From NCBI RefSeq assembly GCF_900102015.1, contig NZ_FNAT01000008.1, positions 62,001 to 126,000 on the forward strand: a DNA stretch of 64,000 nt. The letters are read 5' to 3'. Within the stretch, counting starts at the first letter, position 1; every line of letters begins with the position of its first letter. Source of the stretch: Limimaricola pyoseonensis (lineage in GTDB: Bacteria; Pseudomonadota; Alphaproteobacteria; Rhodobacterales; Rhodobacteraceae). Shown piece by piece: positions 1-64,000 of this stretch. The position numbers were made by a program, and so were the translations under genes. The notes beneath the pieces were generated by a model. It did not search any database. It was given only the letters and a program-made list of their open reading frames with translations, and was not told the DNA's origin.

Positions 1-761
1 GCGACGCCTCGCGGCTCGCCTTCGCCGACCGCGGCCTCTACATGGCCGACAGCGACTTCGTGCCGATGCCGACCGAGGGGCTGGTCGACCCGACCTACCT
101 CTCCGAGCGCGCGGCGCTTCTGGCGGGCGACGACGCGCTGCCCGAGGTCTCGGCCGGCACACCGGAATGGCAGCACGCCATGCTTTGGGGGCAGGACCGC
201 TCGATCGAGTTTCCCTCGACCAGCCACATCTCGATCGTCGATGCCGAGGGCAACGCGCTGTCGATGACCACCACGATCGAGAACGGCTTCGGCTCGCGGC
301 TCTTCGTGCGCGGCTTCCTTCTGAACAACGAGCTGACCGATTTCAGCTTCGCCACGCATGAGGACGGCCGCCCGATCGCCAACCGGGTGGAGCCGGGCAA
401 GCGGCCGCGCTCCTCCATGGCGCCGACCATCGTGATGCAGGACGGCGCGCCGGCGCTGGTGGTGGGCAGCCCCGGCGGCAGCCGGATCATCGGCTATGTC
501 GCGCAGGCCATCGTCAACTGGGCCGACTGGGACATGGACGTGCAGCAGGCGCTGGCCGCGCCGCATCTGGTCAACCGCTTCGGCACCTTCGATCTCGAGG
601 GCGGCACCGAGGCCGAGAGCCTCGAGGGCCCGCTGGGCGAGCTGGGCTTCGAGACCAACATCCGCGACCTGACCTCGGGGCTGCACGCGATCGAGATCAC
701 CGCCGAGGGGCTGCTGGGCGGCGCCGATCCGCGCCGCGAGGGCATCGCCTTGGGCGAGTGA
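1..761 (+). CDS. ggt: Gamma-glutamyltransferase, C-terminal part (5' end outside window)
   Basis: This is an Ntn-hydrolase that cleaves the gamma-glutamyl bond of glutathione and related compounds, normally in the periplasm. The reading frame is open from the window edge (codons in phase from base 3), so the large subunit is mostly missing. The small subunit is present. The autocleavage and nucleophile threonine lies in a T-S-H-I-S segment encoded at about 219-233. Typical downstream GGT motifs follow: a G-N-A-L-S-M-T-T-T-I-E-N stretch, P-G-K-R-P-R-S-S-M-A-P-T, and the glycine-rich G-S-P-G-G-S-R loop. A strong GC palindrome follows the stop codon. The family call is firm, but the substrate cannot be told from this fragment. 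Confidence 0.93.
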   Translation, partial: DASRLAFADRGLYMADSDFVPMPTEGLVDPTYLSERAALLAGDDALPEVSAGTPEWQHAMLWGQDRSIEFPSTSHISIVDAEGNALSMTTTIENGFGSRLFVRGFLLNNELTDFSFATHEDGRPIANRVEPGKRPRSSMAPTIVMQDGAPALVVGSPGGSRIIGYVAQAIVNWADWDMDVQQALAAPHLVNRFGTFDLEGGTEAESLEGPLGELGFETNIRDLTSGLHAIEITAEGLLGGADPRREGIALGE

Positions 762-769
762 GCGCCCCC

Positions 770-793
770 GCCCGGCCCCCGCGGGGGCCGGGC
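770..793 (+). terminator. Perfect 24-bp GC palindrome, probable terminator of ggt
   Basis: An 11-bp stem with a 2-base centre begins 8 bases after the ggt stop. No T-run follows, so this is an intrinsic-terminator-like hairpin of the high-GC type or a 3' stabilising structure. Confidence 0.5.
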
Positions 794-908
794 CGACCGC
801 GCGCCATGGCCGGGCGCGGCCCGCATAGTGAAACCGCGCCCGCCGCCGCTTGCGCGGCGTCGCGGGCGGGTCTAGGCCGAAGGCCGAGAACAGCCAGGAG
901 GCCGCGCC

Positions 909-2057
909 ATGAAGATCACCGCCATCGAAACCTTCATCGTCCCGCCGCGCTGGTGCTTCGTGAAGATCTCCACCGACGAGGGCATCTCGGGCTGGGGCGA
1001 GCCGGTGGTCGAGGGCCGCGCCCACACCGTCGCGGCCGCCGTCGAGGAGCTGTCGGACTACCTGATCGGCAAGGACCCGCAATTCATCGAGGACCACTGG
1101 ACCGTGATGTATCGCGGCGGCTTCTACCGCGGCGGCGCGATCCATCTGAGCGCCATCGCCGGCCTCGACCAGGCGCTGTGGGACATCAAGGGCCGCGCGC
1201 TCGGCGTGCCGGTGCACGCGCTTCTGGGCGGCAAGCTGCGCGACCGCATCCGCGTCTACAGCTGGATCGGCGGCGACCGGCCCGGCGACACCGCCCGCAT
1301 GGCCCGCGACTGCGGCGACCGCGGCTTCACCGCCGTCAAGATGAACGGCACCGAGGAGCTGCAGATCGTCGACAGCCACGCCAAGGTCGACCAGGTGCTG
1401 GAGCGGGTGGCCGCGATCCGCGACGAGATGGGCCCCGATTTCGGCATCGGCATCGACTTCCACGGCCGCGTGCACCGGCCGATGGCCAAAATTTTGGCGC
1501 GCGAGCTGGAGCCGTTCCGCCTGATGTTCATCGAGGAGCCGGTGCTGTCGGAGCACGCCGAGGCGCTCAAGGAGATCGCCAACCACTCGGCGACGCCGAT
1601 CGCGCTTGGCGAGCGGCTCTATTCGCGCTGGGATTTCAAGAAGATCCTGCAGGAAGGCTATGTCGACATCGTCCAGCCCGACCCGAGCCATTCGGGCGGC
1701 ATCACCGAGACCCGCAAGATCGCGGCGATGGCCGAGGCCTACGACGTCGCCGTGGCGCTGCACTGCCCGCTCGGGCCGATCGCGCTGGCCGCGAACCTGC
1801 AGCTCGACGCGGTGTGCTACAACGCCTTCATCCAGGAGCAGTCGCTGGGCATCCACTACAACACCGGCAACGACCTGCTCGACTACATCACCGACCGCTC
1901 GGTGTTCCATTACGAGGACGGTCACGTCGCCATCCCCGACGGCCCCGGCCTCGGCATCGAGGTGAACGAGGAGGCGGTGCGCCGCGCCGCCAAGGAAGGC
2001 CACCGCTGGCGCAACCCGGTCTGGCGCCACGCCGACGGCAGCTTCGCGGAGTGGTGA
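909..2057 (+). CDS. dgoD: D-galactonate dehydratase
   Basis: This enolase-superfamily enzyme dehydrates D-galactonate to 2-keto-3-deoxy-D-galactonate, the second step of oxidative (De Ley-Doudoroff) galactose catabolism. At 382 residues it has exactly the length of E. coli DgoD. The catalytic set falls at the same numbers: Mg ligands D183, E209 and E235, and acid/base pair H185 and H285. The N-terminal capping domain and the barrel motifs are complete. The ATG is preceded by an AGGAGG ribosome site at 897-902. A probable galactose dehydrogenase lies 0.9 kb downstream on the other strand, and galactosidases with a sugar importer lie 10-20 kb away, which fits a galactose role. The kinase and aldolase needed to finish the pathway are not in the window. 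Confidence 0.95.
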   Translation: MKITAIETFIVPPRWCFVKISTDEGISGWGEPVVEGRAHTVAAAVEELSDYLIGKDPQFIEDHWTVMYRGGFYRGGAIHLSAIAGLDQALWDIKGRALGVPVHALLGGKLRDRIRVYSWIGGDRPGDTARMARDCGDRGFTAVKMNGTEELQIVDSHAKVDQVLERVAAIRDEMGPDFGIGIDFHGRVHRPMAKILARELEPFRLMFIEEPVLSEHAEALKEIANHSATPIALGERLYSRWDFKKILQEGYVDIVQPDPSHSGGITETRKIAAMAEAYDVAVALHCPLGPIALAANLQLDAVCYNAFIQEQSLGIHYNTGNDLLDYITDRSVFHYEDGHVAIPDGPGLGIEVNEEAVRRAAKEGHRWRNPVWRHADGSFAEW

Positions 2058-2136
2058 GGCGGCGCCCGGGTCAGGGCCTCGCGGTCCCGGCAGCGGGGCC
2101 GCCTTGTCAGGGATCAGGCATCTCGCGGTGCGGCCA

Positions 2137-2787
2137 TCACGGCTGGCCCGCCGCCGAGGCATCCGAGGTCGCCAGAAGCAGCGCGCGCACGGCTTCGGCG
2201 TCGGCGATCTGTTCGAACAATACCGGTATCACGCCGCGATCGCGCAACGGACCCCAGCCCGGATGGGTCAGACCGTAGCCGAAGGGTTGGACCACATCTT
2301 CCGACAGCAGGGCGCCGACCGTCAGCGACGGGTGCGGTCGCCCTTCCGCGATGTGGTAGGGAAACTCGGACGAGTGCTCGCAGGAGACCAGGTACGCGCG
2401 ACTGGCCAGGACGTGATTGCGGCCCTCGCGGCGGACGATGGCACGTCGATCGGTCACCGCGTAGTGCAGGCTGTCGAGCAGGTAGGAACGCGCGGCGGCC
2501 AGGTAGAACGCGGCGATCAGGAAGCCGAGCGTGAGGGCGCCGTAGACCCAGATCGCGTCGCCCTTCGTGAGTGATCCGTCATCCTCGATCAGCGGCCATG
2601 TCAGCCACAGCGCCACCGTGCCGATCAGGAAGCCGAGGTGCCATGCCCTCTCCGCACCGACGAACTCGAAGAGGCGACGCCCGTATTCGGGTCGACCGTC
2701 CCACAGGAGGACCTCGCCGGGTGCGAGGTAGGGGCCCCATCCGTCGTCCGGACGACCCGCTGGCCGAGAAGAGATAGTGACTTTCAA
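2137..2787 (-). CDS. Hypothetical two-TM protein with PH-like (bPH2-type) layout
   Basis: This 216-residue protein is not a named family I can assign firmly. It starts with a soluble segment containing L-A-P-G-E-V-L-L-W-D-G-R-P. Two hydrophobic helices follow, at about residues 50-66 and 80-98, then a segment starting Y-A-V-T-D-R-R-A-I-V-R-R. The E-x-x-L-W-x-G-x-P start and the Y-x-V-T-D-R-R turn are typical of small bacterial membrane proteins with a PH-like domain. The furthest upstream start is TTG at 2787, and no ATG gives a comparable protein, so the start is uncertain. It is convergent with dgoD, with an 80-bp gap. Base composition is somewhat less GC-extreme than in neighbouring genes, which is compatible with a different history. 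Confidence 0.7.
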   Translation of the reverse strand: MKVTISSRPAGRPDDGWGPYLAPGEVLLWDGRPEYGRRLFEFVGAERAWHLGFLIGTVALWLTWPLIEDDGSLTKGDAIWVYGALTLGFLIAAFYLAAARSYLLDSLHYAVTDRRAIVRREGRNHVLASRAYLVSCEHSSEFPYHIAEGRPHPSLTVGALLSEDVVQPFGYGLTHPGWGPLRDRGVIPVLFEQIADAEAVRALLLATSDASAAGQP

Positions 2788-2920
2788 ACCGGCAGCCGAT
2801 CACCCACAGTGGCACCCCGTTGCAGGCTGGCAGGTCCGGTCGAGGTTGAAAAGGCGATATGGCACTCGCCCTCCAGATCTCGCCCGTGCCGGGGCTGGCC
2901 GGGGTCGGCGGCTCCGTCCT

Positions 2921-3856
2921 TCAGAACTCGAACGCCGCCACCGTCTCCCGCCGGCCGAGCGTCATCGCGTCGGCGACGTGGCGCATCGGGGCGAGGTCGG
3001 TCTCGCTTTCGCCCTTGGCCACCAGCTCGGCCATGCGGGCGTAGAGCGCGGGGTATTCGCCGGGGTGGTCGGGCAGCGTCTCTTCCGTGCCGTCCACCTC
3101 GAGCCGGGCGCCGCCGTCGCGCAAGGTGACCGGGCCCCGGTCGGTCTCGACCGCGATCTCCCAGGTCTGCGGCCCCTCCTGCCGCCAGTCGAACGCGGCC
3201 CGCACCCCGCCGGTGAAGTCGAGCGTCGCGGCGATCGGGGTCTGGCGGTTCTCGGGGAACTCCAGAACGGCGCCGGTCAGGTGGACCGGGCTCGGCAAGA
3301 TTTCGGTCAGGATCGACAGCGCGTTGATGCCGGGGTCGAACACGCCCATGCCGCCGGCCTCGAAGATCCACTCCTGCCCCGGATGCCAGCGCCGCACGTC
3401 CTCCTTCCAGTCGATCCGGGCCGAGCGGACCGCGCGCTCCGCCAGATGCGCCTTGGCCGCGGCGACGCCCGCCGCCATGCGGCTGTGCCATGTGGCGTAG
3501 AGCGTGACGCCCATGCGGGCGGCGAGGTCGATCAGTTCGTGCACCTCCGACAGCGTCTGGCCCGGCGGCTTTTCCAGCATCACGTGGCGGCGCGCGAGAA
3601 GCGCCTTCTTCGCGTAGTCGAAGCGCGGCTGCGGCGGCAGGCAGAGCGAGACGGTGTCGATCTCGGGCCGCGCGGCGAGGAAGGCGTCGAAATCGTCGAA
3701 GGCCTCCACCCCCTCGACCGCGCCGGACCGGCTCACCGTGGCGGCGAGGCTCCAGTCGGAGCTGGCGGCGATGGCGGGGACGTGCTGGTCGCGGGCGATC
3801 TTGCCGATGCCGACGAGGGCGATGGGGCGGGGCGTGGCGATGGGGCGGGACGTCAC
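2921..3856 (-). CDS. Gfo/Idh/MocA oxidoreductase, probable D-galactose 1-dehydrogenase
   Basis: This 311-residue NAD(P)-dependent sugar dehydrogenase has an N-terminal Rossmann fold (A-L-V-G-I-G-K-I-A-R, residues 13-22). The family E-K-P motif is at residues 95-97 (L-E-K-P-P-G-Q-T), and the lysine is the usual catalytic residue. A C-terminal alpha/beta substrate domain contains W-x-E-D-V-R-R-W-H-P-G-Q-E-W. Length and motif resemble bacterial galactose 1-dehydrogenases of this superfamily, which make D-galactonolactone. The nearby dgoD (next step) supports that substrate, but other aldoses remain possible. Start: ATG at 3856, divergent from the TetR gene with about 150 bp between them. Confidence 0.8.
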   Translation of the reverse strand: MTSRPIATPRPIALVGIGKIARDQHVPAIAASSDWSLAATVSRSGAVEGVEAFDDFDAFLAARPEIDTVSLCLPPQPRFDYAKKALLARRHVMLEKPPGQTLSEVHELIDLAARMGVTLYATWHSRMAAGVAAAKAHLAERAVRSARIDWKEDVRRWHPGQEWIFEAGGMGVFDPGINALSILTEILPSPVHLTGAVLEFPENRQTPIAATLDFTGGVRAAFDWRQEGPQTWEIAVETDRGPVTLRDGGARLEVDGTEETLPDHPGEYPALYARMAELVAKGESETDLAPMRHVADAMTLGRRETVAAFEF

Positions 3857-3980
3857 GGGCGGCTCTCCTACTGGGCGGTCGCGGCACTATGACGCGCCGC
3901 CCCGGCCCGCGCAAACGCTGTGCGGCGATGCGCGACATGCCGGCCACATCGGGCTTGATCCGTGCGCGGGGTCTCTTAAA

Positions 3981-3999
3981 TACCGACCGTCGGTCTGTA
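3981..3999. promoter_or_regulatory. TetR-type operator upstream of the efflux operon
   Basis: This is a 19-bp near-perfect inverted repeat reading TACCGACCGTCGGTCTGTA; 16 of the 19 positions are symmetric. It lies 12 bp before the TetR start and inside its likely promoter. The ACCGACCG.CGGT core is typical of operators of TetR repressors that govern RND pumps, so autoregulation of the TetR-MFP-RND operon is the natural reading. Confidence 0.7.
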
Positions 4000-4010
4000 A
4001 TAGGGTAGAC

Positions 4011-4751
4011 ATGCTCAGCGAAGACACCCACCCCCGGACGGCCCCGCGCCGTCGCCTGACGCCCGAGGACCGCCGCGCCGCGATCCTCGATGCCGCGCAG
4101 GTGCTGTTCTTCGCCAAGGGCTGGGACGCCGTCACCGTGGCCGACGTGCTGGCCGAGGCCCGCATCTCCAAGGGCGGATTCTACCACCATTTCTCGGCCA
4201 AGGAGGACCTGCTCGACGGGGTGGTGTCGCGCCTGGCCGAGCAGGCGGTCGCGGCGGCCGAGGCCAGCCGCCGGCAATGCGAGGGCGACGCGCTGACCCG
4301 GTTCAACGCCTTTCTCGCCGCCACCAACCGCTGGAAGGCCGAGCGCGCGACCGAGCTGCGTTTCATCGCCGACATGATCCGCCGCCCCGGCAACGAGCTT
4401 CTCCTGCAGCGCATCGACGCGGCGGTGCGCCGCGCCGTGGTGCCGGCGCTCGAGGCGATGATCCGCGACGGCGCCGCCGAGGGCCGCTTCGACCCGCCCG
4501 ACCCGAAGCTGGTGGCCGAGGCGATCGTGTCGCTGACCATCTCGCGCCGCGAGGTGCTGCGCGATGCGATCGCGGCCGCCGATGCCGGGGCGCCGGAGGC
4601 GGCGGCGGCGCGGCTCGGCGCGCATATCGCGGCGGAGACGGCGCTGGTCGACCGGCTGCTCGGCCTGCCGCCGGGGTCGGTGCATTACTGCGACCCCGCG
4701 GAATTCGGACAGATGATGGCCGACATGGCCTGCGGCCATGCCGCCTACTGA
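4011..4751 (+). CDS. TetR/AcrR family repressor of the adjacent RND pump
   Basis: This is a 246-residue transcription regulator. The N-terminal helix-turn-helix is seen at about residues 24-70 (A-I-L-D-A-A...F-F-A-K-G-W-D-A-V-T-V-A-D-V then I-S-K-G-G-F-Y-H-H-F). A variable all-helical ligand domain follows. The ATG at 4011 was chosen because the palindromic operator at 3981-3999 lies just upstream and translation further upstream is not TetR-like. The stop codon is 10 bp before the start of the membrane fusion protein, so the three genes form one operon. It probably represses the pump until an inducer binds. Confidence 0.9.
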   Translation: MLSEDTHPRTAPRRRLTPEDRRAAILDAAQVLFFAKGWDAVTVADVLAEARISKGGFYHHFSAKEDLLDGVVSRLAEQAVAAAEASRRQCEGDALTRFNAFLAATNRWKAERATELRFIADMIRRPGNELLLQRIDAAVRRAVVPALEAMIRDGAAEGRFDPPDPKLVAEAIVSLTISRREVLRDAIAAADAGAPEAAAARLGAHIAAETALVDRLLGLPPGSVHYCDPAEFGQMMADMACGHAAY

Positions 4752-4761
4752 GGACAGGAAC

Positions 4762-5967
4762 ATGTATCAGAAGCAGGATTTCAACGCCTCGGAGGCCGAG
4801 GGCGCCGCGCCCGGGGGCGCGCGCCGCCCGCTCGAATTCGACGGCGACGCGGGCTCGGCCCGGTCGAAATGGGTGGCGGCGCTGCTCGCGCTCATGGTGA
4901 TCGGCTGGATGGCCAGCGGCTACGTCCTGCCCGCCCCGCCCGAGCAGGCCGCGGCCCCGGTGCAGCCGGTCGAGGCGGTGGCCGTCGCGGTGCGCGACAG
5001 CCGCGCCGAGGAGGTGACGCGCATCTTCACCGCCGAGGGGCAGGCCCAGCCCGACCGCCGCGCCGCGATCCGCAGCGAGACCGGCGGCGAGGTGGCCGAG
5101 ATCGTCGCCCGCAAGGGCGACATGCTCGAGGCCGGCGCCGTGGTGGCGCGGCTGTCCACCCGCGAGCAGGAGGCCCGCGTCACCCAGGCCCGCGAGGCGG
5201 TGGCCCGCGCGCAGCGCGAGTTCGACAACGCGCAGTCGCTGCTCGACCGCGGCGTCGCCACGCAGGACCGCGTGACCGATGCCCGCTCCGACCTCGCCGC
5301 CGCAGAGGCGCAGCTGACCCAGGCCGAGGAGGCCGCCGAGGCGGCGGTGATCCGCGCGCCCTTCTCCGGCCGGCTCGACGCGCTGTCGCTCGACGAGGGC
5401 GAGTTCGTCGCCGCCGGGGCCGAGATCGGCACCATGCTCGACAGCGACCCGCTGACCGTGGTGATCCAGGTGCCGCAGCAGGCGCTGTCGCGGATCGAGC
5501 CGGGGCAGGTCGCGCAGGTCGAGTTCATCACCGGCGAGACCCGCGAGGGCGAGGTGAGCTATGTCAGCGCCGACGCCGCCTCCGAGACCCGCACCTTCGA
5601 GGCCGAGATCACCGTGCCCAACCCCGACGGCGCGCTGGCCTCGGGCCTCTCGGCGCAGATCCGCGTCCCGACCGGCACGATGCGGGCGCATTTCGTCTCG
5701 CCGGCGATCCTGTCGCTCGGCACCGACGGCACGCTCGGCGTCAAGACGGTGGATGCCGAGGACACGGTGGTGTTCCACCCGGTCGCGGTCGAGCGCGCCC
5801 AGACCGACGGCGTCTGGGTCAGCGGCCTGCCCGACGAGGCGCGGCTGATCACCGTGGGGCAGGGCTTCGTCAGCCATGGCGAGAAAGTCGCCCCGAGCAC
5901 CGAGACGGCGCGCCTGGCCGATGTCGCCGAGGCCGAGGCGCCCGCCGGGCTGGAGAGCCCGCAATGA
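4762..5967 (+). CDS. RND efflux periplasmic adaptor (membrane fusion protein)
   Basis: This HlyD/AcrA-type adaptor links the inner-membrane RND pump to an outer-membrane channel. It has about 401 residues. An N-terminal membrane anchor (W-V-A-A-L-L-A-L-M-V-I-G-W-M) has no lipobox cysteine. Then come the first half of a lipoyl-like domain (G-G-E-V-A-E-I...G-D-M-L-E-A-G), an alpha-helical hairpin, the second lipoyl half (I-R-A-P-F-S-G-R-L-D) and beta-barrel domains. The ATG at 4762 is preferred over 4738 because AGGACAGGA precedes it and it does not overlap the TetR gene. Its stop overlaps the RND start by 4 bp. No outer-membrane TolC gene is next to it. Confidence 0.92.
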   Translation: MYQKQDFNASEAEGAAPGGARRPLEFDGDAGSARSKWVAALLALMVIGWMASGYVLPAPPEQAAAPVQPVEAVAVAVRDSRAEEVTRIFTAEGQAQPDRRAAIRSETGGEVAEIVARKGDMLEAGAVVARLSTREQEARVTQAREAVARAQREFDNAQSLLDRGVATQDRVTDARSDLAAAEAQLTQAEEAAEAAVIRAPFSGRLDALSLDEGEFVAAGAEIGTMLDSDPLTVVIQVPQQALSRIEPGQVAQVEFITGETREGEVSYVSADAASETRTFEAEITVPNPDGALASGLSAQIRVPTGTMRAHFVSPAILSLGTDGTLGVKTVDAEDTVVFHPVAVERAQTDGVWVSGLPDEARLITVGQGFVSHGEKVAPSTETARLADVAEAEAPAGLESPQ

Positions 5968-8900
5968 GGGCCCTGATCGACGCCGCCTTCGACCGCAGCC
6001 GGGTCGTGGCGCTGCTTCTGGGCCTCGTGCTCGCGGTCGGCGCCATCGCCTACGTGGCGATCCCCAAGGAAAGCTCGCCCGAGATCCCGATCCCGATGGT
6101 CTACGTCTCGACCGGGCTCGAGGGCATCGCGCCCGAGGATGCCGAGCGGCTGCTGGTCGAGCCGCTGGAGACCGAGCTGGGCGCGCTCACCGGTCTCAAG
6201 AGCATGACCGGCCACGCCTCCGAGGGCCATGCCAGCGTGCAGCTCGAATTCGAGCCCGGCTTCGACGCCGACGAGGCGCTCGACAAGGTACGCGAGGCGG
6301 TCGACCGGGCCACCAACGACCTGCCCGACGACGCCAACGAGCCCACCGTCACCGAGATCAACACCGCGCTCTTCCCGATCCTGACCACGATCCTGTCGGG
6401 CCCGGTGCCCGAGCGCACGCTGAACCAGATCGCCGAGGACCTGCAGGACCGGCTCGAGGGCGTCTCGGGCGTGCTCGAGGTCGATATCGGCGGCCAGCGC
6501 TTCGAGGTGATGGAGGTGCTGATCGACCCGACGGTGTTCGAGACCTACAACATCTCCTTCGACGAGCTGATCGGCCAGATCAACCGCAACAACCGGCTGA
6601 TCGCCGCGGGCGCGATCGAGAACGGCGCGGGCCGCATCGTGCTGAAGGTGCCCGGGCTGATCGAGGACCTGTCGGACGTGATGGAGCTGCCGGTCAAGGT
6701 GCGCGGCGACACGGTCGTCACCTTCGCCGACGTCGCCACCGTGCGGCGCAGCTTCGAGGATCCCTCGGGCTTCGCCCGGATCGACGGCCAGCCGGCGCTG
6801 GCGCTCGAGGTCAAGAAGCGGGTCGGCGCCAACATCATCGACACCGTCGCCGCCGTGCGCGCCGAGATCGAGGCGGCGCAGGCCGAATGGCCCGAAAGCG
6901 TGCGCATCGACTACATGCAGGACGAGAGCGAGCAGGTGAAGGACATGCTCTCGGATCTCGAGGCCAACGTCATCGCCGCGGTGATGCTGGTGATGATCGT
7001 GATCGTCTGGGCGCTGGGGCTGCGCTCCTCGATCCTGGTGGGTCTCGCCATTCCCGGCGCCTTCCTCGCCGGCGTCGCGGCGCTCTACTTCATGGGCTAC
7101 ACCATGAACATCGTGGTGCTGTTCTCGCTGATCCTCGTGGTCGGCATGCTGGTCGACGGCGCGATCGTCACGGTGGAGCTGGCGGACCGCTACCTGCACG
7201 AGGGCCGGCCCGCGCGCGAGGCCTATGCCGAGGCCGCCAAGCGCATGGCCTGGCCGGTGATCGCCTCGACCGCGACGACGCTGTCGGTGTTCTTCCCGCT
7301 GCTGTTCTGGACCGGCACGGTGGGCGAGTTCATGAAGTTCCTGCCGATCACCGTGCTGCTGACGCTCGCCGCCTCGCTGGCGATGGCGCTGGTCTTCATC
7401 CCGGTGCTGGGCGGCCTGATCGGCCGCCGCCAGCCGCAGAGCGCGGCGCAGAAGCGCCAGCTGCACGCCGCCGAGCATGGCGACCCGCGCGAGATGCGCG
7501 GCGCCGCCGGCGCCTATGTGCGGCTGCTCGAATGGGCGATCCTGCGGCCCGGCCGGACGCTGATCTTCGCGCTGCTGAGCCTCGTCTCGGCCTTCCTCGC
7601 CTATGGCGCGCTCGGCAACGGCATCAGCTTCTTTCCGTCGGTCGAGCCGGATTTCGCGCAGGTCGAGATCCGCGCCCGCGACAACTTCTCGATCTGGGAG
7701 CAGGACCGCCTGGTCCGTCAGGTCGAGGAGCGGCTCTTGGGCTATGACGAGATCTCCAGCGTCTATGCCCGCACCGGCACCAGCACCCAGGCCGACGAGG
7801 AGGTGATCGGCACGATCCAGCTCGAGTTCACCGAGTGGGACACCCGCCGCAAGGCCGAGGTGATCAACGAGGACATCCGCGCCCAGATGGCCGACATCCC
7901 CGGCATCGAGGTGCAGGTGCAGGTGCAGTCGGGCGGGCCTTCGGCCGGCAAGCCGATCAGCCTCGAGATCGCCTCGCGCGACCGCGTGGCGCAGGCCGCC
8001 GCGGTCGAGGCGATCCGCGAACGCATGGACGAGATCGGCGGCTTCACCGACGTCACCGACACCCGGCCGCTGCCGGGCGTGGAATGGGAGCTGCGCCTCG
8101 ACCGCTCCGAGGCCGCGCGCTTCGGCGCCGACGTGACGCTGCTGGGCCAGGCGGTGCAGCTTCTGACGCAGGGCATCACGGTCGCCGACTACCGCCCCGA
8201 CGACGCCGACGGCGCGGTCGACATCCGGGTCCGCTTCCCGGCCGGGGACCGCACGCTGGAGCAGCTCGAGAGCCTGCGCGTGCCGACCAATGCGGGCCTC
8301 GTGCCGGTCGCCAACTTCGTCAGCTTCGAGCCGGCGCCGCGCTCGGGCCGGATCACCCGGATCGACGAGCAGCGGGTCACCACGATCTCGGCCAACGTCG
8401 CGCCGGGCGTGCTGGTCAACGACCAGATCGTGGCGCTGCGCGGGGCGCTGCAGGAGATGGACCTGCCCGACACGGTCGACTGGTCGTTTGCCGGCGAGGC
8501 CGAGGACCAGCAGGCGGCGATGGTCTTCCTGATCGGCGCCTTCGGCGCGGCGATCGGGATGATGCTGGTGATCCTGGTGGTGCAGTTCAACAGCTTCTTC
8601 CAGGCCTTCATCGTGATGAGCGCGATCGTCTTCTCGGTCGCGGGGGTCCTGCTGGGCCTTCTGGTCACCGGCCGGCCCTTCGGCATCGTCATGGGCGGGA
8701 TCGGGGTGATCGCGCTGGCGGGCATCGTGGTGAACAACAACATCGTGCTGATCGACGCCTACAACGACCTGAAGAAGCAGGGCCTCTCGCCGCTCGAGGC
8801 GGCGCTCAGGACCGGGGCGCAGCGTCTGCGGCCGGTCGTGCTCACCTCGGTGACCACGGCGCTGGGGCTGATGCCGATGGTGATCGGGGTCAACATCGAC

Positions 8901-9128
8901 TTCTTCCGCCGCGAGATCGTCTACGGCGCGCCCTCGACCCAGTGGTGGACCGAGCTTTCCTCGGCCATCGCCGGCGGCCTCGTGGTGGCGACGGTGCTGA
9001 CGCTGGTGGTGACGCCCGCCATGCTGATGCTGGGCGAGCGGATGGCGGCACGCGGCGCGCGCCGGCGCGAGCGCCGGGCGGAACGCCGCGCCGCGAAGGG
9101 GGCCGCGAAGGGCGCAGCCCCGGCCTGA
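5964..9128 (+). CDS. RND family efflux transporter, inner-membrane pump
   Basis: This proton-driven exporter of about 1054 residues is full length for the AcrB/MdtB-like class. TM1 is near the N-terminus (V-V-A-L-L-L-G-L-V-L-A-V). Two large periplasmic loops flank the repeated six-helix bundles. TM4 reads G-M-L-V-D-G-A-I-V-T-V-E; the usual adjacent Asp-Asp relay pair is Asp-Gly here, a variant seen in one branch of the family. The second repeat has V-N-N-N-I-V-L-I-D. The C-terminus is cytoplasmic and rich in Arg and Ala. The ATG overlaps the adaptor stop (ATGA). A very stable hairpin follows the stop. Substrates (drugs, solvents, metals) cannot be predicted. Confidence 0.95.
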   Translation: MRALIDAAFDRSRVVALLLGLVLAVGAIAYVAIPKESSPEIPIPMVYVSTGLEGIAPEDAERLLVEPLETELGALTGLKSMTGHASEGHASVQLEFEPGFDADEALDKVREAVDRATNDLPDDANEPTVTEINTALFPILTTILSGPVPERTLNQIAEDLQDRLEGVSGVLEVDIGGQRFEVMEVLIDPTVFETYNISFDELIGQINRNNRLIAAGAIENGAGRIVLKVPGLIEDLSDVMELPVKVRGDTVVTFADVATVRRSFEDPSGFARIDGQPALALEVKKRVGANIIDTVAAVRAEIEAAQAEWPESVRIDYMQDESEQVKDMLSDLEANVIAAVMLVMIVIVWALGLRSSILVGLAIPGAFLAGVAALYFMGYTMNIVVLFSLILVVGMLVDGAIVTVELADRYLHEGRPAREAYAEAAKRMAWPVIASTATTLSVFFPLLFWTGTVGEFMKFLPITVLLTLAASLAMALVFIPVLGGLIGRRQPQSAAQKRQLHAAEHGDPREMRGAAGAYVRLLEWAILRPGRTLIFALLSLVSAFLAYGALGNGISFFPSVEPDFAQVEIRARDNFSIWEQDRLVRQVEERLLGYDEISSVYARTGTSTQADEEVIGTIQLEFTEWDTRRKAEVINEDIRAQMADIPGIEVQVQVQSGGPSAGKPISLEIASRDRVAQAAAVEAIRERMDEIGGFTDVTDTRPLPGVEWELRLDRSEAARFGADVTLLGQAVQLLTQGITVADYRPDDADGAVDIRVRFPAGDRTLEQLESLRVPTNAGLVPVANFVSFEPAPRSGRITRIDEQRVTTISANVAPGVLVNDQIVALRGALQEMDLPDTVDWSFAGEAEDQQAAMVFLIGAFGAAIGMMLVILVVQFNSFFQAFIVMSAIVFSVAGVLLGLLVTGRPFGIVMGGIGVIALAGIVVNNNIVLIDAYNDLKKQGLSPLEAALRTGAQRLRPVVLTSVTTALGLMPMVIGVNIDFFRREIVYGAPSTQWWTELSSAIAGGLVVATVLTLVVTPAMLMLGERMAARGARRRERRAERRAAKGAAKGAAPA

Positions 9129-9139
9129 CCGGGGCAGGA

Positions 9140-9171
9140 TGCCGCGCCCGCCTGTCGGGCCGGGCGCGGCA
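9140..9171 (+). terminator. Hairpin terminator after the RND operon
   Basis: Perfect 11-bp GC-rich arms (9140-9150 and 9161-9171) enclose a 10-base loop, 12 bases after the RND stop. No T-tract follows. Confidence 0.6.
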
Positions 9172-9212
9172 CGCTATCTGGCACGGCACCCCCGCGACGG
9201 AGCCCGTGCGCC

Positions 9213-10538
9213 TTGACCCGTGACCATGACCAGCGCCCCCTTTCCGTGCCCGGCCACCGGCTGGCGCGGCTGGCCCGGATCGGCGGCCTGGGCGCGGGGC
9301 TGGCCGGGCGCGTGGCCTCGGGCGGCGCGCGCGAGCTGGCGGCGGGGCGGCGGCCCGACCTCGCCCGGCTGCTGATGACGCCCGCCAACGCCGCCCGCGT
9401 CGCGGGCGAGCTGGCGCGGATGCGCGGTGCTGCGATGAAGCTCGGGCAGCTCATTTCGATGGATGCGGGCGACATGCTGCCGCCCGAGCTGGCCGCCGTC
9501 TTCGATCGGCTGCGCGCCGAGGCGCACCCGATGCCGCCCGCGCAGCTCAAGCGGGTGCTGGCCGAGGGCTGGGGGCCGGACTGGCTGAAGCGCTTCGAGC
9601 GGTTCGAGCCGCGCCCGATGGCCGCCGCCTCGATCGGGCAGGTGCACCGGGCGCGCACGCGCGACGGCCGCGACCTCGCGATCAAGGTGCAGTATCCGGG
9701 GGTGAAACGCAGCATCGACAGCGACGTCGCGAATCTCGGCGCGATGATCCGGATGTCGGGGATGCTGCCTGCGGGCAGCGACATCGCGCCGCTTCTGGCG
9801 GCGGCGCGCGCACAGCTGCACGAGGAGGCCGACTACGCGCGCGAGGCGGTGCAGCTTTCGCGCTTCGGCGATCTGCTGGCGGGCGACGCGCGCTTCCGCG
9901 TGCCGCGTCTCGCGGCCGATCTCTCGACGCCCTCGATCCTCGCCATGAGCTTCGAGCCGGGCCGGCCGATCGAGAGCCTCGCGCAGGCGCCGCGGGACAC
10001 CCGCGACGCGGCGATGGCGGCGCTTCTGGAGCTGGGGCTGCGCGAGCTGTTCGACTGGCGGCTGATGCAGACCGACCCGAACTTCGCCAATTACCGCGTC
10101 GCCGATGACGGCGCGATCGTGCTGCTGGATTTCGGCGCGGCGCGGGAGTTTTCGGAGGACACCGTCGCGCAGTTCGGCGCGTTGCTGCGCGCAGGCCTCG
10201 CCGGCGACCGCGCGGCGGTGGACCGGATCGCTGGCGAGATCGGCTATTTCGACGAGACCATGCCGCGCGGGCATCGCGACCGGCTGGTCGGGCTGATGCT
10301 CGACACCTTCGCGGTGATGCGCGACGACGCGCCCTTCGACTTCGCGGGCTCGGGGCTGGCGGCGCGGCTGCGCGACGCGGCGCTGGAGATCGCGGCCGAC
10401 CGGCAGGGCGGCCCGCCGCCGCCGGTCGACGGGCTGTTTTTGCAGCGCAAGGCGGCCGGCATGTACCTGCTGGGCGCGCGGCTGCGCGCGCGGGTGGCGG
10501 CGCGGCCGCTGGTCGAGCGCTTCATCGGGCCGGTCTGA
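9213..10538 (+). CDS. ABC1/UbiB (AarF) family atypical kinase/ATPase
   Basis: This 441-residue protein-kinase-like protein belongs to the UbiB/ADCK family, which acts in ubiquinone biosynthesis or membrane lipid homeostasis. The family signature K-L-G-Q (residues 76-79, the KxGQ motif) is visible. So are the alanine-rich A-A-A-S loop that replaces the glycine-rich loop, the lysine in V-K-V-Q-Y-P-G-V, and the metal-binding V-L-L-D-F-G-A. No strong C-terminal TM helices are seen, unlike UbiB itself, so this is likely a paralogue rather than the coenzyme Q gene. The start is TTG at 9213 (GTG at 9246 is an alternative), so the first 11 residues are uncertain. It stands alone, convergent with the cupin gene. 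Confidence 0.88.
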   Translation: MTRDHDQRPLSVPGHRLARLARIGGLGAGLAGRVASGGARELAAGRRPDLARLLMTPANAARVAGELARMRGAAMKLGQLISMDAGDMLPPELAAVFDRLRAEAHPMPPAQLKRVLAEGWGPDWLKRFERFEPRPMAAASIGQVHRARTRDGRDLAIKVQYPGVKRSIDSDVANLGAMIRMSGMLPAGSDIAPLLAAARAQLHEEADYAREAVQLSRFGDLLAGDARFRVPRLAADLSTPSILAMSFEPGRPIESLAQAPRDTRDAAMAALLELGLRELFDWRLMQTDPNFANYRVADDGAIVLLDFGAAREFSEDTVAQFGALLRAGLAGDRAAVDRIAGEIGYFDETMPRGHRDRLVGLMLDTFAVMRDDAPFDFAGSGLAARLRDAALEIAADRQGGPPPPVDGLFLQRKAAGMYLLGARLRARVAARPLVERFIGPV

Positions 10539-10627
10539 GCGTCGGCTTCGAACCGGGGGCGGGGCAGAAACGGCGCACCGGACAACCGATCACCAAGCAA
10601 CATGCCGCCGGCCCGCCCCCGGCTCGT

Positions 10628-10644
10628 CCGCCCCGGCGGGGCGG
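10628..10644. terminator. Hairpin between convergent UbiB-like and cupin genes
   Basis: A 7-bp stem (CCGCCCC/GGGGCGG) with a 3-base loop lies between two converging genes. A second, longer-range 11-bp inverted repeat pairs 10553-10563 with 10612-10622. Together they could stop transcription from both sides. Confidence 0.5.
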
Positions 10645-10662
10645 TTCGGGTGATCCGTCAGT

Positions 10663-11106
10663 TCATTCCGCCCCGAGCGGCGGGCCGGTGAAGCTGAGGT
10701 GATGGCGCGTCGCCGCGTCCTCGACCGCCGCCATGTCCTCGGGGATGCGGCAGCCCTTCTCGGCCATCTCGGCCCAGAACGCCTCGAAGCCGCCCGGCGT
10801 CAGGATGACGAGGTGCCGCGACGGGCCGTCCTCGGTGACGCGGAAGGTGTGCGGCGTGCCGCGCGGCACGAAGACCGTCTCGCCGGGGTCGCGCAGCAGC
10901 GTCTCGCCGTCGAGCCAGAACTCGACCCGCCCGGTCAGGATCACGAAGGCCTCGTCGGCGTCGTGATGCACGTGCCGGGGCGGGCCTGAGAGCGGCGGCG
11001 AGGTCGAGTCGGTGATCGACATCGCGCCCTGCGTCGCGGCGCTGCTCAGGATGGTGTCGTAGCTCACGCCGAGCCATTCGAAGCCGGTCTCCACTTGGTC
11101 TTTCAT
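10663..11106 (-). CDS. Small cupin-domain protein
   Basis: This 147-residue single cupin beta-barrel shows metal-site motif 1 as R-H-V-H-H-D-A-D-E-A-F and motif 2 as P-G-E-T-V-F-V-P-R-G-T-P-H-T-F. Both provide the histidines and glutamate of a typical cupin centre. No enzyme function can be named; related proteins are often dioxygenase-like or sugar/quercetin-binding. The ATG at 11106 is chosen over upstream starts because GGAGGA lies 5 bases before it. It is divergent from a LysR gene with about 105 bp between them, so that regulator probably controls it. Confidence 0.85.
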   Translation of the reverse strand: MKDQVETGFEWLGVSYDTILSSAATQGAMSITDSTSPPLSGPPRHVHHDADEAFVILTGRVEFWLDGETLLRDPGETVFVPRGTPHTFRVTEDGPSRHLVILTPGGFEAFWAEMAEKGCRIPEDMAAVEDAATRHHLSFTGPPLGAE

Positions 11107-11134
11107 CGCGTCCTCCATCCGCTGGGGGTGAACA

Positions 11135-11201
11135 CGAAGGCGCCTTCGCAAGACAGGCTACGCCCGGCCGTGCTACCGTGGAAACGGATTGATCGGGTAG
11201 C
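11135..11201. promoter_or_regulatory. Divergent cupin/LysR promoter with two inverted repeats
   Basis: A perfect 14-bp palindrome CGAAGGCGCCTTCG lies at 11135-11148. A second inverted repeat, GCTACC at 11172-11177 and GGTAGC at 11196-11201, encloses an A/T-richer centre. LysR regulators usually bind such sites between themselves and a divergent target. Which repeat is the operator is not known. Confidence 0.4.
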
Positions 11202-11211
11202 GGTTATCGGT

Positions 11212-12159
11212 GTGGTCAATTTCAGGACCTTCGACCTGAACCTCCTGCGGGTGCTGGACGCGCTTCTGCGCGAGGGCTCGACCGTGCGGGCGGGGGCGCG
11301 GCTCGGCATGTCGCAATCGGCGGTGTCCTCGGCGCTGGCGCGGCTCAGGTCGGCGCTCGGCGACGAGCTGTTCTTCCGGCATCGCGGCGGGCTCGCCCCC
11401 ACCCGCTTTGCCGAGACGCTGCGCGACCCGTTGCGCGAGGCGCTCGACGGGTTGCAGGGGATCCTGAGCGGGCCGGGCGGCTTCGACCCGGCCGCGTCGG
11501 ATGCGCGGTTCCGCATCTCGGGCAGCGACTTCTTCGCCGAGATGCTGATGCCGCCCCTGGCCGAGGCGCTGTCGCGCGAGGCGCCCCTGATGCGGGTGCA
11601 TCTCGTCGATCTCGTGCCCGACAGCTACGTCGCGACGCTGGAGCGCTACGGCGCCGACATGGCGCTGGTGCCGGCGCTGGAGCTGCCGAACTGGGTGCAC
11701 AGCCGCCATGTCTTCGACTCCGCCTTCGCGGTGATCGCGCGGGCCGGGCACCCGGCCGTCGCGGCGGCGGCGGTGCGCCCGGGCGAGGTCATGCCGGTGG
11801 ACCTGTTCTGCGATCTCTACCACGTGCTGTTCTCGCCGGAGGGCAAGACGCGGGCGATGGGCGACGCGGCGCTGGCGCGGGTCGGGCGGGAGCGGCGGGT
11901 GGCGATGACGCTGCCGGTGTTCTCGGGGGTGTGCCGGGCGGTGGCGGGCTCGGACCTGATCGCGCTGATCCCGCGGCAGCTGGCGCGGCGCGTGGCCGGG
12001 CCGATGGGGCTCGAGGTCTACGCGCCGCCGATGCCGATCGCGCCTGCGCCGATCGTGATGATCTGGCACCGTCGCCACGACGCCTGGCCGGCGCATGGCT
12101 GGATGCGCGACCGGATCGCGGCGCTGCTGGCGCCGCTCGACGCCGACCCGGACTTCTAG
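11212..12159 (+). CDS. LysR family transcriptional regulator
   Basis: This regulator has 315 residues from a GTG start at 11212. The winged helix-turn-helix is at residues 5-65 (F-D-L-N-L-L-R-V-L-D-A-L-L...M-S-Q-S-A-V-S-S-A-L-A-R-L-R). The C-terminal half is a periplasmic-binding-protein-like effector domain. The GTG is chosen because the LysR N-terminus (V-N-F-R-T-F-D-L-N) begins there; upstream sequence is promoter. Effector unknown. The likely target is the divergent cupin gene plus autoregulation. Its 3' end overlaps the convergent DUF3293 gene by 4 bp. Confidence 0.9.
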   Translation: MVNFRTFDLNLLRVLDALLREGSTVRAGARLGMSQSAVSSALARLRSALGDELFFRHRGGLAPTRFAETLRDPLREALDGLQGILSGPGGFDPAASDARFRISGSDFFAEMLMPPLAEALSREAPLMRVHLVDLVPDSYVATLERYGADMALVPALELPNWVHSRHVFDSAFAVIARAGHPAVAAAAVRPGEVMPVDLFCDLYHVLFSPEGKTRAMGDAALARVGRERRVAMTLPVFSGVCRAVAGSDLIALIPRQLARRVAGPMGLEVYAPPMPIAPAPIVMIWHRRHDAWPAHGWMRDRIAALLAPLDADPDF

Positions 12160-12578
12160 CCGAAATCCGTCGCCACCACCCGCGCCGCGCCGCCGCGCGT
12201 AATTTCGAGCACCGCCGCCTGCCGGAAGTCGCGCGCGAGCCGCTGCGCGGCCTCGGGCGACAGCCCCGGCACGAAGAGGCTCGGCTCGGGCGGCCAGAGC
12301 CCGTCGCGGCCCGCGCCCTCGGCCGGGATCGCCGCGAGGCCCATCGCCGCGATCCCGGCCGCGAGCCGCGCTTGCGCGGCGCGGTTTTCGGGCTCCGCCG
12401 TCGCCACGCTCATCGGGTTCCAGGCGGTGATGACCACGCCGCGCGCGGCATCGTGCCGGTCGAGCAGGGCATCGCAGCCGGGCGAGGCCTCGCCGGGCCT
12501 AAGCACCAGAGGCGGGTCCGAGAAGACGCGGTAGTCGGTCGCCTCATAGGCCGCGCGCAGGCCGGGCGGCAGCGTCAC
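12156..12578 (-). CDS. DUF3293 domain protein
   Basis: This is a 140-residue cytoplasmic protein of unknown function. The family signature is visible: I-T-A-W-N-P-M-S in the middle (the T-A-x-N-P element), followed by an N-R-A-A-Q-A-R-L helix and a W-P-P-E-P-S-L-F segment. The ATG overlaps the stop of the GH42 gene by 4 bp, making it the last gene of the galactoside operon, though nothing links it biochemically to sugar use. Confidence 0.8.
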   Translation of the reverse strand: MTLPPGLRAAYEATDYRVFSDPPLVLRPGEASPGCDALLDRHDAARGVVITAWNPMSVATAEPENRAAQARLAAGIAAMGLAAIPAEGAGRDGLWPPEPSLFVPGLSPEAAQRLARDFRQAAVLEITRGGAARVVATDFG

Positions 12579-14503
12579 GGCGTCTCGCGCGTGACCGAGA
12601 TCGGCGGCAGCACCATGCCTTCGACATGCGCGTCGGCCTCGGTGTGGTTGAACCAGAACCGCTCGGCCCCGGTGTCGCGGCGGCGCACGCCGTCGGGCAG
12701 CTCGATGGTGTCGAGCCCGGCGCGGGCGCAGAGCCCGGCGAGGATGCGCTTGGCCGCCACCCGGTCGGGCCAGCCGGCGAGGTAGGTGACGCGGTCGTCG
12801 CGCATCACGGCGGGCTCGCCCGTCGCCGTGCGCTCGACCACCCGCGCCTCGCCCTCGATCGCCTCGCGGTAGCCGGTGAAATGCCCGCCCTGGTCGAGCG
12901 GCTCGGGCCGGTCGGCGCGCAGGCTTTCGACATGGGCGACGGTGACGGAAAGGCCGGGGAAGGCCGGCGGCAGCGGCACCGGGATGCGCATGTCGATGTC
13001 GCGCGCGCCGCTGCGCGGGCCGATCAGCACCTCGGCCTCGGCGGCGGCGAGCGCAGCCTTCAGGTCATCGGCCATGTGCATCAGGCCGGGCGCCGCGATC
13101 AGCCGGTAGCCGGTGAAGTCGCGCGCGGTGCCGGGCAGGATGTCGATGGAAAGGCCCAAGCTGCGCATCGCCTTGTAGATGTCGAGCACGAGGCCGAAAT
13201 AGCTCAGCCCCGCGCCATGCGGCTGCACCGTCCATGCGAAGTCGGCATCGTAGTCGAACAGAATTGCCACCTCGGCGCGGGAGCGGCCGACCTCGGGGGC
13301 CTTCGCGATCTCGCGCGCGACCTGCGCGGCCTCCTCCAGCCCCGGCGCCGGCTGGCTGTCGGGGCGCAGCAGGCCCGCATGCATCTGCTCCTGCGCGAAG
13401 GGGGCCTGCCGCCAGCGGAAGTAGCTCACACAGTCGGCGCCGTGGGCGAAGGCCTCCCAGCTCCACAGCCGCACCATGCCCGGCAGCGGCGCGGGGTTGT
13501 GCGGGGCCCAGTTCACCGGGCCCGGCTGCTGCTCCATCACCCACATGCGGCCCTTGCCGACGGCGCGGTAGAGGTCGTGGTGGAAGGCCTGGAAATCCGG
13601 GTCGCCCTGCCGCGCGAAGAGGCGCTGCTCGTCGGGCGTGGCGCCGGCGCGGTCCTCGAGAAAGCCCAGCGGGTAGCTGTCCCACGAGGCGAAATCGAGA
13701 TCCTCGCCCACGGCGAAATGGTCGAAATCGGTGATCCGGCCCATGTAGTTGTGGGTGATCGGCGCCTTCGAGCGGGCGCGGATGATGTCCACCTGCCGGC
13801 GGTTGAAGCGGACCACCTGATCGGAGGAGAAGCGCCGGAAGGCGAGCGCGTGGCTCGGGTTCGGCTCGGTCACGGTGAGGTTGGGCAGGTCGATCTCGTC
13901 GAAGTCGCGGTACTCCATCGACCAGAAGACGTTGCCCCAGGCGGCGTTGAGCGCGTCGATATCGCCGTCGTTGCCCTCGCCCGGGTAGCGCTGGCGCAGC
14001 CACTGCCGGAACGCGGTCCGCGCCGCGTCGCTGTAGGAGATGATGGTGTCGTGGCAGCCGTACTCGTTGTCGGTCTGCCAGGCCGCGACGTGTTCGTTGG
14101 CGCCGTAGCGGTCGGCCAAGAGGCCGGTGATGCGGTCGCTTTCGGCGGCATAGCCCTCGTGCGAGAAGCAGTAGTGCCGGCGCGAGCCGAACTTGCGCGG
14201 GCGCCCTTCTGCGTCGATGGCGAGCATGTCGGGGTGGCGGTCGATCATCCAGCGCGGCGGCGTCGCGGTGGGGGTGCCGAGCACGACCTTGAGCCCGGCG
14301 TCGCCCAGCGTCCAGATCGCCTCGTCGAGCCATTCGAAATGCAGCTCGCCGGGGGTGGGTTCGAGCTTCGACCACGCGAATTCGCCGATCCGCACCCATG
14401 TCAGGCCGGTCTCGGCCATGCGGCGCGCGTCCTCGGACCAGATCGAGCGGGGCCAGTGCTCGGGGTAGTAGCAGCAGCCCAATGTGCGGGTGAGGTCGGT
14501 CAT
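12575..14503 (-). CDS. GH42 beta-galactosidase
   Basis: This 642-residue glycoside hydrolase removes terminal beta-galactose. The N-terminal (beta/alpha)8 barrel begins with C-C-Y-Y-P-E-H-W-P. The acid/base is E147 in W-Q-T-D-N-E-Y-G-C-H. The nucleophile is E324 in W-V-M-E-Q-Q-P-G. Trimerisation-like and C-terminal beta domains follow. There is no signal peptide, so it is cytoplasmic and needs the adjacent importer. It lies 11 bp after the GH36 gene. Natural substrates may be plant or algal galacto-oligosaccharides rather than lactose. Confidence 0.93.
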   Translation of the reverse strand: MTDLTRTLGCCYYPEHWPRSIWSEDARRMAETGLTWVRIGEFAWSKLEPTPGELHFEWLDEAIWTLGDAGLKVVLGTPTATPPRWMIDRHPDMLAIDAEGRPRKFGSRRHYCFSHEGYAAESDRITGLLADRYGANEHVAAWQTDNEYGCHDTIISYSDAARTAFRQWLRQRYPGEGNDGDIDALNAAWGNVFWSMEYRDFDEIDLPNLTVTEPNPSHALAFRRFSSDQVVRFNRRQVDIIRARSKAPITHNYMGRITDFDHFAVGEDLDFASWDSYPLGFLEDRAGATPDEQRLFARQGDPDFQAFHHDLYRAVGKGRMWVMEQQPGPVNWAPHNPAPLPGMVRLWSWEAFAHGADCVSYFRWRQAPFAQEQMHAGLLRPDSQPAPGLEEAAQVAREIAKAPEVGRSRAEVAILFDYDADFAWTVQPHGAGLSYFGLVLDIYKAMRSLGLSIDILPGTARDFTGYRLIAAPGLMHMADDLKAALAAAEAEVLIGPRSGARDIDMRIPVPLPPAFPGLSVTVAHVESLRADRPEPLDQGGHFTGYREAIEGEARVVERTATGEPAVMRDDRVTYLAGWPDRVAAKRILAGLCARAGLDTIELPDGVRRRDTGAERFWFNHTEADAHVEGMVLPPISVTRETP

Positions 14504-14514
14504 GGCGGTGTCCG

Positions 14515-16599
14515 TCAGAGGCGGGTGCCCTCGAGCACCCAGATGGTGTCGGGAAAGGCGGAGGGCAGGTGCAGCCCGTGGCTCATCAGATAGGCGCCGG
14601 GCAGGTCGACGGGGCCGTCCTTCAGGGCCAGCGGCCCGCGCGACAGCACGCCCAGATCCTCGCGGTTGGCCAGATCGACGCGGTAGACCGCGTCGGGGTC
14701 GAGACCGGCGAGCCGCAGCGGGCGCGGCATGATCTGGTCGGAGGTGCGCGCATAGCCCGCGAAGACCGCGAAGCGCGTGCCGTCATCGGCCATCTGCTGC
14801 TCGGCGATCACCGCGCCGTCGGCGGCGTCGAGGCGGTGGATGTCGGCGCGCATGGTCCAGCCGCGGTTGGCCTTCCACCAGGCGGTGACGCGGGTGAGCA
14901 CCTGCGCCTCCTCCTCCGACAGCTCGCGCGGGTCCATCTCGAAGCCCATGTGCCGCTGCGCCGCGACCCAGGCGCGCAGGCGGATGTCGTGCACCCGGCC
15001 CGAGGTGTGGCAATGGCGCGGCCCGACATGGCTGCCGGTGATGGCGGCGGGCAGGAACAACGCCGCCTCGTGCTGCATCCTGAGCCGCTCCAGCGCGTCG
15101 TTGCTGTCCGAGAGCCACACCCGGTGGGTGCGCTCGAGGATGCCGGCGTCGATCCGGCCGCCGCCCGAGGCGCAGCTTTCGATCTCGACCTCCGGATGCG
15201 CGGCGCGCAGCCGGTCGAGAAGGTCGTAGATGCCGCGCGTCTGGCCGGCGTCGGGGTAGGGCAGCAGGCGGTTGTGGTCCCACTTGATGTAGTCGATCGC
15301 GTGGTCGCGCAGCAGCGCGCCGATCCGGTCGAAGAGGTAGTCGCGCACCTCCTCGTTCGCCATGTCGAGAACCAGCTGCTGGCGCCCCTCGATCTGGTCG
15401 CGCGGGCCCATCGCCCAGCCGGGATGGGCGCGGTAGGTGTCGCTGTCGGCGTTGATCATCTCGGGCTCGAACCAGATGCCGAAGCTCATGTTCAGCCCGT
15501 GCACATGCTCGATCAGCGGCGCGAGCCCGTCGGGATACTTGCGGTCGTCGATCCACCAGTCGCCAAGCGACGAGGTGTCGTCGTCGCGCTTGCCGAACCA
15601 GCCGTCGTCGAGCACGAAACGCTCGGCCCCGAGCGCGCTGGCGCGGGTGGCGATCTGCTTCAGCGTCTCGACATCGTGGTCGAAATAGATCGCCTCCCAG
15701 CAGTTGTAATGCACCGGGCGCGGGCGTTTCGGGTCGGGCCAGCGCACGACGCGGTCGCGGATGTGGCGCTGGAAGGCGATGGCGCAGCCGTTCAGACCGG
15801 CGCGCGAGAAGCTCGCCAGAAGCGGCCCGGTCGCGGCGCGGGTGACGGGGGCGAGCTCGGTCGCCGTGGCATGGCCGAACTGCACCTGCCGCCGGCCGTC
15901 GGGCAGCTCTTCGGCGACCATGCGGTGCCCGCCCGACCAGCCGTAATGGAAGGCCCAGACGTCGCCGGCGGTGTTGGTGGCGCCGCGGCCGGGCACGATC
16001 AGCCCCGGGAAATGCTCGTGCCCCGAACGGCCGGTGCGGGCCTCGCGCAGGCGGATGCCCGAGGACCACGGCGTGCGCTGCGGCCGGAACTCGCCGATCC
16101 AGCGGCCGGCCATGTCGATCATCTCGTCCGAGAGCTGCGGCCCCGGCAGCACCGGCGCGGCGAGCCAGTCGACGATCACCGGCGCCTCGCTCTCGATCTC
16201 GGCCGAGAGGGTCAGCACATGGGTGTCGGGGTCGATCGCGAAGCGGGCGGTGTAGCTCAGGCCGAGATCGGCGTCGGTGCAGCGCAGCGCCAGCCGGTCG
16301 CGGCCGGTCTCGGCCTCCTGCAGCCTGAGCCGCGGCCGCAGCACCCGGCCGCCTTCGTCGCGCAGGGCCAGCCCCGGCTGGCCGGGAAAGCTGCGATCGG
16401 CCTCGGGGCAGATCGAGAGCGGCGCGTTGGCGTCGAGCATGCCGCCGGTGCGGTCGAGCGCATGGGCGGCGGCCAGCGCCGCGAGGTCGCTGCCCTTGGC
16501 CAGCGGCGCGCCCCAGTAGACCACCTCCGGCAGGCGGGCGTCGGTCGAGGCCAGCACGAGGGTCTGGGCGAAGCTGTCGAGGCGCCAGCAATCGGTCAT
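14515..16599 (-). CDS. GH36 alpha-galactosidase
   Basis: This retaining alpha-galactosidase (melibiose/raffinose type) has 694 residues. It has an N-terminal beta-sandwich and a central barrel. The nucleophile is D441 in Y-I-K-W-D-H-N-R. The motif E-S-C-A-S-G-G-G-R supports sugar binding, and the probable acid/base is D498 in W-L-S-D-S-N-D. A C-terminal beta domain completes it. There is no signal peptide. The ATG at 16599 overlaps the permease stop by 4 bp, so import and hydrolysis are translationally coupled. Together with GH42 the operon can remove both alpha- and beta-linked galactose. Confidence 0.94.
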   Translation of the reverse strand: MTDCWRLDSFAQTLVLASTDARLPEVVYWGAPLAKGSDLAALAAAHALDRTGGMLDANAPLSICPEADRSFPGQPGLALRDEGGRVLRPRLRLQEAETGRDRLALRCTDADLGLSYTARFAIDPDTHVLTLSAEIESEAPVIVDWLAAPVLPGPQLSDEMIDMAGRWIGEFRPQRTPWSSGIRLREARTGRSGHEHFPGLIVPGRGATNTAGDVWAFHYGWSGGHRMVAEELPDGRRQVQFGHATATELAPVTRAATGPLLASFSRAGLNGCAIAFQRHIRDRVVRWPDPKRPRPVHYNCWEAIYFDHDVETLKQIATRASALGAERFVLDDGWFGKRDDDTSSLGDWWIDDRKYPDGLAPLIEHVHGLNMSFGIWFEPEMINADSDTYRAHPGWAMGPRDQIEGRQQLVLDMANEEVRDYLFDRIGALLRDHAIDYIKWDHNRLLPYPDAGQTRGIYDLLDRLRAAHPEVEIESCASGGGRIDAGILERTHRVWLSDSNDALERLRMQHEAALFLPAAITGSHVGPRHCHTSGRVHDIRLRAWVAAQRHMGFEMDPRELSEEEAQVLTRVTAWWKANRGWTMRADIHRLDAADGAVIAEQQMADDGTRFAVFAGYARTSDQIMPRPLRLAGLDPDAVYRVDLANREDLGVLSRGPLALKDGPVDLPGAYLMSHGLHLPSAFPDTIWVLEGTRL

Positions 16600-17444
16600 T
16601 TGACGGCTCCGAGGGTGAGGCCAGCGATGAAGTGACGCTGCATCAGGAAGAACATCGCAACGGGCGGCAGCGCGGCGACGATGCTGCCCGCGCTCATCAG
16701 GTGGTAGGCGGCGCGGTACTGCGCGTTGAAGGAGGTGATCCCCGCCGTGACCGGCTGGCTTTCCGCGCCTTGCGTCAGCACCACCGCCCAGAAGTAGTCG
16801 TTCCAGATGAAGGTGAAGATCAGCACCGCCAGCGCCGCGATGGCGGGCTTCATCAGCGGCAGCACCACGAACCAGAAGATCCGCCATTCCGAGACGCCCT
16901 CGACCCGGGCGGCCTCGATCAGCTCGAAGGGCAGGGCGCGGATGAAGTTACGCATGAACAGCGTGCAGAAGCCGGTCTGGAAGGCGATGTGGAACAGCAC
17001 CAGACCGGTCTTGGTGTTGTAGAGCCCGAGATCGAGCGTCAGGTCGCGCACCGGCACCATCAGGATCTGGAACGGCACGAAGTTGCCCGCGACGAACAAA
17101 AAGAAGATCCAGAGGTTGGCGCGGAACTTGTAGATGCCGAGCGCGAAGCCGGTCATGCACGACAGCGCCACCGCGCCGATCACCGTGGGCACGGTGATCA
17201 GCACCGAGTTCCACAGGTAGCGCGGCATGTCGCTTTCGAGGAAGACCTTGCCGTAGTTGGTGACGCCCTCGAAGGACGACGGCCAGCCCCAGTAATTGGC
17301 GTTGGCGAAGTCGGCGTCGGGGCGGATCGAGAAGATCGCCACCGCGATCAGCGGCAGGAGCCACAGGATGAGGGCGAAGGGCAGCAGCGACTGGTAGGCG
17401 ATCTGCGCGCCGCGCGGCTGCTTTTCGATCGGGGTCGGGAACAT
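16596..17444 (-). CDS. CUT1 sugar ABC transporter permease (MalG-type)
   Basis: This 282-residue inner-membrane subunit has six predicted helices. The EAA loop reads E-L-I-E-A-A-R-V-E-G-V-S-E-W-R-I-F-W, the coupling element for the ATPase at 21029-22090. A strong GGAGGAGAG ribosome site sits inside the end of the preceding YjbR gene. Partner of the MalF-type permease at 17808-18734. Confidence 0.93.
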   Translation of the reverse strand: MFPTPIEKQPRGAQIAYQSLLPFALILWLLPLIAVAIFSIRPDADFANANYWGWPSSFEGVTNYGKVFLESDMPRYLWNSVLITVPTVIGAVALSCMTGFALGIYKFRANLWIFFLFVAGNFVPFQILMVPVRDLTLDLGLYNTKTGLVLFHIAFQTGFCTLFMRNFIRALPFELIEAARVEGVSEWRIFWFVVLPLMKPAIAALAVLIFTFIWNDYFWAVVLTQGAESQPVTAGITSFNAQYRAAYHLMSAGSIVAALPPVAMFFLMQRHFIAGLTLGAVK

Positions 17445-17445
17445 C

Positions 17446-17811
17446 TCAGCTCTCCTCCAGGGGCGGCAGGTCCGACTGCGCCTTCTTGGTCAGCCCGGCG
17501 CGCACCCGGCCGTAGCTTGCGGCGATGCGGTGGCGGGCCTCGTCGGGGTCGAGCCCCTCGAGCGTCAGCCCGACCCAGGCGCCGCGGAAATAGGGCGGCT
17601 TGTGCGCCGCCCCGGCCTCGACCAGCATCTCGGCGGTCTCGCGGTCGGGGGTGGCGACGACCACGGTGGCGGTGTTGGTGTCGCGGTGCTCGTAATCGCC
17701 CCAGCAGGCGAACATCTTGCCGCCGACCTTCCACGAGTCGAGCTCGCCGGGGCCCGACCGGGTCGCGCCGGGCTGGGCGGCGCAGAGCGCGTCGAACTCG
17801 GCCCGGGTCAC
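17446..17811 (-). CDS. MmcQ/YjbR family protein inserted between the two permease genes
   Basis: This is a 121-residue cytoplasmic protein with the YjbR fold. A Phe-Asp-rich start is followed by D-S-W-K-V-G-G-K-M-F-A-C-W, T-A-T-V-V-V-A-T-P and W-V-G-L-T-L-E-G-L-D. The family has a CyaY-like/double-wing DNA-binding-like fold but no settled function. It starts with GTG overlapping the MalF stop (GTGA) and ends 1 base before the MalG start, so it is translated as part of the transporter operon. That position is unusual, because CUT1 permease genes are nearly always adjacent. Confidence 0.82.
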   Translation of the reverse strand: MTRAEFDALCAAQPGATRSGPGELDSWKVGGKMFACWGDYEHRDTNTATVVVATPDRETAEMLVEAGAAHKPPYFRGAWVGLTLEGLDPDEARHRIAASYGRVRAGLTKKAQSDLPPLEES

Positions 17812-18734
17812 CGGCCCTTCTCCTCGCGGTACATCGACCACAGGAAGTAGGTGATGAAGCACAGCATAATCAGGAACAGCACCACCGCGATCGCCGCGCC
17901 GTAGCCCATGCGGAAGCCGTATTCCGACAGCGCCACCTCGAACATGTAGAAGCTGAGCACCCGGCTTTCGCCGAAGGGGCCGCCCTGCGTCATGATCGAG
18001 ATCAGGTCGAAGCTGCGCAGCGCGCCGATGATGGTGACGACGAAGGCGATGAAGGTGGCGGGCCTGAGCTGCGGCAGGATGATGTGCCACAGCATCCGCA
18101 GGCCCTTGGCGTTGTCGAGTCGGCCCGCCTCGATCTGCTCGGGGTCCACGGCGTTGAGGCCGGTCAGGTAGAGGATCATGCAATAGGCGGTCTGCGGCCA
18201 GAGGCCGGCGGCGATGATGCCGTAGGTCACCCAGTCCTCGTCGCCCAGCACGTTGACCGGCCCGAGCCCGACCCAGCCCAGCATGACGTTCAGAAGCCCG
18301 AAGGACGGGTCGTAGAACCAGCTGAAGACGAGGCCGACCACGACCTGGCTGATCACGAAGGGGAAGAAGAACAGCGACTTGTAGATGCGGATGCCGGTGA
18401 CGGTCTGGTTCAGGAACAGCGCGATGGCGAGGCCCGCGGGGATCGCGAGCAGGTAGAGCACCAGCCAGATCACGTTGTTTCTGAGCGAGGTGTAGAAGGC
18501 GTCGTCCCAGTACATCTCCTCGTAATTGCGCAGGCCGACATATTCGGCCGCGCCGAGGCCGTCCCAGTCGTAGAGCGAGATGTTGAAGCTCTGCCCCACC
18601 GGGATCAGCACGTAGATCGCGAAGAACAGGATGCCGGGGGCCAAAAACAGCCAGGGCGTGATGGCGATCTGGTTGCGCCGCCACCACGAGCGGGGCGCGG
18701 GGCGCGGGGCGGTGGAGGGGGGCAAGGGGGCCAT
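17808..18734 (-). CDS. CUT1 sugar ABC transporter permease (MalF-type)
   Basis: This 308-residue inner-membrane subunit has six helices. The first follows W-W-R-R-N-Q-I-A-I-T-P-W-L-F. The EAA loop reads E-Q-I-E-A-G-R-L-D-N-A-K-G-L-R-M-L-W. ATG at 18734 is preferred to 18797 because GAGGCG precedes it and the extra N-terminus would be unusual. The gene lies 70 bp downstream of the binding-protein gene. Confidence 0.92.
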   Translation of the reverse strand: MAPLPPSTAPRPAPRSWWRRNQIAITPWLFLAPGILFFAIYVLIPVGQSFNISLYDWDGLGAAEYVGLRNYEEMYWDDAFYTSLRNNVIWLVLYLLAIPAGLAIALFLNQTVTGIRIYKSLFFFPFVISQVVVGLVFSWFYDPSFGLLNVMLGWVGLGPVNVLGDEDWVTYGIIAAGLWPQTAYCMILYLTGLNAVDPEQIEAGRLDNAKGLRMLWHIILPQLRPATFIAFVVTIIGALRSFDLISIMTQGGPFGESRVLSFYMFEVALSEYGFRMGYGAAIAVVLFLIMLCFITYFLWSMYREEKGR

Positions 18735-18804
18735 GGCGACGCCTCGTGCTGGAATGGGTCGAGCCGGGGGCGGCCTGCGCCCCCGGCGGTCCTTCACGCG
18801 CGGA

Positions 18805-20070
18805 TCAGTAGATCCGCTGGCGCGCGCGCTCGAGCTTGTCGAGGATGCGGTCGATGTTGTCGGGCTTGACCATGAACTCCTGGAAGCCCTCCATCGCCAC
18901 CTTGGCCATCTCGGCCGGCGCGTCGCGGTCGAAGAACTGCGCCACGCCGCCGGGGCTGTTGGAGGACAGCGTCTCGAAGCCTTCCTTCAGGAACTCGTCG
19001 TCATCGACCGAGGACTGGCTGTTGACGGGCAGCTGCCCCAGCGCGTCGCCGGCGTTGATCGTGGTCTGGTTCTCGGCCGAGGTGACGAACTTCAGGAAGG
19101 CGCGCGCGGCCTCCTTGTTCTCGGCGCCCGCCGGGATGTGGAAGGTGTCGGTGGGCGCGTCCTCGGCCAGCTCGACATCGGGGTTGATCGCCGGGAACTG
19201 GGCATAGGCCAGCTGCTCGTCCGACAGCCCTGCCTCGCGCAGCGGCGCCACGGCGAAGTTGCCCATCAGGTAGGCCGCGGCCTCGCCGTTGACCATGAAT
19301 GGCAGCGCCTCCTGCCAGCTATAGGCGGTGTGGTCGTCGATGAAGGCGCCCATGTCGATCAGCTCGCGCCAGTTGGCGAAGGTCTGCTTGACCCGGTCGT
19401 CGGTCCACTCGACCTCGCCGGCGGTGAGCGCCATGTGGAAGTCGTAGCCGTTGGTGCGCATGTTGAGGTAGTCGAACCAGCCGGCGGCGGTCCACAGGAA
19501 CTTGGTGCCGATGGTGAAGCACTTGATGCCGTTGTCCAGAAGCGTCTGGCAGTTCGACTTCAGCTGCTCCCAGTCCTGCGGCTCCTCGAGCCCGTGCTCG
19601 GCGTAGATGTCCTCGCGGTAGTAGATGCCCCACTGGTAGTAGGTGTAGGGCACGCCCCACTGCTTGCCGTCGAGCGTCATCGCGCCCTTGGTCGAGGCCA
19701 GCGTCTCCGACAGCTCGCCTTCCCAGAGGTCCGAGACGTCCTCGAAAAGGCCGGCATCGACATAGGGGGCCATGCGGTTGCCCGCGTACCAGTTCGCCAC
19801 GTCCGGCGGGTTCGCCGTCAGGAAGTTGCGGATCTGGGTCTTGTAGGCCTCGCGGTCGATGATGGTCAGCTCGATCTCGAGATCGGGGTGCATCTCGCCG
19901 AAGCGCTCGACCATGCCCTCCATCACCGCGCGCGGCGCCGGGTTCGACATGTCCGAGAAGATCTTCAGCTCGCCCGAGAGCGCCATCTCGTGGCTCTCGG
20001 CAAGCGCGCCCGTTCCGAGCGCGGTGGTGACGGCCAGCGCGGCGAGCGCGGCGCTATGCTTGATGGTCAT
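18805..20070 (-). CDS. Extracellular solute-binding protein, family 1 (galactoside importer)
   Basis: This 421-residue periplasmic receptor of the CUT1 transporter has a Sec signal peptide at residues 1-24 (A-A-L-A-A-L-A-V-T-T-A-L-G-T-G-A-L-A). Two Rossmann-like lobes with aromatic residues (N-W-Y-A-G-N, Y-T-Y-Y-Q-W-G-I-Y-Y) could stack on sugar rings. A very strong ribosome site (GGGAGGAGG) precedes ATG 20070. It is the first gene of the galactoside operon. The sugar is inferred from the co-transcribed alpha- and beta-galactosidases. Confidence 0.93.
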   Translation of the reverse strand: MTIKHSAALAALAVTTALGTGALAESHEMALSGELKIFSDMSNPAPRAVMEGMVERFGEMHPDLEIELTIIDREAYKTQIRNFLTANPPDVANWYAGNRMAPYVDAGLFEDVSDLWEGELSETLASTKGAMTLDGKQWGVPYTYYQWGIYYREDIYAEHGLEEPQDWEQLKSNCQTLLDNGIKCFTIGTKFLWTAAGWFDYLNMRTNGYDFHMALTAGEVEWTDDRVKQTFANWRELIDMGAFIDDHTAYSWQEALPFMVNGEAAAYLMGNFAVAPLREAGLSDEQLAYAQFPAINPDVELAEDAPTDTFHIPAGAENKEAARAFLKFVTSAENQTTINAGDALGQLPVNSQSSVDDDEFLKEGFETLSSNSPGGVAQFFDRDAPAEMAKVAMEGFQEFMVKPDNIDRILDKLERARQRIY

Positions 20071-20097
20071 GGGTCCTCCTCCCTGTCATGCGCGACC

Positions 20098-20133
20098 GTC
20101 TCATTATTTGAGACGAGGTTTTGCATATTGAAA
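20098..20133. promoter_or_regulatory. Divergent operator region of the IclR regulator and sugar operon
   Basis: Two inverted repeats lie side by side in a locally A/T-rich 145-bp gap. A perfect GTCTCA-5-TGAGAC repeat is at 20098-20114. A TTTGCATATTGAAA element at 20120-20133 has 10 of 14 positions symmetric. The second resembles the TTT...AAA half-site style of IclR-family operators. Either could be the IclR site; the spacing suits control in both directions. Confidence 0.55.
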
Positions 20134-20214
20134 TGATAGCGCCGGTCCTCCTATGCTTGTCAACAGTCGAGGCGCGCCGCGGGCGGGCCGCGACGCGGCG
20201 AAACGGGAGGGGAC

Positions 20215-21028
20215 ATGAACGCGCAGCAGGCTCCGCAGGGCGGCGACGGCACGATCGGCAAGGCGGTGGCCGTGCTCGATCTGGTCGCGGGCTTCCGGCG
20301 GCCGGTGCGCTTCTCGGAGCTCAGGGCGCAGTCCGACTATCCCAAGGCCACGCTCTACCGGCTGGTGCAGACGCTCACGAGCCAGGGGCTTCTGACCCAT
20401 GATTCGGAGCGCCAGACCTACGCGCCGGGGCTGCGGCTGATGCGGCTGGCGCATGCCGCCTGGCAGCAGGCCTCTCTGGCGCCGGTGGCGCGGCCGCATC
20501 TCGACCGGCTGGCCGCCGAGATCTGCGAGACGGTGCATCTCGCGCAGCTCGACGCGGGGCAGGTGCTCTATGTCGACAAGCGCGTCCCCGAGCAGCCGGT
20601 CGAGATGTTCAGCCAGGCCGGCAAGGTCGGCCCCGCGCATTGCACCGGCGTCGGCAAGGCGATGCTCGCGCATCTCGACGCGCCGGCGCTCGACAAGGCG
20701 GTGGCGCTGCAGAGCTTCTACCGCTTCACGCCGCACACCATCACCGACGCGGCCGGGCTCAGGGCCGAGCTGGCCGAGATCCGCGCGCAGGGCTTCGCCT
20801 TCGACCGCGAGGAGCACGAGCCGGGCATCATCTGCATCGCCGTGCCGATCCTGACGGGGCGCGGCCGCCTGCTGGGTGCGCTGTCGGTCACCTCGGTCAC
20901 GGCGCGCAAGAGCCTGGCCGATCTGGAGACGCTGGCGCCGGCGCTGCGGGAGGCAGCGGCGCGCATCGCGAGGGACACGGAGGCGTGGCGATTCCCCGAT
21001 CCGGGGGCCGCGCGGGAAGGAGAGAAAG

Positions 21029-21036
<8 letters not shown>
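20215..21036 (+). CDS. IclR family transcriptional regulator of the galactoside genes
   Basis: This is a 273-residue regulator. The winged helix-turn-helix is at about residues 14-70 (G-K-A-V-A-V-L-D-L-V...K-A-T-L-Y-R-L-V-Q-T-L). The C-terminal effector (GAF-like) domain contains C-T-G-V-G-K-A-M-L-A and G-I-I-C-I-A-V-P-I. The ATG follows GGGAGGGGAC. It is divergent from the binding protein and overlaps the ATPase gene by 8 bp, so it is made with the transporter ATPase. It probably senses galactose or a galactonate-type metabolite. Confidence 0.92.
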
Positions 21037-22090
<1,054 letters not shown>

Positions 22091-22146
22091 GGGCCCGCGC
22101 CGCGGCTAGGCAGGGCCGGGGATCTGTGCGACACTCGCCGCGTCGG

Positions 22147-22174
22147 CCCGCCGCCTGACGGTTTGCGCGGCGGG
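22147..22174 (+). terminator. Hairpin terminator after the ATPase gene
   Basis: Eight-base arms CCCGCCGC/GCGGCGGG enclose a 12-base loop, 57 bases past the stop. This marks the boundary between the sugar-uptake island and the polysaccharide locus. Confidence 0.5.
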
Positions 22175-22211
22175 TCGTGTTCGTGTCCGCCCGGGCGTGT
22201 TTGCCGGGCCC

Positions 22212-22257
22212 GTTTTCGCCAGTGTCCGTTTAACCAGTGCCGGTTTCACCAGTGACC
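22212..22257 (+). repeat. Three short tandem imperfect repeats before a sulfotransferase gene
   Basis: Three consecutive copies of a 14-16 base unit of the form GTTT(N)CCAGTG(N)CC lie at 22212-22227, 22228-22241 and 22242-22257. They end 3 bases before the chosen start codon. They could be a regulator binding array or replication slippage. Confidence 0.5.
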
Positions 22258-22260
22258 CAG

Positions 22261-23064
22261 ATGCTCGACAACCGTACCCTCCTCGACAAGACCGGCCTCG
22301 CCGGGTTGCAGCGCGGCATCGACCGCGCCCGCGGCGTCGGCCGCAACCACTTCATGATCGAGATCGCCGGCCGGCGGCTCGGCTACTGCTACATCCGCAA
22401 GAACGCCTGTTCGAGCTTCAAGCGGATGTTCCTCGACCTCGCCCCGCCCGATCTGCCGCGCCGGCCGGACGAGCGGCCGATCGACTTCATGCGCCGCCAC
22501 TTTCGGATGACGCCCGAGGATTTCGAGCGCTGCGACCACCTCGTACTGGTGCATCGCGAGCCGCTGGCGCGGCTGCTGTCGATGTTTCGCAACAAGTTCG
22601 TGGCCGAGACCGGCGCGCAGGACATCACCCGCAGCTTCGAGCGGCTGGAAGGCCGCCCGGCGGCACAGGCGAGCTTTCGCGACTTCGCCACCCGCTACCT
22701 CGCGCGCGACTTCGCGCGGATCGACCGCCACGTGCTGCCGCAGCGGCTGCACCTGGCGCGCGCGGTCTACACCGACGTGATCCCGATCTCGGACCTGCAC
22801 GACCGGATGGCCGCGATCCTCGGCCCCGATCTCGCGGCGCGCTACTTCGCGCGGCCGGTCAACCGCAGCTCGCACGTGCCGCTGGTCGCGATGCCCGGCG
22901 CCGCCGAGCGGCCGGTGGCGGAGCTGCGCCGCCTCTACGCCGAGACCGGCACCATGCCCGACGATGACAGCCTGCTGCCGCCCGACCTGCGCGCCCGGCT
23001 GCTGGCGCGCTACGCGATGGACCGCGATCTCGCCGGGCCGGCGGCCGCGGCGCGCCCGGCATGA
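22261..23064 (+). CDS. Carbohydrate sulfotransferase (Sulfotransfer_2-like)
   Basis: This enzyme of about 267 residues is predicted to move sulfate from PAPS to a glycan. The 5'-phosphosulfate loop reads C-Y-I-R-K-N-A-C-S-S-F-K-R-M-F near the N-terminus. The 3'-phosphate element reads V-H-R-E-P-L-A-R-L-L-S-M-F-R-N-K-F, the layout of Golgi carbohydrate sulfotransferases and their bacterial relatives. ATG 22261 is chosen; a GTG at 22237 inside the tandem repeats is an alternative, and no clear ribosome site favours either. Its stop overlaps the following glycosyltransferase (ATGA). First gene of the exopolysaccharide locus. Confidence 0.8.
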   Translation: MLDNRTLLDKTGLAGLQRGIDRARGVGRNHFMIEIAGRRLGYCYIRKNACSSFKRMFLDLAPPDLPRRPDERPIDFMRRHFRMTPEDFERCDHLVLVHREPLARLLSMFRNKFVAETGAQDITRSFERLEGRPAAQASFRDFATRYLARDFARIDRHVLPQRLHLARAVYTDVIPISDLHDRMAAILGPDLAARYFARPVNRSSHVPLVAMPGAAERPVAELRRLYAETGTMPDDDSLLPPDLRARLLARYAMDRDLAGPAAAARPA

Positions 23065-24056
23065 ACGCGCCCGAAGCGCCACCCGTGCCGCCCCTGCCGC
23101 GCGTGGCGGTGGTGATCGCGGCGCATGACGCGGCCGCGCATGTCGACGGCGCGATCGACAGCGCGCTGGCGCAGGCCGGCGTGGATCTGCGCATCCTCGC
23201 GGTGGACGACGCCTCGCGCGACGCCACCGCCGCGCATCTGGCGGCGCGCGCCGCGGCCGAGCCGCGGCTGCTGGCCCTGGGCTGCGCCCGCAATCTCGGC
23301 CCCGGCGGGGCGCGCAACGTCGCGCTGTCGGACGCCGCGCTGGAGGGGGCCGACTGGGTGGCGGTGCTCGATTCCGACGACCGGCTCGCCCCGAACCGGC
23401 TGGCGCGGCTCTGCGCCCGCGGCGCCGAGACCGGCGCCGACGTGGTGATCGACGATTTCTGCCCGGTGGACGGTGCGGGCCGGCCGCTCGGGCCCCCGGC
23501 GCTGGTGCCGCGCCGCGGCGGCGGGCCGGTCGGGCTCGAGGACTGGATCGGGCTCAACGGCTTCGGCTTCCGCGAGGCGAGCTTCGGCTACGCCAAGCCG
23601 GTGATCCGCGCCGAGTTCCTGCGTCGCTCCGGCCTGCGCTACGACCCGGCTTTGCGCAACGGCGAGGATTTCCACCTGCTGCTGGCGGCGCTGCTGGCGG
23701 GCGGGCGCATCTGGTTCGAGCCGGTGCCGGGCTATCTCTACACCCATCGCGAAGGCTCGGTGTCGCGCCGCGCCCGGCCCGAGCATCTGAGCGCGCTGGC
23801 CGCCGCCGACGCCGCCGTGGCCGACGAGCTCGACCGCCGCGGCGCGGTCGGCGCGCTGGCGGCGCTGCGCCGGCGCGACGCCAACCTGCGGCTGCTGCTG
23901 AGCACCGAGGAGATCATGGGCGCGCTCAAGGCGCGGCGGCCCGACCGGGCGGTGCGGGCGCTGCTGCGCCACCCCGGCGCCGCCGGCCGGCTGGGCCGGC
24001 ATCTGGGCGAGGCGCTGCAGCGCCGGATGCCCGCGATGCGGCGGCGCCATGTCTGA
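23061..24056 (+). CDS. Family 2 glycosyltransferase
   Basis: This 331-residue GT-A enzyme has a nucleotide-sugar fold start V-A-V-V-I-A-A-H-D-A-A. The first acidic motif is A-V-D-D-A-S-R-D-A-T, the DxD-like metal site is V-L-D-S-D-D-R-L, and the likely catalytic base region is N-G-E-D-F-H-L-L. It has no membrane helix. It is translationally coupled on both sides: 4 bp with the sulfotransferase and 8 bp with the next glycosyltransferase. It resembles the protein at 38405-39436 in length and motif spacing, suggesting paralogues that add similar sugars. Confidence 0.88.
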   Translation: MNAPEAPPVPPLPRVAVVIAAHDAAAHVDGAIDSALAQAGVDLRILAVDDASRDATAAHLAARAAAEPRLLALGCARNLGPGGARNVALSDAALEGADWVAVLDSDDRLAPNRLARLCARGAETGADVVIDDFCPVDGAGRPLGPPALVPRRGGGPVGLEDWIGLNGFGFREASFGYAKPVIRAEFLRRSGLRYDPALRNGEDFHLLLAALLAGGRIWFEPVPGYLYTHREGSVSRRARPEHLSALAAADAAVADELDRRGAVGALAALRRRDANLRLLLSTEEIMGALKARRPDRAVRALLRHPGAAGRLGRHLGEALQRRMPAMRRRHV

Positions 24057-25290
24057 CACGAATGCGGCGTCGGACCGGGCGGTGCTGGTGGTGGGCCGGC
24101 GGCTCGACGACCTGCGCTCGGGCAACGGCCAGTACCTCGTCGCCTATCTCGAGGCCTGCCGCCGCGCCGGCTGGCGCAGCCGGCTGCTCTTCGCGCCGCG
24201 CCGCGCCTTCGGCAACCTCGCCTGGGCGCGGGTCGCCCCCGAGATCGCGGCGCTGGTCGAGGGGGTCGACTGGCCCGGCGCGGTCCGGATCGGCGGGCTC
24301 TACGTCTCGACCGCGCCGGTGGTCTGGGCCCGGATGGCGCGGCGGCTGTGGCGCGAGGCGGCCGGGCGGCTGCGCGGCCGGCGGCAGCGCGCGCCGCCCA
24401 GCCTGCTCGGGGCCGAGCTCGACCCGCGCGAGGCGGCCGAGACCGCCGACTGGCTGCGCCGCCGCCCCGCCGGGCTGCTCACCGCCGAGTACAGCAGCCT
24501 CGCGCCGCTTCTGGACGGGCAGGGCGCGGCGCGGCGCGCGGTGCTGCTGCACGACCTCTTCGCGCTGCGCGCCGAAAGCTTCGCCGCGCGCGGCCTGCCG
24601 CCCGACCATGCCGCGCCGAGCCTGGCCGAGGAGGCCGGGCGTTGCCGCGCCGCGACCCTGCTGATCCATGCCAGCCGGGTCGAGGAGGCGCGGCTGCGGC
24701 CGCTCCTGCCGCAGGCCGAGCATGTCTGGCTGCCCCCGGCGATCCCGCGCGACGGCGCGTCGCCCACGCTGCGCGACCGGATCGCGCCGCCGGCGGCGCT
24801 GTTCCTGGGCACCGACCATGCCGGCAACCGTGCCGCGCTCGAGCTGCTGCGCCGCCGGGTCTGGCCCGGCGTGCGCCGGCAGCGGCCCGAGGCGGTGCTG
24901 CGGGTGGCGGGCTCGATCGCGGCGGCGCTGTCGCCGGCCGAGGCCGCGGCCGAGGGGATCGAGCCGCTCGGCCCGGTGGCCGACCTCGCGACGCTGGGCG
25001 GGCCCGACGCGATCGGGCTGGCGCCGATGGAGCTGCGCAGCGGCGTGCCGATCAAGGTGGTCGACTACCTCGCGCTCGGCATGCCGGTGGTCGCGAGCGC
25101 CGGCACGCTCGACGCCTTCGGCCCGGCGCTGGACGGTCTGGTGATCGAGGCGGCGGACGATGCCGACTACGCCGCCGTGGTAGCGCGGCTGCTGTCGGAC
25201 CCGCGCGAACGCCGCTGCCGCGCCGCCGCGGCGGCGCAGCTCGCGGGGCGCCTGTCGCCCGAGGGGCTGGTGGCGGCGCTGCGCCGCTGA
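24049..25290 (+). CDS. GT-B glycosyltransferase (GT4-like)
   Basis: This 413-residue protein has a two-lobe GT-B fold. The N-lobe start is V-L-V-V-G-R-R-L-D-D-L-R-S-G-N-G-Q-Y. The C-lobe donor site is I-G-L-A-P-M-E-L-R-S-G-V-P-I-K-V-V-D-Y-L-A-L-G-M-P-V-V, where the Glu and the K-x-x-D-Y-x-A-x-G-x-P-V-V pattern are typical of GT4. Donor and acceptor unknown. Last gene of a sulfotransferase-GT2-GT4 operon. A GC hairpin starts right at its stop. Confidence 0.85.
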   Translation: MSDTNAASDRAVLVVGRRLDDLRSGNGQYLVAYLEACRRAGWRSRLLFAPRRAFGNLAWARVAPEIAALVEGVDWPGAVRIGGLYVSTAPVVWARMARRLWREAAGRLRGRRQRAPPSLLGAELDPREAAETADWLRRRPAGLLTAEYSSLAPLLDGQGAARRAVLLHDLFALRAESFAARGLPPDHAAPSLAEEAGRCRAATLLIHASRVEEARLRPLLPQAEHVWLPPAIPRDGASPTLRDRIAPPAALFLGTDHAGNRAALELLRRRVWPGVRRQRPEAVLRVAGSIAAALSPAEAAAEGIEPLGPVADLATLGGPDAIGLAPMELRSGVPIKVVDYLALGMPVVASAGTLDAFGPALDGLVIEAADDADYAAVVARLLSDPRERRCRAAAAAQLAGRLSPEGLVAALRR

Positions 25291-25309
25291 GCCCGAACCG
25301 CCTTCGGGC
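25291..25309 (+). terminator. Hairpin directly after the GT operon
   Basis: A 7-bp stem GCCCGAA/TTCGGGC with a 5-base loop begins on the base after the stop codon. The sequence after it is A/T-richer but has no clean T-run. Confidence 0.5.
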
Positions 25310-25961
25310 TGAGAATCCATTTCGAAATTCCCCCTGGAATTGAATCCCGGCGTGTTTTTCGGGCAACCCCCCGATTCATAAATGAAATTTCAATGATTTC
25401 GGGCCGATATGCCGGCTCGGGCAGGGATATCCTTGGCGAAACTCCGCCGGCTTCCGAGGGGTCAGGCGTACGGCATCCTGCCGATGGTGACGAAATGCCG
25501 GGTGGTGTTGTTTTGAATGTCTAGCCCCCCGGCAGAAAAAATGATGGGTGATGTGTCATCGATTCCACTCGGCCGAACCGGGTGGCAATGACTACACCGG
25601 AGGGTGAATGGCGCAGGCAGGCGACAGCCAGAGAAAGAAGGGGGGAGCGGCCGGTCCGGCCGGACGCTTCGGGAGCGATTTATCTGGAATCAAATGAGTA
25701 ATTGAAGATTCCCCTTTTCCGAATTGGATCGATGCCGGCCCGGCGCGACATTTCGGAATCCGGGATGCGAACGGCGCGGCCCCAGCGGCCGCGATCAAAA
25801 ACACCGGCAGATCAACTCGCTGGCATCGGGCGGACAGTGAAATTGCGCGGCCTTTGGGCCGAATTGCGAGATGCCTTCCCGATACGAGACATCATTCGGG
25901 CGAATGATCGCCGGATTGCACAACCGTTATGAGGGGCGCGCGCCTCTCTGGAGACTGTAGT
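25310..25961. promoter_or_regulatory. 650-bp A/T-richer non-coding region before the G8/RTX gene
   Basis: I see no credible gene here; GC content drops clearly compared with both flanks. It holds two inverted repeats: AATTCC-4-GGAATT at 25326-25341, and the perfect 10-bp palindrome TGAAATTTCA at 25383-25392. A long leader follows up to a GGAGA ribosome site at 25950-25954. The size and composition suggest a complex promoter for the surface protein, and possibly a transferred junction. Confidence 0.5.
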
Positions 25962-28900
25962 ATGGAACACACCGAGATGAACAAGATGGGGCACAGCCAC
26001 ACGCTGTCCCTGTTCGACCCGGCCAAGGCCACCCATGTCGCCGTCAAGAACGGCAACTGGACCGACCCGTCGAGCTGGAAGGGCGGCAAGGTGCCCGGCC
26101 CCGACGCCAAGGTGCACATCCCCGAAGGCATCTCGCTGCGCTACGACTCGCAGTCGCAGGCCCGGCTCGAGACGGTGCGCGTCGACGGCGCGCTCGACTT
26201 CGCCACGCGCTCCGACACCTACATGAAGGTCGAGAACTTCTTCACCGGCCCGCAGTCGCGGCTGACCATCGGCACCAAGGACGACCCGGTCGCCGCCGAC
26301 GTCACCGCCAAGGTGGTGATCGCCGACGGCCCGATCGACCTCAAGGCCGATCCCGGCCGGCTCGGCAACGGCCTCGTGGCCGAGGGCCGGGTGGAGGTGC
26401 ACGGCGCCGAGAAGGCCTCCTACGCCACGCTCGACGGCGCGGCCAAGGCCGGCGCCAAGAGCATCAAGCTCGAGGCCGGCGCGCAGGGCTGGACCGCCGG
26501 CGACAAGATCGTCGTGATGGGCACCAAGCAGGGCAAGTTCCAGGACGAGGAGCGCGAGATCGTCTCGGTCCGCAAGACCGATGGCGGCGTCGAGCTGGTG
26601 CTCGACAAGGCGCTGTCGCATGACCACGCCGCCCCGGCCGGCCACGATCTCGACGTCTATGTCGGCAATGCCAGCCGCAACGTCGTCTTCACCTCGGAGA
26701 ACCCCGAGGGCGTGCGCGGCCACGTGATGATGATGCACAACCCCGACGCGCAGATCCGCTACGCCGAGTTCGACGAGCTGGGCCGCACCGACAAGTCGCG
26801 CCCGCTGCACGAGAACGGCAATGTCGAGGCGCGCTACCCGCTGCACCTGCACGAGACCGGCACCTCGCCGGATTCGGGCATGGCGGTGCTCGAGGGCAAC
26901 TCGGTGCACGGCTCGCCGGGCTGGGGCATCGTCCAGCATTCCAGCCGCGCCGCGGTGGACTACAACTTCGTCTACGACATCGACGGCGCCGGCATCGTGT
27001 CGGAGGACGGCGACGAGACCGGCCAGTGGGTCGGCAACTTCGTCACCGGCATCAAGGGCGCGGGCGAGGACTTCTCGGTCGAGCGTGACGAGCACAAGGC
27101 CGATTTCGGCCATAGCGGCGTCGCCTACGAGAACCAGGCCCGGCAGATCGTCCAGCAGGACAACATCGCCGCCAACTCCAACACCGCCTGGATGTTCCGC
27201 GCCGCCGAGATCAGCGTCGACAACCCCGACCGCGGCTCGCTCGACTTCGACCCGGCGCCGCTCAAGGCGGAGCTGAACAACGAGGAACCGGCGATCGTCG
27301 GCTTCCACCGCAACAAGGCGATCGCGGTCGACACGGTGCTCGACACCGGCCACCGCCAGGACATGGCCTCCTCCACCGACCTGCGCAGCGACATGATCGA
27401 GCTGACCGCCTGGGAAGTGCAGCGCGTGCTCGACATCTTCAACTACACCGGCGAATACGTGATCCGCGACGGCCTGTTCATCGGCGCCGACAATGCCGGC
27501 CGCGCGGTGGTGCTGCCCGAGAAGCACGAGAGCACCTCCTTCGTGAACACGCATTTCGAGAACTTCCGCACCGCGGTGTTCGACCGCGGCGGCAACAGCG
27601 ACGGCGTCTATGTCGGCAACAGCTTCGCCAATGTCGGCAAGCGGCTGGTCTCCGACTACTACGGCGACGAGCGGCTGCAGTCGGGCAAGGCGGCGAAGAC
27701 GGCCGACCGGCCGAAGGTCGAGATCGACCCCTCCTCCGACCTGACGCTGGGCCCGCGCGACGACGCGCTGTTCATCAGCGGCAAGATCACCGACAGCGTC
27801 GGCACGCTCGGCCTCGGCACCAACCGCTGGGTCACCACCCCGAGCTGGGACGAGGACGGGATCGACAGCACCGACAACAAGATGGGCCACCCCAAGGCCG
27901 AGCAGCTGATCGAGCTGCACGGCGCGATGCGTGACGGCGACGGCTGGGTCATGCCCTTCGCGCTGTGGGTGACCGATCGCGGCACCGGCGAGCACCACGC
28001 CTACCGGATCGACGTCAAGCTCGAGGGCTTCTCGGACGAGTACCTCGCCAAGCACCAGATCGACGGCTTCAAGCTGCCGAGCGGCGAGATCCGGGTGATC
28101 GACTCCGGCGCCGCGGTGATGCCCGAGGGCGGCCACGACCTGCCCAAGCCGCAGCCGGAGACCCCGAAGACCGAGGAGCCCAAGACCGAGGAGCCCAAGG
28201 TCGAAGAGCCGAAGGTCGAGGCGCCCGTCGAGGAGACCCCGACGCCCGAGACGCCCGAGACCGACGAGCCGAAGGCCGAGATGCCCGAGGACGAGGCCGA
28301 GGACGCGCCCGCGCCGAGCCAGCCCGCGACGCCCGGGGCCGGCGGCACGCCGACCAAGACCGTCGGCGAGGCGCTGCGCTTCGACGGCACCGGCGTGGCC
28401 GTGCCCGAGATGCGGCTCGAGGACGACTTCACCGTCGAGGCCTGGGTCAAGCTCGAGCCGGGCAAGAACATCAACGCCGCCGACGCGATCCTCGGCAGCT
28501 CGGGCTTCGACCTGAGCTTCCTTAACGGCCGGCTCACGGTGCGTGACGGCAGCGACGTGATCGCGAAGTCCGAGGTGGCGGCGCAGGCCGGCGAATGGAC
28601 CCATTACGCCGTGGTCCGCGACGCCGGCGAGGTGCGGGTCTATCTCGACGGCGCCGAGGTCGGCCGCTCGGTCGGCGACTGGAACGACGCGGTGACGTTC
28701 AACATGCTCGGCGACGGCCAGACCCGCAAATGGGGCCTGACCGGCGAGATGGACGACGTCGCGGTCTGGTCCGAGGCGCGCAGCGCCGAGGAGATCGCCG
28801 CCGGCATCCCGCAGGCCGCCGACGGCCTGGTCGCCGGGTTCGGCGTCGAGGCCGGCGCGGTGGACTCGGTCAAGCACAGCGCGGCCGACGAGGTCGCGGA

Positions 28901-29501
28901 CGAGGCGGCCAACGAGCCGGCGGACGAGGTGGAGGCGACGACCCCGGTCGAGCCCCAGCCCGAAACCGAGCCCGCGCCCGTCACCGAGCCCGAAGCCGAG
29001 ACCAAGGCCGAGCCCGAGACCGTGACCGAGCCCGAAACCGGCTCCGAGACGACCGCCGCGCCGGCCCCGGCCGCGCCGGAGGAGATCTCCCCCGACGAGG
29101 CCGCGGCCTGGATCGTGGGCGGTGACGGCCGCGACCGGCTCTACGGCACCGACGCCGCCGACCTGCTGCGCGACGGGCTGGGCGACGACAAGATGTACGG
29201 CGGTGCCGGCGACGACGTGTTCCACTTCGAGGGCGGCCGCAGCGACCGCGCCTGGGGTGGCGAGGGTGCCGACATGTTCGACATCCGGCCGATGCTCGCG
29301 AACGACCGCGGCGACAAGGTCAGCATCGAGGACTTCGAGATCGGCGTCGACATGTTCCCCGAGGGGCTGTTCGAGCAGGTCGAGCATGTCCGCTCGAACG
29401 ACCGCGGCACGGTGCTGCATTTCGACGGCGGCGACCGGCTGCGCATCGCCGGCGTCACCGACCCGGCCGAGCTGTCCTTCGCGGACCTGCTGATCGCCTG
29501 A
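25962..29501 (+). CDS. Giant secreted protein: G8 domain, parallel beta-helix, LamG-like domain, RTX tail
   Basis: This 1179-residue, very acidic protein has no signal peptide. A G8-type domain starts near residue 33 (N-W-T-D-P-S-S-W-K-G-G-K-V-P-G-P-D-A-K-V). A long right-handed beta-helix-like region follows to about 700, including H-L-H-E-T-G and G-N-S-V-H-G-S-P-G-W-G-I. Then come a Pro/Glu/Lys linker (about 728-790), a concanavalin/LamG-like domain (about 800-970; D-D-F-T-V-E-A-W-V-K) and a second acidic linker. RTX calcium-binding nonapeptides end it (about 1053-1095; G-G-A-G-D-D-V-F-H-F). The RTX tail without a Sec signal points to type I secretion; no exporter genes are in the window. 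The G8 plus beta-helix order is that of animal CEMIP/TMEM2, which bind or cut hyaluronan. A role in binding or trimming the local exopolysaccharide is inference. Start: ATG after GGAGA. Confidence 0.85.
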   Translation: MEHTEMNKMGHSHTLSLFDPAKATHVAVKNGNWTDPSSWKGGKVPGPDAKVHIPEGISLRYDSQSQARLETVRVDGALDFATRSDTYMKVENFFTGPQSRLTIGTKDDPVAADVTAKVVIADGPIDLKADPGRLGNGLVAEGRVEVHGAEKASYATLDGAAKAGAKSIKLEAGAQGWTAGDKIVVMGTKQGKFQDEEREIVSVRKTDGGVELVLDKALSHDHAAPAGHDLDVYVGNASRNVVFTSENPEGVRGHVMMMHNPDAQIRYAEFDELGRTDKSRPLHENGNVEARYPLHLHETGTSPDSGMAVLEGNSVHGSPGWGIVQHSSRAAVDYNFVYDIDGAGIVSEDGDETGQWVGNFVTGIKGAGEDFSVERDEHKADFGHSGVAYENQARQIVQQDNIAANSNTAWMFRAAEISVDNPDRGSLDFDPAPLKAELNNEEPAIVGFHRNKAIAVDTVLDTGHRQDMASSTDLRSDMIELTAWEVQRVLDIFNYTGEYVIRDGLFIGADNAGRAVVLPEKHESTSFVNTHFENFRTAVFDRGGNSDGVYVGNSFANVGKRLVSDYYGDERLQSGKAAKTADRPKVEIDPSSDLTLGPRDDALFISGKITDSVGTLGLGTNRWVTTPSWDEDGIDSTDNKMGHPKAEQLIELHGAMRDGDGWVMPFALWVTDRGTGEHHAYRIDVKLEGFSDEYLAKHQIDGFKLPSGEIRVIDSGAAVMPEGGHDLPKPQPETPKTEEPKTEEPKVEEPKVEAPVEETPTPETPETDEPKAEMPEDEAEDAPAPSQPATPGAGGTPTKTVGEALRFDGTGVAVPEMRLEDDFTVEAWVKLEPGKNINAADAILGSSGFDLSFLNGRLTVRDGSDVIAKSEVAAQAGEWTHYAVVRDAGEVRVYLDGAEVGRSVGDWNDAVTFNMLGDGQTRKWGLTGEMDDVAVWSEARSAEEIAAGIPQAADGLVAGFGVEAGAVDSVKHSAADEVADEAANEPADEVEATTPVEPQPETEPAPVTEPEAETKAEPETVTEPETGSETTAAPAPAAPEEISPDEAAAWIVGGDGRDRLYGTDAADLLRDGLGDDKMYGGAGDDVFHFEGGRSDRAWGGEGADMFDIRPMLANDRGDKVSIEDFEIGVDMFPEGLFEQVEHVRSNDRGTVLHFDGGDRLRIAGVTDPAELSFADLLIA
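28164..28223 (+). repeat. Four tandem 15-base units in the linker of the G8/RTX gene
   Basis: Four near-identical 15-base units encode P-K-T-E-E / P-K-V-E-E pentapeptides in the extended linker between beta-helix and LamG-like domain. Slippage could change linker length between strains. Confidence 0.8.
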
Positions 29502-29518
29502 TCGGCACCGGACCGGCG

Positions 29519-29545
29519 GCGCCGCCCCTCGACGGGGGGCGGCGC
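29519..29545 (+). terminator. Hairpin after the G8/RTX gene
   Basis: Perfect 10-bp arms GCGCCGCCCC/GGGGCGGCGC enclose a 7-base loop, 17 bases past the stop. It is the first of two hairpins between the convergent genes. Confidence 0.6.
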
Positions 29546-29559
29546 ATGGCCCGCGCCCC

Positions 29560-29593
29560 GAGGGGCCCGCGACCTTGCGGTCGCGGGCCCCTC
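29560..29593. terminator. Perfect 15-bp stem with tetraloop, bidirectional terminator
   Basis: Fully paired 15-bp arms enclose the loop TTGC (GCAA, a GNRA-type loop, on the minus-strand transcript). It overlaps the stop codon of the ExoQ-like gene and serves the converging G8/RTX gene as well. Confidence 0.75.
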
Positions 29594-30830
29594 AGCGTTT
29601 CAGCGGGTGCTTCGAGGCGTAGACCGCGCCGATCCAGATCAGCATATGCGCCAGCACGAAGGGGCGGGTCAGCTCGCTCTCGACCATGGCGCGGATCAGC
29701 TCGACCATCGTCACCACCATCAGGAAGACGAAGGGCATGCCGCCGCGCCGCACCAGCTGCGCCAGCAGCCGCCCGACCGCCCAGACCAGCATCAGGACCG
29801 TCAGCCCGATGCCGACCAGCCCGTGATGCACGCCGATCTCGTAGAAGGAGTTGTGGAAGGAGAAGACCTGCTTGGGGCTCTTGTGGAACTCCTCGAAGAT
29901 GCGGCGGACCAGCTCGTTCTCCTCGTAGCGCCAGAAGCCGCGCGCGCCGTGCCCGGCGACGGGGCGCTGCGCGATGACGTCGCCGGCATAGGCCCAGAGC
30001 TCGGTGCGGCCGGTCAGCGTGGTGCTCTTGCCGAGCGCGCCGAGCAGCAGCTCGAAGGGCGACAGCGCGGTCAGCGCCAGCCCGGTGGCGATCGCGCCGG
30101 TCAGCAGCCCCGCCAGGATCAGCCCCAGCGCCAGCCGGTCCGGCGGCGCGTCGGCGCCGCGGCCCCACAGGAAGACGAAGCCCATCACCAGCCCCAGCAC
30201 CAGCACCGCCAGCACCAGCGCCGTGGCCGACTGGCTGGCCAGGATGAGCATCAGCGCCAGCCCCGCCAGCGCCGCCGCCAGCAGCCGCAGCCACAGCCGC
30301 ACCCAGCCGTCGAGCGCGACGCAGAGCGCCGCGGTCCACAACAGCAGCATCTTGGCGCCCAGCATGTTCTTGTGGGCGAAGATGCCGGTCATCGCGCCGT
30401 CGTGGTAGCTGGTGATGAACAGGCTCAGCACGCCGGCGAAGCCGGTGGCGGCGAGCGCGGTGAGCAGCACCTCGCGCGGGCTCATCCACGCCGCGATCAG
30501 CACCGAGATCACCACGGTGAGCTGCATCTGCACCGCCCCGCGCAGCGCCTCGGCCGGCACCACCGCCAGCGGCGCGGTGAACATCGCCCAGACCGGCAGC
30601 AGCGCCAGCGGCCAGCAGCGCAGCAGCAGCGGCAGCGTGACATGGCGGTCGCGCAGCGTCGCCACGGTGAAGTAGAGCGCCAGCGGGTAGAGCAGCAGCT
30701 CGTCGTTGCGAAACACCGTGAAGGTGACGATGAACCACAACAGCACCAGCCCGCGCTCGACCCGTTGCAGCCGCGCGAGGCCGGGGCGCGGCGCGGCCAG
30801 CGGCAGATGCGGCGAGAGCGAAACCGTCAT
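29592..30830 (-). CDS. ExoQ-like / O-antigen ligase family polysaccharide polymerase
   Basis: This 412-residue inner-membrane protein has about ten to twelve hydrophobic helices. It carries the ExoQ/Wzy signature G-I-F-A-H-K-N-M-L-G-A-K. The large periplasmic loop contains G-R-T-E-L-W, G-H-G-A-R-G-F-W and H-N-S-F-Y-E-I-G-V-H-H-G-L-V-G-I-G-L, typical of the Wzy_C domain. It would join lipid-linked repeat units into the polymer at the periplasmic face. ATG 30830 overlaps the stop of the GMC gene by one base (TGATG). Ligase activity cannot be excluded, but the exo-type neighbours favour polymerase. Confidence 0.88.
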   Translation of the reverse strand: MTVSLSPHLPLAAPRPGLARLQRVERGLVLLWFIVTFTVFRNDELLLYPLALYFTVATLRDRHVTLPLLLRCWPLALLPVWAMFTAPLAVVPAEALRGAVQMQLTVVISVLIAAWMSPREVLLTALAATGFAGVLSLFITSYHDGAMTGIFAHKNMLGAKMLLLWTAALCVALDGWVRLWLRLLAAALAGLALMLILASQSATALVLAVLVLGLVMGFVFLWGRGADAPPDRLALGLILAGLLTGAIATGLALTALSPFELLLGALGKSTTLTGRTELWAYAGDVIAQRPVAGHGARGFWRYEENELVRRIFEEFHKSPKQVFSFHNSFYEIGVHHGLVGIGLTVLMLVWAVGRLLAQLVRRGGMPFVFLMVVTMVELIRAMVESELTRPFVLAHMLIWIGAVYASKHPLKR

Positions 30831-32491
30831 CAGGACACCCCGTCCAGCGCCGCCCGGCCCGGGGCCGGGATCGCCGCGTCGGCCAGCTCGGCCGCCAGCC
30901 GCAGCGCCAGCGCCACGATCGACAGCGTCGGCGGCACCGCGCCGGGGCCGGGAAACAGCCCCGATCCGGTGAGGTAGAGCCCGTCGAGCCCGTGCGGCCG
31001 GCCGGCGGCGTCGGTGACGCTGTCGCCGGCGTCGCGGCCCATCCGGAAGCAGCAGGTCTGGTGGTAGCCGTCGCTGGCCTGGGCGCGGATCAGCGCCGCG
31101 GCGGCCGCGCCGCGCGCTTCGGGCCGGTAGAGCCCCAGATCGCCGGGCGCGAGGCACAGCGCCAGCCGGTCATGCGCGCGCAGCACCATGTCGATGTCCT
31201 CCTCGTCATAGGCGTAGCGGATCTGCAGCGCCGGCAGACGGTCGGGCCGGACCGGGCCCGCAAGCTCGATCCGGTTGCCGGGGCGTGGCCGCATCTCGGC
31301 ATGGTAGCACAGCCGGTAGAGCCGCGCGCGGTTCGGCACCAGCGCGTCGAGATGGCGGCGCTGCGGGTTGCGCCGGGCGCGGATCAGCCCCGGCGCCATG
31401 CGCAGCGCGAAGGGCCCGTCATAGAGCAGGTTGCGCAGATGCGCGCGCGCCGGCGAGGCGGCGGCGCCGGGCAGCGGCGCGCCGGCGGCATGCACCGTCA
31501 GCTCGCCGCGCACCTCGCGGCCGCGCAGCCGCGCCAGCAGGTGCTTGGCCGACAGCACGCCAGAGCCGTGGCCGGCATCGGCGGCGGGGCGGTTGCGCAG
31601 CCAGAAGAAGATGCCCGCCTCGGCCGGGCGCGACTGCGCGCCGGGCGCGCGCGGCGCGCCGCGCATCACCCGGCGCCGGAAGCCGCCCTGCGGCTCGGGC
31701 CGCCAGCCGAAGGCGCCGCCATCGACGCCGGGGGCGAGGCGCAGCCCGGCGATGCTGCCGGTCAGGTGGCCGCTGTAATGCCGCCCCAGCGCCGCGAGAT
31801 GGCCGAGCAGGTCGGGCCGGCGCGCGCGCTCGGCCAGCATCAGCCGCGCCGTCTCGATCCCGCCGGCGGCGAGCACGGTGGCGCCGGCGGCGATCTCGAC
31901 CGGCGGCTCGGCGCCCTGGCCCGCCACCCGCAGGCCGGTGCAGCGCGGCCGGCCCTCGGGCCCCTCCTGCCATGTCAGCCCGACCACGGTGGCGCCGGTC
32001 AGCAGGTCCGGCCCGCCGGGCGCGGCGATCCGCGCCGCGTGCTGGGCCGAGAGCGGCGCGTCGGTGGCCAGCATCTCGACCGAGTCGAGGTCGATCTCGG
32101 GCGCGTCGGGCGGCGGCGGCGGCGGCCCGTCGGGCGGGCCGCCGAGAAACCGCGCCGCCGGGGCCAGCCAGCGGGCGTAGTCGGCATGCGGCAGCGGCCA
32201 GCCGTCGCGCGCGAAATCGCGCGCCGAGAAGGCCATCAGCCGGCCGCCCCACATCCACGACGTGCCGCCCAGGGCGCGGCAATGCGTCTCCTCGGCCGGG
32301 GCGTGCACCGCAGCCTCGGGCAGCGTCGCGCCGGGCGGCGGCGCGGGCTCGGCGGCGCCGGCCTCGACCAGCAGCACCCGGCGCCCGGCCTCGGCCAGCG
32401 CCAGCGCCGCGGCGAGCCCGGCCGGGCCGCTGCCGACGACGCAGATCTCGTAGCCGCGCGCGGCGGCGGCGGCGCGGCTCACCCGTGGCAT
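30830..32491 (-). CDS. GMC-family FAD oxidoreductase
   Basis: This 553-residue flavoprotein has an N-terminal ADP-binding fold I-C-V-V-G-S-G-P-A-G-L-A-A-A-L-A. The substrate-side motif is G-G-T-S-W-M-W-G-G-R, and the GMC C-terminal domain has N-T/S-I-V-A-L-type and G-S-G-L-F-P-G-P-G-A sequences. The family oxidises alcohols or sugars (glucose, choline, pyranose, aldose). No Tat or Sec signal is evident, so it is cytoplasmic or membrane-associated. ATG 32491 is chosen because GGAG lies upstream. It lies between the ExoQ-like and AftB-like genes in one minus-strand operon; its substrate could be a lipid-linked or free sugar of this pathway. Confidence 0.82.
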   Translation of the reverse strand: MPRVSRAAAAARGYEICVVGSGPAGLAAALALAEAGRRVLLVEAGAAEPAPPPGATLPEAAVHAPAEETHCRALGGTSWMWGGRLMAFSARDFARDGWPLPHADYARWLAPAARFLGGPPDGPPPPPPDAPEIDLDSVEMLATDAPLSAQHAARIAAPGGPDLLTGATVVGLTWQEGPEGRPRCTGLRVAGQGAEPPVEIAAGATVLAAGGIETARLMLAERARRPDLLGHLAALGRHYSGHLTGSIAGLRLAPGVDGGAFGWRPEPQGGFRRRVMRGAPRAPGAQSRPAEAGIFFWLRNRPAADAGHGSGVLSAKHLLARLRGREVRGELTVHAAGAPLPGAAASPARAHLRNLLYDGPFALRMAPGLIRARRNPQRRHLDALVPNRARLYRLCYHAEMRPRPGNRIELAGPVRPDRLPALQIRYAYDEEDIDMVLRAHDRLALCLAPGDLGLYRPEARGAAAAALIRAQASDGYHQTCCFRMGRDAGDSVTDAAGRPHGLDGLYLTGSGLFPGPGAVPPTLSIVALALRLAAELADAAIPAPGRAALDGVS

Positions 32492-32552
32492 GGCGCGGCT
32501 CCGGGCGGTTGCGGCCAGTGCTGTGCCCGGAGCGATGAGCGGTGCGGTGCGC

Positions 32553-34259
32553 TCACGCGCCCGTCCCCTCGCCCAGAAGGCGCAGATCGTCCCATCCGAC
32601 CGGCACGATGCGCGGATCGCTCGTGGCGGCCAGCCAGCCGCGTTCGGCAAAAGCAGTGGTGCATCGCCCGTCCTCCATCTCCATCACGACCGGCAGGTAG
32701 GTGGCGCGGAACCGCTCCTGCCGCAGCATCTGCCGCACGCCGGTGGCGCCGGCCATGGCCGGCTCGGTCCAGCCGCGGCGCTGGCATTCGGCCTTGTGGT
32801 ACTGGGCGATCAGCTGCGGCGGATCGGTCCAGAACACGCCCGGGTCGAAGCTCGCATGGTTTCGCATCCCGGTCTTGATCGGCTTGGCATGGGCCATGGC
32901 GACCCAGTTCAGCCCCATCAGGTCGCGCATCTCGCCCTCGTAGGTCAGCGCGATGCCGCCGGCGGCCACGACGCCCAGCAGCGGCTGCGGCGAGAAACTG
33001 TTGAGGTAGCGGCCGAAGGCCTCGCCGCGCGCCGAGAGGCTGTATTCCCAGGCGATGCGGAACCGCTCCTGCCGGAAGGCGGCGGCGTTCATCGCCACCC
33101 AGCCGGCCGCGACCGCCAGCGCCAGCACCGGCAGCGCCCGGCGCGCGGCGGCAGGGGCCGGCCCGGCGAGCCAGCCCACCGCCAGCGCCAGCGGCATCAC
33201 CAGAAGCGGCATCGCCGGCTGGTAGAAGCGCCACATCGCGAAATGGTCGCCGCCGAGCATCACGTAGGTCGCGAGCAGGCCGAACAGCGCGGTGGCGCAA
33301 AGCACGAGGCTGCGCCGGCCCGGCGCGGCCGCCGCCGCCCGCCGGCCGCGCCACAGCGCCGCCACGGCCAGCGCCGCCAGCGCCAGCCAGGCCAGCACCA
33401 GCGCCTCGGCGAAGGGGTGGCCGAACAGGAAGCTCGCGAGGTACTTCGCGCCGTCGAAGGCGTTCTGCAGCCGGTCGGCCGAGACCTTGGCGTAATAGGT
33501 GTTGGGGAAGGGCTGGCCGAAATAGGCCAGCCGCCCGAGGGTGAGCACCGCCGCCGACAGGGGCGCGGCCAGCGCCGCGCCGGCCAGCCCGCGCCAGGCC
33601 AGCGGCCGCAGCGCCAGCGCGCCGAGCGCGAGGCCGGTCGCCACCGCCACCCCCTCGGGCCGGGTCAGCGGCAGCAGGAAGGCCGCCGCCAAGAGCGCCG
33701 GGTCGGGCCGGCGCGCCGGCTCGGGCGCCTCGAGCGCGGCGGTCAGCCGGTCGAGCAGCCACAGGATCAGCGCCGTCCACAGCGCGATCTCCATCATCGA
33801 CCAGACCGACCAGATGAAGAAGCCCGGCAGTCCCGCGAGCCCGATCAGCAGCCCCGCCGTCACCGCCGCCGGCGGCAGCCCGGCGCCGAGCCGGCGCGCG
33901 AGCCTGAGCGCCAGCGCCACGGCGATGACGCTGAGCGTGAAGCCCAAGCCCAGGATCAGCGGCTCGACCGGCAGGCCCGAGCGGTAGAGCGGCACCAGCG
34001 CCAGCGTCCACAGCAGCGAGGTCGCGCCCTCCACCCGTTCGCCGCCGACGTTGTAGACGAAGCCGTGCCCGGCGGCGATGTTCTGCGCGTAGGAGCGGGT
34101 GATCGCGGCATCGTCGATGCCGTTGGCGCCGGGCGAACCGGCCAGCGCGTAGGCCAGCGCCGCCATGACCGCCGTCGCGGCCAGCGCCAGGACCAGATCG
34201 AGCCGGGCGCGGCCGACCGAAAACACAGTATTTCCCATGGCGGGATCCGTACCGAACAT
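32553..34259 (-). CDS. AftB-like GT-C membrane glycosyltransferase (putative arabinofuranosyltransferase)
   Basis: This is a polytopic membrane protein of about 568 residues with a soluble periplasmic tail. After TM1 it carries an acidic pair (D49-D50 in N-G-I-D-D-A-A-I-T-R). N-I-A-A-G-H-G-F-V-Y-N and G-E-R-V-E-G-A-T-S-L-L-W-T follow, the order and wording typical of mycobacterial AftB and its relatives. A later loop has G-G-D-H-F-A-M-W-R-F-Y-Q-P-A-M-P, matching the family pattern GGDxMxxRxxxP. GT-C enzymes use polyprenyl-phosphate sugars; AftB uses decaprenyl-phospho-arabinose. The DprE1/DprE2/UbiA-like genes 20 kb away could make that donor. Start uncertain (34259 or 34238; both have weak ribosome sites). 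The specific sugar is inference. Confidence 0.75.
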   Translation of the reverse strand: MFGTDPAMGNTVFSVGRARLDLVLALAATAVMAALAYALAGSPGANGIDDAAITRSYAQNIAAGHGFVYNVGGERVEGATSLLWTLALVPLYRSGLPVEPLILGLGFTLSVIAVALALRLARRLGAGLPPAAVTAGLLIGLAGLPGFFIWSVWSMMEIALWTALILWLLDRLTAALEAPEPARRPDPALLAAAFLLPLTRPEGVAVATGLALGALALRPLAWRGLAGAALAAPLSAAVLTLGRLAYFGQPFPNTYYAKVSADRLQNAFDGAKYLASFLFGHPFAEALVLAWLALAALAVAALWRGRRAAAAAPGRRSLVLCATALFGLLATYVMLGGDHFAMWRFYQPAMPLLVMPLALAVGWLAGPAPAAARRALPVLALAVAAGWVAMNAAAFRQERFRIAWEYSLSARGEAFGRYLNSFSPQPLLGVVAAGGIALTYEGEMRDLMGLNWVAMAHAKPIKTGMRNHASFDPGVFWTDPPQLIAQYHKAECQRRGWTEPAMAGATGVRQMLRQERFRATYLPVVMEMEDGRCTTAFAERGWLAATSDPRIVPVGWDDLRLLGEGTGA

Positions 34260-34572
34260 CGACACTCGTGACCTGACGGGACGGCTGCGAGGCACGCCCC
34301 GGACGCCGCGATTGTCGGCAGGCCGGCCGTGCAATGCAAGCCTTGAGTTGACGCCGGGGCAGGTCTAGAGTTCCGGGGACGGGCAACGCCCCGATGGTTC
34401 GAGTGTTCATGGTTCTGGGCCGGCCCGGCCCCGTTTTCGGAGGGCGAGTTGCCGAAGATTTTCCCTGCCAGCCCCTGCGCGGCGGCCCCGTCACCGGGGC
34501 GCGTTTTGCCGCCTGTCGATGCCGGGCGTGTCGATCCCGGGCGCGCACGCGTGGATGCGGGGCGCGAGCGCC
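34260..34572. promoter_or_regulatory. Divergent promoter region between AftB-like and GT-PIG-L operons
   Basis: About 310 bp with no credible gene separates two oppositely oriented operons. Short GC-rich inverted repeats are present (for example CGGGGACGGGCAACGCCCCG around 34375-34394), but no clear -35/-10 pair can be assigned by eye. Confidence 0.4.
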
Positions 34573-35733
34573 ATGCTTGACGCGGTCTGCGTCGTCGATC
34601 CGCGCTTTGCCGGCGGCACCGGCGCGGCGGTGGCGGCGGATCTGCGCGGCCTGCTCGCGGCCGGCCGCCGGGTCGGTCTGGTCGAGGCGCGCAGCCATTA
34701 CCTCGACGACGGCGCCGGCCCGCGCAGCCGGGTGATCGCCGAGCTTTGCGCCGACCCGCGGCTCGAACGGATCGCGCCGGGGCAGCCGGTCGAGGCGCGG
34801 GTCGCCTTCCTGCACCACCCGATGAGCTTCTTTCGCGGGCTCGAGCGGCCGGTGCCGCTGCGGGCCGGGCGGGCCTTTCTCGTGGCCCACCACCTGCCGT
34901 TCCGCGGCGACGGCTCGCTGCAATACGAGCCGGTGACGACGGCGCGGCGCTGCCGCCGCGCGACCGGGCTGGTGCCGCACTGGCTGCCGGTCTCGGGGCT
35001 GTGCCGCCGGCAGCTGCGCTCCTTCGCGCCGCTGATCCGGCTCGCCGCGACCGACTGGCCCAACCTGTTCGACCCCGAGGACTGGCAGCCGCGCCGGCAG
35101 CCCTTCTCGGGCGCCGATCTGGTGATCGGCCGGCATGGCCGGGCCGACCCGCTGAAATGGCCCTCTGGCGCCGCCGCCATCGCCGCGAGCCTGCCGCGCC
35201 TGCCGGGCGCGCGCATCCGGGTGATGGGCTGCCCGGTCGAGGCGTTCCGCGCCGCGGGCGTCGACATGACCGGCTGGGAGATCCTGCCCTTCGACGCCGA
35301 GCCGGTGGCGAGCTTCGCCGAGAGCCTCGACGTCTTCGTCTACCATTTCCACCCCGATGCCAGCGAAAGCTTCGGCCGCACCGTGGCCGAGGCGATGCTG
35401 ATGGGCGCGGTTTGCGTGCTCGACCCGCGGCTCGAGCCGAGCTTCGGCGACATCGCGCTCTACGGCCCGCCCGAGGCCACCGCGGCGCATGTGGCGCGGC
35501 TGCGCGCCGACCCGGTGGCGGCGCGGCGGCTGGCCGAACGGGCGCGGCAGGCGATGCTCGACCGGCACGGTCTGCAGGGGCTCGCGCCGCGCTTCGCGGC
35601 GCTTCTGTCGGATGCCGGCGAGCCCGGCCGCGCCGGGCCGCGCCACGCCTCGCCGCTCAGCGCGGCGCGCAAGGCGCTGGGGATGCTGCGCCGGGGCGAG
35701 ATGTTCACGCCCGGCCTCACCGGAAGGGGATGA
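34573..35733 (+). CDS. GT-B glycosyltransferase (GT4-like)
   Basis: This protein has about 386 residues. The N-lobe start is L-D-A-V-C-V-V-D-P-R-F-A-G-G-T-G. The C-lobe donor site is D-A-S-E-S-F-G-R-T-V-A-E-A-M-L-M-G-A-V-C-V-L-D-P, the E-x7-E arrangement of GT4 retaining transferases. Starts at 34519 or 34555 would add residues; none has a clear ribosome site. It opens a five-gene operon (GT4, deacetylase, formyltransferase, sulfotransferase, GT2) whose members touch or overlap. Confidence 0.83.
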   Translation: MLDAVCVVDPRFAGGTGAAVAADLRGLLAAGRRVGLVEARSHYLDDGAGPRSRVIAELCADPRLERIAPGQPVEARVAFLHHPMSFFRGLERPVPLRAGRAFLVAHHLPFRGDGSLQYEPVTTARRCRRATGLVPHWLPVSGLCRRQLRSFAPLIRLAATDWPNLFDPEDWQPRRQPFSGADLVIGRHGRADPLKWPSGAAAIAASLPRLPGARIRVMGCPVEAFRAAGVDMTGWEILPFDAEPVASFAESLDVFVYHFHPDASESFGRTVAEAMLMGAVCVLDPRLEPSFGDIALYGPPEATAAHVARLRADPVAARRLAERARQAMLDRHGLQGLAPRFAALLSDAGEPGRAGPRHASPLSAARKALGMLRRGEMFTPGLTGRG

Positions 35734-35734
35734 G

Positions 35735-36640
35735 ATGACCGAGACCGCCCAACCCCCCGTGCAGCCGCCAGCGCAGCCATCCGCGCAGCCGCCCGCGCTC
35801 GACCGGCTGCGGCGCCGCTTCTGGGCCGGGGCCGAGCGCGGCGCCTGCCGCCTGTTCCACGCGGCGTTGGCCCTGCGGGCGCGCGACGCCACCGCGCAGG
35901 CGGCGCTGCGCCCGGCGCTGGTGCTGGCGCCGCATGCCGATGACGAGAGCCTGGGCTGCGGCGGCATCATCGCGCTCAAGCGCGCGGCCGGCACCCGGGT
36001 CGAGGTGCTGGTCGCGACCGACGGCACCGCCTCGCACCGCGCCGAGCCGACCCGCCGCACCGGGCCGGACGCGCTCGCGGCGCTGCGCCGGGCCGAGACG
36101 CAGGCGGCCTGCGCGACGCTCGGCCTCGCGCCGGAGCGGCTGGGCTTTCTCGGCCTGCCCGACGGCCGGCTGGCCGAGCACGAGCCGCGGCTCGCCGCGG
36201 CGATCCGGGCGCGGCTCGCCGCCGCCCGGCCCGACGAGGTCTATGTCTGCGCGCTGCGCGACGGCCACCCCGACCACGCGGCACTGGCCCGTGCCGCCCG
36301 CACGGCGCTGTCGGGCCCGGCTGGGCAGGGCATCGCGCTGCGCGAATACCCGGTCTGGAGCTTCGATTTCCGCAGCTGGCGGCGGCCCGGCCGCAACAGC
36401 ACCGGCTTCCTGCTGGGGCTGCGCGACATGGCGCGGGCAGCGGCGGGCTGGCGCATGGCGGCGGTGCGGCTCGGCCCGGCCCGGCAGGTCAAGGCCGAGG
36501 CGCTGGCGCAGCACCGCTCGCAACTGGGCACCTACCCGGCCGAGCCGGGCTGGTCCGGCCTGCCTTCGCATTTCCTCGCGCATTTCGCCGGGCGCCGCGA
36601 GCTGTTTCGCGACGTGGCCCTGCCGGAGCGGCGGCCATGA
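35735..36640 (+). CDS. PIG-L (LmbE) family N-deacetylase
   Basis: This 301-residue zinc enzyme removes N-acetyl groups from amino sugars such as GlcNAc. Zinc ligands are in A-P-H-A-D-D-E-S-L-G-C-G-G (H67, D70) and D-G-H-P-D-H (H178/H181). A Pro/Gln-rich N-terminal tail (repeats of Q-P-P-A/Q-P-S-A) precedes the fold. There is no signal peptide. The ATG follows GGAAGGGGA and sits one base after the preceding stop; its own stop overlaps the formyltransferase start. The order suggests that deacetylation exposes an amine that the next enzymes modify. Confidence 0.9.
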   Translation: MTETAQPPVQPPAQPSAQPPALDRLRRRFWAGAERGACRLFHAALALRARDATAQAALRPALVLAPHADDESLGCGGIIALKRAAGTRVEVLVATDGTASHRAEPTRRTGPDALAALRRAETQAACATLGLAPERLGFLGLPDGRLAEHEPRLAAAIRARLAAARPDEVYVCALRDGHPDHAALARAARTALSGPAGQGIALREYPVWSFDFRSWRRPGRNSTGFLLGLRDMARAAAGWRMAAVRLGPARQVKAEALAQHRSQLGTYPAEPGWSGLPSHFLAHFAGRRELFRDVALPERRP

Positions 36641-37452
36641 GCGGCGGCATCGTGCTGATGTGCCACGAGGCGCCCTTCGGCCGGGCGATGGCGCGGGCGA
36701 TGGCGGCGCGCTTCGGCACGGAGCTGTCCGGCGTCATGGTGATCGACCGCCGGCCCGGGCGCCGGCAGCGGCTGGCGCGCTGGCTCGCCCGCTGGCGCCG
36801 CCCGGCGCTGGAGCGGCGGCTGGAGCGGGCCGAGCGGCGGCTGGCCGCGGCGGCGGCGCGCGACTTCGCCGCGCGGGCCGCGCCGCCGGAGGACTGGCCC
36901 GAGCGGGTGGCACTGCTGCGCACCGCCGACCCCAATGCCGAGCCGGGCCGCGACTGGCTCTCGGCGCTGGCGCCCGAGCTGCTGGTGGTCACCGGCGCGC
37001 CGATCCTGCGCCCCGCGCTCTTGGCGATCCCGACCGGCGGGGCGCTGAACCTGCATTCCTCGCTGCTGCCGGCCTATCGCGGCAGCCAGGCCGAGTTCTG
37101 GCAGGTGCTGGAGGGCGGCTGGGACAGCTGCGGGCTGAGCGTGCACATGATCGACGCCGGGGTCGACACCGGCGCGATCGTGCTGCAGCGGCCGCTCGCC
37201 GCCGGGCCGGGCGACAGCCCGCAGGCGCTGCGGATGCGCAACCTCCTGGCCGCGCTCGAGGCGGTGCCCGAGGCCGTGGCGCAGCTGCGCGAGGGCCGCG
37301 CCGTGCCGCGTCCGCAGCCGCCCGGCGCGCCGGCGCGGCGCGCGCGCGACCGCACGCCGGAACTCAGGGCGCGGCTCCTGCGCCAGATCGGGCATCCGGG
37401 TTTCACGGACGCGCCGCCCGAGCCGGCCGCCGCCGGGGCGCGGCCGGCATGA
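36637..37452 (+). CDS. Formyltransferase-fold protein, probable sugar N-formyltransferase
   Basis: This 271-residue protein has the 10-formyl-tetrahydrofolate formyltransferase fold. The catalytic triad N138-H140-D177 is visible in A-L-N-L-H-S-S-L-L-P-A-Y-R-G and D-A-G-V-D-T-G-A-I-V. It is shorter than methionyl-tRNA formyltransferase and lacks its C-terminal tRNA-binding domain, as expected for small-molecule or sugar formyltransferases. It overlaps the deacetylase upstream and the sulfotransferase downstream by 4 bp each. Formylation of a sugar amine freed by the PIG-L enzyme is the most economical reading. Confidence 0.85.
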   Translation: MSGGIVLMCHEAPFGRAMARAMAARFGTELSGVMVIDRRPGRRQRLARWLARWRRPALERRLERAERRLAAAAARDFAARAAPPEDWPERVALLRTADPNAEPGRDWLSALAPELLVVTGAPILRPALLAIPTGGALNLHSSLLPAYRGSQAEFWQVLEGGWDSCGLSVHMIDAGVDTGAIVLQRPLAAGPGDSPQALRMRNLLAALEAVPEAVAQLREGRAVPRPQPPGAPARRARDRTPELRARLLRQIGHPGFTDAPPEPAAAGARPA

Positions 37453-38408
37453 GGCGGGCGTTGCGCCAAAGGGCGATCGCCGCGACGCTGCGGATGCGCG
37501 GCTTCGCGCCGGAACAGGCACTGCTCCTGTCCTGCGACCCGCGCAGCGGCTCGACCTGGCTCAGCGAACTTCTGGTCGCCGCCGCGCCGAGCGCGGTGAT
37601 CTGGGAGCCGTTCCACCTCGATTCCGCGCCGCGGGTGCGCGAGGCGGGCTTCGCCTGGCGGCAGGTGATCCCGGCCGAGGCCGACTGGCCCGAGGCCGAG
37701 GCGCTGGTGCGCGACATCCTGTCGGGCCGCTGCATCAACGACTGGACCTCCTGGGCCAGCAGCTTCGGCGAGTTCCTTGCCGCCGAGCGGCTGGTGGTGA
37801 AATGCTGCCGCGCCAACGGCTTTTTGCCCTGGATGCTGCGGCGCATCGCGTTCCGGCGCCGGCCGATCCACTTCCTGCGTCACCCCTTCGCGATCGCCGC
37901 CTCGCAGATCCGGATGGGCAATTTCGGCACCGACGGCATGGCCGCCGATCTCGAGCGCGGCCCCTTCGCCGCCGACTTCGTCGAAAGCGCCGCCTATATC
38001 CGCGGTCTCGAGACCGACGAGGAACGGATCGTGGCGATGTGGTGCCGGGTGCAGGGCCCGGCGCTGCGCGACCCGGTCACCGCCGAGAAGGCGGTGCGCC
38101 TGCATTACGAGACGATGACGCTCGACCCGGCGGCCGAGATCGGCCGGCTCTTCGCCGCCTGGGGCGAGCCGGTGCCGGAGCCGGTGCTGTCGCGGGTGCG
38201 CCGCGCCAGCCGGATGACCGAGGATGCCAGCCTGCTCGACGCGCCGGAGGCGCAGGTCGGCAAGTGGCAGACGCATTTCACCGACCGGCAGGTGGCGCGG
38301 ATGGGCCGGGTGCTGCGCGATTTCGACATCGCGGCCTATGACGAGACGCCGCTGCCGCGGCGCTTGGAAAACTCGCCGGCCGCGCCCGCCGCGGCGAGCC
38401 CGGCATGA
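37449..38408 (+). CDS. PAPS-dependent sulfotransferase
   Basis: This 319-residue protein has a canonical 5'-phosphosulfate loop (C-D-P-R-S-G-S-T-W-L, residues 29-38). The 3'-phosphate site is F-L-R-H-P-F-A-I-A-A-S-Q. It is related to Sulfotransfer_1/3 enzymes such as those sulfating lipo-oligosaccharides and glycolipids. Overlaps of 4 bp on both sides place it in the deacetylase-formyltransferase operon, so it may O- or N-sulfate the same residue. It belongs to a different subfamily from the sulfotransferases at 22261 and 47697. Confidence 0.87.
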   Translation: MRRALRQRAIAATLRMRGFAPEQALLLSCDPRSGSTWLSELLVAAAPSAVIWEPFHLDSAPRVREAGFAWRQVIPAEADWPEAEALVRDILSGRCINDWTSWASSFGEFLAAERLVVKCCRANGFLPWMLRRIAFRRRPIHFLRHPFAIAASQIRMGNFGTDGMAADLERGPFAADFVESAAYIRGLETDEERIVAMWCRVQGPALRDPVTAEKAVRLHYETMTLDPAAEIGRLFAAWGEPVPEPVLSRVRRASRMTEDASLLDAPEAQVGKWQTHFTDRQVARMGRVLRDFDIAAYDETPLPRRLENSPAAPAAASPA

Positions 38409-39436
38409 CGCGCCAGGACGCGCCGCGCGAGGCGCTGCAGGAGATGACCCGAGACGCGCCCCGCGCCGCGATCGTGATCGCCGCCTACAACGCCGAAGCC
38501 ACGATCGGCCGGGCGGTGGGATCGGCGCTGGCCCAGACCCTGCCGGTCGAGGTGGTGGTGGTCGATGACGGCTCGACCGACGCCACGGTGGCGGCGGCGC
38601 GGGCCGCCGGCGGCGACCGGGTGCAGGTGCTGCGCCAGCCGCGCAATGCCGGGCCCGCGGCGGCGCGCAACCGCGCGATCGAGGCCAGCCGCGCCGACTG
38701 GATCGCGGTGCTCGACGCCGACGACCACATGGCGCCCGACCGCATCGCGCGGCTGCTCGAGGAGGCGGAGCGCGACCGGCTCGATTTTCTCGCCGACGAC
38801 ATCTACCGGGTCGAGCAGGCGCAGCCCGAGGCCACCGGCAACCGGCTCTGGAGCCGCGAGGATTTCGGCCGGCTCGAGCTGAGCTTCTGCGATTTCGTCG
38901 CCGGCAACCGGCACAACCGCTTCGGCCGACGCGGCGAGCTGGGCTTCGTCAAGCCCCTGATGCGGCGCGGCTTTCTCGACGCGATCGGGCTGCGATACGA
39001 CCCGGATCTGCGGCTGGGGGAGGACTACCTGCTCTATGCCACGGCCTTGGCGGCGGGCGCGCGGTTCCGTCTGGTCGACCCGCGCGGCTACTTCGCCGTG
39101 GCGCGGCCGGGCTCGCTCAGCGCGCGGCACAGCACCCGCGATCTCGGCGCGATCCTCGCCGCCGACATGGCGCTGGCGCGCCGCCCCGGCCTCGGCCGGG
39201 CCGAGCGGTCGGTGCTGCGCCGCCATGCCGGCGACATCCGCAAGGAATGGGCCTGGCGGCGGCTGATCGACGCGGTGCGCGCGCGCGACGCCGCGGCGAT
39301 CGCGCGTCTGGGGCGCGAGCCGCCGGCGGTGCTGTGGTCGCTGGCCGGCAAGCTGGCCGAGCAGGCGCGGCTCAGATCGGCCCGGCGGCTGCGCGCACGC
39401 GGCTGGGATCGCGGTCAAGAGCCGCCTCGACCATAG
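38405..39436 (+). CDS. Family 2 glycosyltransferase
   Basis: This 343-residue GT-A enzyme starts A-I-V-I-A-A-Y-N-A-E-A-T-I-G. Acidic motifs are V-V-D-D-G-S-T-D-A-T and V-L-D-A-D-D-H-M, and the base region is L-G-E-D-Y-L-L-Y. There is no membrane segment. It closes the five-gene operon. Its last 65 bp run antisense into the end of the convergent GT4 gene. Confidence 0.88.
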   Translation: MTRQDAPREALQEMTRDAPRAAIVIAAYNAEATIGRAVGSALAQTLPVEVVVVDDGSTDATVAAARAAGGDRVQVLRQPRNAGPAAARNRAIEASRADWIAVLDADDHMAPDRIARLLEEAERDRLDFLADDIYRVEQAQPEATGNRLWSREDFGRLELSFCDFVAGNRHNRFGRRGELGFVKPLMRRGFLDAIGLRYDPDLRLGEDYLLYATALAAGARFRLVDPRGYFAVARPGSLSARHSTRDLGAILAADMALARRPGLGRAERSVLRRHAGDIRKEWAWRRLIDAVRARDAAAIARLGREPPAVLWSLAGKLAEQARLRSARRLRARGWDRGQEPPRP

Positions 39437-40565
39437 CCCTGATCTCGGCCGGCCCCTCGACGAAGCGCGAGGCCGGCAGCTCGAGCAGCCGCCGGCTGTG
39501 CCGCTCGATCTCCTCGGGCGCCTGCAGCAGCCGCTCGATCAGCGCCGGCAGGCTGTCCTCGGCCGGATCGTCGAGCGCCCAGCCGGTGCCGTCGGCCATC
39601 AGCCTGCGGCCGGTCTCGGTGCCGGCCGGCGCGATCGCCGGCACGCCGTGATGGCCGCCCTCGTAGATGCGGTTGGGGATGAGCCAGTTCGAGTTGTGCC
39701 CCGCCGCGAACCAGTCGCCGGCCCAGACGAGGTCGAGCCCGCCATAGATCTGCGGCAGGTCGGTGGCGCCGGAATAGGGGCCGAAATAGATCATCCGGGT
39801 GTCGGCCAGCTCGGCCTCGAAGCGCGGGAAGACCGCGCGCGCCGGGTAGCCGTGCAGCCGCAGCTCCAGCCGCTCGCCGAAGCGCTCGGCCAGCGCCGCC
39901 ATCAGCTCGAAGCTGCGCCGGCAGCGCAGGTTGCCGACCCAGCCCAGCCGCAGGCGTCGTCCCTCGGGCCGCACCGGCGCGCTCGGGCGCGGCCCGGCCT
40001 CGGAAGCGATCAGCCGGTTCTCCATCAGCCAGCCGGTGTAGAGGCCGGGATGGTGCTGCGCGAAATAGGCGCTCTCGAATCGCGGCGAGGAATAGACGAG
40101 GAGCCGGCTGCGGCGCAGCAGCGCGCCTTCCAGCCCGCGCAGCCAGCGCGCCACCCGCCCCTCGCCGACCAGCAGGTCGTGGATGTCGAGGCATTCGTAG
40201 ACCACCGGCACGTCCAGCCGGTTGCGGTGGCGGAAGGCATGGGCGCAGGCCAGCATGTCGAGGTTGCGGGCGTAGATCAGGTCGATCTCGCCGAGCGCCG
40301 GGTGCCGCGCCGCGCCGAGCCGGGCGCTGCGCAGAAGCGGGCCGATCCGGCCGGCATAGGAGTTGTCGCGCGTCCGGCCGAGCGAGATCCAGTCGAAGCC
40401 GGTCTCGGCGGCAGTGCCGCGATAGGGCATGACGCCGATCACGTCGTAGCCGGCGCTGGCGAAGGCGCGGGCGCGCTTGCCCACCGTCGGCTCCTGCGCG
40501 TTGTGGCCGAAGAAGGCGATGCGCAGCGGCCGGTCCCGCCGCGACGGGGCGCGCGAGATGATCAC
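39372..40565 (-). CDS. GT-B glycosyltransferase (GT4-like)
   Basis: This protein has 397 residues from a GTG at 40565. The N-lobe start is R-I-A-F-F-G-H-N-A-Q-E-P-T-V-G-K-R-A-R-A-F. The C-lobe motif is E-G-G-H-H-G-V-P-A-I-A-P-A-G-T-E-T-G. The initiation site has no good ribosome site, so an upstream GTG/ATG cannot be excluded. Convergent with the GT2 gene and sharing 65 bp of coding sequence with it. Forms a pair with the GT2 gene 61 bp upstream. Confidence 0.83.
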   Translation of the reverse strand: MIISRAPSRRDRPLRIAFFGHNAQEPTVGKRARAFASAGYDVIGVMPYRGTAAETGFDWISLGRTRDNSYAGRIGPLLRSARLGAARHPALGEIDLIYARNLDMLACAHAFRHRNRLDVPVVYECLDIHDLLVGEGRVARWLRGLEGALLRRSRLLVYSSPRFESAYFAQHHPGLYTGWLMENRLIASEAGPRPSAPVRPEGRRLRLGWVGNLRCRRSFELMAALAERFGERLELRLHGYPARAVFPRFEAELADTRMIYFGPYSGATDLPQIYGGLDLVWAGDWFAAGHNSNWLIPNRIYEGGHHGVPAIAPAGTETGRRLMADGTGWALDDPAEDSLPALIERLLQAPEEIERHSRRLLELPASRFVEGPAEIRAMVEAALDRDPSRVRAAAGPI

Positions 40566-40626
40566 GGCGCCGGACCCGGGCGGAGCCCGGGGCGGGGGCA
40601 GGGGCGGAGGCAGGGGCCGGGCGCGG

Positions 40627-41814
40627 CTACCACCGGTAGGCCTCGACCGGCAGGGCACGGCGTTCGTGCAGGGCGGGGCCGGCGCCCGGCGGGCGCAGCG
40701 GCAGGCCGGCGGCGGCGAGGATGCGGCCGAGCCGCAGCATCTCGGCCCGGTCGCGCCGGTGCCAGGCGCGGCGCAGCGACCACAGCAGGCCGCGGCCCAG
40801 ACCGGCCGCGATCTGGCGCCCGGCCCGGCCTTGGCGGGCCAGCGCGGCGAGGCGGCGGCGTTCGGGCGCGCTCAGCACCACGCCGTGCTTGCCCGAGACG
40901 GCGCGGCGGCAGATCGCCAGCTCGGCGGCGGCGAGCGGGGCGTCGGGCGCGATGCGGGCGGCGGCCTCGAGATCGTCGAAGGCGTGGCCCCAGTCGTTGC
41001 GCCGGGCATAGACCGCGCCGCGCTGCAGCCGCGCGGCGCGGGCGCGCCATTCCGGCTCGGCCTCGAACATCGCCTCGAACAGCGACAGCGGCAGGCCGGG
41101 GCGCAGCCCCTCGAACACCACCCGGTCCTGCGCCGCCCAGACCGCCTCGGAGGCGGAGGCGGCGTGGCGCCGTGCCGCCGGGCCGCGCGCGCCGTCATGC
41201 TTGCGCTGCAGGAAGACCACCTCCTCGCTCATCGCGACGGGGTAGCGCGCGGCCAGCCGCACGATCATGTCGTAATCGATCGAGCGGGCGAGGTCGGCGC
41301 GGAACGGGCCGACCCGGTCGTAGCAGTCGCGCCGCACCAGCGTCGCGTTCTGGAACAGGAAGATGTCCTCGAGCAGATGGCGCAGCACCGAGCCCTGCGC
41401 GAGGTCCGGCCAGTAGCCGGCATCGGTGATCTCGCGGCCGCCGGGGCCGTCGCGGAAGCGGTTGTAGCCGGCGCCCGCGAGGCCAATGCCCGGGTCGGCG
41501 TCGAGCATCCCCGCCAGCCGCTCGGCCGCCTGCGGCAGCGCGATGTCGTCGTCGTCGCAGATCCAGATGTAGTCGCCCCGCGCCTCGGCCAGGGCGCGGT
41601 TCAGCGCCGCCGACTTGCCGGCATTGGCGGCGGCGAAGTAGCGCAGCCGCGGCTCGGCGATTTCGGCCACTTCCTCGGCGGTGCCGTCGCTCGATCCGTC
41701 GTCCCAGACGATGATCTCGCGCACCGGCCGGGTCTGGGCCTGCACGGACTCGATCGCCTCGCGCAGATACCCTCTGCGATTGTAGGTGGGGATGATGACC
41801 GAGATGTCTGGCAC
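40627..41814 (-). CDS. Family 2 glycosyltransferase with C-terminal helical extension
   Basis: This 395-residue protein has a GTG start. The GT-A domain is at residues 1-230: I-S-V-I-I-P-T-Y-N-R-R-G-Y-L, W-D-D-G-S-S-D-G-T and the metal site C-D-D-D-D-I. A C-terminal, Ala/Arg-rich helical region follows (A-F-D-D-L-E-A-A-A-R-I...), which looks like a TPR-type or membrane-associating extension. It is divergent from the sulfotransferase at 42117 across a 300-bp A/T-richer gap. Confidence 0.86.
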   Translation of the reverse strand: MPDISVIIPTYNRRGYLREAIESVQAQTRPVREIIVWDDGSSDGTAEEVAEIAEPRLRYFAAANAGKSAALNRALAEARGDYIWICDDDDIALPQAAERLAGMLDADPGIGLAGAGYNRFRDGPGGREITDAGYWPDLAQGSVLRHLLEDIFLFQNATLVRRDCYDRVGPFRADLARSIDYDMIVRLAARYPVAMSEEVVFLQRKHDGARGPAARRHAASASEAVWAAQDRVVFEGLRPGLPLSLFEAMFEAEPEWRARAARLQRGAVYARRNDWGHAFDDLEAAARIAPDAPLAAAELAICRRAVSGKHGVVLSAPERRRLAALARQGRAGRQIAAGLGRGLLWSLRRAWHRRDRAEMLRLGRILAAAGLPLRPPGAGPALHERRALPVEAYRW

Positions 41815-42116
41815 CGGGCGTCCGATCCTTCAATTGGTCCTGGACCCACTATTCCGACAATCCGGGCGCCTGTCCATTGGCGCCGCGTCGTCACGGAATT
41901 AACTGGCAATTTATGCTCGCCTCAAAGTGGTAATTCGCCAAATCAATACTTTGGTTAGGTCCTAGCGCGTTCGAACGAGTTGTCGATCTAGCCCACCCGG
42001 TGTATTCTCATTTCCGGACCTTGATTTACGCTTCGTGTTTACCGATGCGCCGGAACGGTCCCGCCGGCGTGGTTTTTTGGGTACGGGTGCGCGTGATCCA
42101 ACCTGTTGTTCAGCCA
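41815..42116. promoter_or_regulatory. A/T-richer divergent intergenic region
   Basis: This 302-bp region lies between a minus-strand GT2 gene and a plus-strand sulfotransferase gene. GC content is visibly lower from about 41895 to 42070. Two GGCGCC hexamers 8 bases apart lie at about 41857-41884. A GTG at 42093 is an alternative start for the sulfotransferase. No gene is evident. It probably holds promoters for both operons, including the co-polymerase/exoF operon. Confidence 0.45.
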
Positions 42117-43088
42117 ATGGCAGAATCCGGCGGCGCCGCGGGGCGCAGCGCCGCCCGTCGCTATCCCGATTTCATCATCGGCGGCGCGCCGAAATGCGGC
42201 ACGACCTCGCTGCATTTCATCCTCGATCAGCATCCGCAGATCGCCCTGCCGCATGACGAGGTGCATTTTTTCGACGCCGACGATCCGCTCGCCCATCCCG
42301 ATTTCCTGCACGTCGAGGGCGACCGGCTGCGCTGGTACGATCCGCGCCCGGACCCGGGCCAGAACCTCGACTGGTACGCCGATCGCTTCCCCTCGGGGGC
42401 CGCGATCCTGGGCGAGGATTCCACAACCTATCTGATGAGCGAGGTCGCCGCGACGCGGATCGCGGCGTTGCTGCCGCGGGTCAAGCTGATCTTCATGCTG
42501 CGCCACCCGGTCGACCGGGCCTATTCGCAGTATTGGCACCTGATGAAGACCTCGCGCGTCACCGTCGGCTTCGAGCAGGCGATCACGCGCTTTCCGCACA
42601 TCCTGATGGGCTCGAGCTACCTGTCGGGGCTGCGCCGCTTCCAGTCGGCGCTCGGGCCCGACCGGGTGATGGTGCTCTTGTTCGAGGAATTCCGCCGCGA
42701 CATGCAGGCCAGCCTCGACGCGGTCACCGGCTTTCTCGACGCCGCGCCGATCACGGTCGACCCCGAGCGCAGCTGGTTCAACCGCACCCGCTACCCGGCC
42801 AACCCGGCGCTGATGCGCCAGGCCAACCGGATCGGCCGGCACCTCGTGGCCGGGCGCTACCGGCGGCACATGGGCGGGCCGGCCGGGCTGGGCCGCCGGG
42901 TCGAGACCAAGCTGCATCACTGGTGGTTCGCCCATCTCAATCCCCGGCTGATGACCGCGCCGCGCCCGCCGGCGATGCGCGACGACACCCGCGCCTATCT
43001 CGAGCAGCACCTCTCGGCCCGCAATGCCGGGCTCTCGGCCCTGCTCGACCGCGATCTCGCCGCGCTGTGGCCCGGCATGCGCTGCTGA
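42117..43088 (+). CDS. Sulfotransferase (heparan N-sulfotransferase-like family)
   Basis: This protein has 323 residues from ATG 42117. The 5'-phosphosulfate loop is I-I-G-G-A-P-K-C-G-T-T-S-L. An acidic/His motif H-D-E-V-H-F-F-D follows, and the 3'-phosphate site is F-M-L-R-H-P-V-D-R-A-Y-S-Q-Y-W-H. The K-C-G-T-T-S/R-H-P...R-A-Y-S pattern and the H-x-E-x-H-F-F segment are those of heparan sulfate sulfotransferase-type enzymes (Sulfotransfer_1). Together with the PIG-L deacetylase in the cluster this recalls N-deacetylase/N-sulfotransferase chemistry. It precedes the co-polymerase gene by 62 bp. Confidence 0.88.
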   Translation: MAESGGAAGRSAARRYPDFIIGGAPKCGTTSLHFILDQHPQIALPHDEVHFFDADDPLAHPDFLHVEGDRLRWYDPRPDPGQNLDWYADRFPSGAAILGEDSTTYLMSEVAATRIAALLPRVKLIFMLRHPVDRAYSQYWHLMKTSRVTVGFEQAITRFPHILMGSSYLSGLRRFQSALGPDRVMVLLFEEFRRDMQASLDAVTGFLDAAPITVDPERSWFNRTRYPANPALMRQANRIGRHLVAGRYRRHMGGPAGLGRRVETKLHHWWFAHLNPRLMTAPRPPAMRDDTRAYLEQHLSARNAGLSALLDRDLAALWPGMRC

Positions 43089-43150
43089 CGGCGGCGCCCC
43101 TCAACCGGCCCGGGGCATGCGGCCCCGGCCACAGGACGGAGCTGGACGAC

Positions 43151-45445
43151 GTGAACAGACAATCTGGCGCCTTTGGTTTCCTTGTCGACGACCCGGTGGA
43201 TTTCCGCCCGCGCGAGGGCGGGTCGGGCCTGTCCGAGATCCTGCTCTTCCTGCGCCGGCGCTGGCTGATGATGGCGGCGGTGGTCGCGGCGATGATGGTC
43301 GGAGCCGGGTTCATGCTGGTCACCATCAAGCCGAGCTACACCGCCACGGCCGAGCTGACCCTGATCGACCCGCGACAGGGCACCACGCCGATCGCCGACC
43401 TGCTGACCGGCGTGCCGCTGAGCCGGCAGCTGGTCGAGCAGGAGATCACCACGATGCGGTCCAAGGCCTTCATGATCGAGGTAGTCAAGAGCGTCGACTT
43501 GCCGCCCGACTCGCCGATCTGGCAGGCCGAGCTGGACCCGCTGCCGGTGCGCCTGGTGCGCGACCTGAAGGCCGCCATCACGCGGCTGGTGCAGCAGGAC
43601 ACGCCGGCCGCCACGGCGCCCGACGGCACCGCCCTCGACGGCGCGGCCGACCCCGCGGCGCAGGCCGGCGACGCGCCGCCGCCGACGCCGGAGGCGCTGC
43701 AGGACCCGGCCTTCGAGCTCCTGGCCGAGGACCTGCGCCAGCACGGGCCGGCCGCCGACCTGATCGCCGGCCGACTGCAGATCGCGCAGCGCGGCAACGG
43801 CTTCGTGATCGCGGTCTCGGCGCAGTCGACCGACCCGGTCGCCGCCGCCAAGCTCGCCAACGCCACCGCCGGCGCCTATCCGGGCTTCAGCCTCGGCATC
43901 AAGGGCGAGGCGATCGAGGAGCAGGTGCAGCTGCTCAGCGACCGGGTCGAGGCGCTCGGCGCCGACGTGCAGCGCGCCGAGACCGCGGTGGTCGATTACG
44001 GCGAGAGCGTGATGGGCGCCGATGACGGCGAGCGGCTGTCGCAGCAGATCGCCGAGCTGAACCGCCGGCTGATCGACGCCGAGGCCGACATCCTGCGCGC
44101 CGAGGCGCAGCACGCGAAGGTGCTCGAGGCGGTCTCGCGCGACGGGCCGGTGGCCGCGGCGGCGGTGCTGACCTCGCCGATCCTCGGCCAGCTCAGGGCC
44201 GAGCTGTCGCGGCTCCGGATCGAGCGCAGCCGCGCCGGCGCGCAGTTCGGCGCCGACAGCCCGCAGGTCGGCGCCATCGACGCGGTGATCGCGCGGCTCG
44301 ACGAGGAGATCGGGCTCGAAACCAACCGCATCGTCGCGCAGCTCGATTCGGAGGCCCGCGTGGCGCGCAGCATCGCCGCCTCGATCGACGCCGAGATCGC
44401 CGCGCTCGAGACCCAGCTCTCGGCCAGCACCCGCAGCATGGTCGAGCTGGGCAACCTGCGCCGCATCGCCGACGCCAACCGCGTCGCCTACGAGCAGTTC
44501 CTGCGGCTGGCCACCGAATCGGCGCAGTACAAGGCGCTGCAGCAGCCGACGATCCGCCTGCTCTCCTATGCCGAGGTGCCGCAGAACCCGAGCGCGCCGC
44601 GCTACCTGGTGCTGCTGGCCGGCGCCGGCCTCGCGGGCCTGGCGCTGGCGGTCGGGCTGGCTCTGGCGGCCGAGGCGATGAACAACCGCGTCGTGACCGC
44701 GGGCCAGCTGCGCGGGCTCTCGGGCCTGCCGGTGATCGGCAGCTTCGGCCGGCTCGGGGCGCTGTCGCGCCGCCGGATCGAGCCGGTCCTGACCGGCGCC
44801 GCCGCGCCGCGCGGCCGGGCGCAGCACCGGCTGCTGGCCGAGGGCCAGCAGGTCGCGACCTTCCTGTCGAGCTCGTTCGACCGCGCGCGCGCCACGATCT
44901 GCGTCACCTCCGCCGTGGCCGGCGAGGGGCGCAGCGTCACCGCGCTGCTGCTGGCGCGCGCCTTCGCGCGCAAGGGCGAATCGGTGCTGCTGATCGAGGC
45001 GGATGGCAGCACGCCGGGCCCGGCCGTGCCGCCGCCCGAGGCCGACCCCGAGCTGAGCGCGCCGATCGTCGCCACCCGCGCCGGCTTCGACCGGCTGGCG
45101 CTGAGCGAGCTGGTCTCGGCCGATGCCAGCGCCCTGTCGGAGCGCTGGAAGGCGACGCTGATTGAGAATCTCGCCCGCGACTACCAGTACATCGTGATCG
45201 ACGCCGCGCCGGCGCTGGCCTCCAGCGGCGGCCTCGGCTTCGTCAACGAGGCCGACGCGATCGTGGTGGCGACGCGCTGGAACGCCACCGCCCGGCAGGC
45301 GGTGGAGGGCTGCGTGCAGCGTCTGCGCGACCTGCATGCCAAGAACATCTACATGGTGCTGACGATGGTGAACCGCCGGGCGGAACGCAAATACGAGTAT
45401 CGCGGCTTTGCCCGCACCCTCAAGACCCGCCGGGTGGCGGCATGA
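43151..45445 (+). CDS. Wzz/Wzc-type polysaccharide co-polymerase with degenerate tyrosine-kinase domain
   Basis: This 764-residue inner-membrane protein controls chain length and export, the equivalent of ExoP. It starts GTG. TM1 is near residues 35-55 (W-L-M-M-A-A-V-V-A-A-M-M-V). A Wzz periplasmic domain with long coiled-coil stretches follows (about 250-460), then TM2 (L-V-L-L-A-G-A-G-L-A-G-L-A-L-A) and a cytoplasmic P-loop domain. The P-loop domain departs from working BY-kinases: Walker A is G591-E-G-R-S-V (Lys replaced by Arg, Thr by Val) and Walker A' is L-I-E-A-D-G (Asp to Glu, Arg lost). Only Walker B (V-I-D-A-A-P) is intact, and the tail has few tyrosines (K-Y-E-Y). It overlaps exoF by 4 bp. 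Confidence 0.87.
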   Translation: MNRQSGAFGFLVDDPVDFRPREGGSGLSEILLFLRRRWLMMAAVVAAMMVGAGFMLVTIKPSYTATAELTLIDPRQGTTPIADLLTGVPLSRQLVEQEITTMRSKAFMIEVVKSVDLPPDSPIWQAELDPLPVRLVRDLKAAITRLVQQDTPAATAPDGTALDGAADPAAQAGDAPPPTPEALQDPAFELLAEDLRQHGPAADLIAGRLQIAQRGNGFVIAVSAQSTDPVAAAKLANATAGAYPGFSLGIKGEAIEEQVQLLSDRVEALGADVQRAETAVVDYGESVMGADDGERLSQQIAELNRRLIDAEADILRAEAQHAKVLEAVSRDGPVAAAAVLTSPILGQLRAELSRLRIERSRAGAQFGADSPQVGAIDAVIARLDEEIGLETNRIVAQLDSEARVARSIAASIDAEIAALETQLSASTRSMVELGNLRRIADANRVAYEQFLRLATESAQYKALQQPTIRLLSYAEVPQNPSAPRYLVLLAGAGLAGLALAVGLALAAEAMNNRVVTAGQLRGLSGLPVIGSFGRLGALSRRRIEPVLTGAAAPRGRAQHRLLAEGQQVATFLSSSFDRARATICVTSAVAGEGRSVTALLLARAFARKGESVLLIEADGSTPGPAVPPPEADPELSAPIVATRAGFDRLALSELVSADASALSERWKATLIENLARDYQYIVIDAAPALASSGGLGFVNEADAIVVATRWNATARQAVEGCVQRLRDLHAKNIYMVLTMVNRRAERKYEYRGFARTLKTRRVAA

Positions 45446-46743
45446 GCCGGTCGGCGCGGCGGCTCGGCCCGGTGCTGATGCCGGTGCTGGTCCCGGTTCT
45501 GGGGCCGGTTCTGGGGCTCATGCTCGGGCTCGCGCCCGCCGGGCCGCTGGCGGCGCAGGGCGCGGCCGAGCCGGTCGCGGCGACCGAGGCCGCCGAGTAC
45601 CAGCTCGGCCCCGAGGACGTGCTGGCGCTGCGGGTGGTGACCTGGGACGAGGCGCGCGCCAGCTACCAGCCGATGGAGGGTCTGGCCGGGGAGTACCGCG
45701 TCTCGGCCGGCGGTACGGTGTCGCTGCCGGTGGTCGGGCGGATCAGCGCCTCGGGGCTGACCCTGCAGGCGCTGAGCGAGGCGGTCTCCGCCGGGCTCAA
45801 GGCGCAGGCCGGCCTCTACCAGCCGCCGGTGGTCTCGCTCGAGATCGCCGCCTACCGGCCGTTCTACATCTCCGGCGACGTCACCGATCCGGGCGCCTAT
45901 GCCTGGCGGCCGCGGCTGACCGCGAGCAAGGCGCTGGCGCTGGCCGGCGGGCTCTACCGCAACGGCCGCGGCGGCGCCCAGGCCGAGGGCGAGCAGCTGC
46001 GCGAGATCAGCTCGCTGCGCAGCGTCCAGGTCGAGCTGGTGCGGCTCCTGGCGCGCGCGGCCCGGCTCGAGGCGGAGCTGGCCGATGCCGAGGCGATCAC
46101 CTTCCCGCCCGGCCTCAGCCACCCCGACGGCGCCGTGGCGGTCGAGCGGATCAAGGCCGAGGAGCGGGCGATCTTCGATCTGCGCGCCGAATCCTTCGCC
46201 CGGGCCGAGGCCTCGAGCGAGGCGCTGATCGCGCTGCACGAGACCGAGCTCGCCGGCCTGAACGGCAAGCTCGAGGGCCATGAGCGCCAGCTCGCGATCA
46301 TGCGCGAGCAGGTCGAGCGGCTGCGCGGGCTCGTCGAGCGCGGCACCGTGGTCGCCAACCGGCTGGTCGATGCCGAGCGCACCCTGACCGACCTCGCCGC
46401 CGAGGAGCTCGACTTCAACACCGCGATCTTCCGCGCCCGCCAGCGCATCGGCGAGACCGAGCGCGACCTGCTGCAGGCGCGCGACAACCGCGGCCGCGAG
46501 GTGCTGACCCAGCTGCAAGAGACCCGGCGCGGCATCGAGCTTGCGACCAAGCGCGAGGCGATGCTGATCGGGCTGGCCGCGGCCAGCGGCACCCGGCCGG
46601 TCGACCTGCCGGTGGTGACGGAGATGCGGGTGCGCCGCGCCGGCACGCGCGGCACCGAGGTGCTGAGCCTCGGTCCGGACGACCCGATCCTGCCGGGCGA
46701 CGTGCTGGAGATTTCCCAGACCCTGCCGATGATCGGCAACTGA
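45442..46743 (+). CDS. exoF: ExoF/Wza-like polysaccharide export protein
   Basis: This 433-residue periplasmic/outer-membrane export protein has an N-terminal signal with a repetitive hydrophobic core (V-L-M-P-V-L-V-P-V-L-G-P-V-L-G). The PES domain reads Y-Q-L-G-P-E-D-V-L-A-L-R-V...Y-R-V-S-A-G-G-T-V-S-L-P-V-V-G. An SLBB-like segment is F-Y-I-S-G-D-V-T-D-P-G-A-Y. Long coiled coils follow (about 190-360), then a second short beta domain ending G-D-V-L-E-I-S. The inserted coiled coil is the hallmark of ExoF rather than Wza. It is translationally coupled to the co-polymerase and followed by a strong terminator. Confidence 0.87.
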   Translation: MSRSARRLGPVLMPVLVPVLGPVLGLMLGLAPAGPLAAQGAAEPVAATEAAEYQLGPEDVLALRVVTWDEARASYQPMEGLAGEYRVSAGGTVSLPVVGRISASGLTLQALSEAVSAGLKAQAGLYQPPVVSLEIAAYRPFYISGDVTDPGAYAWRPRLTASKALALAGGLYRNGRGGAQAEGEQLREISSLRSVQVELVRLLARAARLEAELADAEAITFPPGLSHPDGAVAVERIKAEERAIFDLRAESFARAEASSEALIALHETELAGLNGKLEGHERQLAIMREQVERLRGLVERGTVVANRLVDAERTLTDLAAEELDFNTAIFRARQRIGETERDLLQARDNRGREVLTQLQETRRGIELATKREAMLIGLAAASGTRPVDLPVVTEMRVRRAGTRGTEVLSLGPDDPILPGDVLEISQTLPMIGN

Positions 46744-46775
46744 GCCCGGCCCGGGAACGGGGCGCAGGGCTGGTC

Positions 46776-46807
46776 GCGGGGCGGCCGGGGCGACCCGGCC
46801 GCCCCGC
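46776..46807. terminator. 14-bp stem with GCGA tetraloop between exoF and the GH16 gene
   Basis: Perfect 14-bp GC-rich arms (46776-46789 and 46794-46807) close a GNRA-type tetraloop on the plus transcript. It sits between two convergent stops and can serve both directions. Confidence 0.7.
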
Positions 46808-46813
46808 CCGGTT

Positions 46814-47692
46814 TCAGCTGCCGTTCAGCAGGTCGCTGCACTGGCCCTGGCTGCCGCCGGCCGGCACGAAGGACACGCATTGCAGCAGCGCCTCGCCCGA
46901 GGCGTCCTCGGGCGCGTTGCCCGACCAGTAGGTCTGGTTCTGACCGCCGGCCCAGAGGTCGACATAGATCTTGGCCGGCGGTTGCGGCACCTCGTCGGCC
47001 CCCTCGAGCCGGAAGATCTCGGTCTCGCCGGCATACCAGACCAGCCGCTCCGGGCTCCATTCGAAGGCGTAGAGCCGCGGCCGGTCGGCGGCGTCGAAGC
47101 CGAGCTTGAGCCAGGGCGGCTCCTCCAGCGGCGCGCCGTCGATGAAGCGGTTGACGTAGACCCGGTTGGTGTCGCGGCCGAGGAACTCGATGTCGATCTC
47201 GCGCTGCGGATCGCCGAAATGCGGCCCGGTATAGACGTAGAAGGCGGTGATCAGGCCGCGCCCGCTGGCCGGGCGCAGGATCACCTCGTAGCGGCCATGG
47301 CCGTACCAGCCGCGCCGCTGCAGCTGGCCGCTGGTGAAGGGCTTGGAGGTCTTGCCGGCGCGCATCAGCGCGCCGTCATCGGCGGCGATCGCCTCGGGCG
47401 CGACGCGGTCCTCCGCCTCGGTCGGGCGCAGCGCGAAGCGCAGGCCGCCCTCCTCCTGCGTCAGCCCGTCATTGCGCCAGCCGGTCCGGAACCAGTCGGC
47501 CGGGTGGTCGTACTGCGCCACCCACCAGTTGGCGTCGAGCCCGGTGATCGGAAAGACGCTGCGGAACGGCACGCCGGGCTGTCGTTCGCGCGCCGCGCCG
47601 GGTGGCGCCGCGGCCATCAGGCCGCAGGCCACGGCCAGCGCCAGCAGGGCGGACCCGGAGCGGGACCACCGGGGAAGGGCGGTTATCGGCAT
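46814..47692 (-). CDS. GH16 endo-glycanase (ExoK-like)
   Basis: This secreted beta-glucanase-family enzyme of 292 residues has a signal peptide (S-A-L-L-A-L-A-V-A-C-G-L-M-A-A-A). The GH16 catalytic motif is R-E-I-D-I-E-F-L-G, with nucleophile E165, D167 and acid/base E169. Aromatic subsite residues include T-A-F-Y-V-Y-T-G and the C-terminal F-E-W-S-P-E-R-L-V-W-Y. In rhizobia ExoK trims nascent succinoglycan; a similar role in setting polymer size is likely. ATG 47692 is chosen because it has GGGAG upstream and avoids overlap with the preceding gene; 47713 is an alternative. Confidence 0.88.
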   Translation of the reverse strand: MPITALPRWSRSGSALLALAVACGLMAAAPPGAARERQPGVPFRSVFPITGLDANWWVAQYDHPADWFRTGWRNDGLTQEEGGLRFALRPTEAEDRVAPEAIAADDGALMRAGKTSKPFTSGQLQRRGWYGHGRYEVILRPASGRGLITAFYVYTGPHFGDPQREIDIEFLGRDTNRVYVNRFIDGAPLEEPPWLKLGFDAADRPRLYAFEWSPERLVWYAGETEIFRLEGADEVPQPPAKIYVDLWAGGQNQTYWSGNAPEDASGEALLQCVSFVPAGGSQGQCSDLLNGS

Positions 47693-47696
47693 CGCG

Positions 47697-48386
47697 TCAG
47701 TACTCCCATCCATGCAGTGCGATCTCGTCGGCGAAGGCGTGCTCGATCAGCCGCCGCTGCGCGGGCGCGAAGACCTCGCGATGCGACCGCCGGTCGGCGC
47801 GCAGCCCGGCCTTGGCCCGCGGCAGCCCCTCGAAGGGCAGCCCGAGCTCCTCCATCAGCTCGGCCAGCGCCTCGGCCAGCCGGTCATAGGGCAGCACCCG
47901 GTCGACGATCACCCGGCCGTCCGCGTCGCAGTAGAACGGCGCGTTGCGGCAGAACACGCCCTTGGCGAGGTAGCCGTCGAGCGTCAGGCCGGGGTCGTGG
48001 TGGCGGTGCCAGTCGGCGTTGCGGAACATGTGGTAATGCGACAGCGTCTTGTCCCACGGATTGCGCTCGACGCAGAAGGTCAGGTAGCCGTCCCAGACCC
48101 GCGCCGGCAGCCGCGCCCGCGCGAAGCGCGCCGGGATGTGGTTGTAGAAGCGCCTGGCCTGCGCCAGCTCGCGCAGGTTCTTCGACAGGTCGGCGCGCGA
48201 GCGCACCCCGCGCCACGGCGCGAACAGGCCGCGCCAGTTGCGCGGCGCGTGATCCTCGACCGGCGGGAAGATCGGCGTCACGACGTCCTCGGGGCCGCAA
48301 TGCCGCGCCAGCGCCTGCTCGATGCTGGTGCCTGCGGTCTTCAACGTCTTGACGAAGATGAATCTGTGACGATGCGAAACGATCAT
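47697..48386 (-). CDS. Sulfotransferase family 2-like protein
   Basis: This protein has 229 residues from ATG 48386. The phosphosulfate loop is F-I-F-V-K-T-L-K-T-A-G-T-S-I-E, and the 3'-phosphate element is F-C-V-E-R-N-P-W-D-K-T-L-S-H-Y. The K-T-x-G-T-S start so close to the N-terminus is typical of HS2ST/chondroitin-type (Sulfotransfer_2) enzymes and supports the chosen start over 48491. It is 4 bp upstream of the GH16 gene on the same strand, so the two are probably co-transcribed. Confidence 0.85.
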   Translation of the reverse strand: MIVSHRHRFIFVKTLKTAGTSIEQALARHCGPEDVVTPIFPPVEDHAPRNWRGLFAPWRGVRSRADLSKNLRELAQARRFYNHIPARFARARLPARVWDGYLTFCVERNPWDKTLSHYHMFRNADWHRHHDPGLTLDGYLAKGVFCRNAPFYCDADGRVIVDRVLPYDRLAEALAELMEELGLPFEGLPRAKAGLRADRRSHREVFAPAQRRLIEHAFADEIALHGWEY

Positions 48387-48562
48387 CGCTGAACCCGAAC
48401 CATTGACCGGCCCGCGCGAACCGGTGGCGGACTGCGGCCAGCTTAGACCGAGACCGGCGCGCCGGCCAAGGCCGTCTTGTCCTTGCGTCAATCCTCCCCG
48501 GCAACAATACTGAGAGCGAATCGGGTTTGCATGTCGGTGGTGCCAGTGACGGAGAAATGCAG

Positions 48563-49498
48563 ATGACGGATCGCGACCCGCCCCTGCCTCGCCCCCTGAT
48601 CACGATCTGCGCCTGCACCTACCGGCGGCCCAAGGGTCTGACGGCGCTGCTGCGCTCGTGCCGGGCGCTGCGCACCCGGCCCGATTTCGACCTGCGCTTC
48701 GTGGTGCTCGACAATGACGACACGCCCTCCGCCCGCGAGGTGGTGGCGCGCGAGACCCGCGACTTCCCCTGGCCCTGCCGCTACCTGCACGCGCCCGAGC
48801 CTGGCATCCCGGTGGTGCGCAACCGCGCGCTCGAGGCGGCGGGCGAGACCGGCTTCATCGTCTTCGTCGACGACGACGAGACGGTGACGCCGGACTGGCT
48901 GCTGGCGCTGTGGGACACCCAGCGCGCCACCGGCGCGACCTTCGTGCAGGGGCCGGTGCGGATGCTGGTGCATGACGCGCGCGACGAATGGTGGCTCTCG
49001 ACCCTGTTCTTCCGCCAGCGCCGCTTCGCCGACCGCGCCAAGCGGCAGGAAAGCTGGACCAACAACGTCATCGTCGATCTCGACTTCGTCGCCCGCACCG
49101 GCTGCCGCTTCGAGGAGCGGCTGCGCTATGACGGCGGCACCGACACGCTGTTCTTCCAGGACATCGTGCGCCATGGCGGCCGCGGCGCCTATGCCGCCGA
49201 GGCCTGGGTCTGCGAGCTGCAGCCCAAGAGCCGCCTGACCTGGCGATGGGCGGTCAACCGGCAGTTCCGCTACGGCGCCACGCGGGCGATGACGGTGCGG
49301 CTGCGCGAGCCGCCGGGCCGGGCCGCGGCCTATTGCCTCTTGCGCGGCGCCGGCATGGCGGTGGTCGGCACCGGGCTCCTGGCCAGCGCGGCGCTGCGCG
49401 GCCGGGTCGGCATCGCCGACGGCGTGGCGCTGTGGTCGCGCGCCGCCGGGATCGTCTCGGGCATGGCCGGGCTGCGCAAGCTGGAATACGCGCGGTGA
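48563..49498 (+). CDS. Family 2 glycosyltransferase with C-terminal membrane segment
   Basis: This protein has 311 residues. The GT-A motifs are I-T-I-C-A-C-T-Y-R-R-P, V-L-D-N-D-D-T-P-S-A and the metal site F-V-D-D-D-E-T-V. The C-terminus is hydrophobic (A-A-Y-C-L-L-R-G-A-G-M-A-V-V-G-T-G-L-L-A). ATG 48563 has GGAG 8 bases upstream. The next gene is a close paralogue, with the same N-D-D-T-P-S-A-R and F-x-D-D-D-E-T-V motifs, and overlaps by 4 bp (GTGA): a recent tandem duplication. Confidence 0.88.
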   Translation: MTDRDPPLPRPLITICACTYRRPKGLTALLRSCRALRTRPDFDLRFVVLDNDDTPSAREVVARETRDFPWPCRYLHAPEPGIPVVRNRALEAAGETGFIVFVDDDETVTPDWLLALWDTQRATGATFVQGPVRMLVHDARDEWWLSTLFFRQRRFADRAKRQESWTNNVIVDLDFVARTGCRFEERLRYDGGTDTLFFQDIVRHGGRGAYAAEAWVCELQPKSRLTWRWAVNRQFRYGATRAMTVRLREPPGRAAAYCLLRGAGMAVVGTGLLASAALRGRVGIADGVALWSRAAGIVSGMAGLRKLEYAR

Positions 49499-50415
49499 AC
49501 GGCCCGCCCGACATTGAGATCGCGATCTGCACCTTCCAGCGCGAACATGTCGCGACGACGCTGGCATCGCTGGCGCGGATCGAGCCGCCGGCCGGGCGCC
49601 GGGTCGCGGTGATCGTCGCCGACAACGACGACACGCCCTCGGCGCGAGCGCGGGTCGAGGCCTGCGCGCTGCCCTTTCCGCTGCGCTACATCCACGCGCC
49701 GGCGCGCAACATCTCGGTGGCGCGCAACGCCTGCCTCGAGGCCGCCCGCGCGCCGGTGCTGGTCTTCATCGACGACGACGAGACCGTGGCCCCGGACTGG
49801 CTGGTGACGCTGCTCGCCAAGCAGGCCGAGACCGGCGCCGAGGCGGTGCTGGGCCCGGCGATCTCGGTCTATCCCGAGACCGCGCCGGGCTGGATGCGGC
49901 GCGGCGACTTCCACTCCTCCCGCGCGACCCGCGTGGGCGGCGAGATCCGCACCGGCTACGGCTGCAACACGCTTCTGATGCGCGAGGCGCCGGCGCTGGC
50001 CGGGCTGCGCTTCCGGCACGAGCTGGGCCGCTCCGGCGGCGAGGACACGGTGTTTCTCGCCGAGATGCACCGCCGCGGCGGCCGCATCGCCTATGCGCCC
50101 AAGGCGCGGGTGTTCGAGGTGGTGGCGCCGCATCGCGCCCGGCTGGGCTGGCTGCTGCGGCGCAAGTTCCGCTTCGGCCAGACCCACGGCCTGCTGCTGC
50201 GCGAAACCGGCGCGGGGCAGGGGGTGGCGCGGCTGCGGGCGGTGGCGCTCGCGGCGGCGAAGTCGGCGCTTTCGCTGGTGCTGTGCGGCCTGAACTTCGC
50301 GCGGCCGGTGGCGCGCGCGAAATGGCTGCTGCGCGCGGTGTTCCATGCCGGGGTGGTCTCCAAGCTCACCGGCGGCCGCGAGGCCGAGCCCTATGGCCGC
50401 GACCAGCCGGTCTGA
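49495..50415 (+). CDS. Family 2 glycosyltransferase, tandem paralogue
   Basis: This protein has 306 residues from a GTG overlapping the previous stop. The motifs are I-E-I-A-I-C-T-F-Q-R-E, V-A-D-N-D-D-T-P-S-A-R and V-F-I-D-D-D-E-T-V-A-P-D-W-L, parallel to the upstream copy. A C-terminal hydrophobic stretch (A-K-S-A-L-S-L-V-L-C-G-L) may bind the membrane. Its 3' end overlaps the convergent exoA gene by 25 bp. Confidence 0.88.
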   Translation: MNGPPDIEIAICTFQREHVATTLASLARIEPPAGRRVAVIVADNDDTPSARARVEACALPFPLRYIHAPARNISVARNACLEAARAPVLVFIDDDETVAPDWLVTLLAKQAETGAEAVLGPAISVYPETAPGWMRRGDFHSSRATRVGGEIRTGYGCNTLLMREAPALAGLRFRHELGRSGGEDTVFLAEMHRRGGRIAYAPKARVFEVVAPHRARLGWLLRRKFRFGQTHGLLLRETGAGQGVARLRAVALAAAKSALSLVLCGLNFARPVARAKWLLRAVFHAGVVSKLTGGREAEPYGRDQPV

Positions 50416-51470
50416 GCCATCTGCCACAGGAAACCCGCGCCCCAGGCCGCGTGCATGATCGCCAGCGCCGGCCCGGCCCAGAGCCCGTGGGCCGCGCGCA
50501 GCGCCACGGCGCCGACCAGCGAAGCCGCGGCCAGCGCCGCGAGATAGAGCGCCGCGGGGATCAGCGCCGGCGGCCAGACCGGCCCCAGCAGCAGCCCGAC
50601 CGCCAGCAGAACGAGGTTGATCGCAGGCGCCAGCTGCCGCAGCCGCGGCTTCATCCGGTGCTTGGCGACGGTGCGCGCCCGGCCGCGGCCGTAGTTCCAG
50701 TATTGCCGCGCCAGCGCCGCCGGGCCCGGCCGCATCCAGTAATCCAGCCGCAGCCCGGCATCGAGCCAGACCCGGCCGCCGGCGCGCGCCAGCCGGTGGT
50801 CGTACTCGGCGTCCTCGTTGTGGCTGAAGCCGGGGTCGTAGCCGCCGATCCGCCGGAACCAGTCGAGCCGGAAGCCGGCGTGATGGGCATGATCGACCCA
50901 GCCCGAGCGCGCGCCGCCGCGATGCGCCGAGCCGCCGGAGCCGAGCGGCGTGTCGACCGCCCAGGCGGCGGCGCGGGCGAAGCCGCTTTCGCCGCGCGCG
51001 TCGAGCACGCTCGCGACGGAGGCCGCCTCGGGCCGCGCGGCCAGCGCCGCGGCCACCCGGCGCAGATAGCCCGGCGGGTAGAGCGCATGCGCGTCGCAGC
51101 GCACGAGGTAGCGATGCCCCGGCCCGGCCTGCCGCTCTACCGCACGGTTGATCCCGGCCGATTGCAGCCGGCCGGGGTTGTCGACCAGACGCAGATTGGC
51201 GAAGCGCTGCGACAGTTCGGCCACGCGCTCGCGCGTGCCGTCGCGGCTGCCGCCATCGGCGACCACCACCTGCACCTCCCGGGCGAAGTCGCAGCCGGCG
51301 ATCAGCGAGCGCAGGCAGGGTTCGATCCGTGCTGCCTCGTTCAGCGTCGGGATTACCACCATCACCTCGTCGGGACGGGGGAGCAGATCAGGCAGCGTTT
51401 CGGGGGGGATCGGCGGGCCGGCCTCGGACGGATGGGGGGCGGGGACGGCGGGGCTTTGAACAACGGGCAT
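50391..51470 (-). CDS. exoA: ExoA-like glycosyltransferase (family 2)
   Basis: This protein has 359 residues. It follows the Sinorhizobium ExoA sequence closely: V-V-I-P-T-L-N-E-A-A-R-I, V-A-D-G-G-S-R-D-G-T-R-E, L-V-D-N-P-G-R-L-Q-S-A-G-I-N, R-C-D-A-H-A-L-Y-P, W-V-D-H-A-H-H-A, F-S-H-N-E-D-A-E-Y-D-Y/H-R-L and Y-W-N-Y-G-R-G-R-A-R-T. In succinoglycan ExoA adds the first glucose (beta-1,3) onto the lipid-linked galactose made by ExoY. Three or four C-terminal helices anchor it in the inner membrane. ATG 51470 is preferred; ExoY lies divergently 0.9 kb away. Confidence 0.9.
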   Translation of the reverse strand: MPVVQSPAVPAPHPSEAGPPIPPETLPDLLPRPDEVMVVIPTLNEAARIEPCLRSLIAGCDFAREVQVVVADGGSRDGTRERVAELSQRFANLRLVDNPGRLQSAGINRAVERQAGPGHRYLVRCDAHALYPPGYLRRVAAALAARPEAASVASVLDARGESGFARAAAWAVDTPLGSGGSAHRGGARSGWVDHAHHAGFRLDWFRRIGGYDPGFSHNEDAEYDHRLARAGGRVWLDAGLRLDYWMRPGPAALARQYWNYGRGRARTVAKHRMKPRLRQLAPAINLVLLAVGLLLGPVWPPALIPAALYLAALAAASLVGAVALRAAHGLWAGPALAIMHAAWGAGFLWQMAQTGWSRP

Positions 51471-51570
51471 GGCACTGGCACACAAGGACTGTCGCAAAAG
51501 GGCTGTCACGTCGCCCCATGCTAGCCGCCTCCCGGCCGCCGGCAAAGCCCGGTCTGCGGGGGCTGCGGGG

Positions 51571-51825
51571 TCAGCGCCGGCTGCGGTGCGCCAGCGCCAG
51601 CACGGCGAGGGTCAGCGCCGCGCCGATCACGCCGTGCAGCGGCACCGCCCACCACAGCGAAAGACCGGCGGCGTGCAGCAGCCACAGCGCGGCGACGAGC
51701 GAGACCGGCAGCGTCGCCAGCGCCACGGCGATCGGGCTGGACAGCCAGCGCGGCTGACCGATCCGGTCCCGGCTGACGAAGTTCTGCGCCCCTGCCTTGC
51801 GGCCTTGCTGCTTTGCGACCTGCAC
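51571..51825 (-). CDS. Small two-TM membrane protein, possible ExoX-like regulator
   Basis: This 84-residue protein has a basic soluble N-terminus (about 33 residues) and two hydrophobic helices (A-V-A-L-A-T-L-P-V-S-L-V-A-A-L-W-L-L and V-I-G-A-A-L-T-L-A-V-L-A-L-A). It starts with GTG after an excellent AAGGAGA ribosome site, good evidence that it is real. No sequence family is recognised. Position and topology recall ExoX, the small inner-membrane protein encoded beside exoY in rhizobia that restrains ExoY; that link is inference only. Confidence 0.65.
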   Translation of the reverse strand: MQVAKQQGRKAGAQNFVSRDRIGQPRWLSSPIAVALATLPVSLVAALWLLHAAGLSLWWAVPLHGVIGAALTLAVLALAHRSRR

Positions 51826-52340
51826 CCGTGATCTCCTTGCTGGGTTGGTCCGACGCTAGCGATTCCGCGGCGCCCGGACAATGGAGCCTTGCGGCCTGTC
51901 GGCGCCGAACCGCTGCTGGATAGGCAACCGTCGGCCCGGCGCGCCGGTTCCCGCGGCGATCGGCCATATAAACAATTAGATCTATATTGGTGATCAAATT
52001 TCAACCAGAAATTACATGGCCATTATTAACAATGTCTTACCCAATGACTCGCGGCCGTTTTCGGCAATTGAACACACAAACCACCTAACTTTAAAGATGT
52101 ACTTAATATTGCACAGATTTCTTGCTCAATCGGCGGAAGCTGGCGTAAGATGAATTCGGGATCCGAGCGGGCGGCCCAATTCCAGTCCGCCACCCCGTGA
52201 ACGGCTCGCCGTTCTGCAGGCCGCGCGGTTGCGGCGCGCAAAGCGGCGGACCCCTTTTGGTATTGGCCCGGCCCCGGGCCGATCTGTGCCTGATGCCCGT
52301 CGGGGCATCACCTTGTGTTTAACTAGTACGGAATGTCGCC
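51826..52340. promoter_or_regulatory. 515-bp A/T-rich intergenic region upstream of exoY
   Basis: Composition falls sharply, with runs such as ATAAACAATTAGATC around 51967-51985. It includes the near-perfect 14-bp palindrome CATTATTAACAATG at 52021-52034 (12 of 14 positions symmetric). No convincing gene is present. Lying between the small membrane protein and exoY, it is the likely main regulatory region of exopolysaccharide initiation. Confidence 0.55.
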
Positions 52341-53024
52341 ATGGGGCATCTTTCTGCGACGACATCGGGCAAGGACTCGGATTTCGCGCCCCGGCACCGC
52401 CGCCGGGGCGCCTTGCGCTATGTCGAAATCCCGAAACGCGGCCTGGACCTGCTGCTCTGCCTGGTCCTGCTGCCGACCATCCTGCCGATCATCGCCTTCC
52501 TCTATCTCCTGGTGCGCCTCGATGGCGGGCCGGGCTTCTTCGGCCATCAGCGGATCGGCCGCGACGGCAGGCGCTTCCGCTGCTGGAAGATCCGCACCAT
52601 GGTGCCCGACGCGCAGGAGCGCCTCGCGGCGCTGCTGGCCGCCGACCCCGAGGCGCGCGCCGAGTGGCAGCGCGACCGCAAGCTGCGCCGGGACCCGCGC
52701 GTCACCCGTCTGGGCGGCTTCCTGCGGGCCAGCTCGCTCGACGAGCTGCCGCAGATCTGGAACGTGCTGCGCGGCGAGATGAGCCTGATCGGCCCGCGCC
52801 CGATCACCGCCGCCGAGCTGATGCGCTACGGCGCCGAGAAGGGCGTCTACCTCGCCCTGCGCCCCGGCATCACTGGCCTGTGGCAGGTCTCGGGCCGCAA
52901 CGACCTGAGCTACGACCAGCGGGTGCGGCTCGACGCCGAGTACCAGGCCCGGGTCTCGCTCGGCACCGATCTGCGGATCCTCTACCGCACCGCCGGCGCG
53001 GTGCTGATGCGCACCGGGCTGTGA
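52341..53024 (+). CDS. exoY: Undecaprenyl-phosphate sugar phosphotransferase (ExoY)
   Basis: This 227-residue monotopic initiating enzyme transfers a phosphosugar (galactose-1-phosphate in rhizobia) to undecaprenyl phosphate. The length equals Sinorhizobium ExoY. After the membrane re-entrant helix (L-D-L-L-L-C-L-V-L-L-P-T-I-L-P-I) come the family motifs F-G-H-Q-R-I-G-R-D-G, F-R-C-W-K-I-R-T-M, S-S-L-D-E-L-P-Q-I-W-N-V-L-R-G-E-M-S-L-I-G-P-R-P and G-I-T-G-L-W-Q-V-S-G-R. The ATG has only a weak ribosome site. It begins the plus-strand run into the DPA-like operon, 47 bp before the HAD-UbiA gene. Confidence 0.93.
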   Translation: MGHLSATTSGKDSDFAPRHRRRGALRYVEIPKRGLDLLLCLVLLPTILPIIAFLYLLVRLDGGPGFFGHQRIGRDGRRFRCWKIRTMVPDAQERLAALLAADPEARAEWQRDRKLRRDPRVTRLGGFLRASSLDELPQIWNVLRGEMSLIGPRPITAAELMRYGAEKGVYLALRPGITGLWQVSGRNDLSYDQRVRLDAEYQARVSLGTDLRILYRTAGAVLMRTGL

Positions 53025-53071
53025 CGGCGGTCGCCCGCCCCGCCCGCGGATTTGCCCTCCGGAGGCCCGCC

Positions 53072-54547
53072 ATGGACAACCGCCACGAGTTCCGCAGCGC
53101 CAGCGCCGCCACCCCGGCCGCCGTGCTGGTGGTCGATCTGGACGGCACGCTGATCCGCAGCGACATGCTGTACGAAAGCTTCTGGGCGGCGCTGTCGCGG
53201 CGCTGGACCTGCCTGTTCTCGGCGCTGGCGGCGCTGCGCGAGGGCCGCGCCCCGCTCAAGCGGCGGCTCGGTGCGCTCGGGCCGGTCGACCCGGCGCTGC
53301 TGCCCTACAACGACACTGTGCTCGACTACATCCGGCGCTGGCGCGCCGGCGGCGGCCGCGCGGTGCTGGTCTCGGCCGCCGACCAGCGGCTGGTCGAGCG
53401 GATCGCCGGCCACCTCGCGCTGTTCGACGAGGCGCATGGCTCGGACGGGGCGCAGAACCTCAAGGGCGGCCGCAAGGCGGCCTTCCTGACGCAGCGCTAC
53501 GGCGAAGGCGGCTTCGCCTATGTCGGCGACGCCGCGGCCGACCTGTCGGTCTGGCGCGTCGCGGGCCACGCCGTCACCGTCGATGCCGGGCCGGGGCTGT
53601 CGCGCCGGGTCGAGGCCGGAACCGGGACCGGCTCGGTCGAGCATCTGAGCACGCGTTCGGGGCGCGCCGCGCCGCTTCTGCGCGCGATGCGGCCGCATCA
53701 ATGGCTGAAGAACCTGCTGGTCTTCCTGCCGATGCTGGCCGCGCAGCAGTTCGACGCGGCCACCTTCGGCCAGAGCCTCCTGGCCTTCGTCGCCTTCAGC
53801 GTCATCGCCTCCTCGGTCTACCTGCTCAACGACCTGCTCGACCTCGCCGCCGACCGCGCCCATCCGCGCAAGCGCCACCGCCCCTTCGCCTCGGGCGCGC
53901 TGCCGCTGGCCTGGGGCACGGTGCTGGCGCCGGGGCTGGCGCTCACCGGCTTCGCGCTGGCCTTCGCGCTCGGGCCGGCCTTCGCGGCGGTGATGGTGCT
54001 CTATTACGGCTTCACCACCGCCTATTCCTTCCATCTCAAGCGCCGGCTGGTGGTCGACATCTGCACGCTGGCCGGGCTCTACACGCTGCGCATCATCGCC
54101 GGCGCCGTCGCCACCGGCATCCCGCTCTCGGTCTGGCTGCTGGCCTTCTCGATGTTCTTTTTCTTTGCGCTGGCGGCGATGAAGCGGCAGGCTGAGCTGG
54201 TGTCGGCGGCGCGGGCGGGCGGCCGGGCCGCGCATGGGCGCGACTACCGGGTGGACGACCTGCCGCTGATCGCCAACATGGCGGTCTCCTCGGGCTACAT
54301 CTCGGTGCTGGTCATGGCGCTCTATCTCAACACCGGTGCGGTGCAAGACCTCTACGCCTCGACCACCCCGCTCTGGGGCATCTGCCTCGTGCTGCTGTTC
54401 TGGATCAGCCGCATGGTGATGATCACCCATCGCGGCTGGATGGACGACGACCCGGTGGTCTTTGCCGCGCGCGACCGCGTCTCGCTGATCTGCGCGGCGC
54501 TGATCTTCGGCTGCGCGCTGGCCGGGGCGGCCGGGGCACTGGCATGA
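53072..54547 (+). CDS. HAD phosphatase-UbiA prenyltransferase fusion, putative polyprenyl-phosphate phosphoribosyltransferase
   Basis: This is a 491-residue two-domain protein. Residues about 15-200 form a HAD hydrolase (V-D-L-D-G-T with D22 and D24; later Y-V-G-D-A-A-A-D). Residues about 205-491 form a UbiA-type membrane domain with the motif N253-D254-x2-D257-x3-D261 followed by A-H-P-R-K-R-H-R-P, the wording of mycobacterial DPPR synthase (Rv3806c). That enzyme joins phosphoribose from PRPP to decaprenyl phosphate, and the product must then be dephosphorylated; the fused HAD domain could do this. The ATG follows CCGGAGG. It overlaps GtrA, which overlaps the DprE1-like gene. Function by family and context, not proven. 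Confidence 0.85.
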   Translation: MDNRHEFRSASAATPAAVLVVDLDGTLIRSDMLYESFWAALSRRWTCLFSALAALREGRAPLKRRLGALGPVDPALLPYNDTVLDYIRRWRAGGGRAVLVSAADQRLVERIAGHLALFDEAHGSDGAQNLKGGRKAAFLTQRYGEGGFAYVGDAAADLSVWRVAGHAVTVDAGPGLSRRVEAGTGTGSVEHLSTRSGRAAPLLRAMRPHQWLKNLLVFLPMLAAQQFDAATFGQSLLAFVAFSVIASSVYLLNDLLDLAADRAHPRKRHRPFASGALPLAWGTVLAPGLALTGFALAFALGPAFAAVMVLYYGFTTAYSFHLKRRLVVDICTLAGLYTLRIIAGAVATGIPLSVWLLAFSMFFFFALAAMKRQAELVSAARAGGRAAHGRDYRVDDLPLIANMAVSSGYISVLVMALYLNTGAVQDLYASTTPLWGICLVLLFWISRMVMITHRGWMDDDPVVFAARDRVSLICAALIFGCALAGAAGALA

Positions 54548-54588
54548 GCGCTGGCCTGAGCCCTGGCATGAGCGCCGGCCTGAGCCGC
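54541..54588 (+). repeat. 24-base tandem duplication at the GtrA start
   Basis: Two adjacent copies (54541-54564 and 54565-54588, differing at 3 positions) each carry an ATG in frame, giving M-S-A-G-L-S-P-G then M-S-A-G-L-S-R-T. It straddles the stop of the HAD-UbiA gene and provides alternative GtrA starts at 54544 and 54568. Confidence 0.8.
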
Positions 54589-55002
54589 ACCACGCTGGTG
54601 CTGCGCTATGCCGGCTTCGCGGTGCTCGCGACGCTGGCCAACCTCGCGGTGCAGCGGGCGGTGCTGGCGCTCGACGCCGGCCCGCGCGGCTTCATGGCCG
54701 CGGTCTTCTGCGGCACGCTCGCCGGGCTCGTGCTGAAATACCTGCTCGACAAGCGCTGGATCTTCGACGACCGCAGCCGGGGCGCCGCCGCGCATGGGCG
54801 GCGCTTCTCGCTCTACACCGCGATGGGCATCGTCACGACGGCGATCTTCTGGGCCAGCGAGACCGCCTTCTGGCTGGTCTGGCAGACCGACGCCATGCGC
54901 GAGCTGGGCGCGGTGCTGGGCCTGACGGTCGGTTACGTCGTCAAGTACCGGCTCGACCGGCGCTTCGTCTTCACCGGCAGCGCGAGTCCCCGCCCGGCAT
55001 GA
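54544..55002 (+). CDS. GtrA family membrane protein of the DPA-like operon
   Basis: This 152-residue protein has four predicted helices typical of GtrA (Y-A-G-F-A-V-L-A-T-L-A-N-L; D-K-R-W-I-F-D-D; V-K-Y-R-L-D-R-R-F-V-F). GtrA proteins are implicated in moving polyprenyl-phosphate sugars across the membrane or anchoring partner transferases. In mycobacteria a GtrA protein (Rv3789) is encoded directly before dprE1 and dprE2, the same order as here. Coupled by 4-bp overlaps to both neighbours. Confidence 0.87.
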   Translation: MSAGLSPGMSAGLSRTTLVLRYAGFAVLATLANLAVQRAVLALDAGPRGFMAAVFCGTLAGLVLKYLLDKRWIFDDRSRGAAAHGRRFSLYTAMGIVTTAIFWASETAFWLVWQTDAMRELGAVLGLTVGYVVKYRLDRRFVFTGSASPRPA

Positions 55003-56330
55003 GGCCCACCCGCGAACTTTCCGGCTGGGGCCGCTACCCGCGCCGGCCCGGCCCGGTCGCCGCCCCGCGCGACGCGGCCGAGGCGCGCGCCGCGCTGTCC
55101 GGCGGCGTGGTGGCGCGCGGCAACGGCCGCGCCTATGGCGACAGCGCCATGGGCGCCGCCCTCACCCTCGAGACGCGGCGCATGGACCGGATGCTCGCCT
55201 TCGACCCCGAACGCGGCCAGCTGGTGGCCGAGGCGGGCGTGCTGCTGGGCGACGTCATCGACGCCTTCCTGCCGCGCGGCTGGTTTCCCTTCGTCACGCC
55301 CGGCACCAAGTTCGTGACGCTGGGCGGCGCCATCGCCGCCGACGTGCATGGCAAGAACCACCACCGCGAGGGCGGCTTCGGCGCCTTCGTCGACTGGGTC
55401 GACCTGATGGGCCCGGACGGGCAGGTGACGCGCGCCAGCCGCGAGACCGCGCCCGACCTTTTCGCCTGGACGCTGGGCGGCATGGGGCTGACGGGGGTGA
55501 TCCTGCGCGCCGCGATCCGGCTGCGCCCGGTCGAGACCGGCTGGATCCGCCAGACCAGCATCATGGCCCCCGACCTCGCCGCCGCCATGGCCGCCTTCGA
55601 GGCGCATGACGCCGCGACCTACTCGGTCGCCTGGATCGACTGCCTCGCCCGCGGCCCGGCGCTCGGCCGCTCGATCCTGATGCTGGGCGAACATGCGCGC
55701 CGCGACGAGCTGCCCGTAGAGCAGCGCGAGCACCCCTTCGAGACGCCGCCGCGCCGGCGGCTGACCATGCCGCTCGACGCGCCGGCGCTGGCGCTGAACC
55801 GCTACGCCATGCGCGGCTTCAACGCGCTCTACTGGGCGCGCGGCCGGCGCGCCCCGCGCGAGACGCTGGTGGGCTGGGACGGCTATTTCTACCCGCTCGA
55901 CGCGGTGCTGGGCTGGAACCGCATCTACGGGCGGCGCGGCTTTCTGCAGTTCCAATGCGTGCTGCCGCCCGACCGCGCCGAGCAAGGCCTCGCCGCGCTT
56001 CTGGGCGAGACCGCGCGCACCGGGCAGGGCTCCTTCCTCGCGGTGCTCAAGCGGCTGGGGCCGGGGGCGGGGCGCTTCGCCTTCCCGATGCCGGGATGGA
56101 CGCTGGCGCTCGACTTCCCGGCCGGGCCGCGCAGCCTCGCGCTGCTCGACCGGCTCGACGCCATCACGCTGGCGCATGGCGGGCGGTTCTACCTTGCCAA
56201 GGACGCGCGGCTCGCGGCGGCGACGCTGCACGCCGCCGACCCGCGCGCCGCCCGCTTCCGCGACATGCGCCGGGCGGCCGGGCTCGACACCGCCTTCGCC
56301 TCGGCCCAATCCGAAAGGCTGCTGCTATGA
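54999..56330 (+). CDS. dprE1: DprE1-like polyprenyl-phospho-ribose 2'-oxidase (FAD)
   Basis: This 443-residue FAD-binding oxidoreductase has the flavin-site motifs A-R-G-N-G-R-A-Y-G-D-S-A-M-G and V-T-P-G-T-K-F-V-T-L-G-G-A-I-A-A-D-V-H-G-K-N-H-H (H117). They are nearly those of mycobacterial DprE1, which oxidises the 2'-OH of decaprenyl-phosphoryl-ribose. The C-terminal F-P-M-P-G-W-T-L-A-L-D-F-P segment aligns with the region of mycobacterial Cys387, the benzothiazinone target; here it is Ala370. Overlaps GtrA and the DprE2-like gene by 4 bp each. Confidence 0.88.
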   Translation: MRPTRELSGWGRYPRRPGPVAAPRDAAEARAALSGGVVARGNGRAYGDSAMGAALTLETRRMDRMLAFDPERGQLVAEAGVLLGDVIDAFLPRGWFPFVTPGTKFVTLGGAIAADVHGKNHHREGGFGAFVDWVDLMGPDGQVTRASRETAPDLFAWTLGGMGLTGVILRAAIRLRPVETGWIRQTSIMAPDLAAAMAAFEAHDAATYSVAWIDCLARGPALGRSILMLGEHARRDELPVEQREHPFETPPRRRLTMPLDAPALALNRYAMRGFNALYWARGRRAPRETLVGWDGYFYPLDAVLGWNRIYGRRGFLQFQCVLPPDRAEQGLAALLGETARTGQGSFLAVLKRLGPGAGRFAFPMPGWTLALDFPAGPRSLALLDRLDAITLAHGGRFYLAKDARLAAATLHAADPRAARFRDMRRAAGLDTAFASAQSERLLL

Positions 56331-57079
56331 CCGACCCAGACCCGACCCCGGCCCCCGTGCTGATCCTCGGCGGCCGCTCCGAGATCGGGCTGGCCATCGC
56401 CCGCCGCTTCGCCGCCGACCGCCACCCGGTGGTACTGGCCGCGCGCGACGCGGCCGGGCTCGAGGCCGATCGCGCCGACATCGCGCTGCGCCACGGGGTC
56501 GAGGTCAGGCTCGCCGAGTACGACGCGCTCGACCTCGAGGCGCTGCCAGGCTTCGTGGCGGCGCAACAGCCGCCGCCCGGCATCGTCGTGTCGGTGGTCG
56601 GGCTGATGGGCGAACAGGCCGAGAGCGAGCGCGACCCGCAGGCCGCGGCACGGGTGATGCGCTCCAACTACGAGGGCCCGGCGCTGGCGCTGGGGCTCTT
56701 CGCCGAAGTCATGGCGCCGCGCGGAAAGGGCGCCATCGTCGGCGTCAGCTCGGTCGCCGGCGATCGCGGCCGCGCCTCGAACTACGTCTACGGCTCGGCC
56801 AAGGCCGGCTTCACCGCCTTCCTGTCGGGGCTGCGCAACCGCCTCTCCGACAGCGGCCTGCGCGTCGTCACCGTCAAGCCCGGCTTCGTCGCGACCCGGA
56901 TGACCGAAGGCATGGACCTGCCCGCCCGCCTCACCGCCGCGCCGGCGGAGGTGGCCGAGGCGGTGGTGCGCGCGGTGCGCGGCGGGCCGGAGGTGGTCTA
57001 TGTCCGGCCCATCTGGGGGCTGGTGATGCGCGCGATCCGCGGGCTGCCCGAGCCGATGTTCAAGCGCACCCGGCTTTAA
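56327..57079 (+). CDS. dprE2: DprE2-like short-chain dehydrogenase (keto-ribose to arabinose reduction)
   Basis: This 250-residue SDR has the cofactor loop L-I-L-G-G-R-S-E-I-G-L-A-I-A-R (a G-G-R-S-E-I-G variant as in DprE2). The catalytic Ser is in V-G-V-S-S-V-A-G-D-R-G-R, and Y-x3-K is in Y-V-Y-G-S-A-K-A. A hydrophobic C-terminal segment (V-Y-V-R-P-I-W-G-L-V-M-R-A-I) resembles mycobacterial DprE2. It would reduce the 2'-keto lipid sugar to polyprenyl-phospho-arabinose with NAD(P)H. Its stop overlaps that of the convergent flippase gene. Confidence 0.85.
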   Translation: MTDPDPTPAPVLILGGRSEIGLAIARRFAADRHPVVLAARDAAGLEADRADIALRHGVEVRLAEYDALDLEALPGFVAAQQPPPGIVVSVVGLMGEQAESERDPQAAARVMRSNYEGPALALGLFAEVMAPRGKGAIVGVSSVAGDRGRASNYVYGSAKAGFTAFLSGLRNRLSDSGLRVVTVKPGFVATRMTEGMDLPARLTAAPAEVAEAVVRAVRGGPEVVYVRPIWGLVMRAIRGLPEPMFKRTRL

Positions 57080-58542
57080 TGCGCGGCGCGCGGCTTCTGC
57101 AGCCAGGCGATGTCTGACTTCAGCGCCCGGCGGTTCAGCGCGGCGCAAAGCGCCACCGCCGCCGCGCCGCCCAGCACCACCACCGCCGTCGCCGCCACCG
57201 CGCTGCCGATCCCCGGCAGCACCGCCACCCGCAGCAGCAGCCCCACGCCGAGGCCGCACAGCGCCGGGCCCAGCAGCGGCTCGGCCGCCTGCCAGTTGGT
57301 CAGCGGCACGCAGCGGCCGAGAAAGCCCCAGTAGCGCGGCAGGTAGGCCAGCGCGAAGGCGCTGCGCAGCGCGATCGCGAGGCCGAGCCCCAGCGGCAGC
57401 GCCAGCAGGAACAGCCCGCCGCCGATCACCAGCCGCTCGATCGCGCTTTGCAGCCTGAGCCCGGTGCGGTCGGCCACCATGAAGACCCGCGCCCCGAGCG
57501 AGGCCAGCGCCTCGATCGCGAAGGCCGGCGCGGCCAGCGCGAAGAGCGGCGCCGCCGCGCCCCAGGGCTCCGACAACAGCACGGTGAAGACCGGCACGCC
57601 GTTCAGCGCCAGCACCGCGAAGCCCGGCAGCAGCAGCGTCGCCAGCACCCGGCTGGCCGCGCGCCAGCTGCGGCTGACCCCGGCGGGGCCTTCCTCGCCA
57701 TGCCATTGCCGGGCCATCGTCACCATCGCCACCTGCGACAGCGGCCCGGCCAGCCCCATGCGCGGCAGCCGCGCCACCCGCTCGGCCATCGACCACAGCG
57801 ACACCGCCGCCGCGCCGGGCCCGGCGCCGAGCGCCAGCACCGGCACCTGCGTCTGCAGCGTCTGCACCCCCGAAAACAGCAGCGTGTTGCGGCCGAACAG
57901 CAGGTGCGGGCGCAGGAGCGGCCAGCGCAGCACCCATTGCGGCCGGAAGCCCGAGAGCAGCGCGAAGCCGCCCAGCTTGACGCCCGCCAGCACCACCTGC
58001 TGCCAGACCAGCGCCCAGTAGCCGAAGCCCGCCAGCGCCAGACCCAGCGCCGTCGCCACCCCGGCGAGCCCGGCCGCGACGCCGATCGCGGCCACGGGGC
58101 GGAACCGCCCGGCGCGCTCCAGCGCCGCCTGCTGGGTCGACATCGCCGACTGCATCAGCGGCACCGTCGCCAGGAGCAGCATCACCGCCACCAGCTGCGG
58201 CTGGCCCATCGCCCGCGCGTAGAGCGGCGCGATCGCCGCCACCACCAGCGCCAGCGCGAGGCCGAGCGCGGCGAGGAACCAGAACACGCTGCTCCATTCC
58301 TCGGCGTTGAAGCCGCCGGTGCGGATCAGCGAACGGCCCATGCCGGCATCGCTGAAGGCGTTGGCGAAGAGCGGCACCGCCATGCCGAGCGCGACGATGG
58401 CGAAATCCTCGACGCTGAGCAGCCGCGCCAGGATCGGCAGGCTCGCCGCCTGCAAGAGGATCATCGCGCCGCGCGCGACCACCAGCAGCCGCACATCGGC
58501 GAAGAAGCGGCCCGGCCGGGCCGGCGTGACCGCGCCGCTCAT
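57076..58542 (-). CDS. Wzx-type oligosaccharide flippase
   Basis: This 488-residue MOP-superfamily transporter has about 12-14 helices. N-terminal features are V-A-R-G-A-M-I-L-L-Q-A-A-S-L-P-I-L-A-R-L-L and D-A-G-M-G-R-S-L-I-R, as in lipopolysaccharide/EPS flippases (ExoT/WzxC-like). It would turn the undecaprenyl-linked repeat unit to the periplasm for the ExoQ-like polymerase. ATG 58542 overlaps the acyltransferase stop by 4 bp. Confidence 0.87.
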   Translation of the reverse strand: MSGAVTPARPGRFFADVRLLVVARGAMILLQAASLPILARLLSVEDFAIVALGMAVPLFANAFSDAGMGRSLIRTGGFNAEEWSSVFWFLAALGLALALVVAAIAPLYARAMGQPQLVAVMLLLATVPLMQSAMSTQQAALERAGRFRPVAAIGVAAGLAGVATALGLALAGFGYWALVWQQVVLAGVKLGGFALLSGFRPQWVLRWPLLRPHLLFGRNTLLFSGVQTLQTQVPVLALGAGPGAAAVSLWSMAERVARLPRMGLAGPLSQVAMVTMARQWHGEEGPAGVSRSWRAASRVLATLLLPGFAVLALNGVPVFTVLLSEPWGAAAPLFALAAPAFAIEALASLGARVFMVADRTGLRLQSAIERLVIGGGLFLLALPLGLGLAIALRSAFALAYLPRYWGFLGRCVPLTNWQAAEPLLGPALCGLGVGLLLRVAVLPGIGSAVAATAVVVLGGAAAVALCAALNRRALKSDIAWLQKPRAAH

Positions 58543-59786
58543 GCCGCCGCCCCGAAGCGCGCGCCGCCGCCGAAGCGCAGCGCCGGCCAGCGCGCCTCGA
58601 GCCGCATCAGGCCGCGCCGGCCCAAGCCGGTGAGCCAGCGCTGGCCCGGCCGCTCGACCAGCCGGTGCAGCAGCAGCGCCACGCCGACCACGGCGGCGAA
58701 CACCAGCGCGAAGGCGGCCCAGGGCGCGATGCCGGCGCGCTCGGCATACATGAAGCCGACCATGCCGGGGCCCTGGTGGAACAGGTAGAGCGGGTAGGAG
58801 GCCAGTCCCACCGCCACCAGGGGCGCGCTGGCCAGCGGCCGCATCGGCACGCGCCCCGCCACCGCCGCGACGATGGCCAGCACCGCGGCATAGGTCGCGG
58901 CGCGGCCCGGATGCAGCACCAGCCCGCCCTCCTGCCAGGCGACGAGATCCTTGGCGGCGATGGCGTAGAGCGCCAGCACCGCCAGCGGCACCGCGCCCGG
59001 CCGGCCCCGGCGCCACAGGTAGGCCGCCATGCCCATGCTGAACCAGCACAGGTTCTGCGGCTGCAACACCAGCGCCAGCTTGAACTGCGCGGTGGCGAGG
59101 CCCGGATCGATCATCCGCACCGTCTCGAGCCCGGCGGAGGCCAGCTGCACCGCGAGCCAGGCCAGCACGAAGTGCCGCCCCGCCAGCAGGAACACCACCG
59201 CCACCAGCGCGTAGAAGCGGATCTCGGCCCAGAGCGTCCAGTAGACCCCCTCGACCCAGCGCGGGTCGCCGCCGAGCCCGAGCGCGCCGCCGACCATGTC
59301 GGGCGGCAGGAAGACGAGGCTCGAGAGATATTCCAGCGGGGTGACGGCGAAGCGCTCCCAGCCGGGGTAATGCGTCGTCACGCCAGAGCCGTTCAGCACC
59401 AGCGTCGAGAGCGTGGCGCAGACCAGCATCGCCGGCCAGAGCCGGGCCGCGCGGCGGACCGCGAAATCGACGAGGCCCGAGCAGCGCTCCAGCGTCATCA
59501 GGATCACGAAGCCGGAGATCGCGAAGAACAGGTAGACCCCGAACCGGCCGAACTGCAGCAGCGCCGGGAAGCGGGCGCTGACATCGCCATGCGGGTAGAG
59601 CGAGACGCCCCAATGCGCCTCGCCGAAGCGGGCGAGGAAGTGGTAGAGCACCACCGCCAGCGCCGCGAGGCCGCGCAGGCCGTCGAGCGCGGCCAGCCGG
59701 CCGCCCCCGGCGGGGGGCGGCGCGGCCGGGCCTGTCAGGCCGGCCGGCCCGGCCGCGCGCTCAGAAGGCCCGGTCAAGCGCTTCAA
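58539..59786 (-). CDS. Acyltransferase 3 family membrane protein (glycan O-acylation)
   Basis: This 415-residue protein has ten or so helices. The family start R-L-A-A-L-D-G-L-R-G-L-A-A-L-A-V-V-L-Y-H-F carries the conserved Arg and His. Further motifs are F-F-A-I-S-G-F-V-I-L and E-I-R-F-Y. Such proteins O-acetylate or O-acylate exopolysaccharide (ExoZ-like). The start is TTG at 59786 inside the end of the upstream gene (26-bp overlap); the Pro/Gly-rich first 28 residues are not conserved, so an internal start is possible. Confidence 0.86.
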   Translation of the reverse strand: MKRLTGPSERAAGPAGLTGPAAPPPAGGGRLAALDGLRGLAALAVVLYHFLARFGEAHWGVSLYPHGDVSARFPALLQFGRFGVYLFFAISGFVILMTLERCSGLVDFAVRRAARLWPAMLVCATLSTLVLNGSGVTTHYPGWERFAVTPLEYLSSLVFLPPDMVGGALGLGGDPRWVEGVYWTLWAEIRFYALVAVVFLLAGRHFVLAWLAVQLASAGLETVRMIDPGLATAQFKLALVLQPQNLCWFSMGMAAYLWRRGRPGAVPLAVLALYAIAAKDLVAWQEGGLVLHPGRAATYAAVLAIVAAVAGRVPMRPLASAPLVAVGLASYPLYLFHQGPGMVGFMYAERAGIAPWAAFALVFAAVVGVALLLHRLVERPGQRWLTGLGRRGLMRLEARWPALRFGGGARFGAAA

Positions 59787-61494
59787 GATACTGCACCACG
59801 AGAGGGGCCAGCTCGCTGTCGGCGACGCCCGGCATCGCCGTGCCGGGGGCGAAGCCCTGCGGATCGGCGAGGTAGGTCTCGAGCGTCGCGCTGTCCCAGC
59901 GGCCGCGCTTGCCGGCCAGCGCGTCGGTGTAGCCGGTGTAGCCCGTCGCCGCGATCTCGTCGTCCCAGATCCGCGCCAGGCTCGGGGCCTTGGCGTGCTC
60001 GTCGGGCAGCAGCGAGTGGCACTGCGCGCAATTGCCGATCTCGGTCTCGAGCCGGGCGGCCAGCTGCGGCTCGAGCTTCTGCCGGCGGGCGAAGCGCTCG
60101 ACCGTCACGGCGCGGTCGGCCAGCGGCGCGGCGCTGAGGAAGACCAGCTCGCCGCTGTCGGTCCACAGCACGATCCGCCCGTCCGAATGCTGGTGCACGT
60201 CGCGCAACCGCGTGCCGATCTCGATCCGCTCGTGGTAGACGCCGCGATCGCCGTCGAGCCGCACCCGGTAGAGGCTGCGGTCGATCAGGCTGGCGACCAG
60301 CAGGTCGCCGTCCCAGTCGGGGTGGAAGCCCTGCACATAGGCCAGGCCAGAGGTCGCGACGGAGGGCATCCAGGCATGCATCGGCGGGCGATGCGTCTCG
60401 TGCCGGCCGAAGCTGACCGCGCCGGGGATCGGCGTGCTGGTGTAGGACAGCCCGTAGCTTTCGCGCGGCCAGCCGTAATTGCCGCCCGGCTCGATCAGGT
60501 TCAGCTCGTCGCCGCCCTGCGGCCCGTGCTCGGCGGCGTAGAGCCGGCCGTCGGGCAAGAGCGTCAGGCCCTGCATGTTGCGATGGCCCATCGAGACGAT
60601 CCGCGCGCCGCGCCCTTCGGCATCCATGGCGAGGATCTTGCCGTATTGCGCGCCGCGGTCCTGCGCGATCGGCGGCCCGTCCGAGCGCATCCCGTCGAGG
60701 TGGAAGTCGCCGCTGGCGAGGTAGAGCATGCCGCGGCCCTCGTCCCAGGCCAGCCGGCCGCTGGCCATGTGCCCCTCGATCGCGAGGTAGCGCGTCTTCA
60801 GCGGCAAGCAGGGCGCGGTGCGGAAGATCACCCGCCAGTCGCCCGGCGCCGCGAGCGCCGCCGCCCCCGTCTCGGGCCCCAGCTCGCGCCGGGCCAGCGT
60901 GTTGGTGTAGCACGACCGCTCGGGGTGGAACTCGGTGTAGGAGACGATCAGCGCCCGGCCCGTTCCGGTCCCGATCACCTCGAGGTCGTTGTAGCGCAGG
61001 AAGCCGGCGCCGATCTGGTAGTCGGCATGGTCGGGGTCGTCGGCCAGCGCCTCGTAGGCGGCGCGGCCGGTCTCGGGCGCCATGACGCCGGTCTCGCGCA
61101 CCGGGCCTTCGCCGTCGGCGGCGTAGATCATGCCGTTGTAGGTGAGCAGCAGCACCGCGTCGTCGAGCGCGGCGAGCCCGCCGCCGTTCTGCTTGAGCGC
61201 GTTGCCGTCGGTGCGGCCGGTCTCGACCCGGAACACCCGGCTGTCGATCCGCAGAAGCGCGGTCGGGATGCGCGCATCGGCGATGCGCGGCTGCTCCTGG
61301 TTCAGACCGAGCTCGCGCTCGATCTTGCCGTTCACCCTGTCGAACAGCGCGTAGGGGAAGATCTGCCGCAGGCCGACCTGGTAGCCGGCGAAGAGCAGCC
61401 CGCCCGCCAGCGCGACGAGCAGCAAGAGCAGCAGGGCGCCGCGCCCCGCGCGCCGCAGGCGGGCGGGGCGGGGGGCGGTGGAGTGTATCGTCAT
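59761..61494 (-). CDS. PQQ-type sugar dehydrogenase with C-terminal cytochrome c domain
   Basis: This 577-residue protein has an N-terminal membrane anchor or signal (L-L-L-L-L-V-A-L-A-G-G-L-L-F-A-G). A six-bladed propeller of the soluble glucose/sorbosone dehydrogenase family follows, with hallmark A-E-H-G-P-Q-G-G-D-E-L-N-L-I-E-P-G-G-N-Y-G-W-P. The C-terminal haem c domain (C-A-Q-C-H at about residue 490, distal Met in G-T-A-M-P-G near 553) would pass electrons to the respiratory chain. It would act in the periplasm on an aldose or polymer end. Its place inside the polysaccharide operon is unusual. GGAG lies 10 bases before ATG 61494. Confidence 0.85.
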   Translation of the reverse strand: MTIHSTAPRPARLRRAGRGALLLLLLVALAGGLLFAGYQVGLRQIFPYALFDRVNGKIERELGLNQEQPRIADARIPTALLRIDSRVFRVETGRTDGNALKQNGGGLAALDDAVLLLTYNGMIYAADGEGPVRETGVMAPETGRAAYEALADDPDHADYQIGAGFLRYNDLEVIGTGTGRALIVSYTEFHPERSCYTNTLARRELGPETGAAALAAPGDWRVIFRTAPCLPLKTRYLAIEGHMASGRLAWDEGRGMLYLASGDFHLDGMRSDGPPIAQDRGAQYGKILAMDAEGRGARIVSMGHRNMQGLTLLPDGRLYAAEHGPQGGDELNLIEPGGNYGWPRESYGLSYTSTPIPGAVSFGRHETHRPPMHAWMPSVATSGLAYVQGFHPDWDGDLLVASLIDRSLYRVRLDGDRGVYHERIEIGTRLRDVHQHSDGRIVLWTDSGELVFLSAAPLADRAVTVERFARRQKLEPQLAARLETEIGNCAQCHSLLPDEHAKAPSLARIWDDEIAATGYTGYTDALAGKRGRWDSATLETYLADPQGFAPGTAMPGVADSELAPLVVQYLEALDRAF

Positions 61495-61506
61495 GAACAG
61501 GGCTCC

Positions 61507-62898
61507 TCAGCTGGCGGCCGCGGCGGCCAGACCGCGCGCGGAAGGGGCGGCGGGCCGGCGGACCGGCCGGTCGGCAAGGTCGCGGGCCAGCATCTCGGCC
61601 ATGCGGTTGCCGTCGCGCACCGCGTAGTTGGTGCCGCGATCCATCGGGTAGATCTGCGAGAAGTTGCACAGGATCACGCCCGGGCAGGGCGTCTCGTGGT
61701 CGAGCAGCTTGTTCTCGGCAAAGCCCAGATCGACGATGTGCTGGGCGTTGCGGAGCCGGAACAGCGCGTCGTCCACCACCTCGCCGCGGTCGAACTCGGG
61801 GAACATCTCGTGGATCTGGTCGTACCAGAGCGACTTCAGATCCGGGTCCGGGGTGGTGGCATAGGCGTGCTCTGGCGGCACGTAGGCGCCGATATAGTAG
61901 ATGTTGAGCCCGTCGAAGCGCTCGGCGCCGACGAGGTTGGTCAGGCTCAGGAACACCACGAAGGGCGCGTCGGGCGTGTTGACGTTGTGCCAGTAGAAGC
62001 GGGTGAACTTCTGCCTGGAGGCGAAGACATGCACCACCGCGTCGAGGTAGTCGATGCTGCGCAGCCGGGCGAAGTAGTCTGGGTCGCGCGGCTCGGAGGT
62101 GGCGATCATCTTCGCGGCGACGCCGCTCGGCACCGTCAGGAGCACCCGGTCGAAGCGGCGCGCGCCCCCGGGCAGGTCGAGCACGACCTCGTCGGTCTCG
62201 GCGTCATGGGTGATGCCGCCCACGGGGGTCTTGAGCAGGACCTCGGTGCCCGCGGCGCGCACGGGTTCCTCCAGCGCGCGGATCAGCGTGTTGAAGCCGC
62301 CCTCGAAATAACCCAGCGCCTCGCCGCCCAGCTCGGGGTCGCGGCTGTCGACCCGCTGCAGGATCCGGCCCCAGAGCCATGACATGGTGACGCGGTCGTA
62401 ATACTTGTCGAACTTGCCGCGCAGCAGCGGCTCCCAGATCACGTCGCAGACCCGGCGGCCGGCATGGCGGCGCAGCCAGTCGAGCGCGGTGACGTTCTCG
62501 AAGCGCTTCCAGTCCTTGGTGCGCTGCAGCCACAGCACGCTGAGCCCGGCGCGGATCCGGTCGACGAACTTCAGCGGCGTGAAGCGGATCAGGTCGAGCG
62601 GCCCCTCCATCGGCCAGAGCTTGCCGTCGTAATAGGTCGAGACCGAGGATTTGTGGTAGCGCAGCTTGTCCTTCAGCCCCAGCTCGTCGACGAGGCCGAG
62701 GATGTGCTCGTCGGTGCGGTAGAGGAAGTGATAGGCCTGCTCGACCCGGTGCCCGGCGAGGTCGAAGCCCGCGGCGAGGCCGCCCAGCCGGTCGCCGGCC
62801 TCGATCAGCGTCACCTCGGCGCCGCTCTCGCGCAGCCGGTAGGCGGTGGTGAGACCGGTGATGCCGCCGCCGACGATGGCGATGCGAGCGCCCTGCAT
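61507..62898 (-). CDS. FAD-dependent oxidoreductase (amine-oxidase / UDP-galactopyranose-mutase-like)
   Basis: This protein has 463 residues from ATG 62898, which has AAGGAG 6 bases upstream (ATGs at 62928 and 62913 are alternatives). The Rossmann start is I-A-I-V-G-G-G-I-T-G-L-T-T-A-Y-R-L, followed by I-E-A-G-D-R-L-G-G-L-A and H-R-V-E-Q-A-Y-H-F-L-Y. The C-terminal FAD contact is in D-R-G-T-N-Y-A-V-R-D-G. The overall family includes protoporphyrinogen oxidase-like and mutase-like enzymes. In this context a sugar oxidation, desaturation or ring-contraction step is possible, but no reaction can be named. Confidence 0.8.
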   Translation of the reverse strand: MQGARIAIVGGGITGLTTAYRLRESGAEVTLIEAGDRLGGLAAGFDLAGHRVEQAYHFLYRTDEHILGLVDELGLKDKLRYHKSSVSTYYDGKLWPMEGPLDLIRFTPLKFVDRIRAGLSVLWLQRTKDWKRFENVTALDWLRRHAGRRVCDVIWEPLLRGKFDKYYDRVTMSWLWGRILQRVDSRDPELGGEALGYFEGGFNTLIRALEEPVRAAGTEVLLKTPVGGITHDAETDEVVLDLPGGARRFDRVLLTVPSGVAAKMIATSEPRDPDYFARLRSIDYLDAVVHVFASRQKFTRFYWHNVNTPDAPFVVFLSLTNLVGAERFDGLNIYYIGAYVPPEHAYATTPDPDLKSLWYDQIHEMFPEFDRGEVVDDALFRLRNAQHIVDLGFAENKLLDHETPCPGVILCNFSQIYPMDRGTNYAVRDGNRMAEMLARDLADRPVRRPAAPSARGLAAAAAS

Positions 62899-62924
62899 GT
62901 CCTGCTCCTTCATGCCCGCCCCGT

Positions 62925-63374
62925 TCATGCCCGGCCCCCGACACGGCGGAAGGTGATGTTGGCGTTGAGCAGGTACTGGATCGCGAAGACCACCGGCAGC
63001 GAGACGAACTTGCCGAGATTGGCCCCGAGCCCGGCCGCGGCGCAGGCGGCGATCACCGCGTAGCCGGCGATGTAGCCGATGGTGCAGACCACGACGAAGC
63101 TCATCAGCCGCAGCGCGATGAAATCATGGGTGCGGAAATTGTGGCGGGCGTTGATGGTGAAGCTCAGGAGCACCGCCGTCGGCACCGCCACCGAATGCGC
63201 GAAGAGCGCGCTGGTGCCGGCGATGTTGAACAGCACCAGGAAGATCGCGAGATCGGTGGCCGAGGCCAGCCCGCCGATGAACAGGTAGTTCACCAGGTGC
63301 CGGTGCCGGCCGTAGAGCGCGCGCAGACCCGGCGGCGTCGCGGCGCCGGTCCGATCGAGTTGGGATTGGAACAT
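62925..63374 (-). CDS. GtrA family membrane protein
   Basis: This protein has 149 residues and four helices: Y-L-F-I-G-G-L-A-S-A-T-D-L-A-I-F, V-L-L-S-F-T-I-N-A-R-H-N-F-R and a C-terminal F-A-I-Q-Y-L-L-N-A-N-I-T-F-R-R. ATG 63374 follows GAGAGGGG. It lies 18 bp downstream of a GT2-GtrA fusion, suggesting a lipid-phosphate-sugar synthesis and translocation pair separate from the DPA-like operon. Confidence 0.87.
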   Translation of the reverse strand: MFQSQLDRTGAATPPGLRALYGRHRHLVNYLFIGGLASATDLAIFLVLFNIAGTSALFAHSVAVPTAVLLSFTINARHNFRTHDFIALRLMSFVVVCTIGYIAGYAVIAACAAAGLGANLGKFVSLPVVFAIQYLLNANITFRRVGGRA

Positions 63375-63392
63375 GAGGACCCCTCTCACTGA

Positions 63393-64000
63393 TTAACCCG
63401 TGGCCTCGCCGGCCCGCGCCGCCCGGCGCTGCGCGAGCCGCAGCCCGGTGCGCAGGGAGCGGCGGTCGCGGCCCCAGATGAAGGCCTGCGTGGCGACGAA
63501 ATTCCACACCACCGTGATCAGCGCGCCAGCCACGGAGACGAGGCTGAGCTGCAGATCGGCGAATTGCGCGTGCATCATCGAGGCGACCGAGACATTGGCC
63601 AGCACCCCGACCGAGCACAGCAGCGCGAAGGCGGCGAAGCCGCGCCAGAAGGCGCCGCCGGTCAGCTGCCGGTCGCGATAGGTGAGCGCGTTGTTGACGC
63701 TGAAGTTGAAGAACATCGCCACCAGCGTCGCGCCGAGCTGCGCGGCGGCAAAGCCCGTGCCCCCCAGCGCCAGAAGCGGCATCAGCACCGCCAGATGCAC
63801 GAGGATGCCGACCGCGTTGATCATCGCGAAGGACAGAAACCGCGCCGGCAGCGGCACGTAGCGGCCGATCCGCTTCTCGATCAGAAACAGCGCGAAGTCC
63901 CACAGCACCCGGTTGTCGAGCTTGGAATCGCCATGCGCGCGCGGCCGGAACCGGAACGGTACCTCCATCAGGCGCGGCGGCTCGGGCGCGGCGGTGACGA
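63393..64000 (-). CDS. Polyprenyl-phosphate sugar synthase (DPM1-like GT2) with C-terminal GtrA domain, 3' part
   Basis: The frame is open to the window edge, so the catalytic N-terminal domain is missing. The visible part begins with the end of a DPM1-type GT2 domain (E-V-P-F-R-F-R-P-R-A-H-G-D-S-K-L-D), a segment characteristic of dolichol-/polyprenyl-phosphate hexose synthases. A four-helix GtrA-like domain follows, with F-N-F-S-V-N-N-A-L-T-Y-R-D-R and a second W-N-F-V-A-T-Q-A-F-I-W-G-R-D. The protein would load a hexose onto polyprenyl phosphate for GT-C enzymes. Confidence 0.87.
   Translation of the reverse strand, partial: VTAAPEPPRLMEVPFRFRPRAHGDSKLDNRVLWDFALFLIEKRIGRYVPLPARFLSFAMINAVGILVHLAVLMPLLALGGTGFAAAQLGATLVAMFFNFSVNNALTYRDRQLTGGAFWRGFAAFALLCSVGVLANVSVASMMHAQFADLQLSLVSVAGALITVVWNFVATQAFIWGRDRRSLRTGLRLAQRRAARAGEATG

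Follow-up and report, generated by a model that had tools for sequence, protein, structure and literature searches.

Does a member of the Rhodobacteraceae decorate its own surface glycans with D-arabinofuranose (D-Araf), a sugar usually regarded in glycans as a mycobacterial hallmark? The question is raised by four adjoining genes of Limimaricola pyoseonensis that lie within an exopolysaccharide (EPS) cluster on contig NZ_FNAT01000008.1. The window is the whole 64-kb stretch analysed (62,001-126,000 of the contig, forward strand), and its coordinates are used throughout.

The operon and its setting

The operon spans 53072-57079 in the order HAD-UbiA, GtrA, DprE1, DprE2, with all genes on the forward strand and a 4-bp overlap (ATGA) between each neighbouring pair (Table 1). 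An earlier, sequence-only reading of this DNA had described a UbiA-type DPPR synthase, a GtrA protein and DprE1-like and DprE2-like proteins that were joined by such overlaps and directly followed exoY. Profile searches and PDB sequence searches recovered all four genes and every junction was as described; the exoY/wbaP gene does adjoin the operon upstream, separated from it by a 47-nt gap (it ends at 53024) rather than by an overlap. A promoter and terminator scan gave matches at chance level, not above it.

Table 1. Features of the window discussed in the text, with functions as predicted from the evidence listed.
Feature	Coordinates	Strand	Evidence
HAD phosphatase-UbiA phosphoribosyltransferase fusion, 491 aa	53072..54547	+	NF006088, PF12710 + PF01040, 8j8j
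GtrA-family membrane protein, 152 aa	54544..55002	+	PF04138 43 bits, NF037976 176 bits (cut-off 50)
DprE1-like FAD oxidase, 443 aa	54999..56330	+	NF053785 389 bits, 4aut
DprE2-like short-chain reductase, 250 aa	56327..57079	+	NF053786 201 bits, PRK07102 312 bits, 21gq_C
WbaP/ExoY-type undecaprenyl-phosphate sugar-phosphate transferase, predicted EPS repeat-unit starter	52341..53024	+	PF02397 (Bac_transf) 193 bits
Wzx-type repeat-unit flippase	57076..58542	-	PF13440 177 bits; overlaps the convergent dprE2 by 4 bp
Wzy-type polymerase or O-antigen-ligase-like protein	29592..30830	-	PF04932 50 bits
AftB-like GT-C membrane protein, 557 aa, candidate pentofuranosyl (D-Araf) transferase	32553..34226	-	family profile vs AftB 9dlf
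Wzc-like EPS export protein	43067..45445	+	PF02706/PF02563 (Wzc/Wza pair)
Wza-like EPS export protein	45442..46743	+	PF02706/PF02563 (Wzc/Wza pair)
Two further GtrA genes	62925-63968

The operon enzymes resemble DPPR synthase, DprE1 and DprE2

The product of the first gene is a full-length match to NF006088/PRK08238 ("UbiA family prenyltransferase", 622 bits, cut-off 351) and includes a HAD domain (PF12710, 31.9 bits, cut-off 27); the sequence-only reading had recognised the UbiA part and left the fused phosphatase unmentioned. NDxxDxxxD and R..E motifs are present in the UbiA domain, and DLDGTL plus further HAD-like motifs in the HAD domain. In the PDB sequence search the UbiA part matched the solved DPPR synthase 8j8j (E=5.5e-37). 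Its best score against the decaprenyl-phosphate phosphoribosyltransferase models was 176 bits (below the curated cut-off of 207) versus 22.2 for 4-hydroxybenzoate prenyltransferase and 30.5 for haem O synthase, and we therefore reject a ubiquinone or haem prenyltransferase, the alternative that the earlier reading had raised for this domain. Asp22 of the HAD domain and N253, D254, D257, D261, R372 and E375 of the UbiA domain have the order and spacing of the residues tested in Citrobacter youngae ORF15 (PMC11127046). We predict that the HAD-UbiA fusion combines a polyprenyl-P phosphoribosyltransferase with a 5-phosphatase and that the GtrA protein flips the lipid-linked pentose or assists a flippase in doing so.

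For the third and fourth genes, solved structures of DprE1 (4aut, E=6.4e-80) and DprE2 (21gq_C, E=8.2e-34) headed the PDB rankings, so that a generic oxidase or reductase can be set aside, as can the grouping with unrelated oxidases that the earlier reading had considered. Ala370 of the DprE1-like protein is at the position of Cys394 in 4aut and Lys401 at that of Lys425, and the DprE2-like protein has a YGSAK motif at 155 and exceeds the cut-off of PRK07102 (312 bits, cut-off 267). The scores against NF053785 (389 bits) and NF053786 (201 bits) are below the curated cut-offs of 500 and 250, respectively. For scale, NoeH of the noe operon of Rhizobium sp. IRBG74 reaches 401 bits with the DprE1 model, also under 500, a value that none of 394 Rhodobacteraceae genomes passed. 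The comparison with the Rv3806c, DprE1 and DprE2 types that the sequence-only reading had proposed thus matched the expected families and fell short of all three curated cut-offs; for that reason we regard the window enzymes as divergent relatives and do not file them as NCBIfam equivalogs of DPPR synthase, DprE1 or DprE2, retaining instead the wording "works like". By sequence, all three group with DPPR synthase, DprE1 and DprE2. Homologues of DprE1 and DprE2 adjoin each other and are accompanied by the synthase and the 5-phosphatase, and the donor made is very probably a polyprenyl-P-D-Araf.

A transferase candidate elsewhere in the EPS genes

The operon had been called complete, which is apt for donor synthesis alone; no transferase is part of it, and the candidate, a GT-C protein, is encoded elsewhere in the EPS cluster, 19 kb away on the opposite strand. 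Searches of Pfam and NCBIfam at E 0.001 left this protein without a match, and a PDB search with its single sequence returned nothing at E 1. A 12-row profile of its family, by comparison, matched AftB 9dlf at E=1.1e-13, the sole significant match (next, 0.15). All seven AftB residues compared (D61, D62, T91, E172, R221, T274 and R372) are kept as identical letters in the profile, and D62, T91, E172, R221, T274 and R372, which are donor-contact or catalytic residues of AftB according to PMC12041299, are also present in the window GT-C itself. The profile had no second match in the same genome at E 0.001. Related GT-Cs match AftB too, and this similarity marks a subfamily, not a donor; we nevertheless consider it probable that this GT-C is the transferase for the operon's donor.

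Relation to known pentofuranose systems

The pathway is already known outside mycobacteria: the rhizobial noe operon is one case, and Kelly et al. 2024 (PMC11127046) gave an account of the general system. The nearest characterised relative that we found is the noe operon: noeCNHOP of Rhizobium sp. IRBG74 (NC_022536) has the same UbiA-GtrA-DprE1-DprE2 order, with identities to the window proteins of 58% for UbiA (277 aa), 52% for GtrA (134 aa, noeN position), 57% for DprE1/NoeH and 58% for DprE2/NoeO, and NoeH shares a 31-row DprE1 clade with the window DprE1 (SH-aLRT 95). Unlike the window UbiA protein, NoeC has no HAD domain, either as annotated or in-frame upstream. The noe operon ends with NoeP, which has no blastp or phmmer match to the window GT-C, whereas the window operon meets wzx on the opposite strand; nor was a NoeP-like transferase found among the nine window proteins given (blastp E 0.01, phmmer E 10). 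The noe acceptor is a lipochitooligosaccharide, whereas that in the window would be a Wzx/Wzy EPS. PMC5080398 reports that deletion of noeP abolishes, and deletion of noeN reduces, the arabinose of the Nod factor.

Kelly et al. 2024 treat the three-component pentofuranose systems of Citrobacter youngae O1/O2 as a general system in which, according to PMC11127046, the choice of epimerase decides the pentofuranose: DprE1/E2 homologues are reported where glycans contain Araf, and a different epimerase makes the Xylf of O2. The window resembles that system in having a HAD domain at the UbiA N-terminus (as in ORF15), a predicted lipid-linked pentofuranose and a GT-C predicted to act in the periplasm. 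Synthase, flippase-type (GtrA) and GT-C genes share one EPS cluster in the window, but the GT-C gene is 19 kb from the other two; only at L150 and L154 in relatives (see below) are the three types same-strand neighbours. The window differs from the Kelly system in that Citrobacter uses a MATE flippase, a GT136 transferase and an O antigen, whereas the window has GtrA, the AftB-like GT-C and a Wzx/Wzy EPS.

The description of the operon as mycobacterial-style holds for the predicted chemistry. In the comparison with Rv3806c, Rv3807c, DprE1, DprE2, Rv3789 and AftB of the mycobacterial DPA pathway, the synthase and the epimerase pair are predicted to act alike and the GT-C is related to AftB; the phosphatase, a HAD domain fused to UbiA instead of an Rv3807c type, and the nearest characterised relative found, the noe operon, do not fit it. 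In addition, a decaprenyl lipid is not expected in a typical Gram-negative, according to PMC11127046.

Co-occurrence of the pathway and the GT-C in relatives

DprE1 was found in at least 139 of the 394 Rhodobacteraceae genomes surveyed; since each genome search scored few first-look candidates, the counts are lower bounds. In Fisher tests that treat genomes as independent and ignore phylogeny, DprE1 accompanied the GT-C in 12 of 12 genomes versus 127 of 382 others (p=2.7e-6), and the Wzy of the cluster, taken as a control, had no such link (17 of 46 genomes with Wzy, 122 of 348 others, p=0.46). A broader AftB-like profile gave 19 of 19 versus 120 of 375 (p=1.1e-9), the A3 profile having been assembled from proteins whose genomes and plasmids had been selected beforehand through the window GT-C. 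No match to the AftB-like profile at E 1e-30 was found in 120 of the 139 DprE1-positive genomes; other transferases must therefore exist, and one could exist here.

In two relatives (loci L150 and L154) the GT-C gene follows HAD-UbiA and GtrA on the same strand in one apparent operon, and at two more loci (L151 and L152) it lies upstream of the four genes, some 4 kb away and again on the same strand. In Cereibacter the operon is plasmid-borne, and the window GT-C had no match on that plasmid. Among 78 named DprE1 loci, many of them shorter than the intended 10-kb flanks, the window GT-C had no tblastn match at E 1e-8, and the 12-row profile found five ORFs at three loci. Forty loci were hand-picked from GT-C-positive genomes and from high-scoring or near-complete genomes, so the proportions of operon types among these loci do not amount to a survey. 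In two genomes the sole DprE1 found is of a divergent type and lies elsewhere in the genome. Finally, on two Leisingera plasmids a matching cluster combines the GT-C with GtrA and a UbiA gene (in strain NJS204 shown as HAD-UbiA) while DprE1 is missing from the plasmid, suggesting that the GT-C may accept ribofuranose.

These patterns allow a tentative generalization, to which we give somewhat less than even odds: about one third of the sampled Rhodobacteraceae genera would have a D-Araf donor pathway, and an AftB-like GT-C clade, observed in this analysis in no other genomes, would put D-Araf (D-Ribf where DprE1/DprE2 are missing) on exopolysaccharides, making mycobacterial-type arabinosylation a common modular decoration of surface glycans there and perhaps the source of the rhizobial Nod-factor arabinosylation genes. 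If so, D-Araf would be a far wider surface sugar than assumed, simpler organisms would become available for the study of DprE1/DprE2 and AftB-type chemistry, the Nod-factor arabinosylation genes would be easier to place and a GT-C clade without a family name would gain a testable function.

A proposed route for EPS arabinosylation and its alternatives

The enzyme identities, the ORF15-type residues, the gene order shared with noe, the AftB match, the co-occurrence, the L150/L154 neighbourhood and the surrounding EPS genes together lead us to propose, with a probability of roughly 0.6, that the operon makes a polyprenyl-P-D-Araf donor from which the AftB-like GT-C decorates a Wzx/Wzy EPS with D-Araf side groups. 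The HAD domain of HAD-UbiA would strip the 5-phosphate, DprE1 would oxidise C2 and DprE2 would reduce this carbon to the inverted configuration, which converts ribofuranose to arabinofuranose; GtrA would help to move the donor to the periplasmic side, where the GT-C would transfer D-Araf to the polymer. The family identity of the synthase, phosphatase and epimerase enzymes, the GtrA and AftB-like memberships, the residues and the linkage are read from sequence, and from them we infer the substrates, the use of D-Araf by the GT-C and the acceptor. That the organism puts D-Araf on a secreted polysaccharide, as the sequence-only reading had inferred, is now better supported, and the EPS of this cluster is the likely acceptor.

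The donor could be as proposed and D-Araf go to LPS, a glycoprotein or a pilus, the location among EPS genes reflecting a shared genomic island. A Tad pilus gene (CpaB) lies within the stretch at 10 of 12 loci of the divergent DprE1/DprE2 set in relatives, so that other surface structures may draw on the pathway as well, and PMC11127046 cites a proposal of Araf as donor for the type IV pilin of P. aeruginosa. In our search of the open-licence literature, no listed paper dealt with D-Araf in the exopolysaccharide or the Tad pili of the Rhodobacteraceae. The window operon, however, follows exoY and meets wzx, and an EPS region likewise surrounds the closest DprE1 found (71%, on a plasmid of Salipiger CCB-MM3), where genes for exopolysaccharide transport, GH16 and sulfotransferases occur together with a GT-C relative; we therefore consider another acceptor unlikely. 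We give similarly little credit to a GT-C that moves some other lipid-linked sugar while the Araf transferase is encoded outside the window. The many DprE1 genomes without an AftB-like match, the dissimilarity of NoeP, the two additional GtrA genes of the window and the Leisingera plasmids that bear the GT-C without DprE1 would fit such an arrangement, but the strict co-occurrence with DprE1, the L150/L154 neighbourhood with HAD-UbiA and GtrA and the AftB residues argue for the GT-C as the D-Araf transferase.

Far less probable is a different pentofuranose, with ribose kept or another epimer formed by a DprE1/DprE2 pair that has drifted in function. Both proteins score under the curated NCBIfam cut-offs and Citrobacter O2 arrives at Xylf by way of another epimerase (PMC11127046), yet NoeH likewise scores under the DprE1 cut-off, and NoeH and NoeO (57-58% identity) come from the noe operon, mutants of which have no or less arabinose on the Nod factor (PMC5080398). 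That the island is decayed or not expressed we consider hardly credible: the cluster does look dispensable, since DprE1 (E 1e-40) and the GT-C (E 1e-10) are absent from the other seven genomes of the genus, but in the window the four genes are open and tightly packed, with intact active-site motifs.

A predicted lipid-linked arabinofuranose operon

The block of four genes at 53072-57079 would synthesize polyprenyl-phosphate-D-arabinofuranose (D-Araf), a reading to which we assign, from sequence comparison, a probability of about 0.9. As the sequence-only reading had noted, the genes are joined by 4-bp overlaps, all three junctions being ATGA; exoY/wbaP ends 47 nt before the HAD-UbiA start, and a wzx-type gene on the opposite strand overlaps dprE2 by 4 bp. 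The source genome comprises 3.9 Mb in 20 contigs, and the nearest named relatives of the window genes are mostly Rhodobacterales.

Features of the exopolysaccharide (EPS) cluster and its surroundings (window coordinates)
Feature	Position	Strand	Length (aa)
HAD-UbiA fusion	53072-54547	+	491
GtrA protein	54544-55002	+	152
DprE1-like oxidase	54999-56330	+	443
DprE2-like reductase	56327-57079	+	250
GT-C membrane protein	32553-34226	-	557
EPS-cluster protein with G8, CEMIP beta-helix, laminin-G-like and RTX repeats	25962-29501		1179
Sulfotransferase-family genes (region 22252-43088)	22252, 37449, 42117		
PIG-L deacetylase and formyltransferase pair	35735-37452		
Amine-oxidase-like gene adjoining two GtrA-domain genes, near window end	61507-63968		

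NF006088 (UbiA family prenyltransferase) covers the entire HAD-UbiA protein with a score of 622 bits (cut-off 351). The UbiA half, read from sequence alone as a DPPR synthase, matches models of decaprenyl-phosphate phosphoribosyltransferase; the best of these scores 176 bits, short of the cut-off of 207; a ubiquinone or haem enzyme was rejected, with scores of 22.2 and 30.5 bits versus 176 for the DPPR synthase models. When this half was searched against the PDB (E 0.001), only two DPPR synthase sequences matched (E = 5.5e-37 and 3.7e-28). Residues N253, D254, D257, D261, R372 and E375 are spaced identically to N247, D248, D251, D255, R366 and E369 of ORF15, the Citrobacter youngae HAD-UbiA synthase, all of which are reported as mutated, R366A and E369A remaining active (PMC11127046). 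Asp22 of the HAD motif corresponds to the ORF15 nucleophile D18, as placed by motif rather than alignment.

The PDB also upheld the DprE1 and DprE2 assignments: the top nine matches to the oxidase are solved DprE1 sequences (4aut, E = 6.4e-80), after which values fall to 6.5e-7, and a solved DprE2 heads the matches to the reductase (E = 8.2e-34; next reductase, 4.8e-18). Counting against both assignments, curated NCBIfam cut-offs were missed (DprE1, 389 of 500 bits; DprE2, 201 of 250 bits); the DprE1 cut-off is also missed by the rhizobial NoeH (401 bits) and by every DprE1 match in 394 family genomes. Ala370 of the window DprE1 (56106-56108) occupies the position of 4aut Cys394, the cysteine attacked by benzothiazinone drugs, and the same position, judged by eye, is Ala in IRBG74 NoeH. 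Given that drug chemistry, DprE1s with Ala at this position should not bind benzothiazinones covalently.

Relation to the noe operon and prior work

Like the window, the Nod-factor arabinosylation operon of IRBG74 (noeCNHOP) has the order UbiA-GtrA-DprE1-DprE2. The locus lies on NC_022536 (Agrobacterium pusense plasmid IRBL74_p), whose BN877 tags match the IRBG74 paper, and is annotated as UbiA, GtrA, FAD oxidoreductase, SDR and, in the place of NoeP, a hypothetical protein, with nodA, nodB and nodC nearby. Identity between the window proteins and the first four noe products is 58% (UbiA, 277 aa), 52% (GtrA, 134 aa), 57% (DprE1, 440 aa) and 58% (DprE2, 240 aa). A HAD domain is absent from NoeC as annotated, and the in-frame space upstream is too short to hold one. 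According to the mutant results in PMC5080398, deletion of noeP abolished Nod-factor arabinosylation in IRBG74 and deletion of noeN lowered it; judged from gene order, noeN is the GtrA gene, and its product was proposed there as a phosphatase. The gene at the noeN position (7579-8001 of the IRBG74 stretch) is annotated GtrA and is the 52% match.

In a quick DprE1 tree of 115 rows, rooted for drawing only, the window copy pairs with that of a Salipiger sp. CCB-MM3 plasmid (SH-aLRT 99), and the pair is nested in a 31-row clade including NoeH (SH-aLRT 95), within which support is mixed. For side-chain ribofuranose, Kelly et al. 2024 (PMC11127046) demonstrate a HAD-UbiA synthase and a GT-C (GT136), predict a MATE flippase, find ribose or xylose to be decided by the epimerase alone, and report DprE1/E2 homologues in loci for Araf-containing glycans. 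Lipid-linked Araf outside mycobacteria is therefore already known in kind, as is the donor pathway. Among the papers that literature searches listed, none described the arrangement in EPS loci with an AftB-like clade of transferases that lacks a family name, or its link to DprE1 in Rhodobacteraceae.

A candidate arabinofuranosyltransferase in the same cluster

No transferase gene lies within the operon at 53072-57079. The GT-C protein, found by gene calling over the window, is probably the transferase that would use polyprenyl-P-D-Araf, and the Wzx/Wzy exopolysaccharide of the same cluster is its likely acceptor. The protein has a DD motif after the first hydrophobic stretch; it had no match in Pfam or NCBIfam at E 0.001, nor, as a single sequence, in the PDB at E 1. 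A profile of 12 relatives had one significant PDB match, AftB (9dlf, E = 1.1e-13; next 0.15), and shares the letter at all seven AftB positions checked (D61, D62, T91, E172, R221, T274 and R372). Six of them, D61 being the exception, are assigned catalytic or donor-contact roles in the residue descriptions of PMC12041299, to whose structure 9dlf was tied by agreeing residue numbers. In the window protein these are D38, D39, T69, E146, R189, T243 and R333; none of the 12 rows departs from D38, D39, R189, T243 and R333, the T69 column is almost invariant, and the E146 column holds Glu in nine and Asp in three. AftB was again the sole PDB match of a control profile of seven related GT-Cs (A3; E = 4.6e-16) and was matched by one member searched singly (E = 0.00094); likeness to AftB is therefore a mark of the subfamily, not proof of the donor.

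Co-occurrence across 394 family genomes (393 genera) links the GT-C to the donor genes. DprE1 (E 1e-40) is present in 139, HAD-UbiA (E 1e-40) in 151 and the GT-C (E 1e-10) in 12, and all 12 contain DprE1 (versus 127/382 others, p=2.7e-6) and HAD-UbiA (versus 139/382, p=7.6e-6). The association persists without the own genome (11/11, p=8.1e-6) and for strong GT-C matches only (9/9, p=7.1e-5). As a control, the polymerase gene two places from the GT-C occurs in 46 genomes, with DprE1 in 17 of them versus 122/348 (p=0.46). Six of nine genomes with strong polymerase matches, own genome included, have GT-C, DprE1 and HAD-UbiA, and the remaining three (G225, G234, G264) have none of these at the limits used. 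The A3 profile (E 1e-30) found 19 genomes, all with DprE1 (versus 120/375, p=1.1e-9), including 7/7 newly added beyond the GT-C search (p=4e-4). Since A3 rows came from genomes or plasmids previously selected through the window GT-C, genomes are non-independent, and each search scores few first-look candidates per genome, these figures are read as strong but inexact. Within the genus, own genome apart, DprE1 and GT-C were each found in 0/7 at the same limits. HAD-UbiA occurs without DprE1 in 22 of the 394 genomes and DprE1 without HAD-UbiA in 10 (E 1e-40); the family may therefore use other pentofuranoses or have its gene sets split.

Gene neighborhoods in relatives

DprE1 is present in 31 of 40 family-genome stretches chosen by hand; 19 of these keep the window gene set and order (in L148 an extra piece separates GtrA from DprE1), and in the other 12 the set is divergent. 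In L150 and L154, HAD-UbiA and GtrA (4-bp overlap) are followed on the same strand by the GT-C, with no DprE1 adjoining; in L151 and L152 a wzx-type gene separates the GT-C from the four-gene block, which is on the same strand ~4 kb further downstream. L167 shares the window order of G8-domain protein, polymerase, GMC oxidoreductase and GT-C, its four-gene block lying ~280 kb off on the same contig. All four genes matched in order in 19 of 78 named DprE1 loci (L006-L020, L022, L026, L030, L032). A 12-row profile of the GT-C family found GT-Cs in three of the 78, adjoining DPA genes in L030 and L034 (best E 1e-27 and 2e-15) and ~5 kb from DprE1 in L021 (2e-30). Salipiger sp. CCB-MM3 has operon and GT-C within one plasmid EPS region.

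Two Leisingera plasmids (stretches L173, L176, L177, L179) carry a similarly annotated EPS cluster with GT-C, UbiA gene and GtrA, the HAD domain being demonstrated in NJS204 and known by annotation only in M527. DprE1 had no match anywhere on these plasmids, the plasmids alone being covered. By analogy with Citrobacter O1/O2, ribofuranose may be added there in place of Araf.

The sulfotransferases and the deacetylase/formyltransferase pair point to a polymer that is sulfated and contains an N-formylated sugar. The 1179-aa protein has a relative in the same place in L167 (64%), and Leisingera clusters hold a G8-domain protein. The genes at 61507-63968 may form a further module for exporting a lipid-linked sugar.

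Besides the window type, a divergent DprE1-DprE2 set (DprE1 ~38-47% identical to that of the window) recurs at one chromosomal place (L138, L140, L142-L144, L146, L147, L149, L153, L155, L157, L163), and its 12 DprE1 copies form one clade (SH-aLRT 100). Neighbors, with Pfam names taken from L142 and L143, are topA (9/12), an LPG_synthase_TM protein (11/12), HAD-UbiA on the other strand (9/12), CpaB/RcpC (10/12) and the pilus secretin CpaC (8/12). With such neighbors, the set may serve to place D-Araf on Tad pili or on what surrounds them.
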